Shown: one piece after another, positions 1 through 37,565 of the stretch | Position numbering within the stretch: position 1 is the first letter of the stretch | Layout: the number at the start of each line of letters is the position of its first letter | From: a virus | Virus record (IMG/VR): IMGVR_UViG_3300044961_000678 | Span: 1-37,565 of that record | DNA: 37,565 bases | Strand: one strand, 5' to 3' | Translations under genes and position numbers: made by a program | The notes under the pieces: generated by a model | What the model was told of the DNA's origin: nothing | Databases searched by the model: none | The model's input: only the letters and a program-made list of their open reading frames with translations

Positions 1-99
1 CAGATCACTGATCTGGAGATCACTGTTTTGATGCAGATCACTGATCTGGAGATCACTGTTTTGATGCAGATCACTGATCTGGAGATCACTGATTCGCTG
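1..99. repeat. 33-bp iterons, left end of the joint (probable replication origin)
   Basis: Three 33-bp units start at 1, 34 and 67; the third ends in a different 8 bp. Each unit holds a 15-bp palindrome (CAGATCA, C, TGATCTG), a direct repeat AGATCACTG and three GATC sites. Positions 1-91 are identical to 37475-37565, so this is the same array seen from the other end of a circular assembly. The repeats sit inside the initiator gene on the minus strand and add 11 residues per unit. GATC-rich iterons inside an initiator gene are typical of lambda-type origins. The function as origin is inferred. Confidence 0.8.
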
Positions 100-360
100 C
101 TTGACCTCTTCGGGTGAGAGCCCGGTGATGATGGCATACCGGGTTGGGCGGCCGCGCCCGCCGCCGGGGGCCCACACCAGATCGCCATTCGCCCGAAGCG
201 CTGCCACTGCTTGCCGGGCATTTCGCAGTTGGCAACGGGCCAGATGGGCGATCTGCTCGCCGCTGATCGCCACAATGCCGCGATCATCGGCTTCCATTGC
301 CAGCACGAGCAGGATCGTACGGGCGAGTCCGGTTGCCGATGATTGATATATTCGTTTCAT
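1..360 (-). CDS. Replication initiator, O-like, N-terminal part (continues across the joint)
   Basis: This is the first 120 codons of a gene that runs off position 1 and resumes in frame at 37474, ending at 36944; joined as a circle it would be about 296 residues. It starts at ATG 358-360, overlapping the methyltransferase stop as ATGA, so translation is probably coupled. Residues about 10-80 form a winged-helix-like region (LARTILLVLAMEADDRG, then GEQIAHLARCQLRNARQAV and a basic GGGRGRPTRY wing), as in phage and plasmid initiators. Residues 88-120 are three 11-residue repeats ending in QISDL, encoded by the 33-bp iterons. By analogy with lambda O the N-terminal domain would bind the iterons and the C-terminal part would contact the loader encoded next. 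No homology search supports this. Confidence 0.7.
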   Translation of the reverse strand, partial: MKRIYQSSATGLARTILLVLAMEADDRGIVAISGEQIAHLARCQLRNARQAVAALRANGDLVWAPGGGRGRPTRYAIITGLSPEEVKQRISDLQISDLHQNSDLQISDLHQNSDLQISDL

Positions 361-1082
361 ACGACCACCTCAAACATGGCATGCTGCTCGACCGGCGGCG
401 CTGGAGGCGCTGGAGGCGTTTCGACCTGGGCCAGCCGATCGAGGGCGTCGAAAATATCGAGGCCGTCGATCTCATTCCCGACGCACACCCATCCGGGGCG
501 TACTCGTCGGGCGAAGAGCTCAAGATATGGCCCGTCGAGCAGTTGCTCGATTCGGCTTTGAATGAGCTCAGGCTTTTGGCTGTGCCGGGTCATGGGGGCC
601 AGCAGCGCCGCCGGATTGTCAGGGTCGAGCTCGATCGTTGCCACAACCTGGCTCACATCCCTGCGTACGCGCCGAATTTTTTTGCGAGGGACTATTCCGA
701 TCGGCTTGCCGGGTATCTTTGGAATCCCGGTATTCACGCAGAGCCAAACATCTTCAGTATTGGCCCGCGTCCAGTAGCCAAGCCCTTGAAAAAAATCGCC
801 CGAATCGTAGAGTTTTACCCAGGTGAAAGCTTTTGTCACGTAGCTAAACCCCCAGCGCCGCATCATGCGGTAGGTCTCGGGGAGCAACGGCGCACATACC
901 CACAGGAACAGCACCGTACCACGGTAGCTCACCTGTTGGATGCTCGATCCAAGATCCGCAAGGCGCTCCCAGGACATGATGTCATAGTGGCCCTCGGCGC
1001 TCTTGTCGTCAATGCCGCTCGGTCGCTTCCCCCACGCCTTGAAGGGCACCGGGGGATCGGCAATGATTACAGGGAATCGCAT
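357..1082 (-). CDS. MT-A70-family DNA N6-adenine methyltransferase
   Basis: The 241-residue product fits the MT-A70 family, which transfers a methyl group from S-adenosylmethionine to adenine N6. The catalytic motif near the start reads ADPPV (residues 8-12), where the family normally has an aromatic residue (DPPW, DPPY or DPPF). Later landmarks are LFLWVCAPLLPE, GFSYVTKAFTWVK, YWTRANTEDVWLCV and the HSQKPELIQSRIEQL segment that precedes the closing strand. The start at 1082 has CAGGGG upstream and lies 16 bp inside the end of the sigma gene; the stop overlaps the initiator start. It may protect phage DNA from restriction or mark the origin. The Val for aromatic substitution could alter activity. 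Confidence 0.82.
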   Translation of the reverse strand: MRFPVIIADPPVPFKAWGKRPSGIDDKSAEGHYDIMSWERLADLGSSIQQVSYRGTVLFLWVCAPLLPETYRMMRRWGFSYVTKAFTWVKLYDSGDFFQGLGYWTRANTEDVWLCVNTGIPKIPGKPIGIVPRKKIRRVRRDVSQVVATIELDPDNPAALLAPMTRHSQKPELIQSRIEQLLDGPYLELFARRVRPGWVCVGNEIDGLDIFDALDRLAQVETPPAPPAPPVEQHAMFEVVV

Positions 1083-1849
1083 GTGTAGCCCCTGACTGCT
1101 AATAGTTCGCGAATGCGAACGAAGGCGAGTTGCTCGATCTGCCGCACCCGCTGACGGGTGAGATTGAGCTCCTGCCCGATCTGATTGAGCGTGTGCGGGC
1201 CTTCCGTCCCGATGCCGAATCGCATACAAATCACCCGCTGCGAGCGCTCATCAAGGCAGCTGATCACATGGTGGATGTCGAGCGATTGCATATGCTCGAC
1301 CGCCTCCTCTTCGACTGAGGCGGGGCCGGCGATAAACTCGCCGAGCGTTCGCGTATCTTCGGGCCGGGCCGGGGCATCCATCGAGAGGATCGCCCGTTCG
1401 TGCATCCGCACGGCCCGACCTACATTTTTATTTTTGAATTGTCCTTCCGGGTCAACCGGCCCACCGCTGCGCCGCTTGGCGCGACGCATCGTTTCATGCA
1501 CATGTGCGGGCAAAGCGATCAGCCGATCGTTTTCCACAAACCGTTGCATCTTGTGGCGGATCCACGAATCCGCATAGGTCAAAAAATGGTGCCCGGAATT
1601 GATATCGAACTTTTCGATGGCTCTCACCAGACCGATCCATCCCTCATTGGTGAGATCTTCGATGTTGATCCCGGGGACGAGATACTTCCGCGCAACTGCG
1701 AATACATAGCGCATATGTGCCCGGGTGAGGGCGTCAAGCGCCTCGGCCTTCGCCTCGGCTGAGGCGCTCGGGTCTTGGTAGGTGGCAATATGCGCCATAA
1801 TTTGCTGCTTCGGCAGCATTTCGCTAAGTTCTTGGTGTGGTATTGGCAT
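1067..1849 (-). CDS. Phage-encoded sigma-70 family RNA polymerase sigma factor
   Basis: This 260-residue protein has sigma region 2 at about residues 45-110 (RYVFAVARKYL, EDLTNEGWIGLVRAIEKFD, FLTYADSWIRHKM). Region 4 lies near the C terminus (CLDERSQRVICMRFGIG, then TLNQIGQELNLTRQRVRQIE, the helix-turn-helix that reads the -35 box). Region 1 is absent and a charged linker replaces most of region 3. It resembles a shortened primary-type sigma rather than an ECF sigma, because region 4 is RpoD-like. The start at 1849 has AAGGGA seven bases upstream. It follows the HTH gene by 11 bp. It probably redirects host RNA polymerase to phage promoters, perhaps those of the late operon, where I found no clear sigma-70 promoter. 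Confidence 0.88.
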   Translation of the reverse strand: MPIPHQELSEMLPKQQIMAHIATYQDPSASAEAKAEALDALTRAHMRYVFAVARKYLVPGINIEDLTNEGWIGLVRAIEKFDINSGHHFLTYADSWIRHKMQRFVENDRLIALPAHVHETMRRAKRRSGGPVDPEGQFKNKNVGRAVRMHERAILSMDAPARPEDTRTLGEFIAGPASVEEEAVEHMQSLDIHHVISCLDERSQRVICMRFGIGTEGPHTLNQIGQELNLTRQRVRQIEQLAFVRIRELLAVRGYTCDSL

Positions 1850-1860
1850 GGTTGGTTCCC

Positions 1861-2094
1861 TTACGGCGCTGTGCGCCGACTCGAGCGCACAGCGCCGAAT
1901 GCTAGGCGATCTTCCTGCGGTCGGATTGTTGTCCGACTCTCGATAAACTCTCGCCAAGCCGACTCCGGGATCCGGCGCCCGCCGGGGAGTTGCACGAATT
2001 TCAATCCGTGATTAGCCATCCAGTTGTAGACAGCCTCTCTTGATACGTTTGCCATTTGGCAAATGTCCTGAATGGTATAAAGCTTTTCGGTCAT
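1861..2094 (-). CDS. Small helix-turn-helix regulator (excisionase/MerR-like)
   Basis: The product is 77 residues. Residues 6-50 form a MerR/excisionase-type helix-turn-helix (YTIQDICQMANVSREAVYNW) followed by a GGRRIP wing. The start at 2094 is chosen because GGAGGG lies just upstream. It is the first gene of the leftward operon and sits directly below the divergent promoter pair at 2126-2194, so it may regulate both directions. A second small HTH gene at 3683-3871 has the same layout (divergent promoters, similar fold). Without an integrase in the window, a regulator role is more likely than an excisionase role. Confidence 0.75.
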   Translation of the reverse strand: MTEKLYTIQDICQMANVSREAVYNWMANHGLKFVQLPGGRRIPESAWREFIESRTTIRPQEDRLAFGAVRSSRRTAP

Positions 2095-2125
2095 GTTTCC
2101 CTCCGTTCTATCCTGTGTCGCGCCT

Positions 2126-2154
2126 ATCATACTATCATTGTGATATTGTGTCAA
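2126..2154 (-). promoter_or_regulatory. Leftward sigma-70 promoter of the replication operon
   Basis: Reading leftward, TTGACA (2154-2149) and TATGAT (2131-2126) are separated by 17 bp. It drives the HTH, sigma, methyltransferase and initiator genes. Its -35 box is 11 bp from the -35 box of the divergent promoter at 2166, so one bound regulator could affect both. Confidence 0.8.
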
Positions 2155-2165
2155 GATATGCTGTG

Positions 2166-2194
2166 TTGACTATTTTGTATCGGCGTGTTATAAT
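2166..2194 (+). promoter_or_regulatory. Rightward sigma-70 promoter
   Basis: TTGACT (2166-2171), a 17-bp spacer and a perfect TATAAT (2189-2194). It faces the 2232 gene 38 bp downstream and is back-to-back with the leftward promoter. Confidence 0.82.
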
Positions 2195-2231
2195 GCACAT
2201 AGATACACGACAAAAACATAAGGGGCACGAT

Positions 2232-2504
2232 ATGCACACCGCCAAAGCCGACCACATCCTGCAAATTATCGGGCACGCAGAGTTGACCGCCCGTGTGCAT
2301 GCCGCTGAGATGCAGCTGCATGCCCGATTTGCGGAGTTGTCGCGTGCCGAGGCGGCGGCGTTTTGGCGCGGGCTCGACGATCGCCACAAACGGCTGATCG
2401 TGTCGGGCCGCCTGGCGACTCGTGAGATTTATGCTGAGTCGGCGATCGTCGAGATGATCGCCGAGCTCGACCGGCGGTATGCGCCAGCAGCAACAGAAGA
2501 ATGA
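2232..2504 (+). CDS. Small helical protein of unknown function
   Basis: The 90-residue product is rich in Ala, Glu and Arg and looks all-helical, with no transmembrane segment and no motif I recognise. The start at 2232 is preferred over an in-frame ATG at 2193 because AAGGGG precedes it. It is the first gene after the rightward promoter at 2166-2194 and is followed by the 2568 gene. Its position suggests early expression. Confidence 0.7.
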   Translation: MHTAKADHILQIIGHAELTARVHAAEMQLHARFAELSRAEAAAFWRGLDDRHKRLIVSGRLATREIYAESAIVEMIAELDRRYAPAATEE

Positions 2505-2567
2505 CGATGAGATCGAGGATGTCGCGGCCGTCGGCTGCGGCCGATGATTAGAAAGGATGATCCACTC

Positions 2568-2981
2568 ATGACCGAAATCAACGCCCCGGCGGCCATCACC
2601 ACGGCCCAGCGCCGCCAAATTGTGATGGCTGAGCTCGCCTATCGTGGCGTGCTCATCGAGCTCGACTTGTTTGATCTCGATGAGTCGACCTTAAGGGGAA
2701 TTGAGCGGCGGATTGATAAGCTGCTCACCCGCGAAGGCTGGGCCGCTCCTCAGCCGCCCCAGCCGGCCGCCCCGGCGGCCCCAGCCCAGAGTCGGCTACC
2801 CCGACCTAGGCCAAAGATCATGCCGCATTTCGATGAAAGCGGGCAGGCATGTTGCCCGGTGCATGGGAATCCCCTGCTCAATGGCAAGGGCGGCCCCTAC
2901 TGCCCGTCGAGGGCTGAGGGCGAGCATGCCAACGCCAAAGGCTATTGCAGTCTACGATTTTTGTCGGAGTCGGATTGGTGA
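2568..2981 (+). CDS. Protein with Pro/Ala linker and C-terminal Cys/His cluster
   Basis: The 137-residue product has a helical N-terminal half (residues 10-60), a Pro/Ala-rich linker and a C-terminal cluster (CCPVHGNPL, then GGPYCPS and GYCS) that could bind zinc. The start at 2568 has AAAGGA about 10 bases upstream; an earlier in-frame ATG at 2544 has no ribosome-binding site. It probably belongs to the transcript from the 2166 promoter. Linker-plus-zinc proteins of this kind in phages are often nucleic-acid binding, but the family is not identified. Confidence 0.72.
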   Translation: MTEINAPAAITTAQRRQIVMAELAYRGVLIELDLFDLDESTLRGIERRIDKLLTREGWAAPQPPQPAAPAAPAQSRLPRPRPKIMPHFDESGQACCPVHGNPLLNGKGGPYCPSRAEGEHANAKGYCSLRFLSESDW

Positions 2982-2998
2982 AAGTGCGGGGATGTAGG

Positions 2999-3030
2999 CG
3001 GGGGATCGAGTCGGTCGACTCGATCCCCCG
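2999..3030. terminator. Perfect 14-bp hairpin between genes
   Basis: CGGGGGATCGAGTC pairs exactly with GACTCGATCCCCCG across a 4-base loop. No T-run follows on either strand, so it may be a pause or attenuator, an RNA-processing site or a protein-binding palindrome rather than a classical terminator. Confidence 0.5.
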
Positions 3031-3072
3031 GGCCGCCCAGCAACAGGAGCAACCACATAGACGAGGGAAGCT

Positions 3073-3510
3073 ATGAATCAACGCTTTCAGGCCATGATTG
3101 AGTCGGCGATCGAGCGGGTCGCGATGCCCGAACCATTTGAGGGGCCGCCCGCTCAATCGTCATTCGAAATGATGGAGCGCCGCCGGATTCAATCCGACTC
3201 GGCGTATCGTGAGGCGTTCCATCATGTGTTTGGGCCTGGCACATTGCAGGCCCTCATCAAGCTCGGGAATGCTCGGCTTGCCTTCGCTCCGATGTGCGAT
3301 CGGGGAATGTCATTTTTGATCATCCCTGATCCGGCGTGCCACATCACGCACGGGGATACCGGATGGCATGTCATCCCCGTCGTGAAAAATCTCGGGATCG
3401 CGCCGTTGCGCACGGCGATCGTCGTGCGCACGCGCCCGGGGGATCTCGGGGGCAATAGCAATAATCTTTTGGCCGCGTTGGCGCAGGCGCGGCGCGGGGA
3501 AGAAGCATGA
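3073..3510 (+). CDS. Unknown protein, 145 residues
   Basis: The start at 3073 follows GAGGGAAGCT. The N-terminal half is charged and helical (residues 1-50); the second half has short hydrophobic strands (MSFLIIPDPACHI, WHVIPVVKNLGIAPL, TAIVVRTRPGD), consistent with a small mixed fold. No catalytic motif, signal peptide or membrane segment is visible. It is separated from the upstream gene by the hairpin at 2999-3030. The bases after its stop encode a broken frame (3507-3664). Confidence 0.72.
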   Translation: MNQRFQAMIESAIERVAMPEPFEGPPAQSSFEMMERRRIQSDSAYREAFHHVFGPGTLQALIKLGNARLAFAPMCDRGMSFLIIPDPACHITHGDTGWHVIPVVKNLGIAPLRTAIVVRTRPGDLGGNSNNLLAALAQARRGEEA

Positions 3511-3664
3511 TGATGATGTATGTGCACGACAGAATCATGTCTATCTTGTCGCAGCCCGCCCGCTGACCGATGAGGAGTGGGCGGCCGTTGACGCCTCATC
3601 GTGCATGATGTCGAGGATTCCCATCTCGTTTGAGATGGATGAAAAAGGGGTTGGTTCTTATTGA
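3507..3664 (+). pseudogene. Possible frameshifted small gene
   Basis: ATG 3507 opens a short frame of 18 codons. In a second frame the same stretch stays open to TGA 3662-3664 and reads plausible protein (VYLVAARPLTDEEWAAVD, then FEMDEKGVGSY), but that frame has no start codon of its own. A one-base indel after about codon 7 would join the two. It may be a decayed gene or a sequencing error. Its stop lies inside the terminator hairpin, as expected for the last gene of a transcript. Confidence 0.35.
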
Positions 3665-3679
3665 ACCAACCCCTTTTTC
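3641..3679. terminator. Bidirectional intrinsic terminator
   Basis: GAAAAAGGGGTTGGTTC pairs over 17 bp with its exact complement across a 5-base loop. The stem begins with an A-tract and ends with a T-tract, so it works as a terminator in both directions. It separates rightward genes ending near 3664 from the leftward HTH gene ending at 3683. Confidence 0.9.
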
Positions 3680-3682
3680 CAG

Positions 3683-3871
3683 CTATGCGTCCGGCTCCTG
3701 CTTTTGATCGTTCGATCGTTTGATAAAAGCATCCAGCGCCTCCTGGGGGATGCGCCGGCGACAGCCGACGACAATGTAGGCAAGCTTTCCACCATTCATC
3801 CATTGATAGATGGTGGCGCGAGTCACCCCGAACATGCTTGCGATTTCATTAATCGTGTAGAAGCGGCTCAT
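3683..3871 (-). CDS. Small helix-turn-helix regulator
   Basis: The product is 62 residues and almost entirely one excisionase/MerR-like helix-turn-helix: FYTINEIASMFGVTRATIYQ followed by the CRRRIP wing. AAAGGA precedes the ATG at 3871. It is transcribed alone from a TTGGCA-N17-TATACT promoter, divergent from the promoter of the 4018 gene, and ends at the terminator at 3641. It is similar in layout to the HTH gene at 1861-2094, though the two are not close copies. It likely represses or activates the 4018-5389 transcript and itself. Confidence 0.78.
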   Translation of the reverse strand: MSRFYTINEIASMFGVTRATIYQWMNGGKLAYIVVGCRRRIPQEALDAFIKRSNDQKQEPDA

Positions 3872-3898
3872 CTATGTTCCTTTCTATTTGTTTCTGAG

Positions 3899-3927
3899 AG
3901 TATACACCAAATTACACAATTTGCCAA
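3899..3927 (-). promoter_or_regulatory. Leftward promoter of the small HTH gene
   Basis: Reading leftward: TTGGCA (3927-3922), 17 bp, TATACT (3904-3899). The spacer and flanks contain two similar AT-rich stretches (ATTACACAATT and ATTACAAATT) that could be operator half-sites. Confidence 0.75.
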
Positions 3928-3945
3928 GAGATTACAAATTCGCTA

Positions 3946-3974
3946 TTGACAAAATATGTAAGCTATTGTATAAT
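3946..3974 (+). promoter_or_regulatory. Rightward consensus promoter
   Basis: TTGACA (3946-3951), 17-bp spacer, TATAAT (3969-3974): a perfect match to the sigma-70 consensus, 43 bp ahead of the 4018 gene. Confidence 0.88.
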
Positions 3975-4017
3975 GATGTCAATGATAATAATGTTAATGA
4001 TATAGAGGAGGCTAGAT

Positions 4018-4491
4018 ATGAACATTCAATCCATTATTGATACCGTCGCTGTGGTCGCCAACGACAGCAACACGTACGCTGTTGTGGGCGGCACATTCAG
4101 CGAGATGTTGGCCTTTGTCAAAGGGATCGAAGGGCGGCGGTGGAACGCCGCAAACAAGTCCTGGGAGATCGCCATTTCCCCTGCCGATCTGGCAACCCTT
4201 GCCGATGAAGCGGAATTTCGATTGGTCTCTTCCAGCAATCTGCTGGAAGAGGAAATGCGCCAGGTGGTCGCTGCGCAGCAGCGCATCTTGGCTGCAAAGG
4301 AATCAATCGAAGCCAAGATTGCTTCGCTCAATAAGGAAATTGGGAAGTATTCCCGAGGGAGTGTCAGCTCCGTGAAGCGGAGCTTATCGTTGGAAAGTTT
4401 CCGCCTGACTCGGGCGCTGGAATATGCCAGCGTTCCGGCAGAACAATTGACAGAGCAGCAGATGCGGGCGCTGCTGGCAGTCGAATTTTAG
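4018..4491 (+). CDS. Unknown protein with HARP-like N-terminal motif
   Basis: The 157-residue product starts after a strong AGGAGG. Residues 20-55 (FVKGIEGRRWNAANKSWEIA) resemble the HARP-type motif of SMARCAL1-like proteins, where a Phe-x-x-Lys and Gly-x-x-Trp pattern forms a small nucleic-acid-binding module; the resemblance is from memory. Residues 75-115 look like a helical coiled coil (EEEMRQVVAAQQRILAAKES). The gene is less GC-rich than the surrounding region, which suggests separate acquisition. It heads a transcript from the perfect promoter at 3946-3974. Confidence 0.72.
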   Translation: MNIQSIIDTVAVVANDSNTYAVVGGTFSEMLAFVKGIEGRRWNAANKSWEIAISPADLATLADEAEFRLVSSSNLLEEEMRQVVAAQQRILAAKESIEAKIASLNKEIGKYSRGSVSSVKRSLSLESFRLTRALEYASVPAEQLTEQQMRALLAVEF

Positions 4492-4507
4492 GAAAATAGG
4501 AAAAGTT

Positions 4508-4545
4508 GTGACGGCTCAGAAGCCCAAGGGCTTCTGAGCCGTCAC
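4508..4545. terminator. Perfect 18-bp hairpin
   Basis: GTGACGGCTCAGAAGCCC pairs with its exact complement across a 2-base loop. It follows the 4018 gene by 16 bp and is followed directly by the ribosome-binding site of the 4561 gene. There is no T-run, so partial termination or transcript stabilisation is more likely than full termination. Confidence 0.55.
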
Positions 4546-4560
4546 TTGAGGAGCATAAAC

Positions 4561-4995
4561 ATGTATCAGCCCCATTCGGAAGATTATATTGCTGCATTTC
4601 AGAGAAAAAAGATCGTCTTTTATGCGGTTGGCCTGAAAATCTATGGCCAACTGCCACACAAAATTAATCGTTTGGTGGGCGGAGCATTCCGCTCAAACCA
4701 GACGGCGACAATGCGCTTCCCCACGGGGGAGCGCAATTATACGATGGTGCGCTTTGATCTGTCTGCCGAAGCGGCAGAAGCGCTGTGGGCTTGGCTTCAT
4801 GCCGACGCCGGCTTTCAATGGGCTGTTGCCCAAGAAGCATTTTATGCCAGTGCGCATTATTTGTATGGAAATAATGCGTATAAGCATCCGCCGGCTTTTT
4901 GTTGGAAACATGCGTCTCGCATCCAGCGCAGCTCGTTCATCAAGATTATGCAGGGCAATCAGAAGGAATTGTTTGCTCTGAAAGGAGAGATATGA
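4561..4995 (+). CDS. Unknown protein, 144 residues
   Basis: The start at 4561 has GAGGAG eight bases upstream. The sequence is rich in aromatic residues (FAFYAVGLKIYG-like segments, ASAHYLYGNNAYKH) with a conserved-looking middle TMRFPTGERNYTMVRFDLSA. No domain is recognised and there is no membrane segment. Like the 4018 gene it is less GC-rich than the accessory region. It ends 1 bp before the 4997 gene and probably shares its transcript. Confidence 0.7.
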   Translation: MYQPHSEDYIAAFQRKKIVFYAVGLKIYGQLPHKINRLVGGAFRSNQTATMRFPTGERNYTMVRFDLSAEAAEALWAWLHADAGFQWAVAQEAFYASAHYLYGNNAYKHPPAFCWKHASRIQRSSFIKIMQGNQKELFALKGEI

Positions 4996-4996
4996 G

Positions 4997-5389
4997 ATGA
5001 GCAAAGCAAAATGGAACCAGGCTCGCGGGGTCTGGGATCGAAAGATCAATCCCCTGCGCAAGCAGGGATTCGTCGATATCCCGCCAGGCCACCCCGACCT
5101 GACCGCCCAGGCGGCGGCGGAGGCCGCCGAGATCGACGAGAAGGCCCGCCTGAAGGCGGAGACGGACGGGTTTGTCCGCGAACTCCTCCGTCTCCTTCCA
5201 TCAGAGTGGAAGGTGACGGGCCAGCAATGGCCCGATTCTTCGTACACACGGCTGTTTCTCCGCGCGCCGGACGGGCGTGATGCGATAGCCGTGATCCGCC
5301 CGTCGGGATACGCGCTGAGCACGCCCGGCGCCGTCGCGGAGCGCCTGCTGGCGGCGTATGCCTCGGCGGCATCAATCCTGTTCGCATAG
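4997..5389 (+). CDS. Unknown protein, 130 residues
   Basis: ATG 4997 follows AAAGGAGAG. The N-terminal 60 residues are charged and helical (TAQAAAEAAEIDEKARLKAE); the C-terminal half has strand-like segments (SSYTRLFLRAPDGRDAIAVI) and a final Ala-rich helix. The codon usage is markedly more GC-rich than the two genes before it. The stop codon is the first part of the 23-bp hairpin arm at 5388. Confidence 0.68.
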   Translation: MSKAKWNQARGVWDRKINPLRKQGFVDIPPGHPDLTAQAAAEAAEIDEKARLKAETDGFVRELLRLLPSEWKVTGQQWPDSSYTRLFLRAPDGRDAIAVIRPSGYALSTPGAVAERLLAAYASAASILFA

Positions 5390-5436
5390 CATAAAGGAGC
5401 CGCCTCGGCCGTCGGCCGAGGCGGCTCCTTTATGCT
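5388..5436. terminator. Perfect 23-bp hairpin after the 4997 gene
   Basis: The arms 5388-5410 and 5414-5436 are exact complements across a GTC loop, forming the longest stem in the window. The 3' arm ends in CCTTTATGCT with only three consecutive T. It probably ends the rightward transcript. It also supplies the ATG (5432) of the frame in repeat copy A. Confidence 0.65.
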
Positions 5437-5650
5437 CCCTCAGGAAGTGGCGCTTGCGTTTCGGCGGTGGTCGGGCGACCATAGATCGCCCAACACCACC
5501 GCCGACGAAGAGCATCAGGAGATCGCGCGGATCGGGCAATCGCTGCCTGCGCGATCCGCGCCGGAAGCGTCGTTCTCATCGCCCACATCCCTGGGAGGAT
5601 GTGGGCGATTGCTTTCATCGCTGACGCGCTGCGGCCATTCCAGGCCGAGC
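5437..5650. repeat. Hairpin repeat, copy A
   Basis: This is the first of four related segments (A 5437-5650, B 8497-8710, C 12712-12800, D 14061-14165). It holds three hairpins: GGGCGA arms at 5473-5491, GCGCGGATCG arms at 5525-5561 and CGCCCACATCC arms at 5580-5607. The outer sequence matches copy B (CTCCCTCAGGAAGTGGCGCT at the left, CGCTGACGCGCTGCGGCC at the right). The loops of all three hairpins are reverse-complemented relative to copy B (two exactly, the third with one mismatch). A rightward frame from 5432 stays open through the copy because the swaps keep length. Confidence 0.8.
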
Positions 5651-5820
5651 GCGGCGTACCGCACCGCTGCCCGCGCCGCGCTGCTGCGGGATGCGATGAT
5701 TGCTCGATTGTGCGGATCGTTTCCAACCCACGCCAAGGCTTCGGCGAGGGCTGCGAACCGATGAACGAGGTTGGGGCAAACGCCCCGATTGATTGCGTAA
5801 AAATGTCTGCTGTTTCTCAT
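5515..5820 (-). CDS. Possible small gene, unknown function
   Basis: A 101-residue frame starts at ATG 5820 with AAGGAAG upstream. It includes HRFAALAEALAWVGNDPHNR and AAVRYAALGLEWPQRVSD, which read as ordinary protein. The second of these recurs in repeat copy B (8650-8740) as AAVRYAALDLEWPQRVSD but without the N-terminal part, so B carries a fragment. It follows gene P1 in the same direction and could be the last gene of that operon. The C-terminal third overlaps the hairpin repeat and may be accidental. Confidence 0.42.
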   Translation of the reverse strand: MRNSRHFYAINRGVCPNLVHRFAALAEALAWVGNDPHNRAIIASRSSAARAAVRYAALGLEWPQRVSDESNRPHPPRDVGDENDASGADRAGSDCPIRAIS

Positions 5821-5910
5821 GTTTGGCCGCTTCCTTATAAAGATCCACCAGGTGGTGGTCTTTTCATGGCCGCGCGTCGGTCTCGGCCGACGCGCGGGCG
5901 AATGCCCCCC

Positions 5911-6759
5911 TCATTCGCCTACCAGACAACTGACCGTACTGCCCAGCAACGGGCGGTAGATCGTGATCGTCTCGCCGGGTTGCGGCGCGGTCGCAGGCAC
6001 CGCGCCGGCGAACTGATCTGGATGCATCAAATATTCGCATGGCATCCAGCCATGCTCCTCTCCCCACTCGTCGGCCCGAATGATAAATTGCTGCAAGGCC
6101 TCGTAGAGGCCCTCTTCGGTTTGGCGACGCAGCCAGATGACGTCGCCGTTCATCATCTGGTAGGCTTTTCCTACGCGCACGGCAGCAGCCGAGCGTTCCT
6201 TTGGCGTCAGCGGGCGCTCGACCAGGCACGTTTGTGCCCGGTGCATGAGGCGCAGCGCGGTTCGGAGATTGTCACGAACCGCCGTGCACGTTTGTTCACG
6301 GTACATTCGTTCCAGCGCGGTGCGATGCACCACGCGAGCGCCGAGATAATTGAGATCTTCGACAAAATAATCTTCGAAAGCACAGAACACTTTTACCACT
6401 TTGCCATTACTGGCATCGTGGTACAAGTCTGCCAGCGCGGACGCGCCCATTGTCCGCGCTTCGGCCTCCGCTTCCCCGATGTTGCCCGGATTGATGTTCC
6501 GGGCATACCACCAGTGACGGTCGCCCTCTGGTTGCTGCAAAAAGATGCCTGCCGCCTCGCCGGCGATCCGGCAGGCTATCTCCTGGCGCCATTCGAATGG
6601 CGCCAGGAGATCTAGCAGCCATGCGAGATCTAAGCAATCCGGGTGGTGATCCGCGATTTCCTCGAGCGAGCGGGGCTCGTCCCCCGCCCACTCGAGAAAC
6701 TCCTCAATCTCCTCTGGGCAGGCATTGTGGTTTTCTAGCCATGTTTGATCAATTTTCAT
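5911..6759 (-). CDS. P-family paralogue P1, unknown function
   Basis: This is a 282-residue member of a family found six times here. The order is an N-terminal motif (MKIDQTWLENHNACPE, then EWAGDEPRSLEEIADHHPD and DLAWLLDLLAPF), a middle INPGNIGEAEAEART and ALADLYHDASNGKV, and a C-terminal CEYLMHPDQFAGAV and TIYRPLLGSTVSCLVGE. The N-terminal WL-x4-AC pattern recalls a short domain common in phage hypothetical proteins. The protein looks soluble and acidic. AGGAGG precedes the ATG. It is 66 bp after P2 in the same direction, behind hairpin 6781-6802. A 34-bp perfect palindrome (6578-6611) lies inside the coding sequence. Function unknown. Confidence 0.85.
   Translation of the reverse strand: MKIDQTWLENHNACPEEIEEFLEWAGDEPRSLEEIADHHPDCLDLAWLLDLLAPFEWRQEIACRIAGEAAGIFLQQPEGDRHWWYARNINPGNIGEAEAEARTMGASALADLYHDASNGKVVKVFCAFEDYFVEDLNYLGARVVHRTALERMYREQTCTAVRDNLRTALRLMHRAQTCLVERPLTPKERSAAAVRVGKAYQMMNGDVIWLRRQTEEGLYEALQQFIIRADEWGEEHGWMPCEYLMHPDQFAGAVPATAPQPGETITIYRPLLGSTVSCLVGE
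6578..6611. repeat. 34-bp perfect palindrome inside P1
   Basis: ATCTCCTGGCGCCATTC (6578-6594) is followed directly by its exact reverse complement. An identical palindrome lies in P6 at 12205-12238, while P2-P5 carry a shorter inverted repeat (CCATTCGA arms) at the same place. It encodes the residues around APFEWRQEI. Confidence 0.9.
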
Positions 6760-6780
6760 TGGTTTCCTCCTTGCCGCTTC

Positions 6781-6802
6781 GTGGGCGGCTGTGGCCGCCC
6801 AC
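6781..6802. repeat. Hairpin between P2 and P1
   Basis: GTGGGCGGC, loop TGTG, GCCGCCCAC. The matching hairpin between P5 and P4 (10179-10200) has the same arms and the loop CACA, its reverse complement. It lies in the leader of P1, just upstream of the ribosome-binding site. Confidence 0.85.
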
Positions 6803-6825
6803 AGAAATGTTGAGGGCTAAATTCT

Positions 6826-7677
6826 TCATTCGCCTACCAGACAACTGACCGTACTGCCCAGCAACGGGCGGTAGATCGTGATCTCCTCGCCCGGTTGCGG
6901 CGCGGTCTCTTCGACCGCGCCGGCGAACTGATCTGGATGCATCAAATATTCGCATGGCATCCATGCATATTCGACATCCCACTCGTCGGCCCGAATGATA
7001 AATTTCTGCAAGGCCTCGTAGAGGCCCTCTTCGTTTTGGTGCCGCACCCAGAAAACGTCGTCGCCTATTAGATAGGCTTTCCCCACCCGCTCGGCTGCTG
7101 CCGAGCGCTCTTCCGGGGACAGCGGGCGCTCGACCGGGCACGTCTGCGCGTGCTCGATGACGCGCAGCGTGGTTCGGAGATTGTCACGAATATCCGTGCG
7201 CAAACTGGCACGGTACGTTCGTCTCATCCAGATTCGGATGTTGTTATTATCCCGAATCTCGCTATCGTCTTTTGTCTCGAGATCCTCGATAATCTCGAGC
7301 AAACCGTAGAGAACATCCTCCACGTCGCCATTACTGGCATCGTGGTACAAGTCCGCCAGCGTCAACGCGCCTATTTTCCGCGCTTCTGCCTCCGCTTCTG
7401 CGATGTTGCCCGGATTGATGTTCCAGGCAAACCGCTCGTATCCCACGGATTGCCGAAAAAAGATGCCTGCCGCATCGCCGGCGAGGCGGCAGGCTATGTC
7501 CATTCGAATATCGAATGGAGCGACCTTGTCTATGATCCATGCGATATCGAAGGAATCCGGGTGGTGCTCCGCAATCTCCTCCAGTGAGCGGGGTTCGTTC
7601 CCCGCCCAATCGAGAAACCGCACAATTCCTTCTAGGTACGCATTGTGTTGTTTGAGCCAGGTTCGATCGATTTTCAT
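6826..7677 (-). CDS. P-family paralogue P2, unknown function
   Basis: At 283 residues this is the first gene after the promoter-leader module at 7678-7776. It matches P1 closely at both ends (EPRSLEEIAEHHPDSFDIAW and TIYRPLLGSTVSCLVGE). It differs in the middle, where it carries an acidic insertion (LLEIIEDLETKDDSEIRDNN). Hairpin-loop swaps relative to other copies change APFEYR to APFDIR, GAVSSTAP to GAVEETAP and CRIAGEA to CRLAGDA. AGGAGG precedes ATG 7677. No enzyme motif is visible. Confidence 0.85.
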   Translation of the reverse strand: MKIDRTWLKQHNAYLEGIVRFLDWAGNEPRSLEEIAEHHPDSFDIAWIIDKVAPFDIRMDIACRLAGDAAGIFFRQSVGYERFAWNINPGNIAEAEAEARKIGALTLADLYHDASNGDVEDVLYGLLEIIEDLETKDDSEIRDNNNIRIWMRRTYRASLRTDIRDNLRTTLRVIEHAQTCPVERPLSPEERSAAAERVGKAYLIGDDVFWVRHQNEEGLYEALQKFIIRADEWDVEYAWMPCEYLMHPDQFAGAVEETAPQPGEEITIYRPLLGSTVSCLVGE

Positions 7678-7776
7678 TGGTTTCCTCCTTGCCGCGCGAT
7701 AGCGCGCGTGTGGCCCCCACGAGGGGGTGTTTGAATATCATGACGCAATTATAGCACAATCATAATGCAATGTCAA
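7678..7776 (-). promoter_or_regulatory. Promoter-leader module, copy 1 (P2-P1 operon)
   Basis: Reading leftward: perfect TTGACA (7776-7771), 17 bp, perfect TATAAT (7753-7748). The leader then forms CCCCC-TCGT-GGGGG (7727-7714) and a CGCGC-GATA-type hairpin (about 7707-7691) before the AAGGAGG site. Three nearly identical copies serve P3, the P5-P4 operon and P6. The downstream part of the repeat seen in other copies (CGTCGATATG and the GAAGCGAGG hairpin) is found here only at 8149-8191, as if the 7904 gene had been inserted. Confidence 0.88.
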
Positions 7777-7813
7777 CGGGTATTTTTATGACAAAACTGT
7801 CATCAAATAGTTC

Positions 7814-7889
7814 GATCAATTATCAAATTGCCTATTGATCATAGCGAAAGTTGTGGTATGATGTTATTATCAATAATCCGATTGATAAT
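7814..7889 (+). promoter_or_regulatory. Rightward promoter with two inverted-repeat operators
   Basis: TTGATC (7835-7840), a 16-bp spacer and TATGAT (7857-7862). GATCAAT (7814-7820) and ATTGATC (7834-7840) form an inverted repeat covering the -35 box; ATTATCAA (7866-7873) and TTGATAAT (7882-7889) form another just below the -10 box. An ATGACA/TGTCAT repeat lies at 7788-7803. This arrangement suggests repression by a dimeric regulator. Confidence 0.65.
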
Positions 7890-7903
7890 GAAAGGAACCC
7901 ACA

Positions 7904-8146
7904 ATGACCACCGTAACCATCCGCATCACCCGCGAACGCTTGGCGGCCATGGACGACCACGAGATGGTCGTCTATGGAACCCCGAACACGTGGGAGCCCT
8001 ATTGGGCCTCACGGCCAAGCTTTATGTATGACAAGTGCCTCGCAACGCCACGCGATTTCTATGAGTTTTACGATCTCGATCGTGAAGCCTGTGACGATGA
8101 CGAGGATGAGATTCTCGAGTTGACGGTTGTCGTTGATGAGGAATAA
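7904..8146 (+). CDS. Small acidic protein, unknown function
   Basis: The 80-residue product starts with AAAGGA eight bases upstream. The N-terminal part (TTVTIRITRERLAAMDD) could be strand and helix; the C-terminal end is very acidic (ACDDDEDEILELTVVVDEE), as in DNA mimics and some anti-defence proteins, but that is only a resemblance. It has its own operator-flanked promoter and is opposite in direction to the P genes on either side. It splits the promoter-leader repeat in two, which suggests insertion. Confidence 0.75.
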   Translation: MTTVTIRITRERLAAMDDHEMVVYGTPNTWEPYWASRPSFMYDKCLATPRDFYEFYDLDREACDDDEDEILELTVVVDEE

Positions 8147-8160
8147 CGTCGATATGTCAT

Positions 8161-8191
8161 GGAAGCGAGGGGGGGATACCCCCTCGCTTCC
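8161..8191. terminator. GAAGCGAGG hairpin, copy 1
   Basis: GGAAGCGAGGGGG pairs with CCCCCTCGCTTCC across GGATA. Related hairpins lie at 9629-9656, 11477-11505 and 12516-12543. No T-run follows. It sits between the 7904 and 8207 genes. Confidence 0.6.
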
Positions 8192-8206
8192 GCTAGGAGC
8201 AAAACC

Positions 8207-8428
8207 ATGAAATTGAACGTGAATCGCTATTACGATCTTACCTGGAATGCGGAGGATCAAGAGGGGAAATGGACAAGCGATGATGAAGGCTGTCTCGTGC
8301 TCCTCTGCCAGGAGCACGGTGACTTGCTGGAAGACGCCGGCGAAACCCAGTGGGCCGGCAACGGCGACTATGGCCACCTGTGTCGCTGTGAGTATCCCGG
8401 CTGCCTCATCAATAATGGTGTCAAATGA
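8207..8428 (+). CDS. Small Cys-rich protein, unknown function
   Basis: The 73-residue product starts at ATG 8207 with AGGAG seven bases upstream. Four to six cysteines with a histidine (GCLVLLCQEHGD, then HLCRCEYPGC) suggest a small zinc-binding fold. There is no membrane segment. It probably shares the transcript from the promoter at 7814-7889. Its stop overlaps the start of the 8425 frame as ATGA. Confidence 0.72.
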   Translation: MKLNVNRYYDLTWNAEDQEGKWTSDDEGCLVLLCQEHGDLLEDAGETQWAGNGDYGHLCRCEYPGCLINNGVK

Positions 8429-8631
8429 CCGGGAATAAGCGCAGTGGCAATCGAGGGAGCCGCCGTGGCCGCCGGCTGCGGCGCTCCTTCACGCTCCCTC
8501 AGGAAGTGGCGCTTGCTTTTCGCTTGTGGTGTTGGGCGATCTATGGTCGCCCAACGACACCCGAAGAAGAGCAGCAGGAGATCGCGCGGATCGTACAGGC
8601 AGCGATTGCCCAATCCGCGCCGGAAGCATAG
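8425..8631 (+). CDS. Small basic protein spanning repeat copy B
   Basis: The 68-residue frame begins by ATGA overlap with the preceding gene and has no clear ribosome-binding site, so it would depend on coupling. The N terminus is very basic (NRGSRRGRRLRR). The rest (LPQEVALAFRLWCWAIYG, then QQEIARIVQAAIAQSAPEA) reads like a short helical protein. The same frame exists in repeat copy A from 5432, with residues altered where hairpin loops are swapped. Copy D keeps only the EIARIVQEAIARSAPEA part. Confidence 0.5.
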   Translation: MTGNKRSGNRGSRRGRRLRRSFTLPQEVALAFRLWCWAIYGRPTTPEEEQQEIARIVQAAIAQSAPEA

Positions 8632-8710
8632 TCATCATCGCCCACATCCTCTCAGGGATGTGGGCGATTTCTTTCATCGCTGACGCGCTGCGGCCATTCC
8701 AGGTCGAGCG
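8497..8710. repeat. Hairpin repeat, copy B
   Basis: It holds the same three hairpins as copy A: GGGCGA arms 8534-8552, GCGCGGATC arms 8584-8620 and CGCCCACATCC arms 8640-8667. Loop TCTATGG (8540-8546) is the reverse complement of CCATAGA in A. The 16 bases at 8596-8611 are the reverse complement of 5534-5549. The right flank also carries the AAVRYAALDLEWPQRVSD fragment on the minus strand. From 8632 to 8796 I see no intact gene. Confidence 0.8.
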
Positions 8711-8796
8711 CGGCGTACCGTACCGCTGCTTCGCATTGCGGCGCTTCATCCCACCGCGAAAGCGTGTGGGCTTTCGCGCCAAGGTTTCTGTAAAAG

Positions 8797-8828
8797 AATG
8801 CCACCGGCTCGCTTGAGCCGGTGGCATT
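8797..8828 (-). terminator. Intrinsic terminator of the tRNA gene
   Basis: AATGCCACCGGCTC pairs with its exact complement across a 4-base loop. Read leftward, the stem is followed by a T-rich stretch (CTTTT). It lies 8 bp past the tRNA 3' end. Confidence 0.75.
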
Positions 8829-8836
8829 TGATTTGA

Positions 8837-8909
8837 AACGAGAGACGGGGTTCGAACCCGCGACATGCACCTTGGTAAGGTGGTGCTCTACCAACTGAGC
8901 TACTCCCGC
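8837..8909 (-). tRNA. tRNA-Gly-like gene, anticodon ACC
   Basis: The minus strand folds as a cloverleaf of 73 bases: acceptor GCGGGAG with CTCTCGT (one G-U inside, one at the end), D-arm GCTC-AGTTGGTA-GAGC, anticodon loop TTACCAA, T-arm GCGGG-TTCGAAC-CCCGT, and U as discriminator. The body closely resembles bacterial tRNA-Gly(GCC), but the wobble base is A, giving anticodon ACC for GGU codons. The outermost anticodon-stem pair is C-C. The CCA end is not encoded. It has its own promoter and terminator. Whether it is charged and used is unknown. Confidence 0.9.
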
Positions 8910-8918
8910 AATGCCATT

Positions 8919-8947
8919 AGTATAGCATAGCTCGGTTGGGAAAGCAA
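8919..8947 (-). promoter_or_regulatory. Promoter of the tRNA gene
   Basis: Reading leftward: TTGCTT (8947-8942), 17 bp, TATACT (8924-8919), 9 bp before the tRNA. Confidence 0.7.
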
Positions 8948-9006
8948 ATCGTTAGCTCGAAAACCCTTTCGGCAGGTGGATCTGCCGATCGGGGCAGGCT
9001 ATCATG

Positions 9007-9043
9007 GTGCGGCGCACCTGAACAAATGCCAGGTGCGCCGCAC
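9007..9043. terminator. Hairpin downstream of P3
   Basis: GTGCGGCGCACCTG (9007-9020) pairs exactly with 9030-9043 across a 9-base loop. It starts 6 bp past the P3 stop in the leftward direction and probably ends that transcript. No T-run follows. The rest of 8948-9006 holds only a small CGGCAG/CTGCCG hairpin. Confidence 0.6.
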
Positions 9044-9048
9044 TATCC

Positions 9049-9501
9049 CTATGCTTCGGGCACGCTTCGCAACGCCTCGCGGAACATTGTGTCGATTTGC
9101 TCCGGCACGCGGCCGTCTCTTGTGAAATAATTTACGTATGTGAACATACAGTTTCTTATTCTGCCAGCGCTGGCAGAATCACCAAGCATTTTGAGGCCTT
9201 CCGTCAGGCATTTCCACTTGACGCCGGCTCTGGCGAGCCGCATATAATCTTTTTCGCCTACCGGCGGCCAATCGTACCGATTGAATTCGCCGGTCGCCGC
9301 GTTGACCATATCGCAGGCCAACGCCATTCGAATGTCGAATGGACAAAGGAGATCTATCAGCCATGCGAGATCTTTCGCATCCGGGTAGTGATCCGCGATT
9401 TCCTCGAGTGAGCGGGGCTGCTCCCCCGCCCACTCGACAAACCGCGCAATCCTCTCTGGGCAGGCATTGTGGCTTTTTAGCCACGCTACATCGATTTTCA
9501 T
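9049..9501 (-). CDS. P-family paralogue P3, short form
   Basis: The product is 150 residues. It keeps the family N terminus (WLKSHNACPE, QPRSLEEIADHYPDAKDLAW, LLCPFDIR) but then diverges (residues 75-130). It ends in PEQIDTMFREALRSVPEA, which is shared only with P4. The C-terminal half of the long members (YHDASNG to CLVGE) is missing. AAGGAGG precedes ATG 9501, and a copy of the promoter-leader module lies just upstream. A 22-bp perfect palindrome (9158-9179) is inside the coding region. It may be a recombinant rather than a simple truncation. Confidence 0.8.
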   Translation of the reverse strand: MKIDVAWLKSHNACPERIARFVEWAGEQPRSLEEIADHYPDAKDLAWLIDLLCPFDIRMALACDMVNAATGEFNRYDWPPVGEKDYMRLARAGVKWKCLTEGLKMLGDSASAGRIRNCMFTYVNYFTRDGRVPEQIDTMFREALRSVPEA

Positions 9502-9599
9502 GTCATTCCTCCTTGCCGCGCGATAGCGCGCGTGTGGCCCCCACGAGGGGGTGTCTGATATCATGACGCAATTATAGCACAATCATAATTCAATGTCAA
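9502..9599 (-). promoter_or_regulatory. Promoter-leader module, copy 2 (P3)
   Basis: TTGACA (9599-9594), 17 bp, TATAAT (9576-9571), then the CCCCC-TCGT-GGGGG leader hairpin, the GCGCG hairpin and AAGGAGG. It is almost identical to the modules at 7678, 11351 and 12387. Confidence 0.88.
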
Positions 9600-9628
9600 T
9601 GGGTATTTTTTTACGTCGATATGTAATG

Positions 9629-9656
9629 GAAGCGAGGGGGGATACCCCCTCGCTTC
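9629..9656. terminator. GAAGCGAGG hairpin, copy 2
   Basis: GAAGCGAGGGGG, loop GATA, CCCCCTCGCTTC. It lies between the P4 stop and the P3 promoter, so it may end the P5-P4 transcript. The whole hairpin is the reverse complement of the copy at 12516-12543. Confidence 0.65.
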
Positions 9657-9677
9657 GTTGTCCAGATGCGCCGCACC

Positions 9678-10157
9678 CTATGCTTTGGGCAGAGCAACGC
9701 TCCGCAACGCCTCGCGGAACATTGTGTCGATATGCTCCGGCACGTCTTTGTCAAATTTGCTGACGAATGTCAACAATGTCTCGAGGACGCGTCCTCGGGA
9801 CGCTTCCTCGTAGACATAGATGAGATCCTCCGACGATGCTCGCCAATTGAGCGCAAATTCCAGGGCTTCCCCGATGTTGCCCGGATTGATGTTCCGGGCA
9901 AACCACCAGTGGCGGTAGCCGTAGCCTGGTCGCCGCGAAAAGATGCCTGCCGCCTCGCCGGCGATCTGGCAGGTTACGGCCATTCGATATTCGAATGGAG
10001 CGACCTTTTCTATGAGCCATGCGAGATCGAAGGAATTCGCGTGGTGCTCCGCGATTTCCTCGAGCGAGCGGGGCTCGTCCCCCGCCCACTCAACAAACCG
10101 CGCAATCACCTCTGGGCACGCATCGTGGCTTTTTAGCCACGCTACATCGATTTTCAT
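9678..10157 (-). CDS. P-family paralogue P4, short form
   Basis: The product is 159 residues. The N-terminal domain is typical (WLKSHDACPEVIARFVEWAG, DEPRSLEEIAEHHANSFDLAW) with INPGNIGEALEFALN, but the long C-terminal part is replaced by an ending shared with P3 (PEHIDTMFREALRSVALPKA). At the CCATTCGA inverted repeat (9980-9998) it reads APFEYR where P2 reads APFDIR, because the TAT loop is inverted relative to ATA. It lies 57 bp after P5, behind a hairpin, and is probably the last gene of that operon. Confidence 0.8.
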   Translation of the reverse strand: MKIDVAWLKSHDACPEVIARFVEWAGDEPRSLEEIAEHHANSFDLAWLIEKVAPFEYRMAVTCQIAGEAAGIFSRRPGYGYRHWWFARNINPGNIGEALEFALNWRASSEDLIYVYEEASRGRVLETLLTFVSKFDKDVPEHIDTMFREALRSVALPKA

Positions 10158-10178
10158 TCTTTTCCTCCTTGCCGCTTC

Positions 10179-10200
10179 GTGGGCGGCCACAGCCGCCCAC
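10179..10200. repeat. Hairpin between P5 and P4
   Basis: GTGGGCGGC, loop CACA, GCCGCCCAC. It has the same arms as 6781-6802 and the reverse-complement loop. Confidence 0.85.
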
Positions 10201-10214
10201 AGAAATGTTGAGGG

Positions 10215-11027
10215 CTAAATTCCTCCTTCGCCTACCAAACAATTGAACGTCCTGCCCAGCAACGGGCGGTAGATCGTGACCATCTCGCCGGGTTGCGGCG
10301 CGGTCGAAGAGACCGCGCCGGCGAACTGATCTGGATGCATCAAATATTCGCATGGTTCCCATGCATATTCGACACCCCACTCGTCGGCAATCATAATAAA
10401 TCGCCGCAAGGCCTCGTAGAGGCCCTCTTCGGTTTGGCGACGCAGCCAGATGACGTCGCCGTTCATCATCTGGTAGGCTTTTCCTACGCGCTCGGCTGCT
10501 GCCGCGCGTTCCTTTGGCGTCAGCGCCCGCTCGACCGGGCACGTTTGTGCCCGGTGCATGAGTCGCAGTGCGCGTCGCAGCGCGGTTCGGAGATTGTCAC
10601 GCACCTCGCGAGCGTCGATTGAATCGAGATCCACAAAATCTTCGAAAGCACAGAGCACTTTCACCACGTTGCCATTACTGGCATCGTGGTACAAGTCCGC
10701 CAGCGCGGACGCTTTCATCTGCCGCGCTTCTGCCTCCGCTTCTGCGATGTTGCCCGGATTGATGTTGAAGGCAAACCGCGCGTGGCGGTCGCCCTCTGGT
10801 TGCTGCAAAAAGATGCCTGCCGCCTCGCCGGCGACCTGGCAACCTAAGTCCATTCGAATGTCGAATGGACAAAGGAGATCTAGCAGCCATGCGAGATCTT
10901 TCGCATTCGGATGGTACATAGCAATCTCCTCCAGCGAGCGGGGCTGCTCCCCCGCCCACTCGGAAAATCGCGCAACCCCCTCTGGGCAGGCATCGTGTTG
11001 TTTGAGCCAGGTTTGATCGATCTTCAT
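10215..11027 (-). CDS. P-family paralogue P5, unknown function
   Basis: This 270-residue full-length member has the usual motifs (EQPRSLEEIAMYHPNAKDLAW, INPGNIAEAEAEARQM, LADLYHDASNGNVVKVL, CEYLMHPDQFAGAV). It ends with TFNCLVGEGGI in place of the usual TVSCLVGE. It lies 14 bp after the 102-residue gene and 57 bp before P4. The ribosome-binding site is AAGGGG rather than AAGGAGG because this copy has no promoter-leader module of its own. The GAAGA loop at 10306-10310 gives GAVSSTAP. Confidence 0.85.
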   Translation of the reverse strand: MKIDQTWLKQHDACPEGVARFSEWAGEQPRSLEEIAMYHPNAKDLAWLLDLLCPFDIRMDLGCQVAGEAAGIFLQQPEGDRHARFAFNINPGNIAEAEAEARQMKASALADLYHDASNGNVVKVLCAFEDFVDLDSIDAREVRDNLRTALRRALRLMHRAQTCPVERALTPKERAAAAERVGKAYQMMNGDVIWLRRQTEEGLYEALRRFIMIADEWGVEYAWEPCEYLMHPDQFAGAVSSTAPQPGEMVTIYRPLLGRTFNCLVGEGGI

Positions 11028-11041
11028 TCTTTTCCCCTTCC

Positions 11042-11350
11042 CTAAATTGAGCGCTCAATAATTTCGCGCTCAATGATGTCTATAGCCAAGCTTTGACGCG
11101 GATCTTTTCTGTAATGAATGAGCAATTTTGCTAATTCACTGATTGATGCTTGTTCTACAATAGAAACAAGCGAACCGTCTTTTGTTGGGTTTTTCCCCCG
11201 CTCCACGAGCGGAGAAGACTCCGCCGGAATTTCGATTTCCTGAAGAGCTCTATCAACAATTTCGCATTCAATTGCCCGCAATCTTGCGAGACGATCTGGG
11301 TGCGAGCTATTCCACCAGTAGTCAAGTTGTTTGCCAAGCTCCTTGATCAT
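11042..11350 (-). CDS. Unknown protein, 102 residues
   Basis: ATG 11350 follows AAGGAGG and the copy-3 promoter-leader module, so this gene heads the P5-P4 operon. It is unrelated to the P family in sequence. It looks helical and charged (KELGKQLDYWWNSSHPDRLA, ISELAKLLIHYRKDPRQSLA). It is visibly less GC-rich than the P genes, which suggests it was captured behind the promoter module. No motif is recognised. Confidence 0.75.
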   Translation of the reverse strand: MIKELGKQLDYWWNSSHPDRLARLRAIECEIVDRALQEIEIPAESSPLVERGKNPTKDGSLVSIVEQASISELAKLLIHYRKDPRQSLAIDIIEREIIERSI

Positions 11351-11447
11351 TGGTTCCTCCTTGCCGCGCGATAGTGCGCGGGTGGCCCCCACGAGGGGGT
11401 GTCTGATATCATGACGCAATTATAGCACAATCATGATGCAATGTCAA
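11351..11447 (-). promoter_or_regulatory. Promoter-leader module, copy 3
   Basis: TTGACA (11447-11442), 17 bp, TATAAT (11424-11419), then the two leader hairpins and AAGGAGG. It drives the 102-residue gene, P5 and P4. Confidence 0.88.
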
Positions 11448-11476
11448 TGGGTATTTTTTTACGTCGATATGTAATG

Positions 11477-11577
11477 GAAGCGAGGGGGGTATCCCCCCTC
11501 GCTTCGTTGTCCAGGCGCCGCACCCTATGCTTTGGGCAGAGCAACGCTCCGCTCATGCCCGCGCGGCGGCCGCCGGC
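11477..11577. repeat. GAAGCGAGG hairpin copy 3 and P4-like fragment
   Basis: 11477-11505 is a symmetric hairpin (GAAGCGAGGGGGG, TAT). At about 11526-11551 the minus strand carries the last codons of a P4-like gene (RSVALPKA then stop) with nothing in front. 11550-11577 is a GC-rich hairpin (GCGCGGCGGCC arms). This is a junction of recombined pieces between P6 and the next promoter. Confidence 0.7.
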
Positions 11578-11597
11578 CGCCGCGCGGCAGATGCCCT

Positions 11598-12386
11598 TCA
11601 TTCGCCTACAATGCAACTGACCGTACCGCCCAGCAACGGGCGGTAGATCGTGATCTCCTCGCCCGGTTGCGGCGCGGTCGAAGAGACCGCGCCGACGAAC
11701 TGATCTGGATGCATCAAATATTCGCATGGCTCCCATGCATATTCGACCCCCCACTCGTCGGCGATATACGCCGACTTCCAAAGAACCTCGTAGAGGCCCT
11801 CTTCGGTTTGGCGACGTACCCAGAAAACGTCGCCGTCTAGCTCATAGGCTTTTCCCACCCGCGCGGCAGCAGCCGCGCGTTCCGCTGGCGTCAGCGCCCG
11901 CTCGACCGGGCACGTCTGCGCGTGCTCGATGAGGCGCAGCGCGGTTCGGAGATTGTCACGAACCACGCGAGCGCCGATTGACTCGAGATCCACAAAATCT
12001 TCAAAAGCACAGAACACTTTTACCACTTTGCCCTTAGCTGCATCGTGGTACAAGTCTGCCAGCGCGGACGCTCCCATTGTCCGCGCGTCGGACTCCGCTT
12101 CCCCGATGTTGCCCGGATTGATGTTGAAGACATACCGCGCGTGGCGGTCGCCCTCTGGTTGCCGCGAAAAGATCGCGGCCGCCTCGCCGGCGATCCGGCA
12201 GGCTATCTCCTGGCGCCATTCGAATGGCGCCAGGAGATCTAGCAGCCATGCGAGATCTTTCGCATCCGGGTGGTACATAGCAATCTTCTCGAGCGAGCGG
12301 GGAGTCTCCCCCGCCCACTCGACAAACCGCGCAATCCCCTCTGGGCAGGCGTTTTGGTTTTGTAGCCAGGTTCGATCGATCTTCAT
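11598..12386 (-). CDS. P-family paralogue P6, unknown function
   Basis: This 262-residue member is transcribed alone from the copy-4 module. Motifs are WLQNQNACPEGIARFVEWAG, SLEKIAMYHPDAKDLAW, INPGNIGEAESDART and CEYLMHPDQFVGAV. It reads LYHDAAKGKV where the others have ASNG, and ends TVSCIVGE. The 34-bp palindrome of P1 is present at 12205-12238, and the AGCA (11868-11871) and GAAGA (11680-11684) loops show which orientation it carries. No catalytic residues are recognised. Confidence 0.85.
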   Translation of the reverse strand: MKIDRTWLQNQNACPEGIARFVEWAGETPRSLEKIAMYHPDAKDLAWLLDLLAPFEWRQEIACRIAGEAAAIFSRQPEGDRHARYVFNINPGNIGEAESDARTMGASALADLYHDAAKGKVVKVFCAFEDFVDLESIGARVVRDNLRTALRLIEHAQTCPVERALTPAERAAAAARVGKAYELDGDVFWVRRQTEEGLYEVLWKSAYIADEWGVEYAWEPCEYLMHPDQFVGAVSSTAPQPGEEITIYRPLLGGTVSCIVGE

Positions 12387-12485
12387 GTCATTCCTCCTTG
12401 CCGCGCGATAGTGCGCGGGTGGCCCCCACGAGGGGGTGTCTGAATATCATGACGCAATTATAGCACAATCATAATGCAATGTCAA
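12387..12485 (-). promoter_or_regulatory. Promoter-leader module, copy 4 (P6)
   Basis: TTGACA (12485-12480), 17 bp, TATAAT (12462-12457), followed by both leader hairpins and AAGGAGG. Confidence 0.88.
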
Positions 12486-12515
12486 CGGGTATTTTTTTTA
12501 CGTCGATATGTAATG

Positions 12516-12700
12516 GAAGCGAGGGGGTATCCCCCCTCGCTTCGTTGTCCAGATGCGCCGCACCCTATGCTTTGGGCAGAGCAACGCTCCGCTCATGCCC
12601 GCGCGGCGGCCGAGACCGACGCGCGGCAGATGCCCTTCATTCGCCTACCAAACAACTGACCGTACCGCCCAGCAACGGGCGGTAGATCGTGAAATAATAA
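12516..12700 (-). pseudogene. Mosaic of P-family fragments
   Basis: The stretch starts with the GAAGCGAGG hairpin copy 4 (12516-12543). It continues with the P4-like C-terminal end (RSVALPKA), a hairpin with CGCGCG arms (12600-12625), and then the last codons of a long P gene (TIYRPLLG...LVGE) at about 12640-12691. There is no start and no body. It joins directly to hairpin repeat copy C. It looks like the scar of a deleted seventh paralogue. Confidence 0.7.
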
Positions 12701-12711
12701 TAGATGTAGGA

Positions 12712-12800
12712 GATCGCGCGGATCGCGCAATTGCCTCCTGCCCAATCCGCGCCGGAAGCGGAGTCATCATCGCCCACATCCTCTCAGGGATGTGGGCGTG
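12712..12800. repeat. Hairpin repeat, copy C
   Basis: It holds the GCGCGGATC hairpin and the CGCCCACATCC hairpin (12771-12798) but lacks the left part of copies A and B. The 18 bases at 12724-12741 are the exact reverse complement of 14074-14091 in copy D. Confidence 0.78.
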
Positions 12801-12830
12801 AGATAAAAATGTATGCTGATGGAGATAATT

Positions 12831-14009
12831 ATGAGTCTATCAACCTATCAAAAATCGATGTTTCCGTATTTCGGTGGCAAATCCTTGGCAGCGCCGCTTG
12901 TCTGGTCATTGCTTGGCGATCCTGCGCACTATGTTGAGCCTTTTTTTGGCAGCGGCGCGGTGCTGCTGTTTCGCCCGCATCCAGCAAATAGATCGAATTT
13001 TTCTGAAACGGTCAATGATTTCGACGGATTTATCGCCAATTTTTGGCGAGCTATGCAATATGATGCGCAAGCTACCGTCGAATTTGCTTCGTGGCCGGTC
13101 GTCGAGGCTGAGCTGCACGCGCGGCATATTGCTATTATCCAATGGATGCGCGACGGCAATGCGGAACGGTTGGCTGGCGATGTGCAATATTATGATGCGC
13201 GGATTGCAGGGTATTGGTTGTACGGAATTTGCGCCTGGATCGGCTCTGGTTGGGGCCACGAGCAGAGCGGCCCCTGGTGGCCTGATGCTGACGGTCGTCT
13301 GGTCAAGCGTTCGGGCAATTCAGGCGTGACTCGAAAACTACCACATGTGAGCGCCGATGGTCAGGGCGTGCATCACTGCAAGGCACGTGAGCCAGGAGTG
13401 ACTCGACAACTACCACGTGTGGGCGCCGATGGTCAGGGCGTCCATCACTGCAAGGCACGTGAGCCAGGCGTGACGCGAAAACTACCACATCAGGATGAGG
13501 ATTTAGCTGATATCATCGAGGCTGATTACGCGGCCTCAGACGAATACCATCCTATGACGATGCCCGAAATTCGCCGGTGGGCCCATTGGCTCCAAGCGCG
13601 TATGCGTCATGTGCGCGTGGCGAACGGTGATTGGCAGCGGATTTGTAGCTCCAGCGTATTGCGCCCAATGCCTAGGGGAGGCAAGCCCCATGTGTCGGGC
13701 ATCTTCCTTGATCCGCCGTATAAACACAGCGAGAGATCAGCGCAATTGTATCGAGAGGATCAAGACATTGCATCTGACGTACGCGAATGGTGCCTACAAA
13801 ATGGCAACAATTCTCAATATCGGATAGTGCTGGCGGGGTTCGCCGGCGAGGGACACGAAATATTAGAAAAAAATGGCTGGAGCGTGTATGAATGGTACGA
13901 ACACCAATTGTTCAGGAGCGGCTATGGGCACCAGCAGCATCGAGAACGTCTGTGGGCGTCGCCGCATTGCTTGCTTCCAATGTTGCCGCTGGATGCGCTC
14001 TGGGAATAA
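12831..14009 (+). CDS. D12-class DNA N6-adenine methyltransferase (Dam-like)
   Basis: The 392-residue product has the D12-class order: MFPYFGGKS near the N terminus, the S-adenosylmethionine motif VEPFFGSGAV (residues 35-44) and catalytic DPPY (294-297). GATC is the usual target of this class. Residues about 160-225 form an inserted region with two full 24-residue repeats and a partial third (VTRKLPH, GVHHCKAREPG). From memory, similar RQLPH-type repeats occur in other phage enzymes of this class. The start at 12831 has GGAG six bases upstream. It stands alone between the P region and the late operon. It may methylate the many GATC sites, including those in the origin. Confidence 0.87.
   Translation: MSLSTYQKSMFPYFGGKSLAAPLVWSLLGDPAHYVEPFFGSGAVLLFRPHPANRSNFSETVNDFDGFIANFWRAMQYDAQATVEFASWPVVEAELHARHIAIIQWMRDGNAERLAGDVQYYDARIAGYWLYGICAWIGSGWGHEQSGPWWPDADGRLVKRSGNSGVTRKLPHVSADGQGVHHCKAREPGVTRQLPRVGADGQGVHHCKAREPGVTRKLPHQDEDLADIIEADYAASDEYHPMTMPEIRRWAHWLQARMRHVRVANGDWQRICSSSVLRPMPRGGKPHVSGIFLDPPYKHSERSAQLYREDQDIASDVREWCLQNGNNSQYRIVLAGFAGEGHEILEKNGWSVYEWYEHQLFRSGYGHQQHRERLWASPHCLLPMLPLDALWE
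13326..13492 (+). repeat. 72-bp tandem repeats inside the methyltransferase gene
   Basis: Two full 72-bp units (13326-13397 and 13398-13469) are followed by a partial third. The copies are nearly identical, differ by only a few bases and keep the reading frame. The encoded segment lies where target recognition usually resides in D12 enzymes. Confidence 0.88.
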
Positions 14010-14060
14010 TGCAATGCCCGCTGCATTATTCTCGTGGTGGCCGACGAGGGCACCACGAGA

Positions 14061-14165
14061 TCGCGCGGATCGTGCAGGAGGCAATTGCGCGATCCGCGCC
14101 GGAAGCGTCGTCATCATCGCCCACATCCTCTCAGGGATGTGGGCGCGTTTTTTCATCGCTGACGC
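14061..14165. repeat. Hairpin repeat, copy D
   Basis: It holds the GCGCGGATCG hairpin (about 14064-14099) and the CGCCCACATCC hairpin (14118-14145, loop TCTCAG). It is followed by TTTTTTCATCGCTGACGCG as in copies A and B. The second hairpin with its T-run could end the methyltransferase transcript. Confidence 0.78.
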
Positions 14166-14176
14166 GCAAAGGATCA

Positions 14177-14263
14177 TCCCTGATCGCCGGACTCCACCCC
14201 AGAGCGATCAGGGATACCCTACTATAGTGCGAATGTCAAACGCCATCCAGATCAGCGTTTGAC
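14177..14263. promoter_or_regulatory. Two inverted repeats ahead of the late operon
   Basis: TCCCTGATCGC (14177-14187) pairs with 14204-14214 and GTCAAACGC (14235-14243) pairs with 14255-14263. No sigma-70 promoter with both boxes is visible between 14010 and 14320, so the late promoter may be weak, use the phage sigma factor, or need an activator binding here. Confidence 0.5.
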
Positions 14264-14278
14264 TCGTATGCCATACTG

Positions 14279-14320
14279 AACAAACAGACTCCACCCTGTT
14301 ATGGGAGGAGTCTGTTTGTT
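14279..14320 (+). promoter_or_regulatory. Hairpin that sequesters the first late ribosome-binding site
   Basis: AACAAACAGACTCC (14279-14292) pairs over 14 bp with 14307-14320. The 3' arm contains the GGAG of the 14321 gene and ends at its ATG. Translation of the first late gene would be blocked unless the hairpin is opened or cut. Confidence 0.6.
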
Positions 14321-14674
14321 ATGGGAGCAATCGACCCTATCCCCGTTGTCGATCCATCAATGGCCTACCGCGAGGCGCTCACCGCCTACGGGGCCATGGT
14401 CGATGAGTTGCGCGGTGCGCTGGGGGCTATCGATTTGCCCGACGATCAGCACCTTCGCCTAACGTCTGCGCTCTCGGCGGTTTTTTCCGCTCGGGCCATG
14501 CTCGACCGGGAGCAATACAAGCGCATGGAAGCGCTTATCGTCAATGAGCAGCTCGAAATGGCCCGGATGGTTGATTCCGTCATCGCCCGTATCGGCGAGA
14601 TCGAGCATGAGCAAGCGACTCATGTGAAAAAGCTCGATCAGATCATTGATCTGTTGGTTGGCAGGAGAAAATGA
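14321..14674 (+). CDS. Helical protein at the head of the late operon, unknown
   Basis: The 117-residue product is almost entirely helical, with a C-terminal coiled coil (IGEIEHEQATHVKKLDQIID). There is no membrane segment. Its stop overlaps the next start as ATGA. The pair could form a complex, since this protein is a soluble coiled coil and the next is membrane-anchored. The ribosome-binding site lies in the hairpin at 14279-14320. Confidence 0.72.
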   Translation: MGAIDPIPVVDPSMAYREALTAYGAMVDELRGALGAIDLPDDQHLRLTSALSAVFSARAMLDREQYKRMEALIVNEQLEMARMVDSVIARIGEIEHEQATHVKKLDQIIDLLVGRRK

Positions 14675-15045
14675 CGGAAACATCTATCGAGCAGAATAGC
14701 GGGCCGGTGGTCTCGGGCACCGTGAGCGGCGCTGCCAGCATCGGCGGAACGGTCGTTATCAACATGCCCCCACCATGCCCGCCGCCGCCGCCCGAGACCG
14801 CATCGAATGGCGAGCGAATTCGATTCATTACGGCGGCCGTCTTGGCCATACAAGCCGATTTTGTCAATCTTCGGGCATTGGTCGATGCCGATCGCAAAGA
14901 TCGCCAAACGCGCCAAGCACAGGCCGATCGCTACCGCGCAATCCAAAACATGATGATTGTGGCGTTGATGGTGCTGCTGTCGATTTTGCTGATCGTGGTT
15001 TTGTGGTGGATCTCTTATTTCAACGATCGGTTTGGATGGTTGTAG
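14671..15045 (+). CDS. Single-span membrane protein, unknown
   Basis: The 124-residue product starts by ATGA overlap. The N-terminal part is small-residue rich (SGPVVSGTVSGAASIGG) with a run of prolines. A charged helix follows (DADRKDRQTRQAQADRYRAI), then one strong transmembrane helix (MIVALMVLLSILLIVVLWWI) near the C terminus. The layout allows a holin-like or signalling role, but its position ahead of the terminase genes is unusual for a holin. A short hairpin (15052-15069) separates it from the terminase genes. Confidence 0.7.
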   Translation: MTETSIEQNSGPVVSGTVSGAASIGGTVVINMPPPCPPPPPETASNGERIRFITAAVLAIQADFVNLRALVDADRKDRQTRQAQADRYRAIQNMMIVALMVLLSILLIVVLWWISYFNDRFGWL

Positions 15046-15102
15046 CGGGTGGCTGCGCGGCTGCGCAGCGCCCATGAACCCTGAAAGTTGGAGAAAGTTT
15101 GC

Positions 15103-15597
15103 ATGGCGCGGCCAAAGCTCAATGCCGACCAACGCATCCAGGTGATTGAGTGGCTCGCCGCTGGCTATGCGGGCGATCTTATTCGGCATTGGAGCAAGGA
15201 GCGGGGATGGCCAGAAATCAGCGATCAGGCGCTCAACTATTATCGCAAACGTCTGAGCAAGCCCATCGAAGCAGCCCGCAAGGCTCGCTTTGCGGCCGCG
15301 CTGAACACGGGACTCGCGCTGCGGGCCGAACGGGTGGCTCGCCTGGCCGCCCATGCCGATCGGCTTGAGATCATCAAATGGGAAGCGGACGAGAACGGGC
15401 GATTATGGAATGAGAAAGCATGGCGCGAAACGCTCGACGATATCGCCCGCGAGACCGGCGGCCGCCGTGCGGGAGTCTCCGTGAGCCTAGAGTCAGAGCT
15501 GGAGTCTTTTCTTGACCGAGTCCGCGAACAATTCGACCCGGATACCTACGCCCGGATCGTTGCTCTCGCAGCTGGCAGCGCGACGGATTCAGCGTGA
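15103..15597 (+). CDS. Terminase small subunit (probable)
   Basis: The 164-residue product starts at ATG 15103 with GGAG about nine bases upstream. The N terminus looks like a DNA-binding helix-turn-helix (LNADQRIQVIEWLAAGYAG, DQALNYYRKRLSK), followed by a long helical body. This is the layout of phage small terminases, which bind the packaging site and recruit the large subunit. It is directly upstream of, and overlaps, the large terminase gene. The assignment rests on position and general character. Confidence 0.72.
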   Translation: MARPKLNADQRIQVIEWLAAGYAGDLIRHWSKERGWPEISDQALNYYRKRLSKPIEAARKARFAAALNTGLALRAERVARLAAHADRLEIIKWEADENGRLWNEKAWRETLDDIARETGGRRAGVSVSLESELESFLDRVREQFDPDTYARIVALAAGSATDSA

Positions 15598-17053
15598 TCC
15601 CGAGCTTGCGTCGCGCATCCGAGCAATGAGCCCCAGCGCCCCAGCCGGGGCCGCGATCCGTTGGTCGCCATTTGTTGGGCCGCAAACCATGGCCTTGCAT
15701 AGCGAGGCCGATATTATCGGCTACGGCGGGGCCGCTGGAGGCGGCAAAACGGATCTGCTGATCGGGGCGGCACTGCTCATGCATTATCGGTCGATCATCT
15801 TTCGCCGCCAAGCCGAGCAGCTGCGCGATATTATCGAGCGTTCCAAAGAGATCATCGGATCGTCCGGGCGATTGAATGAGAATTATAAAATCTGGCGCGA
15901 TCTGCCTGGCGGCCGCCGACTTGAATTTGGCGGGATGAAAAATGAGCACGACGTGAATCGCTATCGCGGGCGAGCGCACGATCTCAAGGCGTTTGATGAG
16001 CTCACCGAATTTAGCGAAATGCAATTCAGAACGATTATTGCATGGAATCGTTCCGCTGAGGGGCATCGATGCCGCACGATCGCGGCGTTCAACCCGCCGA
16101 CTTCGCAGTATGGCATGTGGGTGATCAAGTTTTTCGGCCCGTGGATCGACCCAGCCTATAAAGGCGTCCGGGCGAAGCCCGGCGAACTGCGCTATTTCGC
16201 CATGGTCGACGGCAAAGAGATTGAGCGGCCCGGCCCGGACGCGTTTGAACACGGCGGGCGAATTATCCAACCAAAAAGCCGTACGTTCATCCCCGCGCGA
16301 CTCGAGGATAATCCGGCCCTGCTGGCGAGCGGCTATGCGGCGACTCTTGATGCGCTGCCCGAGCCGCTCGCCACGGCGCTGCGTACGGGATCGTTTATCA
16401 TGGCGCACGGGGCCGATCCCTGGGCCGTCATCCCCAGGGCCTGGGCTGAAGCGGCCCGGCGGCGAGGGATCGAGCGGGGCAATCCCACGGGGCCGATCTC
16501 CATGCTGGGAGTCGACGTTGCTCGGGGCGGCGACGACGAAACGGTGATTGCCCGGCGTCGCGGGACGGCCTTCGATCCGCTGCTGGTATGGCCTGGCAAA
16601 GAAACGCCGGATGGGCCGAGCGTGGCAACGCTGGTCATCCAGCAAATGGAGTCTCCCGAAGATCCGATCACGGTCGACGGGATCGGCGTAGGGGGGAGCG
16701 TGGTCGATCAGCTGGCCGCGATCGACGGCATCCGGATAACGGCGGCGATCGCGAGCATGCGCAGCGATCCTACGGCCCGCGATCGGCGCGGCATGCTCAG
16801 CTTCAAAAATGATCGGGCGATGTGGTGGTGGCGTTTCCGTGAGGCGCTTGATCCGAATCACGGCGATGAGATTGCCTTGCCCGATGACGACGCCTTGATC
16901 GAAGAGCTCTGCGCACCGCGATTCATGGTGCGATCGGGGACGATCCAGATCGAGGAAAAAGACGACATCAAAATGCGCTTGGGGCGCTCGCCGAATCGTG
17001 CAGATGCGCTGCTCTTAGCGCATCAAGAGAGCGCATCATTGATGCTATGGTGA
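15512..17053 (+). CDS. terL: Terminase large subunit
   Basis: The 513-residue packaging motor has an ATPase with Walker A GGAAGGGKT (residues 72-80) and the Walker B region LKAFDEL (159-164). The RNase H-like nuclease half has Asp residues in GVDVARGGDDE (333-343), TVDGIGVGG and the SPNRADALLLA end. The start is TTG 15512, with GGAG upstream, giving an 86-bp overlap with the small subunit gene; ATG 15626 is an alternative but has a poor ribosome-binding site and shortens the N terminus. It overlaps the portal gene by a few bases. It cuts and pumps DNA into the prohead. Confidence 0.95.
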   Translation: MTESANNSTRIPTPGSLLSQLAARRIQRDPELASRIRAMSPSAPAGAAIRWSPFVGPQTMALHSEADIIGYGGAAGGGKTDLLIGAALLMHYRSIIFRRQAEQLRDIIERSKEIIGSSGRLNENYKIWRDLPGGRRLEFGGMKNEHDVNRYRGRAHDLKAFDELTEFSEMQFRTIIAWNRSAEGHRCRTIAAFNPPTSQYGMWVIKFFGPWIDPAYKGVRAKPGELRYFAMVDGKEIERPGPDAFEHGGRIIQPKSRTFIPARLEDNPALLASGYAATLDALPEPLATALRTGSFIMAHGADPWAVIPRAWAEAARRRGIERGNPTGPISMLGVDVARGGDDETVIARRRGTAFDPLLVWPGKETPDGPSVATLVIQQMESPEDPITVDGIGVGGSVVDQLAAIDGIRITAAIASMRSDPTARDRRGMLSFKNDRAMWWWRFREALDPNHGDEIALPDDDALIEELCAPRFMVRSGTIQIEEKDDIKMRLGRSPNRADALLLAHQESASLMLW

Positions 17054-19161
17054 GGGATATGCTGAATAGCCCTGGCCCGATGAAAGCCATCCCCGTCGAC
17101 CAATATCCCGAGGAATCATGGTGGGTTTTGGGGGGCCAAACGGGCATGCCCGATGGGGCGCTTTCGCCGCATTTGGCCTATAGCAAGGTCGGATTGTTGT
17201 ATCGCGCCGTCGACATTCGGGCGAAAGCCGTATCGGCCTTTCCCTTGACGATCGAACGCAATGGGCGCGATGTGACGAAGGACGACGAGACGCTGGCCTT
17301 CCGGCATGATCTTCGCCGGGCGCTTTGGCTCACCGAGGCGTCATTGTGTTTGTACGGCGCTTCCTACGCCTTGGCCCTCCACAACGGCCTGAAATGGCTG
17401 CAGCCGCAGACCATCACCCCCAACTATGATCCGAACGCTGCCGACGGGATCGCCGGATGGACTCGCCGAGTCAACGGCAAAGAGATCCGCATCAAGCCGA
17501 AAGACATTACCTATACATGGCTGCCCAATTTGGCCGAAGAGATCGGCCCGGGCATTGCTCCTGCCGTCCCAGCGCTGGCCGCTGCAGGGGTGCTCCACAA
17601 TCTTGATCGCTATTTGGCTGGCTATTTCGAGCGGGGCGCGATTCGGGCAACGCTGTTGATCGTCGAGGGCCAGCCGAGCAAAGACGAAAAGGAAAAACTT
17701 GAAAAATGGTGGAAGCGGATGCTGTCGGGAGTCAAAAAGGCCTACGAAACCGTGGCGCTACGATCGAACGTGAAGCCAGTGGTGATCGGCGATGGGCTGC
17801 AAGAAACGACGAATAAGGAACTGACCGATCAGCAACGCGAGGGTATTCTCATCCCCATGGGGGTGCCGATTTCGATCGTGCTCTCGAATGCGTCGACGTT
17901 CGCGACCGCACAACAGGATTCGCTCAATTTCTACGATCTGACCGTATGCCCTCAGATCGAGTTAATCGCCGAGTCGTTTGAACCATGGTTTCAAAAAACG
18001 GGGTATCGGGTGATTTTCCATCCGGAGCGGCTTGATGTGTACGTGGATCGACTGCTCCGCAAAGCCGATGCGCTGAGCAAAATCAGCGGCCCTCAGCCAT
18101 TGCTTGATCGCGACGAGTCGCGGCGCATGCTGAATCTGCCGCCGTGGGCCGACGTCGCACCGCCCGAGCCACCGGCCCGGGCAGCATTGCCCGATCCGCC
18201 ACGGAATTCGAACGCCCCCCAGGGCGAGGCGATCGACCAAACCAATACGCCAAGCAACCCCCAGCCAACCAATACAAGCCCATCCGCCAAGCAACCCCCA
18301 GCCCCCAGCAAGGCGTACGATCTCGACCTGGCCCGATGGGAGAAAAAGGCCGCCAAGCGGATCGCCGCCGGGCGCTCGCCGGGGCCGTTTCAGAGCGATT
18401 CGATCCCCGTGGGCTTGCAGGCCGAAATCCGCTCCCTCCTCGATCAGGCCGAAGGGGCCGCCGATGTGGGCGCGATCTTCCGGGCAATCCATCGCGGCCC
18501 GGGGCAGGATCTGAGCGCAACGGAGCAATGGTTGTATGACGCGCTGGTCGCATTGTTTGCCCGATTCGAATCGGCGATCGTCGATCAGATTATCAGCGGG
18601 GGAGCGGTCGACCTCGCGCAGCTAGACTCGGCCATGCGGGACAAAATGACTGAGGCGATGATCAACGTCATCATTGACAAGTTGATCGCGCTCCCCGCGA
18701 CTCTCGATCTGCCAGCGGTCGACCCGGTGCAATTGCGGTTCGAGCCGATGGCCCTATGGGCCGATCAATATATCGACCCCGTCATCGGAGGCATCCAACA
18801 AACCAATCGGCAATTGGTCGAGTCCGCCGTGCAGCTCTATCGCGCCACACCGGGCATGACGCGAGCTCATGTCGAGGCGATGATCGCCGCACGATTTGGC
18901 GCGGCTCGGGCCGATATGATCGCGGTAACAGAGATCACGCGGGCGCAAAGCCTGGCAACCCGCTACTATCAGGAGTATCTCCGCCGGGCCGGGATCACCA
19001 TGGTACGTGTTTGGCGAACAAACCGCGATGATCTCGTGTGCGCCGTTTGTGGCCCGCTCAATGGCAAGCCCGAGTCCGCATGGGCCGATCGCTATCCGAA
19101 CGGCGCCCCGGCCCATGCCGGGTGCCGCTGTTCGCAAACGCTTCAGCTGGAGTCCGAATAA
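17047..19161 (+). CDS. Portal protein fused to a MuF-like head morphogenesis domain
   Basis: The 704-residue product joins two proteins that are often separate. Residues about 20-365 are an HK97-type portal (YRAVDIRAKAVSAFPLTI, GIAPAVPALAAAGVLHN, GVPISIVLSNASTFATAQQD). A Pro/Asn-rich linker follows (about 375-425). The C-terminal part ends in a MuF-type region with a Cys/His cluster (DDLVCAVCGPLNGK, then PAHAGCRC). ATG 17047 overlaps the terminase stop; ATG 17059 is the alternative. The portal forms the DNA entry ring, and MuF-like proteins are minor head components. A single open frame spans both, so this is a true fusion. Confidence 0.92.
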   Translation: MVRDMLNSPGPMKAIPVDQYPEESWWVLGGQTGMPDGALSPHLAYSKVGLLYRAVDIRAKAVSAFPLTIERNGRDVTKDDETLAFRHDLRRALWLTEASLCLYGASYALALHNGLKWLQPQTITPNYDPNAADGIAGWTRRVNGKEIRIKPKDITYTWLPNLAEEIGPGIAPAVPALAAAGVLHNLDRYLAGYFERGAIRATLLIVEGQPSKDEKEKLEKWWKRMLSGVKKAYETVALRSNVKPVVIGDGLQETTNKELTDQQREGILIPMGVPISIVLSNASTFATAQQDSLNFYDLTVCPQIELIAESFEPWFQKTGYRVIFHPERLDVYVDRLLRKADALSKISGPQPLLDRDESRRMLNLPPWADVAPPEPPARAALPDPPRNSNAPQGEAIDQTNTPSNPQPTNTSPSAKQPPAPSKAYDLDLARWEKKAAKRIAAGRSPGPFQSDSIPVGLQAEIRSLLDQAEGAADVGAIFRAIHRGPGQDLSATEQWLYDALVALFARFESAIVDQIISGGAVDLAQLDSAMRDKMTEAMINVIIDKLIALPATLDLPAVDPVQLRFEPMALWADQYIDPVIGGIQQTNRQLVESAVQLYRATPGMTRAHVEAMIAARFGAARADMIAVTEITRAQSLATRYYQEYLRRAGITMVRVWRTNRDDLVCAVCGPLNGKPESAWADRYPNGAPAHAGCRCSQTLQLESE

Positions 19162-19634
19162 TGGATCACAATTGCCGAGAGATTGCCGACAAGCTCGCCC
19201 GCGATATCGATCCCACGCTCAGCGCGGCCATGATGGGCTTCGTTGAGCTCATCCGCGATAAGCTTGCCCGCTATCCGGCGGCCAGCGAGGCCAATGCCCC
19301 CCGAGCGGTTCGGGGCCGAGTGGTGTGGTACGAGCGAGGCTATGGGCCGCGTTGGATTCGCAAGCGTGATGGGAGTATCGGCGGGGCAAAAACCAGTGAG
19401 ACTCTTGGGCGCAGTTGGTCGACGACGCCGCAACCGCTCGGGGCCATCCTGGCCAGTTCGGCTAGCTATTGCGGAGCGGTGCATCGCGATCCAACATCGC
19501 CCCGAAGGCCAAAGCAGGCACGATTCCACGCAGCGCGAGGATGGATTACCGATCGCGAGGCCGTCAGTCGGGTGCTCAAGGGGCAATATCTCCAAAAGAT
19601 CCTCGGGCAAGTGGTAGCGCGGATTGTGGGATAG
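19161..19634 (+). CDS. Minor head or connector protein (unknown family)
   Basis: The 157-residue product starts at ATG 19161, sharing one base with the portal stop (TAATG), with GGAG upstream. The sequence (FVELIRDKLARYP, RGRVVWYERGYGPRWIRKRD, ILGQVVARIVG) recalls small proteins found between portal and protease genes, including HK97 gp10-like ones, but the match is too weak to name. It is basic, with no membrane segment. Confidence 0.6.
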   Translation: MDHNCREIADKLARDIDPTLSAAMMGFVELIRDKLARYPAASEANAPRAVRGRVVWYERGYGPRWIRKRDGSIGGAKTSETLGRSWSTTPQPLGAILASSASYCGAVHRDPTSPRRPKQARFHAARGWITDREAVSRVLKGQYLQKILGQVVARIVG

Positions 19635-19691
19635 CAATGCCCAAAAGCCGCTCAGTTGACATGCTAGCTAAACTACGCTGAGGAGATCGAC

Positions 19692-20456
19692 ATGGCCAAG
19701 AATGTACCGGCAATCAAGGCCGGGCGCCGGAATAGCGCCCTGGATCAAGAGCGCATCAATACGATTGCGGAATTAGCCGATGAGATCGCCAGCCTGGCCG
19801 AAGAGCTCGGGGCCGAGTCGTATGATGATTCGATGGATGCCCCAACGGCCGATCCAACAAAGGCGATCGACGATCTCGACGATCTCGATGGGCCGATGAC
19901 GCCGCCCCTTGAGTACGCCCTCGGCGGCGAAATCAAGGCGATTGATCCATCCAATCCGTACCGGCTGCGCGGTTTGGGCATTGTATTCGGCGGAGCGGAT
20001 CTTGTCGGCGACACGTTCGGGCCGGATACGGACTTCGGACTCGAGCGCACATTGAAGGGGATGCCCGTCATGTACGACCACGCACTGCGCGGGATCAAAA
20101 GCAAGATCGGGCAAGTCGTCGACTATGAGATCGTCGACGAGGGGATCGAGATCGAGATCGAGCTCGACCGGCGACACAAATACATCGAACACATTACAAC
20201 CCTGCTCAACCACAAAGCGCTACAGCAAAGTAGCGGCGCGGTCGGGCATTTGGTGATCCGTCAAAATGGCCAGATTAAACGCTGGATCCTGGGGGAAATC
20301 AGCCTTACCCCAACCCCAGCCGAAATCCGAACCACCATCGCCCCAACGGCGACGGCATCCCCGAAGGCCCCCAGCATGGGGGCGGGCGATGCGCCTGCAG
20401 GGCCTGTCTATATCTTGAAGCGAAGGAACAATCATGACAACGGTCATCGACTATGA
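19692..20456 (+). CDS. Prohead maturation protease (HK97 type)
   Basis: The 254-residue product has an acidic N-terminal extension (about 1-70) and then a protease core: GADLVGDTFGPDTDF (101-115), His130 in PVMYDHAL, Ser180-Ser181 in LQQSSGAVGHLVI and the family ending WILGEISLTPTPAEIRT. His and Ser fit the S78-type serine protease that trims scaffold and capsid. GAGGAG precedes the ATG. It overlaps the capsid gene by 23 bp, the usual order. The C-terminal tail is low-complexity. Confidence 0.88.
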   Translation: MAKNVPAIKAGRRNSALDQERINTIAELADEIASLAEELGAESYDDSMDAPTADPTKAIDDLDDLDGPMTPPLEYALGGEIKAIDPSNPYRLRGLGIVFGGADLVGDTFGPDTDFGLERTLKGMPVMYDHALRGIKSKIGQVVDYEIVDEGIEIEIELDRRHKYIEHITTLLNHKALQQSSGAVGHLVIRQNGQIKRWILGEISLTPTPAEIRTTIAPTATASPKAPSMGAGDAPAGPVYILKRRNNHDNGHRL

Positions 20457-21648
20457 TCTCCTGGGCCAGAGCCTGAAATCGGTCGTTTCTGATGAGCTCG
20501 AGTCCATGGTCGCAGCGCAGGTGGAAGCGGCTCTCAAGCAATTTGAAGACTCCGCCAAGGTTCGTGGCGCAGGCCTCGTGACTCCGGATGGAGGCACCGC
20601 AGACGCTGAAATGAAGAGCATGGCTGACTTCCTGACGGCCATCGCTCGCGGCGATGCGAAGCGGCTGACGCAGATCTACGGATCGAGCCAGATCGACGAT
20701 CGCGGCGAAAAGAAGGCGCTCAACGAGCAGACCGGCGGCGCTGGGGGGTGGACGGTTCCTCCGGAATTCAATAATCGGCTGTTGGAGCAAGCCGGAGAGA
20801 CCAGCTTGATCGACCGGCTTCCGGCAGGGCGCCGCCCCATGGAAATGCCCATGTCGAGCCGAACGCTGGAAATGCCCATGCTGGATCAGTCGATCGCCCC
20901 AGCCGAAGGCGCGAGCGCGGCCGATGCTGGCGTGGTCGCGTACTGGACTGCGGAGGCGGGCAGCATCACGGAAACCGAACCAAAATTCAAGCGCTTGCAA
21001 CTTGAGGCGCACAAGCTCGCCGGCTATACCGTGGCGAGTCAGGAGCTCAATAGCGACTCGGCGCAAGCGTTGGAATCGCTCCTCACGCGGCTCTTTGGCC
21101 GGGCGATCGGCAATCGCCGAAGCTACGCCTTTATGCGCGGCGATGGAGTCGGAAAGCCGCTTGGCGTGCGCAACGCCCCGGCGGCGATTGCCGTGACTCG
21201 CGCTGGGGGAGGCAATGTCGTTGACAAAGCCGACATCCTCGGCATGCTCGAAAAGCAAATCAATCCCGACAACGCGGTATGGCTGGCCCATCCGTTTTTG
21301 CGGTCAACGCTTGCCGATTTGCAAATCGGCACGAACACGGCCATGGCCTGGGGGGACATCCGCAACGGATATCCAGCCACCCTCATGGGGGTGCCGATCC
21401 TGTTCGGCCAGCATATGTCGGCCCCTGGCAGCGCCTTCGATCTGGCATTGATCGACTGGTCGTATTATCTGATCGGCAATCGGGGCGGTACCGCGATTGC
21501 CATGTCGCCGCATGCGAAGTTTTTAACGGATGAGCTCACCTGGCGCTTTACGCATCGGGTCGACGGGCAGCCCTGGGTGTCCAACAAAATGATGCTTGCT
21601 GATGGGGCCGGGTCGAATTACGTGTCGCCATTTATCTATCTGAGCTAA
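20434..21648 (+). CDS. Major capsid protein (HK97 fold)
   Basis: The 404-residue product has a helical N-terminal scaffold-like region (about 1-95), which the upstream protease probably removes. The capsid core follows: GGWTVPPEFNNRLLEQAGE, VAYWTAEAGSITETEPKFKR, KLAGYTVASQELNSDS, AFMRGDGVGKPLGV and LADLQIGTNTAMAW. These fit the HK97 E-loop, A-domain and P-domain order. AAGGAAC lies upstream of the ATG. It forms the icosahedral shell. Confidence 0.95.
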   Translation: MTTVIDYDLLGQSLKSVVSDELESMVAAQVEAALKQFEDSAKVRGAGLVTPDGGTADAEMKSMADFLTAIARGDAKRLTQIYGSSQIDDRGEKKALNEQTGGAGGWTVPPEFNNRLLEQAGETSLIDRLPAGRRPMEMPMSSRTLEMPMLDQSIAPAEGASAADAGVVAYWTAEAGSITETEPKFKRLQLEAHKLAGYTVASQELNSDSAQALESLLTRLFGRAIGNRRSYAFMRGDGVGKPLGVRNAPAAIAVTRAGGGNVVDKADILGMLEKQINPDNAVWLAHPFLRSTLADLQIGTNTAMAWGDIRNGYPATLMGVPILFGQHMSAPGSAFDLALIDWSYYLIGNRGGTAIAMSPHAKFLTDELTWRFTHRVDGQPWVSNKMMLADGAGSNYVSPFIYLS

Positions 21649-21709
21649 TGTCAGAGAGGATGGCTGTAGTGTGGGGGGAGCGATCCTCCCCTATCGAGGA
21701 AATTATTAT

Positions 21710-22162
21710 ATGCCAGCAGGAATGACCGAGGAAAGTGCCGTTGTTGGGCAGATCAGCCCGGCGAGCCGCACGCCGTCGACGACGTACTCAACAGTCGTAG
21801 ATATGTCGCTCATTGGGCGACTTGTGGCTACCGTGCTCGTGGGGGCCATGGGGGAGGGAGCCACGCTGGACGCCACATTCTATGGCAATACCGTCAATTC
21901 GACCAGCGGTGGCACCGCGATCACTGGCAAGAGCCTGGCCGCCGACACGTTCAGCGGCTCGGGCGATCAGAACGGAGTCGCGCTGATCGAAGTCACAAGC
22001 GAAGAAGTGGCCGCCCAGGGCTTTCGCTATGTGTTTCTTGACGTGACCACCACCACGGCGGCAATCGTGTATGGGGCCGTGCTCACGGCCTATCATACCC
22101 GCTACGCCAACGCCGCAACCGATCTGCCCGATCTGGCTGCTGTTCGTGAGATCGTGTACTGA
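21710..22162 (+). CDS. Head-associated protein (possible decoration or stabilisation)
   Basis: The 150-residue product is rich in Ala, Thr, Gly and Val and predicted mostly beta (TTYSTVVDMSLIGRLVATV, GFRYVFLDVTTTTAAIVYGA). It directly follows the capsid gene. Its size and position suit a decoration or stabilisation protein, but no family is recognised. The start at 21710 has GAGGAA upstream; an in-frame GTG at 21671 is less likely. Two hairpins follow its stop. Confidence 0.65.
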   Translation: MPAGMTEESAVVGQISPASRTPSTTYSTVVDMSLIGRLVATVLVGAMGEGATLDATFYGNTVNSTSGGTAITGKSLAADTFSGSGDQNGVALIEVTSEEVAAQGFRYVFLDVTTTTAAIVYGAVLTAYHTRYANAATDLPDLAAVREIVY

Positions 22163-22184
22163 GATACGATAGGGGATGGGTGGG

Positions 22185-22224
22185 GCGGGCCTTCGGCCCG
22201 CGCTCATCCTTCCTCGCAGGAAGG
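22185..22224 (+). terminator. Two hairpins after the capsid genes
   Basis: GCGGGCC-TTC-GGCCCGC (22185-22201) and CCTTCC-TCGCA-GGAAGG (22208-22224). The second contains the ribosome-binding site of the next gene. They could lower transcription and translation past the highly expressed capsid genes. Confidence 0.6.
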
Positions 22225-22232
22225 GCTCCACC

Positions 22233-22895
22233 TTGAATCTCCTGATTGCAACCCCAAAAATACGAACGATTGGCCGTGTGGCAATTAGCCATTGGGCCGC
22301 TCGTGCCAGATGGGGGAAAGCGCACACGGCGATCGAAATGCAAGATGCCCCCAGGGCCGGGGGATCCAACCTTGATGTTCTCGCAAAGTATCAGGCCATC
22401 CGATCCATATTTCTCGCAGGGCCCTACGATGCCCTGCTCACCATCGAGGATGATATCATTGTTCCATCAAATGCCATCGCGGCGCTCACCGCGATCAATG
22501 CTGATATTGTCTATGGGCTGTATGTATGGCGATCCGCCGGGCACCGATGGAACGCTACTACCGAGCTCAACGAACGGGGCGGCGTGTCCATTTCGCAAAG
22601 TAATCCCCAGGGCGCACGGGAATTGCTGCAATCGGGGGGCGTTGGCTTGGTCGCTGGCATGGGCAATGGATGCACGCTGCTTCAGCGGCGCGTGATCGAG
22701 GCGATCCCGTTTCGGGTCGATCATCGCAATCGTGCAGCTCAGGATTGGTGCATGGCGCGGGACGCTGCAGAACGGGGATTCCGTCAGGTGTGCCATTATG
22801 GCGTCGTCTGTGGCCATGTCGAGATCAAGAGTCAATTCCGAGTCTTCTGGCCGGACGCGGGGCCGGAATTGTATCGCGAAGAGATCGCCGAATGA
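22233..22895 (+). CDS. Glycosyltransferase-like protein, copy 1
   Basis: The 220-residue product is a GT-A-like glycosyltransferase: an N-terminal strand (NLLIATPKI), a central LAGPYDALLTIEDDIIVPSN with the acidic EDD (72-74) that would bind metal and nucleotide sugar, then YGLYVWRSAG, GNGCTLLQRRVIEAIPFRVD and a C-terminal CGHVEI. TTG 22233 is chosen because GGAAGG precedes it and because the EDD then falls at the same residue number as in the related gene at 24001. It lies between capsid and connector genes, so it may glycosylate virion proteins. The activity is inferred. Confidence 0.72.
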   Translation: MNLLIATPKIRTIGRVAISHWAARARWGKAHTAIEMQDAPRAGGSNLDVLAKYQAIRSIFLAGPYDALLTIEDDIIVPSNAIAALTAINADIVYGLYVWRSAGHRWNATTELNERGGVSISQSNPQGARELLQSGGVGLVAGMGNGCTLLQRRVIEAIPFRVDHRNRAAQDWCMARDAAERGFRQVCHYGVVCGHVEIKSQFRVFWPDAGPELYREEIAE

Positions 22896-22984
22896 GCAAC
22901 ATCCGCTATGGGCGGCCTCAAGAGATCGAGGGCGGGGCCAGCGGCCCGGATACTGTAGATGTTGGTGAGCTATGGCGTATGTAA
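22892..22984 (+). CDS. Tiny coupled gene, 30 residues
   Basis: ATG 22892 overlaps the previous stop as ATGA and the frame ends 22984, just inside the next gene. The sequence (SNIRYGRPQEIEGGASGPD, VDVGELWRM) is compact and not low-complexity. It may be a real small virion or connector peptide, or only a translational bridge. Evidence is limited to the coupling and lack of other content in this gap. Confidence 0.45.
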   Translation: MSNIRYGRPQEIEGGASGPDTVDVGELWRM

Positions 22985-23562
22985 CCCTGGCCGAAGTGAA
23001 AACTTATTTGAATATCCCATCCGCAACGACGGATGACGATACGCAATTGAGCGAATTTATCAATGTGGCGCAGGCCACGATCGAAGCGCCGCCGCCGATC
23101 GGAACGGGCCGCCGGTTTGAGGCGGCTTTATCAACCCAATATTTTGATGCGGTCGAGGACGTTAACGACCGCGAACTCTTGTTCAACGGGCTCGACCTGG
23201 CCGCGATCACCAATGTGACAAATGGCGACGGAACGACGATCAGCGCGGAAGACTATATCCTGCTGCCCCGCAATTCAAACGGGCCCTACTACGGTTTGAT
23301 ATTGCGACGCGGGGCAAACGTCTCATGGACGTATGACGACAGCCCAGAGCAATCCATCGCCATACAGGGCTATTGGGCCTATTCGCAGACGGCGGGCAGC
23401 TTCATCAAACAGATCACGTTGCGCCTTGTGCAACTGCTCTATCGCCAGCGCAGCGGAACGAATATCGATCAGGCCGTGCAGACAGAGAACGGGCTGATCC
23501 TTCCAAGCGCCATGCCGAAGGATATTCGTGAGGCGCTCGCAGGGCTACGGAGCTTAATATGA
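22972..23562 (+). CDS. Head-tail connector (gp6-like)
   Basis: The 196-residue product begins YVTLAEVKTYLNIPS, the typical opening of HK97 gp6-type connectors, followed by TDDDTQLSEFINVAQATIE and a beta-rich middle (FNGLDLAAITNVTNGDGTTI). The gp6 family forms a ring below the portal. It overlaps the tiny gene before it and the next gene by ATGA. The position between capsid and tail genes supports the role. Confidence 0.78.
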   Translation: MAYVTLAEVKTYLNIPSATTDDDTQLSEFINVAQATIEAPPPIGTGRRFEAALSTQYFDAVEDVNDRELLFNGLDLAAITNVTNGDGTTISAEDYILLPRNSNGPYYGLILRRGANVSWTYDDSPEQSIAIQGYWAYSQTAGSFIKQITLRLVQLLYRQRSGTNIDQAVQTENGLILPSAMPKDIREALAGLRSLI

Positions 23563-23996
23563 ATATTGCCCAAATCATCGTTGATCTGCAAGCCTATCAT
23601 GCGGGGCTCGATTCCGTAAAAAGCGCCCCGGCCACCCGGCCCGTGTCGGTGCCTTCGGCCAACTGCCCATGTATTTTGCTCCGGCCGGGGAGCACCGAGA
23701 TCCGGGCGTTTGCGCGGGCGATCAGCGAAACAACGATTCGCGTTGAGGGGATCTGTCTGATCGGCGGGCCCCTAGAGGGGATAGCGGTCAGTGGCGTGAT
23801 CGACCTTGGCGAAACGGTGCGATCGGAGCTCGTCACGCTTTATGAGGATCTCATCAGCAATGCCGCACTCGGCGAGCTACCAACATCGATGGCCCGTGTC
23901 ATCAGCTACGCGGACTCGGGCGAGGCTTCAGCGCTGATCGAATATGAGAATCAGCGGTATCTCGGCTTCACCTTCACCGTGAGTCTGTGGAGTTGA
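23559..23996 (+). CDS. Tail completion or head-tail joining protein
   Basis: The 145-residue product starts by ATGA overlap with the connector gene. It has a mixed alpha/beta pattern (NIAQIIVDLQAYHAGLDSV, TTIRVEGICLIGGPLEGIAV, RYLGFTFTVSLWS). Its size and place between connector and tail tube match a tail terminator or completion protein. Two Cys lie in NCPCILLRPG. The family is not recognised. Confidence 0.6.
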   Translation: MNIAQIIVDLQAYHAGLDSVKSAPATRPVSVPSANCPCILLRPGSTEIRAFARAISETTIRVEGICLIGGPLEGIAVSGVIDLGETVRSELVTLYEDLISNAALGELPTSMARVISYADSGEASALIEYENQRYLGFTFTVSLWS

Positions 23997-24000
23997 CACC

Positions 24001-24672
24001 ATGCGCATCATGATCGGCGTGCTGGCCTGTCGTCTCAACAACGAAACCATGCGCCGTCTCCTAACGCAACAGTGGGATGATCCGCTTGAGATCATGATCT
24101 TCTGGGGGGATGATCAGCGGCCTGGCGAATCGCGTTTTGCGGCGATTACGCGCAAATATCAGGCGATGCGCGATCGCTTCCTTGCAGGCCCCTATGATGC
24201 CCTGCTCACGGTTGAAGACGATATGTACATCCCCAGCAATGCGATCGCTGATCTCGTGGCATGCCGAGCGGATGTCGCCTATGGGCTCTATGTGTGGCGA
24301 TACGTCGGGAATCATTGGTGGAACGCGTACGCCAAGATCGAGCAGGATGCCGAATCGTTCAAATATTGGTCGTTGTCATTCGATCGCGAGCAGGCGCAGC
24401 GGCATATCTACGCGGGGAGCGTCATCAAGGTCGAGGGCCTGGGCTTCGGATGCACGCTGATTCAGCGCCATGTGCTGGAGTCGATTCCGTTTCGGATCGA
24501 CCCGGCCTATGGCGGGGCATGCAACGACACATTTTTCGCATGGGATTGCAAACAAGCCCACTACACGCAAGTGTGCGATCTCAGCGTGGTATGCGGCCAT
24601 CGGATCGACGATCGCCGCGTTATCTGGCCGGACGGGAGCGCACCGGAATTGTACCGAATCGAAGGAGTCTAA
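24001..24672 (+). CDS. Glycosyltransferase-like protein, copy 2
   Basis: The 223-residue product is related to the 22233 gene: LAGPYDALLTVEDDMYIPSN (EDD at residues 72-74), YGLYVWRYVG, GFGCTLIQRHVLESIPFRID and C-terminal VVCGHRIDDRRVIWPDG. The central LAGPYDALLT segment is identical in both. GGAG lies nine bases before ATG 24001. It sits directly before the tail tube gene with a 3-bp gap, so one enzyme may act on head proteins and the other on tail proteins. The substrate is unknown. Confidence 0.75.
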   Translation: MRIMIGVLACRLNNETMRRLLTQQWDDPLEIMIFWGDDQRPGESRFAAITRKYQAMRDRFLAGPYDALLTVEDDMYIPSNAIADLVACRADVAYGLYVWRYVGNHWWNAYAKIEQDAESFKYWSLSFDREQAQRHIYAGSVIKVEGLGFGCTLIQRHVLESIPFRIDPAYGGACNDTFFAWDCKQAHYTQVCDLSVVCGHRIDDRRVIWPDGSAPELYRIEGV

Positions 24673-24675
24673 CCG

Positions 24676-25107
24676 ATGGCAAGCGTCAAATACCATGGAA
24701 AGAACACAATTGTTCTGTATGCCGTATCGCCCAACACGGCGCCGACGATCAACCTGAGCGGGTCGAGCCGTACCGTCAGCGTGAATCAGCAGGGGCAGGA
24801 GCAGGACGTGAGCACCCGCGATGATTTCATCGAGGATGCGACTCAGTATCTGACCAATCCCCCCCAGCGAACAATACAGCTGCAGGGGTTGGACACCACC
24901 CCGGCCAATAGCCGGACATGGAACGATGTCGACGTTGGCGATCAGGGCCGCGTCGCCGTCTATCCCTTTGGCAGTGGGGCAAATAGCCCCTACGAAATCG
25001 GCAACGTTGTCTGTACCCAGAGCAACTATAGCTCACCGCATGACAATGCCGCTACCTGGGATATTCAGTGGCGCATTTCTGGCCCATGGACAAAGGGTAC
25101 GACCTAA
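24676..25107 (+). CDS. Major tail tube protein (probable)
   Basis: The 143-residue product follows a strong AAGGAG. It is beta-rich with many Ser, Thr and Asn (NTIVLYAVSPNTAPTINLSG, RTIQLQGLDTTPANSRTWND). The position directly before the chaperone pair and tape measure is that of the tail tube gene in siphophages. High expression fits the strong ribosome-binding site. The next gene begins 12 bp after its stop. Confidence 0.7.
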   Translation: MASVKYHGKNTIVLYAVSPNTAPTINLSGSSRTVSVNQQGQEQDVSTRDDFIEDATQYLTNPPQRTIQLQGLDTTPANSRTWNDVDVGDQGRVAVYPFGSGANSPYEIGNVVCTQSNYSSPHDNAATWDIQWRISGPWTKGTT

Positions 25108-25119
25108 AAGGAATCCGCC

Positions 25120-25611
25120 ATGTCCTCCAAAACAACCCAGCGCAAAGGCGAACAAGCGATTCCGTTCGGGGCCGTCTATGAGACGATCGAAACGCCGCCC
25201 GAGCTCGGCTATGATCCGCCCATCCGCGTGATCATTCGAGCGAATCCCACAGCGGGCGATTGGGAGCGCTGGAATGAGGCCAATGCAATGGCCCCAACCA
25301 AGCCCGACAAGCCGATCGCCGAAGCGGTCGACCAGGCCGAAGCGGATCGGCTTGAACGGGAATGGGCGCGCTACCATCGCGACACTGCCACGCGGCGACT
25401 CTTGATCTGCAAAGCGCTTTGCACGCTGTATCATCGGACGCCGGAAGTATGCCCCGAGCTTGATTTTTCAACCGAGCGTTCGACCGAAATCCTCTGGGAT
25501 AATAAAGATATTCCTGATGAGCTCTGGCTCTGGCTGCTCAGCTTGCCATGGGATGTCGTGGCCCGGAGGCGCGAAATCATCATGGGAAAAACGAATCGGG
25601 CGAGCAGCTAG
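25120..25611 (+). CDS. Tail assembly chaperone, G-type product
   Basis: The 163-residue product is the unshifted chaperone, acidic and helical (GDWERWNEANAMAPTKPDKP, DELWLWLLSLPWDVVARRR). In lambda-like siphophages the gene before the tape measure makes a short G and a longer frameshifted G-T protein, both needed to load the tape measure. Here a G-GGA-AAA slippery heptamer lies at 25584-25590 in the correct phase, seven codons before the stop. This supports the role more strongly than sequence similarity does. Confidence 0.82.
   Translation: MSSKTTQRKGEQAIPFGAVYETIETPPELGYDPPIRVIIRANPTAGDWERWNEANAMAPTKPDKPIAEAVDQAEADRLEREWARYHRDTATRRLLICKALCTLYHRTPEVCPELDFSTERSTEILWDNKDIPDELWLWLLSLPWDVVARRREIIMGKTNRASS
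25584..25590 (+). other. Programmed -1 frameshift site
   Basis: The zero-frame codons are ATG GGA AAA, so the heptamer G-GGA-AAA matches the X-XXY-YYZ rule; lambda uses G-GGA-AAG at the same place. Slipping back one base fuses codon 157 of the G-type product to the 25590-25850 frame, giving about 243 residues. Confidence 0.85.
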
Positions 25612-25850
25612 ATTATGTTGGCGATGTGATCGCCAACGGGCAACTCATCCGGTTGCTGCCCGATGACAACCCCTACAAACAGGCCCGCATGCCCGCTCTG
25701 GCCCTGCTTGAGCGACTCCAAGTATGCGCAGCTTTGAATAAAGCGCTGGGAACATCCCACGGGCCCTATGATTGGGATGATTATCCGCTCGAATTGATCG
25801 AGGTCGCGATAGCATGGATCGCCGCTCAACAGGACAACCATGACCACTGA
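25590..25850 (+). CDS. Tail assembly chaperone, T-type extension (made by frameshift)
   Basis: This frame has no good start of its own and continues from the slippery site as NESGEQLDYVGDVIANGQ, then MPALALLERLQVCAALNKAL and ELIEVAIAWIAAQQ. It adds 86 residues to the G-type protein. It overlaps the tape measure start by 11 bp. In lambda the T domain binds the tail tube protein and ends at the tape measure gene. Confidence 0.8.
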   Translation, partial: NESGEQLDYVGDVIANGQLIRLLPDDNPYKQARMPALALLERLQVCAALNKALGTSHGPYDWDDYPLELIEVAIAWIAAQQDNHDH

Positions 25851-28011
25851 TCGCATCGAGCTTCTCATCACGGCGAAGAATGCTGCAAGCGCCTCGCTTC
25901 GGGCCGCTGCGCAGGATGTGGCCGGGCTCGGCGCGAACGTTGATCGCGCCAATACGGCGATGGGCGGCGCGAAAGAACAAGCCGAGCGACTCGGGCAGGC
26001 GCTCGGAAGCAGCAAAGAGAAGGCCAGCGGACTCGCGCAGGGGATCAAGGGCCTGGGCGCTGCCTTCGCAGCCCTCGGCGTTGCGGCCATGGTTCAGCAG
26101 CTCTTGAGCTTCGGGACGGCCCTCGGACAAGCGGCGCTCGGGCTTGAGAAAGCACGATCAACGGCGCAATTGTTGGCGGGGGACTCGGCCCGCTACAATG
26201 AAGTGATCGCCATTGCCCGACAGAATCAGATCCTGTTTGGCGGATCGCTGCAAGAAAACGTGCAAGGCCTGGCATCCCTCGCCGGGCAGGCCCGCAAAAG
26301 CGGGATCGAGCTGTCAACACTTAACGATCTCAGTCAGCGCCTGAATCTGCTTTCGCCCGAGCAGGGGCTCGAAGGCGCGGCGATCGCGCTTCGCGAGGCC
26401 CTCGCCGGCGATACCACCAGTCTTGTCGAGCGATTTGAGCTCCCCCGACTCGAGCTCGCCAAGCTGCGCGACGCCAGCCTGACGGCCGCGCAGCGGGTCG
26501 AGATTCTGAATAAGGTATTAGAGGATCAAGGGGTCAAGGCCGGGGCCGTGGCGGGCACCGTGAGCCGGACTCAGCAAATTTATAACTTTCTCGGCCGCAC
26601 GCTGGAGGATCTGTCAATTGTCGCCGGCGATCGGCTCGCGAAAGCGTTTGAACATGTTGCGCTCGGCCTGGCTACCGTGATTGAGGGGGCCACGCGGGGC
26701 GCGATCGTCGTATCGGCGTTTTTCGATGCGCTCGGGCGTGGCGTGCCCATCCAAGAAGCATGGGCCGATGCCAACGGGGCCGGGGCGCAGCGGCTCGCCG
26801 AGCAGCTCGGCCTCTTGCCCGCACAAACCGCAGCCACAAACGCGCAAACCGCAGCCACAAACGCGCAAACCGCAGCCATCCAGGGCCAAACGGCGGCCAT
26901 GGGGCAAAGCATCGCCCAACAGGAGATCGCCCGCGTTCAATCGCAGCTGCTCGCACAACAGCAGGATGCGCTACGGATCGCCGCGATGGATGCGGCGATG
27001 GGCAGCGGATCGCTGGAGGCAGCCGCCGCTCGCTTGGCGGGGCAATTTCCGATCACGGCGGATGAAGCCCGGGCGCTGGTTGGGGCGCTGCGTGAGCTGA
27101 ACCCGGCAGCGGTCGCCGGAGCGCAGCGCCTCGAGGCGCAAGCGGCGCAAACCCGTCATATGGTGGATCGGATTGGGCCGGGCAGCCCTGGCAAGGGCGG
27201 CGCAACGGATGCCGATATCGATCGAGTCGTCGAGCGCCAAAAAGCGGCGAAAGCCGAAGCCGAAGCGCTCGCAGCGGCCAATGCTCGCTATATCATTAGC
27301 ACCGAAACGAGCGCCGAGCGAGTCGGGCGCTTGCGGCGCGAACTGCAAACCCTCACCCAGGGCACTGCAGCCTATCGCAACAAACAGATCGACATCCTCG
27401 AAGCGGAGAAACAACTCGCCGCTGAGCGGGGCCGGGGCGCAGCGCGGGCAAGTCGCACCGTGGCCACGGAAGCGCAGCGGCTGAGCGCCATTGAGGATCG
27501 TACGGCGGAGCACTACCGGCGACTCCAGCAGGCGCAGGCCGATTACGAATTGTCGAGCAGTCGCAATCGTGAAGATTTCGAGCGCCAGCGGCTACGGCTG
27601 CTCGCCGAAGGCCGCATCAAGGAAGCGCAGCTGCTCGCCGAAGAATTTGCGATCAAAGAGCGGCGCAGCAGAGAGGATTTTGACCGGCAGCAGGCCCGAT
27701 CACAACAGGAATTCGGCGGCCTGCTCGGCGGCGTTGCTGGTCGCACGGTTGCCCGCACCCAACCCGGCGGGGCCGTAGGCTCGGCCGCTGGGGCCGCCCA
27801 GGGAGTTGGGGCGGGGCCGGGCGGCGGCCCCGCGCCCACAACCATCACCGTGCATGTGATCGGATCCGTGCTGCTCGACGGGCAAAAAGTGGGCGATCTG
27901 ATCCTGCCACGAGTCGAGCAGGCCATCGATCAGAGTCTGACTCTGGCCATCGAAACGGCAGCAATCAATGTCAATCAAGGGCAGAGCGCCATACGTGGAG
28001 GGAGGCCATAA
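25840..28011 (+). CDS. Tail tape measure protein
   Basis: The 723-residue product is Ala- and Gln-rich with long helices and hydrophobic patches (GLGAAFAALGVAAMVQQLLS, GLATVIEGATRGAIVVSAFF). It has a low-complexity stretch of 7-residue repeats (QTAATNA, nucleotides 26824-26880) and a charged coiled coil near residues 470-620. At about 0.15 nm per residue the tail would be near 110 nm, which is siphovirus length. It begins inside the chaperone extension, the classical order. Confidence 0.92.
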   Translation: MTTDRIELLITAKNAASASLRAAAQDVAGLGANVDRANTAMGGAKEQAERLGQALGSSKEKASGLAQGIKGLGAAFAALGVAAMVQQLLSFGTALGQAALGLEKARSTAQLLAGDSARYNEVIAIARQNQILFGGSLQENVQGLASLAGQARKSGIELSTLNDLSQRLNLLSPEQGLEGAAIALREALAGDTTSLVERFELPRLELAKLRDASLTAAQRVEILNKVLEDQGVKAGAVAGTVSRTQQIYNFLGRTLEDLSIVAGDRLAKAFEHVALGLATVIEGATRGAIVVSAFFDALGRGVPIQEAWADANGAGAQRLAEQLGLLPAQTAATNAQTAATNAQTAAIQGQTAAMGQSIAQQEIARVQSQLLAQQQDALRIAAMDAAMGSGSLEAAAARLAGQFPITADEARALVGALRELNPAAVAGAQRLEAQAAQTRHMVDRIGPGSPGKGGATDADIDRVVERQKAAKAEAEALAAANARYIISTETSAERVGRLRRELQTLTQGTAAYRNKQIDILEAEKQLAAERGRGAARASRTVATEAQRLSAIEDRTAEHYRRLQQAQADYELSSSRNREDFERQRLRLLAEGRIKEAQLLAEEFAIKERRSREDFDRQQARSQQEFGGLLGGVAGRTVARTQPGGAVGSAAGAAQGVGAGPGGGPAPTTITVHVIGSVLLDGQKVGDLILPRVEQAIDQSLTLAIETAAINVNQGQSAIRGGRP
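26824..26880 (+). repeat. 21-bp tandem repeat in the tape measure gene
   Basis: Two exact 21-bp units (26824-26844 and 26845-26865) plus a 15-bp partial copy. Each adds seven residues, so gain or loss of a unit would change tail length slightly without shifting the frame. Confidence 0.9.
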
Positions 28012-28012
28012 T

Positions 28013-28363
28013 ATGCCATGGTCGTTTGGCGGATCGAGCTTTGCCGTTGCGGCGGATGGGCCGATCTTTGATGAATGGTTTCCGGTTCGCGTCGAACATA
28101 CCCAGGATGCGATCCTGGGCAGCTCGGCGGCCTATGTCGATATTGGAGCAACCGTGCGCGAGCCCATGGCGCTGGTCGCGCAATTTACGACCACGGCGGC
28201 CCGCGATGCAATCGAGGCCAAACTCGGCACCGTCGACACGCTCGCCGATGACGACGGACGCGAATGTCAGGCGCTGCTCAGCAGCGCGTTGCCCATCCGG
28301 GTGAAATCGCCCGGATCTGGATTCTATCGCCTGGCAATCACCTTTGTCTATGTCGAGGCGTGA
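28013..28363 (+). CDS. Distal tail protein (small)
   Basis: The 116-residue product starts at ATG 28013 after GGAGG, two bases past the tape measure stop. It is beta-rich (VREPMALVAQFTTTAARDAI, GFYRLAITFVYVEA). Its position between the tape measure and tail hub is that of a small distal tail or minor tail protein. No family is identified. Confidence 0.65.
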   Translation: MPWSFGGSSFAVAADGPIFDEWFPVRVEHTQDAILGSSAAYVDIGATVREPMALVAQFTTTAARDAIEAKLGTVDTLADDDGRECQALLSSALPIRVKSPGSGFYRLAITFVYVEA

Positions 28364-28365
28364 TC

Positions 28366-31300
28366 GTGAGTCTTGCCGACCGCATTGCTGCCAAAAGCCG
28401 AAAGCCGAGCGCGACTCTCTTCATCGGGGGCCGTCGCTGGTTTGGGGTGCTGGCCATCTCCAAGCGTGAGGAGTTCGGGCAGTCGGTAGAGACGGTCACG
28501 GTCACGGGCCGCAACCCGCCGATCGTCCCTACGGCGGGGCAAGCACTCACATTCAAATGGGGCTATGATGGCTATGAGGCGCAGGCCTTCAACGGCGAAG
28601 TATCGCGCATTCTGCGCCGAAGCTATCCCAATATTTATACCATCGAGGGCCGGGGCATCCTGCACCGAGCGCAGCGAGTCCAGCAGGATATTAGCGGCGG
28701 CGTTGCACCATACAACAATATTCCGGCCAGCGATGCCATTCGATACATTCTCGAAACGTACGCCGGGATCACCAGGCATGCGATCCCCGCGCTGCCCGCG
28801 TCCGGTTCGGCATGGGTCGGATCTGAATGGATGCTCGGGACTCTGACGCCGGTCAGATGGGAGCGTACGACGGCGCTCGCCGCAATTCAAGAGATCGGAT
28901 CGGTGCTGGGCTATTGGATCTATGCGGATGTTGCTGGCATCGTGCGAGCGCTCAATATTGAGCGGCGGCCGGTTGACGTTGCCTTCCGCACATTTCAGCG
29001 GGGCGTCGATCTGCTGATGAGCGGGCCGCCGGAGCGCGAGATCAACCCCGACACGATTCGGAATCGGGTCGAGGTCAACGGGGCGAATACGGGCATTGCA
29101 GGGGCACAGATCCGCGATGCCCGCCAAACAAGCCACCCGTTGCTCCCTTCGGGTGTGTACCAGACTCTGACGTTTTCATCTTCGCTGATCGAGTATGTCA
29201 ATGAGTCCGAGGCCGGAGCCGCCTCGGCTGAGCGAGTCGCCGCTCGCATCCTCAATGTATGGAGTCGCGATCCAAACGTGCTTCGGGCCACCATCAAGGC
29301 CGATCCCCGAATCGGCGTGGGCACAACGATCGGTATCGTCGACTCGGCCGTCGGCTACAGTTCGGCCCGTCATTTTTTCGTCTATGCCAGCGAAACAACC
29401 CTCGATCTGCAATCGGGCAAATTTGATCAGATTCTCACGCTCGACGGGGGCACCGGATCGCAAGGCTATAGCACCATCCCCAACCCGATCGCGGCGTTTA
29501 CCTGGCGGATTGTGACCGAAACGCTCAACGGCAACTCGGTCGTCGAGGTCTTCCTCGACGGCAGCGGGTCGACCAGCCCGGCGGGCGGAGCGATCATCTC
29601 TTGGGCATGGTCGACCGCTACCACCACCTACGGCGGCACCCCAAATACGGCTAGCGGCCAAACGGCACTCTTTCTCTATGCGGCCAGCAGCGGCCCGGCT
29701 GAAATCACGTTGACCGTGACCGATACCACTTCCAAGCAGGGCAGCATGGTGCAATCGGTCGAGTTCGTCGGGGATGCGTTGATCGTCCCCGAGTCGCGGG
29801 TGATCTCGATCGCCTTCGGGGCGGCCTGGCAGATCACGCCAAATGGCGGTGCAACGTGGATCAGTGAGATCGGCAGCGGCGATGCCGTTGCGGTACCGCC
29901 CTTTGGGCCGGGGGTCGATCCGGAATCGACGCCAACCAATTACGGATTATTGGCCACGCGGGCCAGCGGGGCAACCGGGATCCGCGAGTCGCGGGATCTG
30001 CTCTCAACAGCCAGCCAAGCACGCGCCGCCATTGGCAGCGCCATTACCATGATCTGGCAGAATGAGCGCAACGCGGCCCGGGTTTGGATTGCCGTCGGTT
30101 CGACCGTGCGCCGATCGCTTGATGGGGGAGCAACCTTTACGCTTTGGGGCACGTTGCCCGATCCAGTGGCATGGATCATTGAGGATCCCAGCGTCAACAA
30201 CTCCGTATTCGTGCTATCGGGCAATACGCTGTATCATTCGACCAGTTCGACCGCCCCGGGAACCGACTGGGCCGCATTGTTCGTTGGACAACCTGGCAAG
30301 ACCGGGCGCCATATGGTGCGATCCCGTGATGGAGCCATCACATGGATCTGCTACAGCGACTCAAACATCGTTGAACGCGTCGAGGGGGGCAGCTTTACGA
30401 TCGCCGGCGCTGGGGGCGTTCGGGCGCTGGCCCTGGCCCCTTCGGGCAATCGGATCTATGCGTTCGACGATCAGCGGCGCATCATCTGGGCCGATGCCGA
30501 TACCGGGGCGAACCAATCGACCAGTGCGCAAATCTTCCCTGCAGGATCGACCGTGCAACACGCCTTGCACGATCCCGACTATCCCATCATCTATGTTGCT
30601 GATTTCGATAGTGTGGCCAGCGGCACCGGGGCCGCTCGAAAATATTTCCCGGATGCCGATCAATTGCTGCTTTTTCGGGCCGGGGCAACCGGACAGCAGG
30701 CCCATATGATCGGCCTGGGCCAGCGGGGCCGGGGCGGCGCGAATATCATCCAGATCCCCAGCGGCGAGTCGGGGGCCGCTGATAAGCTGTTCGTCTACTC
30801 CAAACAAAACGGCACATGGGCCGCTATCGCGCCGCCCCGGCCCGGTTGGTATTGGACGAGCATCCGGGTCGATCCATTTAATACGGATCGCTGGCTGCTG
30901 ATGGGCAATAGTAGCGGCTCATTTGGATACCGAGTCGTGTCGGGGAATGTGCGCGATCTGGGGAGTGGTAGCTACTCGCCGCTGTGGATGACTGAGGATG
31001 CGGGGACATCCTGGGCTGAGGTCGAGCTATCGCATCCATGGGCGACCAACGATAACACCGGCAATGCATGCCTCCTCTACCCGTTCACGCTCGGCTGGCA
31101 GCAGAGCCAGGCCGGATGGTATTTGTACGGATCAAGCAATAGCAGCGCCTCGGCGGGCCGAACACATTGGATCTGGCGATCCAACTCCACGGCGGCCAGC
31201 GCCCCGGCCTACGAGTCCGGCGGCGAGGGATCGGCGTGCTGTGGCCGCGAAAACGATGTGATCGTCACGCGCATCGACGGATCATTCGTGCGCTATTGGC

Positions 31301-31758
31301 CGGGGGCCGGGGGGGCATCCGTCGCGATCGGATCGGTGGCCGCCTCCCCATCCAACTTGGCGATCGATGTCGAGCCGGGCGGATCGCGCCTGGCCACCGG
31401 CTATGCGTTCGGGACTCTGTTTGTCAGCGACAATTATCGATCGGGCAGCATCAGCCAACGCGGGGATCTGAACGTTGGCGGTTGTTTCCAATGGGCCACA
31501 CACGGACTCTATTCAGCCCGGCCGAATGATCCCGTACGGGTCGATCCAGCCACGGGCGCTACGACGGGACTCGGCTATAGCAACCGGGGATCAACGTCGA
31601 TCGCGGTCGATCGGCAATCGCGGTCGGTCGTGGCATGGCGACTCAACGATGGAGTGTATTTGATCTATGATGGGGAAACATATCAAGAGATTGGGCCGCC
31701 GCCGGACATGGGCACAATCAACGATGCCATGATCGAAACGTTCACGGACATCCTATGA
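28366..31758 (+). CDS. Tail hub/spike with PKD domain and beta-propeller-like repeats
   Basis: The 1130-residue product starts at GTG 28366 with GAGG upstream. Residues 1-370 look like a tail hub (FGQSVETVTVTGRNPPIVPT, IRNRVEVNGANTGIAG). About 385-475 is a PKD domain (VEVFLDGSGSTSPAGGAIIS, ITLTVTD). The rest contains repeats with Asp-box-like turns (SLDGGATFTLWG, TPNGGATWISE, TEDAGTSWAEV), as in BNR and sortilin-type propellers. PKD and propeller modules often bind sugars or proteins, so this may be the host-recognition part. It overlaps the fibre gene by ATGA. Confidence 0.85.
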   Translation: MSLADRIAAKSRKPSATLFIGGRRWFGVLAISKREEFGQSVETVTVTGRNPPIVPTAGQALTFKWGYDGYEAQAFNGEVSRILRRSYPNIYTIEGRGILHRAQRVQQDISGGVAPYNNIPASDAIRYILETYAGITRHAIPALPASGSAWVGSEWMLGTLTPVRWERTTALAAIQEIGSVLGYWIYADVAGIVRALNIERRPVDVAFRTFQRGVDLLMSGPPEREINPDTIRNRVEVNGANTGIAGAQIRDARQTSHPLLPSGVYQTLTFSSSLIEYVNESEAGAASAERVAARILNVWSRDPNVLRATIKADPRIGVGTTIGIVDSAVGYSSARHFFVYASETTLDLQSGKFDQILTLDGGTGSQGYSTIPNPIAAFTWRIVTETLNGNSVVEVFLDGSGSTSPAGGAIISWAWSTATTTYGGTPNTASGQTALFLYAASSGPAEITLTVTDTTSKQGSMVQSVEFVGDALIVPESRVISIAFGAAWQITPNGGATWISEIGSGDAVAVPPFGPGVDPESTPTNYGLLATRASGATGIRESRDLLSTASQARAAIGSAITMIWQNERNAARVWIAVGSTVRRSLDGGATFTLWGTLPDPVAWIIEDPSVNNSVFVLSGNTLYHSTSSTAPGTDWAALFVGQPGKTGRHMVRSRDGAITWICYSDSNIVERVEGGSFTIAGAGGVRALALAPSGNRIYAFDDQRRIIWADADTGANQSTSAQIFPAGSTVQHALHDPDYPIIYVADFDSVASGTGAARKYFPDADQLLLFRAGATGQQAHMIGLGQRGRGGANIIQIPSGESGAADKLFVYSKQNGTWAAIAPPRPGWYWTSIRVDPFNTDRWLLMGNSSGSFGYRVVSGNVRDLGSGSYSPLWMTEDAGTSWAEVELSHPWATNDNTGNACLLYPFTLGWQQSQAGWYLYGSSNSSASAGRTHWIWRSNSTAASAPAYESGGEGSACCGRENDVIVTRIDGSFVRYWPGAGGASVAIGSVAASPSNLAIDVEPGGSRLATGYAFGTLFVSDNYRSGSISQRGDLNVGGCFQWATHGLYSARPNDPVRVDPATGATTGLGYSNRGSTSIAVDRQSRSVVAWRLNDGVYLIYDGETYQEIGPPPDMGTINDAMIETFTDIL

Positions 31759-32783
31759 ACCAAACATCACAGAGCATCACCAAACTGATCGAGCGGGCGC
31801 TGCAGGCGTATCGCCCGGATGCCCGCCAACTGATCAATCAGATCAGCGGCGAGCAGATCGCCCCGGCCACGGCGAGCAGGGCGGGCGCACTCTCAGCCGA
31901 CGACAAGGCCAAGATCGACGCCTATCCGGATATATCCGGGCTTACGGCCGGGCATGTGCTCACGGCGATCGATGCGGATACCGTCGCGTTTAGTGCGCTG
32001 CCCGGCGGCGGAGTGTCAAGCGTTGGTCTGGTCATGCCCTCGGAGATCTTTGAGGTGTCGGGCAGCCCGATTACCACTTCGGGCGATATCACAGTCACAC
32101 TTGACAACCAGATCGCGAATCGCGTATTTGCTGGGCCTCCGACCGGAGCGGCGGCCGCGCCAACGTTTCGGGCGTTGGTCGCAGCGGATCTGCCCGCCGA
32201 GGCTGTTCGGCGAGCCAGCGCGGCTACCGCAAATCGAGTCGCCGTGTGGAGTGCTGCCAACGAAATCACGCACTACGCGACGATGACCTTTAATGGCAAC
32301 GTCCTCACGCTGCCGTCGATGGGAGCAACGTCGAATCAATTGGAGGGCATCCGCTTCGGCGATGGATCGACCAACTATGGCAATATTCAAGTGTGGAATA
32401 ACGACACCACAAGCATATTGTTGCTGAATGTCAATCGACGATTCAACCCAAGCACCAACGCGTGGGAATCGCTCAATAATCGCGCCGGATATACCGTGCA
32501 AATCGGAGATAATAGCGTACGGTTCTATAATTTTGCCGCCGGATCGAATGCGTTTAACTTGCGAGTCGATATTGACGCCTCGGGCAATATCAATGCCCGA
32601 ACCGGTGTCTATCAGATCGCCGGAACACAGGTGGTTGCAGCCCGCCGTACCGGATGGGCGGCGCCAACGGGCACGGCAACCCGTACCACGTTTGCGACGG
32701 GGACGGTAACCCTTGTGCAACTGGCGGAGCGGGTCAAAGCGCTGATTGACGATCTCACAGCCCATGGATTGATTGGAGCGTAG
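31755..32783 (+). CDS. Tail fibre protein
   Basis: The 342-residue product has segments common in phage tail fibres: GVSSVGLVMPSEIFEVSGSP, ANRVFAGPPTGAAAAPTFRA and the C-terminal AERVKALIDDLTAHGLIGA. The N-terminal 40 residues (SITKLIERALQAYRPDARQL) would attach to the hub. A beta-rich middle is expected to form a trimeric shaft. It is the last large gene of the late operon. A small hairpin (32782-32802) follows its stop. Confidence 0.85.
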   Translation: MNQTSQSITKLIERALQAYRPDARQLINQISGEQIAPATASRAGALSADDKAKIDAYPDISGLTAGHVLTAIDADTVAFSALPGGGVSSVGLVMPSEIFEVSGSPITTSGDITVTLDNQIANRVFAGPPTGAAAAPTFRALVAADLPAEAVRRASAATANRVAVWSAANEITHYATMTFNGNVLTLPSMGATSNQLEGIRFGDGSTNYGNIQVWNNDTTSILLLNVNRRFNPSTNAWESLNNRAGYTVQIGDNSVRFYNFAAGSNAFNLRVDIDASGNINARTGVYQIAGTQVVAARRTGWAAPTGTATRTTFATGTVTLVQLAERVKALIDDLTAHGLIGA

Positions 32784-32826
32784 CCCGTAAACGATGCGGG
32801 CTTCCGCGCCGAAAGGAAGGCTTTCG

Positions 32827-33090
32827 ATGAATCATCTCCCAGAGATTCTCGCACGACTCCAGCAGCGCCGGGACGCGCTGGTCGCTACCCATAGCAATGC
32901 CGCAAAGGCGCTGCAAGCGACCGATGAATATCGGCAATTCCTCGCTGTTGAGGCGGCTCTCGGCGAGCTCGATTATGCCATCGCCCATATTCGCGAAATT
33001 ATCGCTCCGGTCGATCCGGCTGAAGAGGGCCGCCATGATGCGCCCATCGCTACCACTGATTCTGATCCCGCTGCTCCTCCTCGCGCTTGA
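32827..33090 (+). CDS. Small coiled-coil protein after the tail fibre
   Basis: The 87-residue product starts at ATG 32827 with AAGGAAGG upstream. It looks like one long helix pair (ILARLQQRRDALVATHSNAA, AALGELDYAIAHIREIIAPV) with a Pro/Asp-rich end. A lysis cassette commonly lies here, but there is no membrane segment in this frame. A hydrophobic overlapping frame lies near its end. Confidence 0.68.
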   Translation: MNHLPEILARLQQRRDALVATHSNAAKALQATDEYRQFLAVEAALGELDYAIAHIREIIAPVDPAEEGRHDAPIATTDSDPAAPPRA

Positions 33091-33115
33091 TGCGTTGCCC
33101 CTTGCGGCGCGATGA
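33035..33115 (+). CDS. Overlapping tiny hydrophobic peptide (possible lysis or membrane peptide)
   Basis: A 26-residue frame lies inside the end of the previous gene in another frame. It contains SLPLILIPLLLLALDALPL, one full hydrophobic span, and has GAGGG six bases before its ATG. Nested small membrane peptides after the tail fibre recall lysis peptides such as nested spanins, but there is no lipobox Cys and no proof of translation. Confidence 0.4.
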   Translation: MMRPSLPLILIPLLLLALDALPLAAR

Positions 33116-33132
33116 TTGGCGCACCAAACAAA

Positions 33133-33168
33133 GCCCCCCGGCGATCTCGATGCAGATCGCCAGGGGGC
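33133..33168. terminator. Hairpin between convergent transcripts
   Basis: GCCCCCCGGCGATCT (33133-33147) pairs with 33154-33168 with one mismatch across a 6-base loop. It lies where the rightward late operon meets the leftward membrane-protein genes. No T-run follows, so termination might need another factor. Confidence 0.7.
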
Positions 33169-33187
33169 GGACACCAACCAATTCGGC

Positions 33188-33760
33188 CTACGGCGTCGGC
33201 GAAGAATTGCGAACCATGCGATTCGGGCTAATCTTTGTCCAACTGTTGGGATCTTCGGCCGGATGCAGCGCCTTCGGGGCGGGGCCGCCCAATCCGGCGA
33301 TCTCCGCTTCGGCCTTCGCCGCGTCATCGCCGATCGCGGCATTATCCCCCTTGACCACTTGCCGGATAACCCCCACGGGCCAACCGGCATACGCGAGAAA
33401 CAAGATAACGCTATAGCGCGTTCTGTTAAGTTGCGTTGTTTTGAAGATATCCTGAAGAACAGACGGGGCCGATTCTGCCGTGTCTGTCTGTTTGTCTGCT
33501 GGTCTGTCTGCCGTCTGTGCGGCCTGGGCCTGCGCAAGCTGGCTGCGCAGCTGCGCGATCTCGGCCGCTTGGCGGCGGATGACCTCCTGCAATGTTGCCG
33601 TAGGCTCGGCAGCTGGGGCGGGGGGGCGGATGCCCCGCCCAACCCTGGTCAACCATCGGGCGATTTCTGGCCAATGATGCCATGCTTGCGATGCCGTCAG
33701 GCAAAACGCTGCCAAGCCGAGGATCCAAAACAAATCTTGTACCGTTAGTTGCTGGGCCAT
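33188..33760 (-). CDS. Membrane-anchored coiled-coil protein, unknown
   Basis: The 190-residue product starts at ATG 33760 with GGAGGT upstream and overlaps the preceding gene by 16 bp. An N-terminal hydrophobic helix (DLFWILGLAAFCLTASQ) is followed by a coiled coil (EVIRRQAAEIAQLRSQLAQA), a TCTG-rich low-complexity stretch (about 33479-33517) and the segment RYSVILFLAYAGWPVGVIRQ. It is the last of three leftward membrane genes. No family is recognised. A role in lysis, exclusion or DNA segregation is possible. Confidence 0.7.
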   Translation of the reverse strand: MAQQLTVQDLFWILGLAAFCLTASQAWHHWPEIARWLTRVGRGIRPPAPAAEPTATLQEVIRRQAAEIAQLRSQLAQAQAAQTADRPADKQTDTAESAPSVLQDIFKTTQLNRTRYSVILFLAYAGWPVGVIRQVVKGDNAAIGDDAAKAEAEIAGLGGPAPKALHPAEDPNSWTKISPNRMVRNSSPTP

Positions 33761-34530
33761 CCTGCTACCTCCATCATTCCTCCCCTCAGCAATCGCCAAC
33801 CGAAAATGATCGAAAGCTCGGGGAGATACGTGAGCGCTATGGTAGCGCATCCTCGGGCGATTTGCGCCTGCGCAAACCATTGCGCAATCGGCGATGCATC
33901 CGGCTCGACGGCACCCAAGGCGATCCATGTGCTTCCCAGATCGGTTCCATGGGTCGCAAGGAGGATCACCACGACGATACCGATCGTGCTCAGATCCGCT
34001 CCTCGGGGGAGTCGGCCCGCCACCTCAGCGCAGCTATAGAAGAGCCCCAGCGTCACAATGGCGAGCAATCGCGATGTATCGCCCATGCTGATCGGCGGCG
34101 GCTCGATACGCACCGCATCGAAGAGCATGCGCAAGCCCTCGCCCCATCCATCGAGGCTGTAAGCGGCGCCAAGAAACCAGAAGAGAATTCCGAAGAACAG
34201 CCCCAACGCCCCAATGGCAATCCGCCCCGCAACGGGGATCGGCTGCATCGCGAGCGCCAAGACTCGCACAATGCGCGTTTGCACGGGCAATCGGGGCCGC
34301 TGTGGCCGACCAGGCGCTTCTGTGGCCGACCAGGCGCTGGGGGCCGCTGGTTGGGTTGGCGCTGGCCGCTGGGGCGCTGGCCGCTGGGGCGCTGGGGTCT
34401 GATCATCCTCGCGCAGCGAGCGGCGATCGGGAGGCGTACCGGTTTGGATTGATTGGGCGGCCTGCTCGATCAGTTGGTCGAGCAGGGGATCGCGGCGCTG
34501 GGGGGGCTGGATTCGGTAGAGCGTTGGCAT
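33745..34530 (-). CDS. Multi-span membrane protein, unknown
   Basis: The 261-residue product has a Pro/Gln-rich cytoplasmic-looking N terminus (about 1-80, with APQRP repeats) and then about four membrane segments (IAIGALGLFFGILFWFLGAA, LLAIVTLGLFYSCAEVAG, IGIVVVILLATHGTD, ALTYLPELSIIFGWRLL). The GGACTCCACC-ATG leader is shared with the 35457 gene. It is 15 bp after the membrane-HTH gene. The Pro-rich repeats correspond to short tandem DNA repeats near 34303-34395. Confidence 0.72.
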   Translation of the reverse strand: MPTLYRIQPPQRRDPLLDQLIEQAAQSIQTGTPPDRRSLREDDQTPAPQRPAPQRPAPTQPAAPSAWSATEAPGRPQRPRLPVQTRIVRVLALAMQPIPVAGRIAIGALGLFFGILFWFLGAAYSLDGWGEGLRMLFDAVRIEPPPISMGDTSRLLAIVTLGLFYSCAEVAGRLPRGADLSTIGIVVVILLATHGTDLGSTWIALGAVEPDASPIAQWFAQAQIARGCATIALTYLPELSIIFGWRLLRGGMMEVAGWPSN

Positions 34531-34545
34531 GGTGGAGTCCTTTTT

Positions 34546-35457
34546 TTATTCTTTCAGCCAATGACGGATGGTCGACTCGGGTTTGTTGAGCGCTCGCGCA
34601 ATGGCTCGATTGCTCAGCCCTTCGGTCTGCAGCGCTTTCGCGATGCTGCGCACATTGAGATCGCCCGTCGGGGGAATCTCGTCGAGGGCTGCGCGGGCCG
34701 CTCGCACTTCGGCCTGCATCTGCGCAAGCTGCGCGGCATGGGCCTGCTCGACCTGCGCAAATTGGGATCGCAAATGCTCGACCTGCATCTGAGCTTGCTC
34801 AGCTCTTTGGGCCTGCTGCGCAGCGCTCGCCGCTCCCTGCGCGATTTGGGCCTCAGCCTGCGCAATCGCGGCCCGGGCTTCGGCCTGCATCTGCGCAAGC
34901 TGCGCATGGGCCTGCGCAGCCGCTTGGCGTTCGCGGTCGAGCATCGATTGGAGTTGCGCAGCCCGCTGCGCATCCCTGCGCAGCTTCTCGACATCCTCAG
35001 CCTGGCGCCCTGCCCCGAATCGGGCCGTTTCAAGCTCGCCCCGAACGATCGCGCTCAGGGCGATAAATCCAGGGATGAGGACGGCAAAGGTCGAAACCAT
35101 CAGCACTGACACCCATCCGGGGATGACATCCGCCGGGGGGCGCTTCGCCCAGAGATCGCCGCCGTTGAGTACAACGGCGGCAATAAGAGTCATGCCGAAC
35201 AATCGCCCGGCCCATGGCGTTGGTTGGTATTGTTGGACGCGGGCAAAATAGAGATATTCGGCCAGCGCCCAAATGATGAGATCGATCAGCAGCGTGTTCG
35301 CTGCTGCCACGATCAGCGCCCACGGCGAACGATCACTATACAGCGCGATCGTGCCAACCATGTGCGAGAACGATACGAGGATTCCCAGCCGCCCGATCCA
35401 TGTGAATCGGGCGCCGTGCTGGGCGAACAGGTCGACCGCCCCAACGGGGCGCGTCAT
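34546..35457 (-). CDS. Membrane protein with coiled coil and C-terminal helix-turn-helix
   Basis: The 303-residue product has four N-terminal membrane segments (about residues 24-40, 45-70, 84-100 and 112-138). A long Ala/Gln coiled coil follows (about 150-255), ending in a resolvase-like helix-turn-helix (SIAKALQTEGLSNRAIARAL, STIRHWLKE). The layout suggests DNA bound at the membrane. It resembles DUF2637/Spd-type plasmid-spread proteins in architecture, recalled and not tested. ATG 35457 shares its GGACTCCACC leader with the next gene; ATG 35475 is an alternative. It could tether phage DNA for segregation or packaging. Confidence 0.72.
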   Translation of the reverse strand: MTRPVGAVDLFAQHGARFTWIGRLGILVSFSHMVGTIALYSDRSPWALIVAAANTLLIDLIIWALAEYLYFARVQQYQPTPWAGRLFGMTLIAAVVLNGGDLWAKRPPADVIPGWVSVLMVSTFAVLIPGFIALSAIVRGELETARFGAGRQAEDVEKLRRDAQRAAQLQSMLDRERQAAAQAHAQLAQMQAEARAAIAQAEAQIAQGAASAAQQAQRAEQAQMQVEHLRSQFAQVEQAHAAQLAQMQAEVRAARAALDEIPPTGDLNVRSIAKALQTEGLSNRAIARALNKPESTIRHWLKE

Positions 35458-35583
35458 GGTGGAGTCCTGTTGCATGGGGGGGTGCTCCTATAAGAATAAT
35501 TGCTGCTGGGGGTGCTGGCGGCCGCCAGGCAGATCGCGCCGGCGCAATTCGTGATATCCGGATCGCCTGCTGGCAAGCTTTGA

Positions 35584-35976
35584 TCAGCGTACTTCGATCC
35601 GATATTCAATATGCGGATATCGCTCGACAAATAATCGAGCCTTGATGCGCCATGCTTCGGTTTGGGTTGCGTTGCCGCCCTTCACATCCTCAGCGATCAA
35701 CCTGCCCGCTTCCCAATATTGGAAATCGGCTTCATAGCTGATCGCTGGCCATCCGGGTCGCGCTGACAACAACTCATATTTTGGATGGAACATGAGCTCT
35801 GTTATCCGCCCGGCCCGCTCCAACAGGATGAGCTCGCCGAGTCGTGTGGCCTCGGCGATCGAGTCGGCCCTCCCCCAGCCGGGAATGTCTGTAGCCCTGG
35901 CATTGTATTTGTTCTTCCGCTTCGCCTGCCGTTTCAGCAGCTGGCGGTATTCGTCAAGACTTATTTCTTCGGGCAT
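35584..35976 (-). CDS. DUF1064-type PD-(D/E)XK nuclease
   Basis: The 130-residue product fits DUF1064, a PD-(D/E)XK-like family: NKYNARATDIPGWGRADSIA, then EATRLGELILLERAGRITEL, HPKYELL, ISYEADFQYWEAGRLIAEDV and KG. The Glu, Asp and Glu-Asp-Val-Lys positions are in the expected order for a metal-dependent nuclease. ATG 35976 has GGAG five bases upstream. It is coupled to the zinc-ribbon gene (23-bp overlap). It may resolve replication or packaging intermediates. The gap 35458-35583 holds a CTGGCGG/CCGCCAG palindrome (35515-35528) and no gene. Confidence 0.8.
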   Translation of the reverse strand: MPEEISLDEYRQLLKRQAKRKNKYNARATDIPGWGRADSIAEATRLGELILLERAGRITELMFHPKYELLSARPGWPAISYEADFQYWEAGRLIAEDVKGGNATQTEAWRIKARLFVERYPHIEYRIEVR

Positions 35977-36214
35977 TGCTCCATCCCTTCCCCTGGGGGC
36001 ACGTGGCAAAATGGTTTATGCCCCATTGCTCGTTCTTGATGATTCGGATGGTGCTGGCGTCGATCGGCATTGCGGCCCCTTTGGCGGTCGATATCCACAC
36101 CACCGAAGCACCGCACGATCGGCATGTGCCCCTTCGGGCTCCCACGGGGATCCGCTGCTCGCCCATTTTGGGCATGTCTGCATCCCCAGCGAACAAATCC
36201 AGTTGTTCAGTCAT
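35954..36214 (-). CDS. Small zinc-ribbon protein
   Basis: The 86-residue product has CRSCGASVVWISTAKG and then NHFATCPQGKGW; the two CxxC/HxxxxC halves would hold zinc. Small proteins with this CxxC...W...MPID...C layout are common in phages and usually unassigned. It starts by ATGA overlap with the loader gene. The setting in the replication operon suggests DNA contact. Confidence 0.78.
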   Translation of the reverse strand: MTEQLDLFAGDADMPKMGEQRIPVGARRGTCRSCGASVVWISTAKGAAMPIDASTIRIIKNEQWGINHFATCPQGKGWSNARRNKS

Positions 36215-37050
36215 TGGCGGATCCTTCGATAGCTACTGATCGGCATCCAAACGTTGACGGCCTGGGCCAACCTATCGGCAATGCGCGGCCCGAGCAATTC
36301 ATCGAGCTGATCAATATCGTGATTGCTGGTAACCACGGTCGGGCGCTTGAGCCGCTCGTTCGTGACGCGGAACAACCGATCAGCGGCCCATGGGCTGAGC
36401 TTTTCGGCCCCAATATCGTCGAGAATGACCAGATCCGCATCAAGCACGGCGGCCATGGCCGCGTCCGGATCTGCCCCGCCTGGGCGGAGATCGTCGAGCA
36501 GGCCCGGCACGCTGCGATAGACCACTCGACGGCCGAAGCCGGCCGCGTGCAACGCGATCGCCGCTGCTAGATGCGATTTGCCCGCCCCGGGCGAGCCGTG
36601 CAAAAACACCCAGCCGATCGGATCCTGGGCGTACGTCCATGCCGTTCGGTAGGCCCTGGCGAGTTGCTGCTTCTGTGCCGCAACGGAGACTCGGCCCATC
36701 TCCCCGAGATCGAGCTCGACCAACGGGCGATCTTGCTGGAACGTGGCAAATGTGCAATGGCTTAACCCGGCGAGCTCGTCGCGCAATGCGGCGACTCGCT
36801 GCTCGCGCTGAGCCTGGCCAGCGCGACCACACGCGCATGCCTGCAATTTGCCGAAATCAGGATGGCCCGAAGGCACATTCCACAAAAACCACCCAGAGCC
36901 ATCGCATCCACACGGCTCCGGGCCGGGACGCGCTGGGGTCAAACTAGGAAACGTTCGCGGCAAAGCGCTCCGCCTCTTCGTTGAGTTGCCGAATTCGCTC
37001 GGCGACTCGGGGATCGGCCCGAGTCCCGGCATGCTGCTGAGATCGATCAT
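36211..37050 (-). CDS. DnaC-like helicase loader (AAA+ ATPase)
   Basis: The 279-residue product has a Cys-rich segment (C47, C49, C72, C74), then an AAA+ core: Walker A HGSPGAGKSH (151-160), Walker B ADLVILDDIGAEK (205-217) and sensor VTSNHD (240-245). The LDDIG signature is typical of DnaC and IstB/DnaC-like loaders, which place the replicative helicase on an origin. AAGGAG precedes ATG 37050. The gene begins 107 bp inside the initiator gene in another frame, so translation is probably coupled. No phage helicase is seen, so it likely recruits the host enzyme. Confidence 0.88.
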   Translation of the reverse strand: MIDLSSMPGLGPIPESPSEFGNSTKRRSALPRTFPSLTPARPGPEPCGCDGSGWFLWNVPSGHPDFGKLQACACGRAGQAQREQRVAALRDELAGLSHCTFATFQQDRPLVELDLGEMGRVSVAAQKQQLARAYRTAWTYAQDPIGWVFLHGSPGAGKSHLAAAIALHAAGFGRRVVYRSVPGLLDDLRPGGADPDAAMAAVLDADLVILDDIGAEKLSPWAADRLFRVTNERLKRPTVVTSNHDIDQLDELLGPRIADRLAQAVNVWMPISSYRRIRQ

Positions 37051-37565
37051 GGCGTATCTCCTTCGGTTGCATGCGGGACGGCTCGTGATACCAGTCCAGC
37101 ATGCCGTCAACATTCAGGCTATTCGCATATTTGCGCCGCCAGGCGGCGATCGTGGCCTGCCAGCGATCGAGATCGTTGACCGGCGGCCGCTTGATGCCAT
37201 TGGGCAGCGTGTAGCCCTGGGCAATGGCCGCTGCCTGCACTCGATTGGGGCGAATGCCGATCACGGCTTTATAGGCCATACACGCCGGGTGGAACTGGTT
37301 TGGATCTTTGATGATCTTTTCCGCGATGATCTTTTCCGCTGGGGGAGATGGGGCGGGGATGGGCGGATGCCCATCGCCCAAAAAAGCAATGCCCACATGA
37401 TCATGATCATACGTATGATCATGATCATATAAGGGATAGTGCAGATCACTGATCTGGTGATCACTGTTTCGCTCCAGATCACTGATCTGGAGATCACTGT
37501 TTTGATGCAGATCACTGATCTGGAGATCACTGTTTTGATGCAGATCACTGATCTGGAGATCACTG
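36944..37565 (-). CDS. Replication initiator, O-like, C-terminal part (continues across the joint)
   Basis: This is the same reading frame as 1-360: it enters from the iterons (37565-37442), passes through the 32-bp palindrome and ends at 36944. The C-terminal domain includes PPIPAPSPPAEKIIAEKIIK, then KAVIGIRPNRVQAAAIAQGY, LDRWQATIAAWRRKYANSLN and RVAERIRQLNEEAERFAAN. A GTG at 37396 could be read as a start, but no ribosome-binding site is seen and the frame is open far upstream. In lambda O the C-terminal part binds the P loader; here the DnaC-like gene follows. Confidence 0.68.
   Translation of the reverse strand, partial: SDLQISDLHQNSDLQISDLHQNSDLQISDLERNSDHQISDLHYPLYDHDHTYDHDHVGIAFLGDGHPPIPAPSPPAEKIIAEKIIKDPNQFHPACMAYKAVIGIRPNRVQAAAIAQGYTLPNGIKRPPVNDLDRWQATIAAWRRKYANSLNVDGMLDWYHEPSRMQPKEIRHDRSQQHAGTRADPRVAERIRQLNEEAERFAANVS
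37397..37428. promoter_or_regulatory. 32-bp perfect palindrome next to the iterons
   Basis: ATGATCATGATCATAC followed by its exact reverse complement, with four GATC sites and AT-rich sequence. It lies 13 bp from the first iteron and inside the initiator coding sequence (encoding YDHDHTYDHDH). Lambda also has a palindrome and AT-rich stretch next to its iterons. It is the likely unwinding or loader-entry site. Confidence 0.75.
37442..37565. repeat. 33-bp iterons, right end of the joint
   Basis: Units start at 37442 (variant with GGTGATC and a CGCTC end), 37475, 37508 and 37541 (cut at 25 bp by the window end). If the identical 91-bp ends are one segment, the circle holds four units. The in-frame 33-bp length gives 11 residues per unit. 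Confidence 0.85.

Follow-up and report, generated by a model that had tools for sequence, protein, structure and literature searches.

Many DNA hairpins in two sets of repeats of this phage, the P genes and the N elements, carry, in one copy, a loop that is the reverse complement of the loop in another copy. The DNA is IMG/VR virus record IMGVR_UViG_3300044961_000678, positions 1-37,565 (the window, that is, the whole stretch analysed), and the repeats were studied in the pieces covering positions 5,437-14,165. Inverted loops are found at about ten hairpin loci, changes in the hairpin arms are often one-sided, hairpins are in large excess and a similar event is seen in other phages. The best explanation, with a probability of roughly four in five, is that the polymerase switched template at short inverted repeats, and that this is neutral mutation and not a programmed system. 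Spacer inversion is an already published class of mutation and the finding is therefore less singular than first proposed; what is unusual is the density of events and hairpins, many of them in coding P genes.

Inverted loops between repeated copies

Hairpins a, b and c lie in the intergenic N copies (Table 1). Direct reading of hairpin a gives a reverse complement match at seven of seven positions (5479-5485 versus 8540-8546) and a match in direct orientation at two of seven. The corresponding counts for hairpin b are 16/16 and 6/16 (5534-5549 versus 8596-8611) and 18/18 and 4/18 (12724-12741 versus 14074-14091), and for hairpin c 5/6 and 0/6 (5591-5596 versus 8650-8655). The orientation of hairpin b is the same in N1 and N3 and in N2 and N4, whereas by its right-hand ends N2 pairs with N3, and N1 with N4. 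These conflicting groupings do not fit one ancestral flip that was then copied; they require either at least one flip together with exchange or more than one flip.

Beside the P genes, the loops at 5881 and 12610 are reverse complements at 6/6 positions (2/6 in direct orientation), those at 6790 and 10188 at 4/4 (0/4) and those at 9641 and 12528 at 4/4 (2/4), again by direct reading. The left arm of the hairpin at 12599-12626 matches 11559 and its right arm matches 5887. Several intergenic hairpins resemble terminators or leader hairpins.

The sequence-only reading had listed seven of these loop pairs; six are exact reverse complements where it had placed them, and the seventh (hairpin c, given as 8651) is shifted by one base and matches at five of six positions. 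Its proposal that the interior of the hairpin is inverted is well supported by the 7/7, 16/16 and 18/18 matches, for which point mutation is indeed inadequate. Its statement that inversion explains all pairs went too far, since a loop of 3-4 nt carries little weight by itself and could have arisen by point mutation.

That reading had also placed flipped loops inside P genes, and more coding cases were found. TCTTC at 6908 is inverted relative to GAAGA at 10306 and 11680 between arms of 10 bp, and CCTCGCCGGCGATC and CATCGCCGGCGAGG (6555 versus 7473) are reverse complements at 13 of 14 positions. Smaller inverted pairs are AGCA/TGCT (6184 versus 7096, arms 4-8 bp) and ATA/TAT (7508 versus 9988). 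Coding flips can alter residues (VEET versus VSST; DIR versus EYR), and one leaves an alanine run as it is. Many P-gene hairpins are present in one or two copies only. For example, a perfect 34-nt hairpin in P1 is identical in P5 at 12205-12238 and absent from P2, P3a, P3b and P4 (2/6 P copies), and is a palindrome that has been created or extended. Several strong hairpins, such as those at 6676 and 6958, have loops that changed without inversion, a point against template switching; the former reads GCGGGG-CTCGTC/TTCGTT/CTGCTC/AGTCTC-CCCCGC. P1 has no match in Pfam or PHROG.

Table 1. Hairpins and P paralogs in the repeated region, with positions in the window
Feature	Position	Strand	Description
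Hairpin a, N1	5473-5491	.	GGGCGA-CCATAGA-TCGCCC; loop inverted versus 8534-8552
Hairpin b, N1	5525-5561	.	arms GCGCGGATCG, interior includes GGGCAATCGCTGCCTG
Hairpin c, N1	5578-5609	.	arms 13 bp, loop CTGGGA
Hairpin adjoining P1	5870-5897	.	CCGCGCGTCGG-TCTCGG-CCGACGCGCGG
P1 paralog	5911-6759	-	8 strong hairpins within gene versus 0.97 after synonymous shuffling
Perfect 34-nt hairpin in P1	6578-6611	.	15-bp arms, TCGA centre
Hairpin upstream of P1	6781-6802	.	GTGGGCGGC-TGTG-GCCGCCCAC
P2 paralog	6826-7677	-	loop TCTTC at 6908 encodes V-E-E-T
Hairpin a, N2	8534-8552	.	GGGCGA-TCTATGG-TCGCCC
Hairpin b, N2	8584-8620	.	inverted interior (CAGGCAGCGATTGCCC)
Hairpin c, N2	8637-8668	.	arms 13 bp, loop TCTCAG
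P3a, shorter paralog	9049-9501	-	
Terminator-like hairpin	9629-9656	.	GAAGCGAGGGGG-GATA-CCCCCTCGCTTC
P3b, shorter paralog	9678-10157	-	loop TAT at 9988 versus ATA at 7508
Hairpin upstream of P3b	10179-10200	.	counterpart of 6781-6802; loop CACA
P4 paralog	10215-11027	-	loop GAAGA at 10306 encodes V-S-S-T
P5 paralog	11598-12386	-	loops GAAGA at 11680, AGCA at 11868
Counterpart of terminator-like hairpin 9629-9656	12516-12543	.	loop TATC
Homologue of hairpin 5870-5897	12599-12626	.	loop CCGAGA, one arm mismatch
Hairpin b, N3	12716-12752	.	CGCGCAATTGCCTCCTGC
Hairpin b, N4	14063-14099	.	interior inverted versus N3 (GCAGGAGGCAATTGCGCG)

Loops, arms and hairpin density compared with controls

At eighteen hairpin loci both copies have perfect arms of 6 bp and their loops differ at two or more positions, a set that includes non-inverted differences. 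The loops are at least 80% reverse complementary at nine of them and exactly so at five, compared with a mean of 0.86 and a maximum of 4 when loops are shuffled. A scan that does not require a hairpin, based on homologous intervals with at least three mismatches, rendered eight inverted pairs of at least 5 nt and none in either the reverse-only or the complement-only control; it replaced an earlier blind scan on loose alignments, which was too noisy.

Mutation clusters that are reverse complements of adjacent sequence, and arms of 6-13 bp that bound the inverted loops, agree with template switching at short inverted repeats. A nearby reverse complement copy of at least 10 nt explains 21 of 338 directed mismatch clusters, against 0 (reverse), 0 (complement) and 1 (shuffled) in the controls. 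Imperfect arms appear to have been perfected from one side: where arms differ at three or more positions, one side only is altered in 21 of 64 comparisons (6.8 expected), and 24 compensatory pair changes were counted. In both the cluster and the arm tests the events are not independent and the pair counts overlap, because the paralogs have a common origin and sequence exchange between them seems to have occurred.

Strong hairpins number 107 when about 10-14 are expected, approximately ten times the expectation. The densest 5 kb holds 39 of them, compared with 14 at most in any of 73 control sequences, and the excess in P coding sequence persists against synonymous shuffling. The region is probably a compact archive of template switching by a phage, covering both coding and non-coding DNA, with the two loop orientations side by side in paralogs. 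It shows how hairpins within genes may arise and flip, so that adjacent residues change together with no point mutation involved, and to ordinary tests such multi-residue flips can look like positive selection. What in the phage or its host permits so exceptional a hairpin density is a question that can be tested.

Proposed template switching and its alternatives

During phage replication, a polymerase could stall at a short inverted repeat, switch at one arm onto the complementary strand, copy the interior of the hairpin in reverse and switch back at the second arm. The loop would then be inverted, with arms and length unchanged. Similar switches would rewrite one arm from the other, so that palindromes are created or perfected, and the P and N repeats would keep both loop states side by side. 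The process is probably replication-based and inter-strand, and the flips are most readily seen as neutral mutation that fast-evolving accessory genes tolerate.

The sequence-only reading had named template switching or an enzyme as the source of the inversions. The former is favoured because the arms are also rewritten from one side and new palindromes appear, while no positive evidence for an enzyme has emerged. The same inverted loops could result from recombination between the arms, or from a structure-specific nuclease that cuts and rejoins an extruded cruciform; the arms are perfect or almost so, and one phage protein (35584-36009, minus strand) has a match to the Holliday-junction resolvase family phrog_190. 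However, the Pfam match of this protein is only DUF1064, of unknown function, 6-13 bp is a short arm length for homologous recombination, and one-sided arm rewriting and new palindromes are left unexplained, which makes this route improbable.

A dedicated invertase, generating programmed diversity or phase variation of P proteins, would account for flips in paralogous genes that can change residues, and nonsynonymous codon differences do exceed synonymous ones among the P paralogs. This is nevertheless very unlikely. No invertase, integrase or recombinase match was found among the phage proteins scanned (small ORFs in part), which leaves room for a host enzyme, comparison by inspection of ten arms from inverted loci revealed no common motif or recognition sequence, and flips occur in non-coding hairpins as well as in the coding hairpin with the preserved alanine run. 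With regard to diversity-generating retroelements, there is no reverse transcriptase among the family-scan matches and the changes seen here are inversions.

It is also conceivable that selection for RNA hairpins such as terminators and leader structures preserves the stems while the loops drift freely, in line with the terminator-like or leader-like intergenic hairpins and the compensatory changes. Free drift does not produce exact reverse complements of 7, 16 and 18 nt and was rejected as the source of these long inverted loops; in addition, the P-gene hairpins confined to one or two copies fit poorly, and as a full account this model has hardly any probability. Selection on intergenic stems may act as an additional force.

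A more far-reaching version of template switching, in which the accessory region is a hypermutable zone where flipping and palindrome creation are fast enough to diversify P proteins within a population, is improbable. It would involve a phage-specific trait of replication or repair, e.g. an ability to tolerate hairpins that host nucleases would normally remove.

Known systems and other phages

In Saccharomyces cerevisiae genes, template switching leads to arm homogenization and spacer inversion, with ten inversions of 2-5 nt spacers among yeast strains, seen only with arms longer than 9 bp (Abraham and Hazkani-Covo 2021, PMC8604942). Yeast and phage share perfect arms that are kept, a reverse complemented spacer, arm homogenization, multi-base and amino acid changes in coding genes and the coexistence of both orientations. 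The phage differs in having about ten loci in 9 kb, inverted interiors that reach 18 nt and, at some loci, shorter arms; these arms, of 6-8 bp, are a counterpoint to template switching. Template-switch loop inversion, alone or with stem repair, and stem creation are also known from rRNA and microRNA genes, bacteria included, where most affected loops are of 4 nt and lie in structural RNA genes (PMC8794818), and not in protein-coding and intergenic DNA as here.

Minute inversions in chloroplast DNA hairpins, e.g. trnH-psbA, are described in PMC2903610 (citing Kelchner and Wendel 1996) as flips of a loop between inverted repeats among close relatives; these lie in non-coding plastid spacers, whereas the phage flips are in paralogous genes and spacers. 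According to the available text of PMC6649704, mitochondrial genes of Nematomorpha resemble the phage in having many perfect inverted repeats within protein-coding genes, many of them species-specific, with template switching proposed as their source. Those palindromes are much longer (up to 284 bp), and loop inversion, a feature of the phage, is absent from that text.

In the viral and bacterial contigs searched, no relatives of the P proteins were found, and searches with the conserved arms of hairpin b and with the methyltransferase also rendered none. No relative with the same loci was found, which prevents the flips from being counted and given a direction on a tree. The sole near-identical viral contig found (6976 bases) covers the terminase region and ends short of the repeats; it differs from the phage by 32 mismatches, none of them in a cluster.

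The window is a virus contig taken from a public collection built on metagenomes and repeats are known to cause misassembly, but an assembly or amplification artefact is extremely unlikely. The arms of 6-13 bp are far below usual assembly k-mers, so each loop should be anchored by its flanks, and flips occur at many separate sites. Moreover, a similar flip separates independently deposited Caulobacter phage genomes, in which an independent 10-nt loop inversion distinguishes BL94 from RapA, Jess A and SR18.

Inverted loops between repeated copies

The sequence-only reading had claimed that hairpin loops in repeated copies are exact reverse complements of each other. When all seven listed pairs were read from the sequence this was true for six; in the seventh the inversion is present at five of six bases, and its position had been displaced by one base. 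The longest pairs match at 16 of 16 and 18 of 18 positions as reverse complements but at only 6 and 4 positions in direct orientation. Further inverted loops were found within the family of six paralogous P genes: TCTTC (P2) against GAAGA (P4 and P5), AGCA against TGCT, ATA against TAT, and a 14-base interior that matches at 13 positions once inverted. To the eye, P1 near 6286 and P2 near 7198 also show what may be an older inversion, since altered by point changes, in a 10-base loop flanked by CCGTG and CACGG.

At the protein level, V-E-E-T becomes V-S-S-T through the TCTTC/GAAGA flip and the ATA/TAT flip goes with I versus Y, while AGCA/TGCT leaves an alanine run unaltered. The flips gave no evidence of a programmed purpose. 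The short N repeats (5427-5600, 8486-8640, 12708-12800 and 14055-14150) have a common open frame (...LPQEVALAFR...EIARIVQAAIAQSAPEA...), the peptide of which is swapped by loop inversion; this frame may represent a gene, possibly decayed, or else a terminator region.

Chance was assessed in three ways, with about ten loci behind the counts, which do not represent independent events since the pairs overlap. Among stretches that lie between homologous flanks and carry three or more mismatches, eight pairs of length at least 5 are accounted for by reverse complementation, and none by reversal or complementation alone. Exact reverse-complement copies 10 or more bases long, with their source within about 40 bases, cover 21 of 338 directed mismatch clusters (controls 0, 0 and 1). 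Nine of 18 hairpin loci with differing loops are at least 80% reverse complement, and five exact reverse complements were observed compared with a mean of 0.86 (maximum 4) after loop shuffling at 18 loci. Taken singly, the shortest loops are weak evidence for inversion.

Searches of viral and bacterial contigs found no relatives with the same loci. The Caulobacter phages RapA and BL94 differ by 2.4% mismatches, and among the 49 clusters of mismatches between them, one consists of a 10-base loop perfectly inverted, GGCCGCGC-AGCTCGTGCC-GCGCGGCC versus GGCCGCGC-GGCACGAGCT-GCGCGGCC, with the RapA form also in Jess A and SR18. No loop inversion of at least 10 nt was found in a pair of Bordetella phages or in two distantly related pairs.

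Hairpin arms and mechanism

Where paralog arms differ at three or more positions, one arm alone had changed in 21 of 64 comparisons (6.8 expected). For example, TTCCGGGCA of P1 and P3b pairs with a nearby TGCCCGGA, and P4 and P5 have TTGAAGGCA or TTGAAGACA there. A 34-base hairpin, ATCTCCTGGCGCCAT-TCGA-ATGGCGCCAGGAGAT, is found in P1 and P5 and is missing from the other four copies. Among the hairpins at 5870, 11559 and 12599, the one at 12599 is imperfect and intermediate to the two perfect ones, which is what copying of either arm onto the other would produce.

Recombination between hairpin arms could also invert loops, and it is kept in play by a minus-strand protein (35584-36009) matching 'Holliday junction resolvase' in PHROGs (phrog_190) and only DUF1064 in Pfam. 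Pure flipping would, however, leave the arms untouched, whereas they are altered, often on one side. No recombinase or invertase matched among the proteins scanned, and the arm sequences of ten inverted loci have no common motif.

In yeast coding genes, template switching between inverted-repeat arms leads to arm homogenization and spacer inversion, with ten spacer inversions described; the paper names Ripley (1982) as the first to propose template switching in bacteriophages (PMC8604942). Loop inversions are known in rRNA, including bacterial cases (PMC8794818), and chloroplast hairpin inversions are treated in PMC2903610. Dense coding palindromes in Nematomorpha mitochondria are described in PMC6649704. 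Set against this open-access literature, the phage region is an unusually dense case of a mutation class already known, most likely template switching at inverted repeats.

Hairpin density

Perfect hairpins with arms of 8 bp or more number 107 in the window; 54 lie inside 5400-12800, compared with 2.6 there in shuffles. The ratio to expectation is 10.2, versus 1.6 for a control set of 73 phage or prophage-bearing sequences (about 1.59 Mb in all), and the densest 5 kb holds 39 hairpins where no control exceeds 14. Coding hairpins numbered 8 in P1, 7 in P2, 4 in P4 and 6 in P5, against 0.97, 0.78, 0.58 and 0.53 after synonymous shuffling. Counts in the tested packaging, head and large downstream genes lay inside the range of their own synonymous shuffles. 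The coding excess fits a mutational process kept where proteins tolerate it; a functional reason is also conceivable.

Gene content and ends of the record

Tailed-phage genes are present in the 37,565-base virus record.

Coordinates of features in the virus record and of the Caulobacter loop
Feature	Position	Remark
MT-A70 methyltransferase	357-1229	
Sigma factor	1067-1957	
Six paralogous P genes	between 5400 and 14200	minus strand
N1-N4 short-repeat family	between 5400 and 14200	
tRNA-Gly, anticodon ACC	8837-8909	inside accessory region
D12 adenine methyltransferase	12813-14009	
Terminase	15512-17053	
Portal	17047-19161	
Major capsid	20434-21648	
DnaC-like loader	36211-37113	
Inverted Caulobacter loop	L015:38929-38954, L014:38740-38765	gap between two genes; BL94 vs RapA, Jess A, SR18

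The D12-type methyltransferase gene contains an in-frame 72-base direct tandem duplication (13321-13464, 93% identical). A common leader of P2, P3a, P5 and the ORF at 11042-11419 (7694-7790, 9516-9612, 11364-11460 and 12402-12500) combines a minus-strand TTGACA/TATAAT-like promoter with a pair of small hairpins and a ribosome site of the GGAGG type, and resembles a copied cassette.

The first 91 bases of the window are identical to the last 91 (regions 1-100 and 37442-37565), with seven copies of CAGATCACTGATCTGG in total, and the contig is therefore probably circular or terminally redundant. The terminal repeat lies close to the DnaC-like gene and is built of 33-bp units (CAGATCACTGATCTGGAGATCACTG...), which are possibly replication-origin iterons.

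Follow-up and report, generated by a model that had tools for sequence, protein, structure and literature searches.

A repeat-bearing linker in a phage initiator gene as the probable replication origin of an uncultured phage

In phage lambda the replication origin is located inside the initiator gene O, whose product uses its N-terminal half to bind four iterons and opens an A+T-rich region of 40 bp (PMC4488673, PMC5043065). The origin oriL of phage SPP1 lies within gene 38, and the phage helicase loader is gp39 (PMC6316719). The present study concerns an uncultured phage represented by a virus record of 37,565 bp, referred to below in its entirety as the window, in which a gene reconstructed across the record ends exhibits a similar layout. 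We propose that this gene encodes the replication initiator of the phage and that its linker coding sequence is the replication origin, a reading to which we assign a probability of about 0.86. The linker repeats are very probably the DNA bound by the replication-start protein that the same gene encodes.

The first and the last 91 bp of the record are identical, and overlaps of 58 and 25 bp match as well because the terminal overlap sits within a 33-bp repeat. The copy at 37475-37565 (minus strand) is an exact duplicate of 1-91, a contig-end overlap inside the repeat array that is removed on circularisation. Collapsing the 91-bp overlap results in a circle of 37,474 bp, in which positions 360-1 and 37474-36944 form a single open frame of 297 codons (296 aa); plain end-to-end joining, with the overlap left uncollapsed, breaks this frame. 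The 5' part (1-360, minus strand, open to the record end) comprises codons 1-120 with a winged helix-turn-helix (wHTH) domain (about codons 1-88) and the first repeats, and the 3' part (36944-37474, minus strand) codons 121-296 and the stop. Since 33 bp correspond to 11 codons, additional whole units leave the frame intact, so that the joint is coherent while the number of units is not fixed: there are four units at an overlap of 91 bp and five or six at 58 or 25 bp. The joined gene is thus secure, and the copy number of its repeats is uncertain because the joint falls within the array. That the gene seems split is due solely to the contig ends, which fall within the repeats; assemblers tend to break a contig at a repeat that exceeds their word size, which would explain the break in this array. 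The GC skew around the joint, which had been proposed as a check, was computed and has no turning point there; its extremes, located at 12.8 kb and 31.7 kb, seem to reflect the coding strand.

The C-terminal domain of the initiator (37079-37297, minus strand) is characterised by two conserved W residues and the motif N..GMLDWY, which reads NVDGMLDWY in the window, and the alignments A1 and A2 show invariant W, W, N, G, M, L, D and W. Taken alone, the wHTH domain is marginal, with 24.1 bits against a cut-off of 24 for Pfam SgrR_N and weak matches to O-like profiles (E 0.02-0.08). It becomes clear through a full-length homologue, the initiator of the viral contig L021, which aligns over most of the length (BLASTP E 7e-10) and itself matches the PHROG O-like initiators (5e-15) and HTH_36 (3e-8). 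The winged-helix N terminus of the original prediction therefore holds by way of this relative, while the accompanying statement that the proteins look unrelated to those of lambda was too strong, given that the closest full-length relative is a PHROG O-like initiator. The window initiator has no match to Pfam PF04492 (Phage_rep_O), and in a profile comparison with lambda O the wHTH similarity was weak (54 columns, hhalign probability 2%) and the C-terminus showed no similarity. AlphaFold models were poor (pLDDT 43-44); the two halves were folded separately, the joined protein being non-contiguous in the window.

The initiator gene is followed by a gene for a DnaC-like AAA+ helicase loader (36211-37050, minus strand; phrog_50 E 1.5e-38, phrog_3277 1.9e-20, IstB_IS21 1.4e-16). 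The protein harbors Walker A and B motifs (GSPGAGKS and LVILDD) and an N-terminal Cys-rich motif (CGC..GHPDFGK..CAC); it is of the DnaC-like/IstB type and does not belong to the lambda P family. Its predicted start is most likely the ATG at 37050 and not position 37113, because an AAGGAG Shine-Dalgarno sequence is located just upstream; this start lies within the 3' end of the initiator gene, resulting in an overlap of 107 bp. Downstream of the loader follows a DUF1064 or phage Holliday-junction-resolvase-like protein (35584-36009, minus strand; PF06356 5e-12, phrog_190 5e-23). The upstream neighbour of the initiator is an MT-A70-type DNA methyltransferase (357-1079, minus strand; PF05063 E 2e-19, phrog_359 9.7e-45), whose stop overlaps the initiator start. 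A phage sigma-70-type factor with regions 2 and 4 (1067-1957, minus strand) is found directly upstream of these two genes.

The linker between the two domains of the initiator consists of four 33-bp units and a 32-bp perfect palindrome. The consensus unit CAGTGATCTCCAGATCAGTGATCTGCATCAAAA is present twice exactly and then in two diverged copies. On the minus strand, positions 1-91 hold iteron 1 (91-59), iteron 2 (58-26) and most of iteron 3 (25-1, extending into 37474-37467), followed by the diverged iteron 4 (37434-37466, minus strand), in which GATCAC replaces GATCTC and the GATC is kept. A perfect dyad TGATCT-CC-AGATCA occurs in units 1-3 (3/4), and a second one, CAGATC-AGT-GATCTG, in all four. 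The 25-bp core of the unit has no other occurrence in the window at up to three mismatches, with 0 expected from shuffles. Scans of viral contigs with the iteron sequence yielded no match, and the iteron sequence thus looks lineage-specific. A second iteron array was not found in the window, only an isolated single copy of the 15-bp iteron dyad at 14639-14653 (CAGATCATTGATCTG, one mismatch), located at the end of the ORF 14321-14674 near the early/late boundary; it may represent another site for the initiator, comparable to SPP1 oriR, or may be due to chance.

The palindrome ATGATCATGATCATACGTATGATCATGATCAT is located at 37397-37428. The longest palindrome in 60 Markov genomes measured 22 bp, so that a length of 32 bp is far beyond chance. 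Two identical 34-bp perfect palindromes at 6578-6611 and 12205-12238, in duplicated genes, document that a long palindrome by itself is not special to this position. Together with the adjoining TTAT (to 37432) the linker palindrome forms a stretch of 36 bp with 72% A+T beside the iterons, in a genome of 59% G+C, which makes it a candidate unwinding element; other genome regions exceed it in A+T content, above all 3945-4043. At 74% over 100 bp (80% over 60 bp), the latter has the highest A+T content in the genome; it is located upstream of the ORF 4018-4491 and contains a 15-bp repeat in 2.2 copies. The original prediction of a frame continuing in phase across the joint, with 33-bp GATC-rich iterons translated into 11-residue repeats, a 32-bp palindrome, a C-terminal domain and a subsequent DnaC-like loader gene, is thus borne out in all of these elements.

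The 34-bp palindrome (ATCTCCTGGCGCCATTCGAATGGCGCCAGGAGAT) is shared by two members of a separate gene family at 5911-12386 (minus strand). This region comprises about six paralogous ORFs (5911-6759, 6826-7677, 9049-9582, 9678-10190, 10215-11027 and 11598-12386, all minus strand) starting with MKID.TWL...C...I.RF.EWAG..PRSLEEIA. None of the two that were scanned has a Pfam match.

Searches of viral and genome collections with the whole initiator, the loader or the sigma factor retrieved no close relatives, and a terminase search retrieved only a 7-kb contig (L003) with an identical protein. Among phage records, the whole initiator matched only Ruegeria phage 45A6 (E 0.2), which was left out, and the loader and the L021 initiator had no match. 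Relatives were found by a degenerate DNA pattern for N..GMLDWY and then by a profile of the C-terminal domain. This resulted in eight distinct viral relatives (L010, L017, L018, L019, L020, L021, L022 = L023 and L024 = L025), all of which possess an N-terminal part, a linker and the C-terminal domain with GMLDW(Y/F/A) that the window initiator has in common with them. A helix-turn-helix match was obtained in six of the eight, in L018 and L020 weakly or by an initiator profile, and was absent from L023 and L024. In L019 a Pfam Phage_rep_O N-terminus (5e-29) is fused to the GMLDW domain, and in L018 a Phage_rep_org_N N-terminus. The candidate L026 (Clostridiales) was rejected as a chance hit, as only 17 residues match and a wHTH is missing.

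Downstream of the initiator, L018 and L021 possess a gene for a DnaC-like loader. The corresponding gene of L010, L020 and L023 encodes a DnaB-like helicase (in L020 recognised by inspecting the translation), and L024 has no recognisable replication gene at this place. In L017 and L019, short proteins downstream of the initiators contain only a Cys-rich motif (C..C...GH..FG[KR]..CP.C) that resembles the N-terminus of the DnaC-like loader of the window, and they lack the AAA+ domain; perhaps they represent a free-standing loader adaptor. The relatives accordingly resemble the window in the combination of wHTH, repeat-bearing linker and GMLDW domain, and in most of them a replication gene is located downstream, whereas their iteron sequences are unrelated and none is GATC-based.

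The repetition of the linker DNA was quantified as the number of near-identical 18-bp pairs per gene (at least 15 matches, 9-259 bp apart) and compared with 200 synonymous-codon shuffles of each gene and with 38 control ORFs from the same loci. Repeats score in all nine initiator genes (the window and its eight relatives), in the linker that separates the N-terminal from the C-terminal domain; in L024 an additional repeat pair lies in the C-terminal part. The observed count was reached in none of the 200 shuffles for the window, L010, L017, L018, L021 and L024, and in two or three of 200 for L019, L020 and L023, with the provisos that the L018 repeat is partly low-complexity and that those of L023 (5 hits) and L024 are weak. 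The nine initiators differ from the 38 control ORFs (Mann-Whitney p = 2e-5), even though a few control genes of the window, notably the D12 methyltransferase, are repeat-bearing too. As a positive control, lambda O has a score of 10 with a shuffle maximum of 5 at codons 115-144, and its iterons are annotated at 39034-39118 of NC_001416. Phage phi80, with annotated gp15 binding sites, scores in the linker as well, and so do nine of ten further O-like genes, the exception being phiEt88. Six downstream genes score 0. The DNA repeats located in the initiator gene between the DNA-binding and the C-terminal domain are constrained as DNA. Some relatives have copy spacings that are not all multiples of three, such as L010 (17, 24, 22 and 23 bp) and L017 (33, 22 and 23 bp); out-of-frame spacings are found in four relatives (L010, L017, L018 and L019), and the presence of copies in different frames indicates that selection acts on the DNA and not on the peptide in these relatives.

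These observations bear directly on the idea that tandem duplication simply extended a low-complexity protein linker, that the repeats have no function at the DNA level and that the origin is elsewhere, for example at 3945-4043. Every copy in the window is indeed in frame, and the stretch at 3945-4043 is much more A+T-rich and has a 15-bp repeat of its own. Codon usage argues against this explanation, since the Ser codons of the repeat are always the rare AGT (8/8, whereas AGT makes up 6% of the Ser codons of 16 control genes); the Asp codons are GAT in 12 of 12 cases (65% in the same controls). A mere protein linker would moreover have to account for a DNA repetition above all synonymous shuffles of the window gene, for out-of-frame copies with unrelated peptides in the relatives and for the equivalent linker position of the lambda O iterons, and we regard it as quite unlikely. 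Even less likely, in our view, is that the array is not the origin but an operator through which the wHTH protein autoregulates the early operon. Proteins with a wHTH and dyad sites are often regulators, and the domain matches the Pfam regulator families SgrR_N, MarR and HTH_36, but the sites are located about 270 bp into the coding sequence, past any promoter that could serve the gene, and sites arranged in an equivalent way constitute an origin or a region of initiator binding in lambda, phi80 and SPP1. The array may have a dual role as operator and origin.

The least probable alternative, to which we give hardly any credence, is that the joint is an assembly artefact, that the two ends merely stop in similar repeats and that the 296-aa gene does not exist. 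The overlap is placed entirely inside a tandem repeat, the analysis is based on the contig sequence, and the iteron-sequence scans of viral contigs revealed no second contig that spans the joint. Against this, one end encodes a wHTH N-terminus lacking a C-terminus and the other a C-terminal domain lacking an N-terminus, the joined protein aligns near full length with the intact L021 initiator, and its domain order matches that of eight other viruses.

With the linker as the probable origin, initiation can be modelled on the lambda and SPP1 schemes. The N-terminal winged helix would bind the 33-bp iterons located in the gene that encodes it; a dimer is the probable binding form, given the perfect dyads in every unit. 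Occupation of the array by initiators would put strain on the adjoining A+T-rich palindrome and cause it to open, and the C-terminal GMLDWY domain could then recruit the DnaC-like loader encoded by the next, overlapping gene. The loader would finally place the host DnaB helicase onto the opened strands.

A conspicuous property of the linker is its GATC content. Three sites in each unit and four in the palindrome add up to 16 GATC within about 190 bp; 16 in 200 bp is the maximum in a genome that is GATC-rich as a whole (505 observed, 410 expected from trinucleotides). In addition to the MT-A70-type enzyme, the phage encodes a D12-class N6-adenine DNA methyltransferase (12813-14009, plus strand; PF02086 E 1.3e-6, phrog_56), which is 36% identical, at 96% coverage, to a phage protein with the annotation DNA adenine methylase; a comparison with solved structures gave no match. 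Within its coding sequence, at 13321-13490, the D12 gene has an in-frame tandem repeat with a unit of 72 bp (24 aa) and a copy number of 2.4. RctB of Vibrio cholerae requires full methylation of the GATC sites within its 11- and 12-mers (PMC2865523), and the two systems are alike in that GATC is present in every initiator-binding repeat of oriII (PMC2865523) and in every predicted iteron of the window. They differ in that oriII is a chromosomal origin outside the initiator gene, and that the methylation dependence is known there and hypothetical here. The GATC saturation, the phage methyltransferases and the RctB precedent make a methylation-controlled phage origin conceivable. That the D12 enzyme methylates the GATC sites and thereby licenses or times initiator binding, as at oriII, is nevertheless rather improbable in our judgement; this reading rests on a coincidence of features, and none of the relatives has GATC-based iterons. 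Across the whole window GATC and CGATCG are enriched, and TTAA is strongly depleted (15 sites, where equal base use would give about 147; the 59% G+C explains part of the deficit), suggesting an influence of host restriction or codon context.

Our analysis extends the lambda/SPP1 plan to an uncultured phage lineage and suggests that an in-gene origin is the regular arrangement among initiators of a group with an uncharacterised GMLDWY C-terminal domain. The linker peptide is poorly conserved, yet DNA repeats keep recurring in the linker. In-linker repeats flag a likely phage origin straight from the sequence. Repeat arrays at contig ends can conceal such an origin, as in the present record, and the GATC saturation provides a testable link to methylation. 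The layout with repeats inside the initiator gene is known from lambda, and its recurrence across this group of uncultured phages is shown here; the finding is ordinary in kind and useful in extent.

The order of an initiator gene with internal iterons, a palindrome and a loader gene corresponds to the lambda layout, as predicted, and the linker repeats of lambda O score likewise. Lambda O-ori-P and the window share an initiator with an N-terminal DNA-binding domain, four dyad-bearing iterons in the linker coding region, an adjoining A+T-rich stretch (in the window a candidate element of 36 bp, similar in place and size to the 40-bp element of lambda) and a helicase-loader gene that follows directly and overlaps. 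In contrast to the 19-bp iterons of lambda, the units of the window measure 33 bp and are GATC-saturated; its initiator has no significant Phage_rep_O match and a different C-terminal domain, and its loader is of the AAA+ DnaC-like type, whereas lambda P represents a different family. The designation "lambda-type" hence applies to the layout and the O-like kind of initiator and not to the loader, which is of the kind annotated in Lactobacillus phage phiAT3. There, ORF30 and ORF31 combine an O-like initiator with in-linker repeats and an overlapping next gene annotated as DnaC, but the repeat period is 11 bp and the C-terminal domain is of the lambda-O type and not GMLDWY. SPP1 (gene 38 with oriL, gene 39, gene 40) shares the origin repeats in the initiator gene and the phage helicase loader, and differs in its second origin oriR at a distance of 13 kb, a second array being absent from our findings in the window. 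By its architecture, the predicted initiator thus belongs with the O-type phage initiators that contain their own origin.
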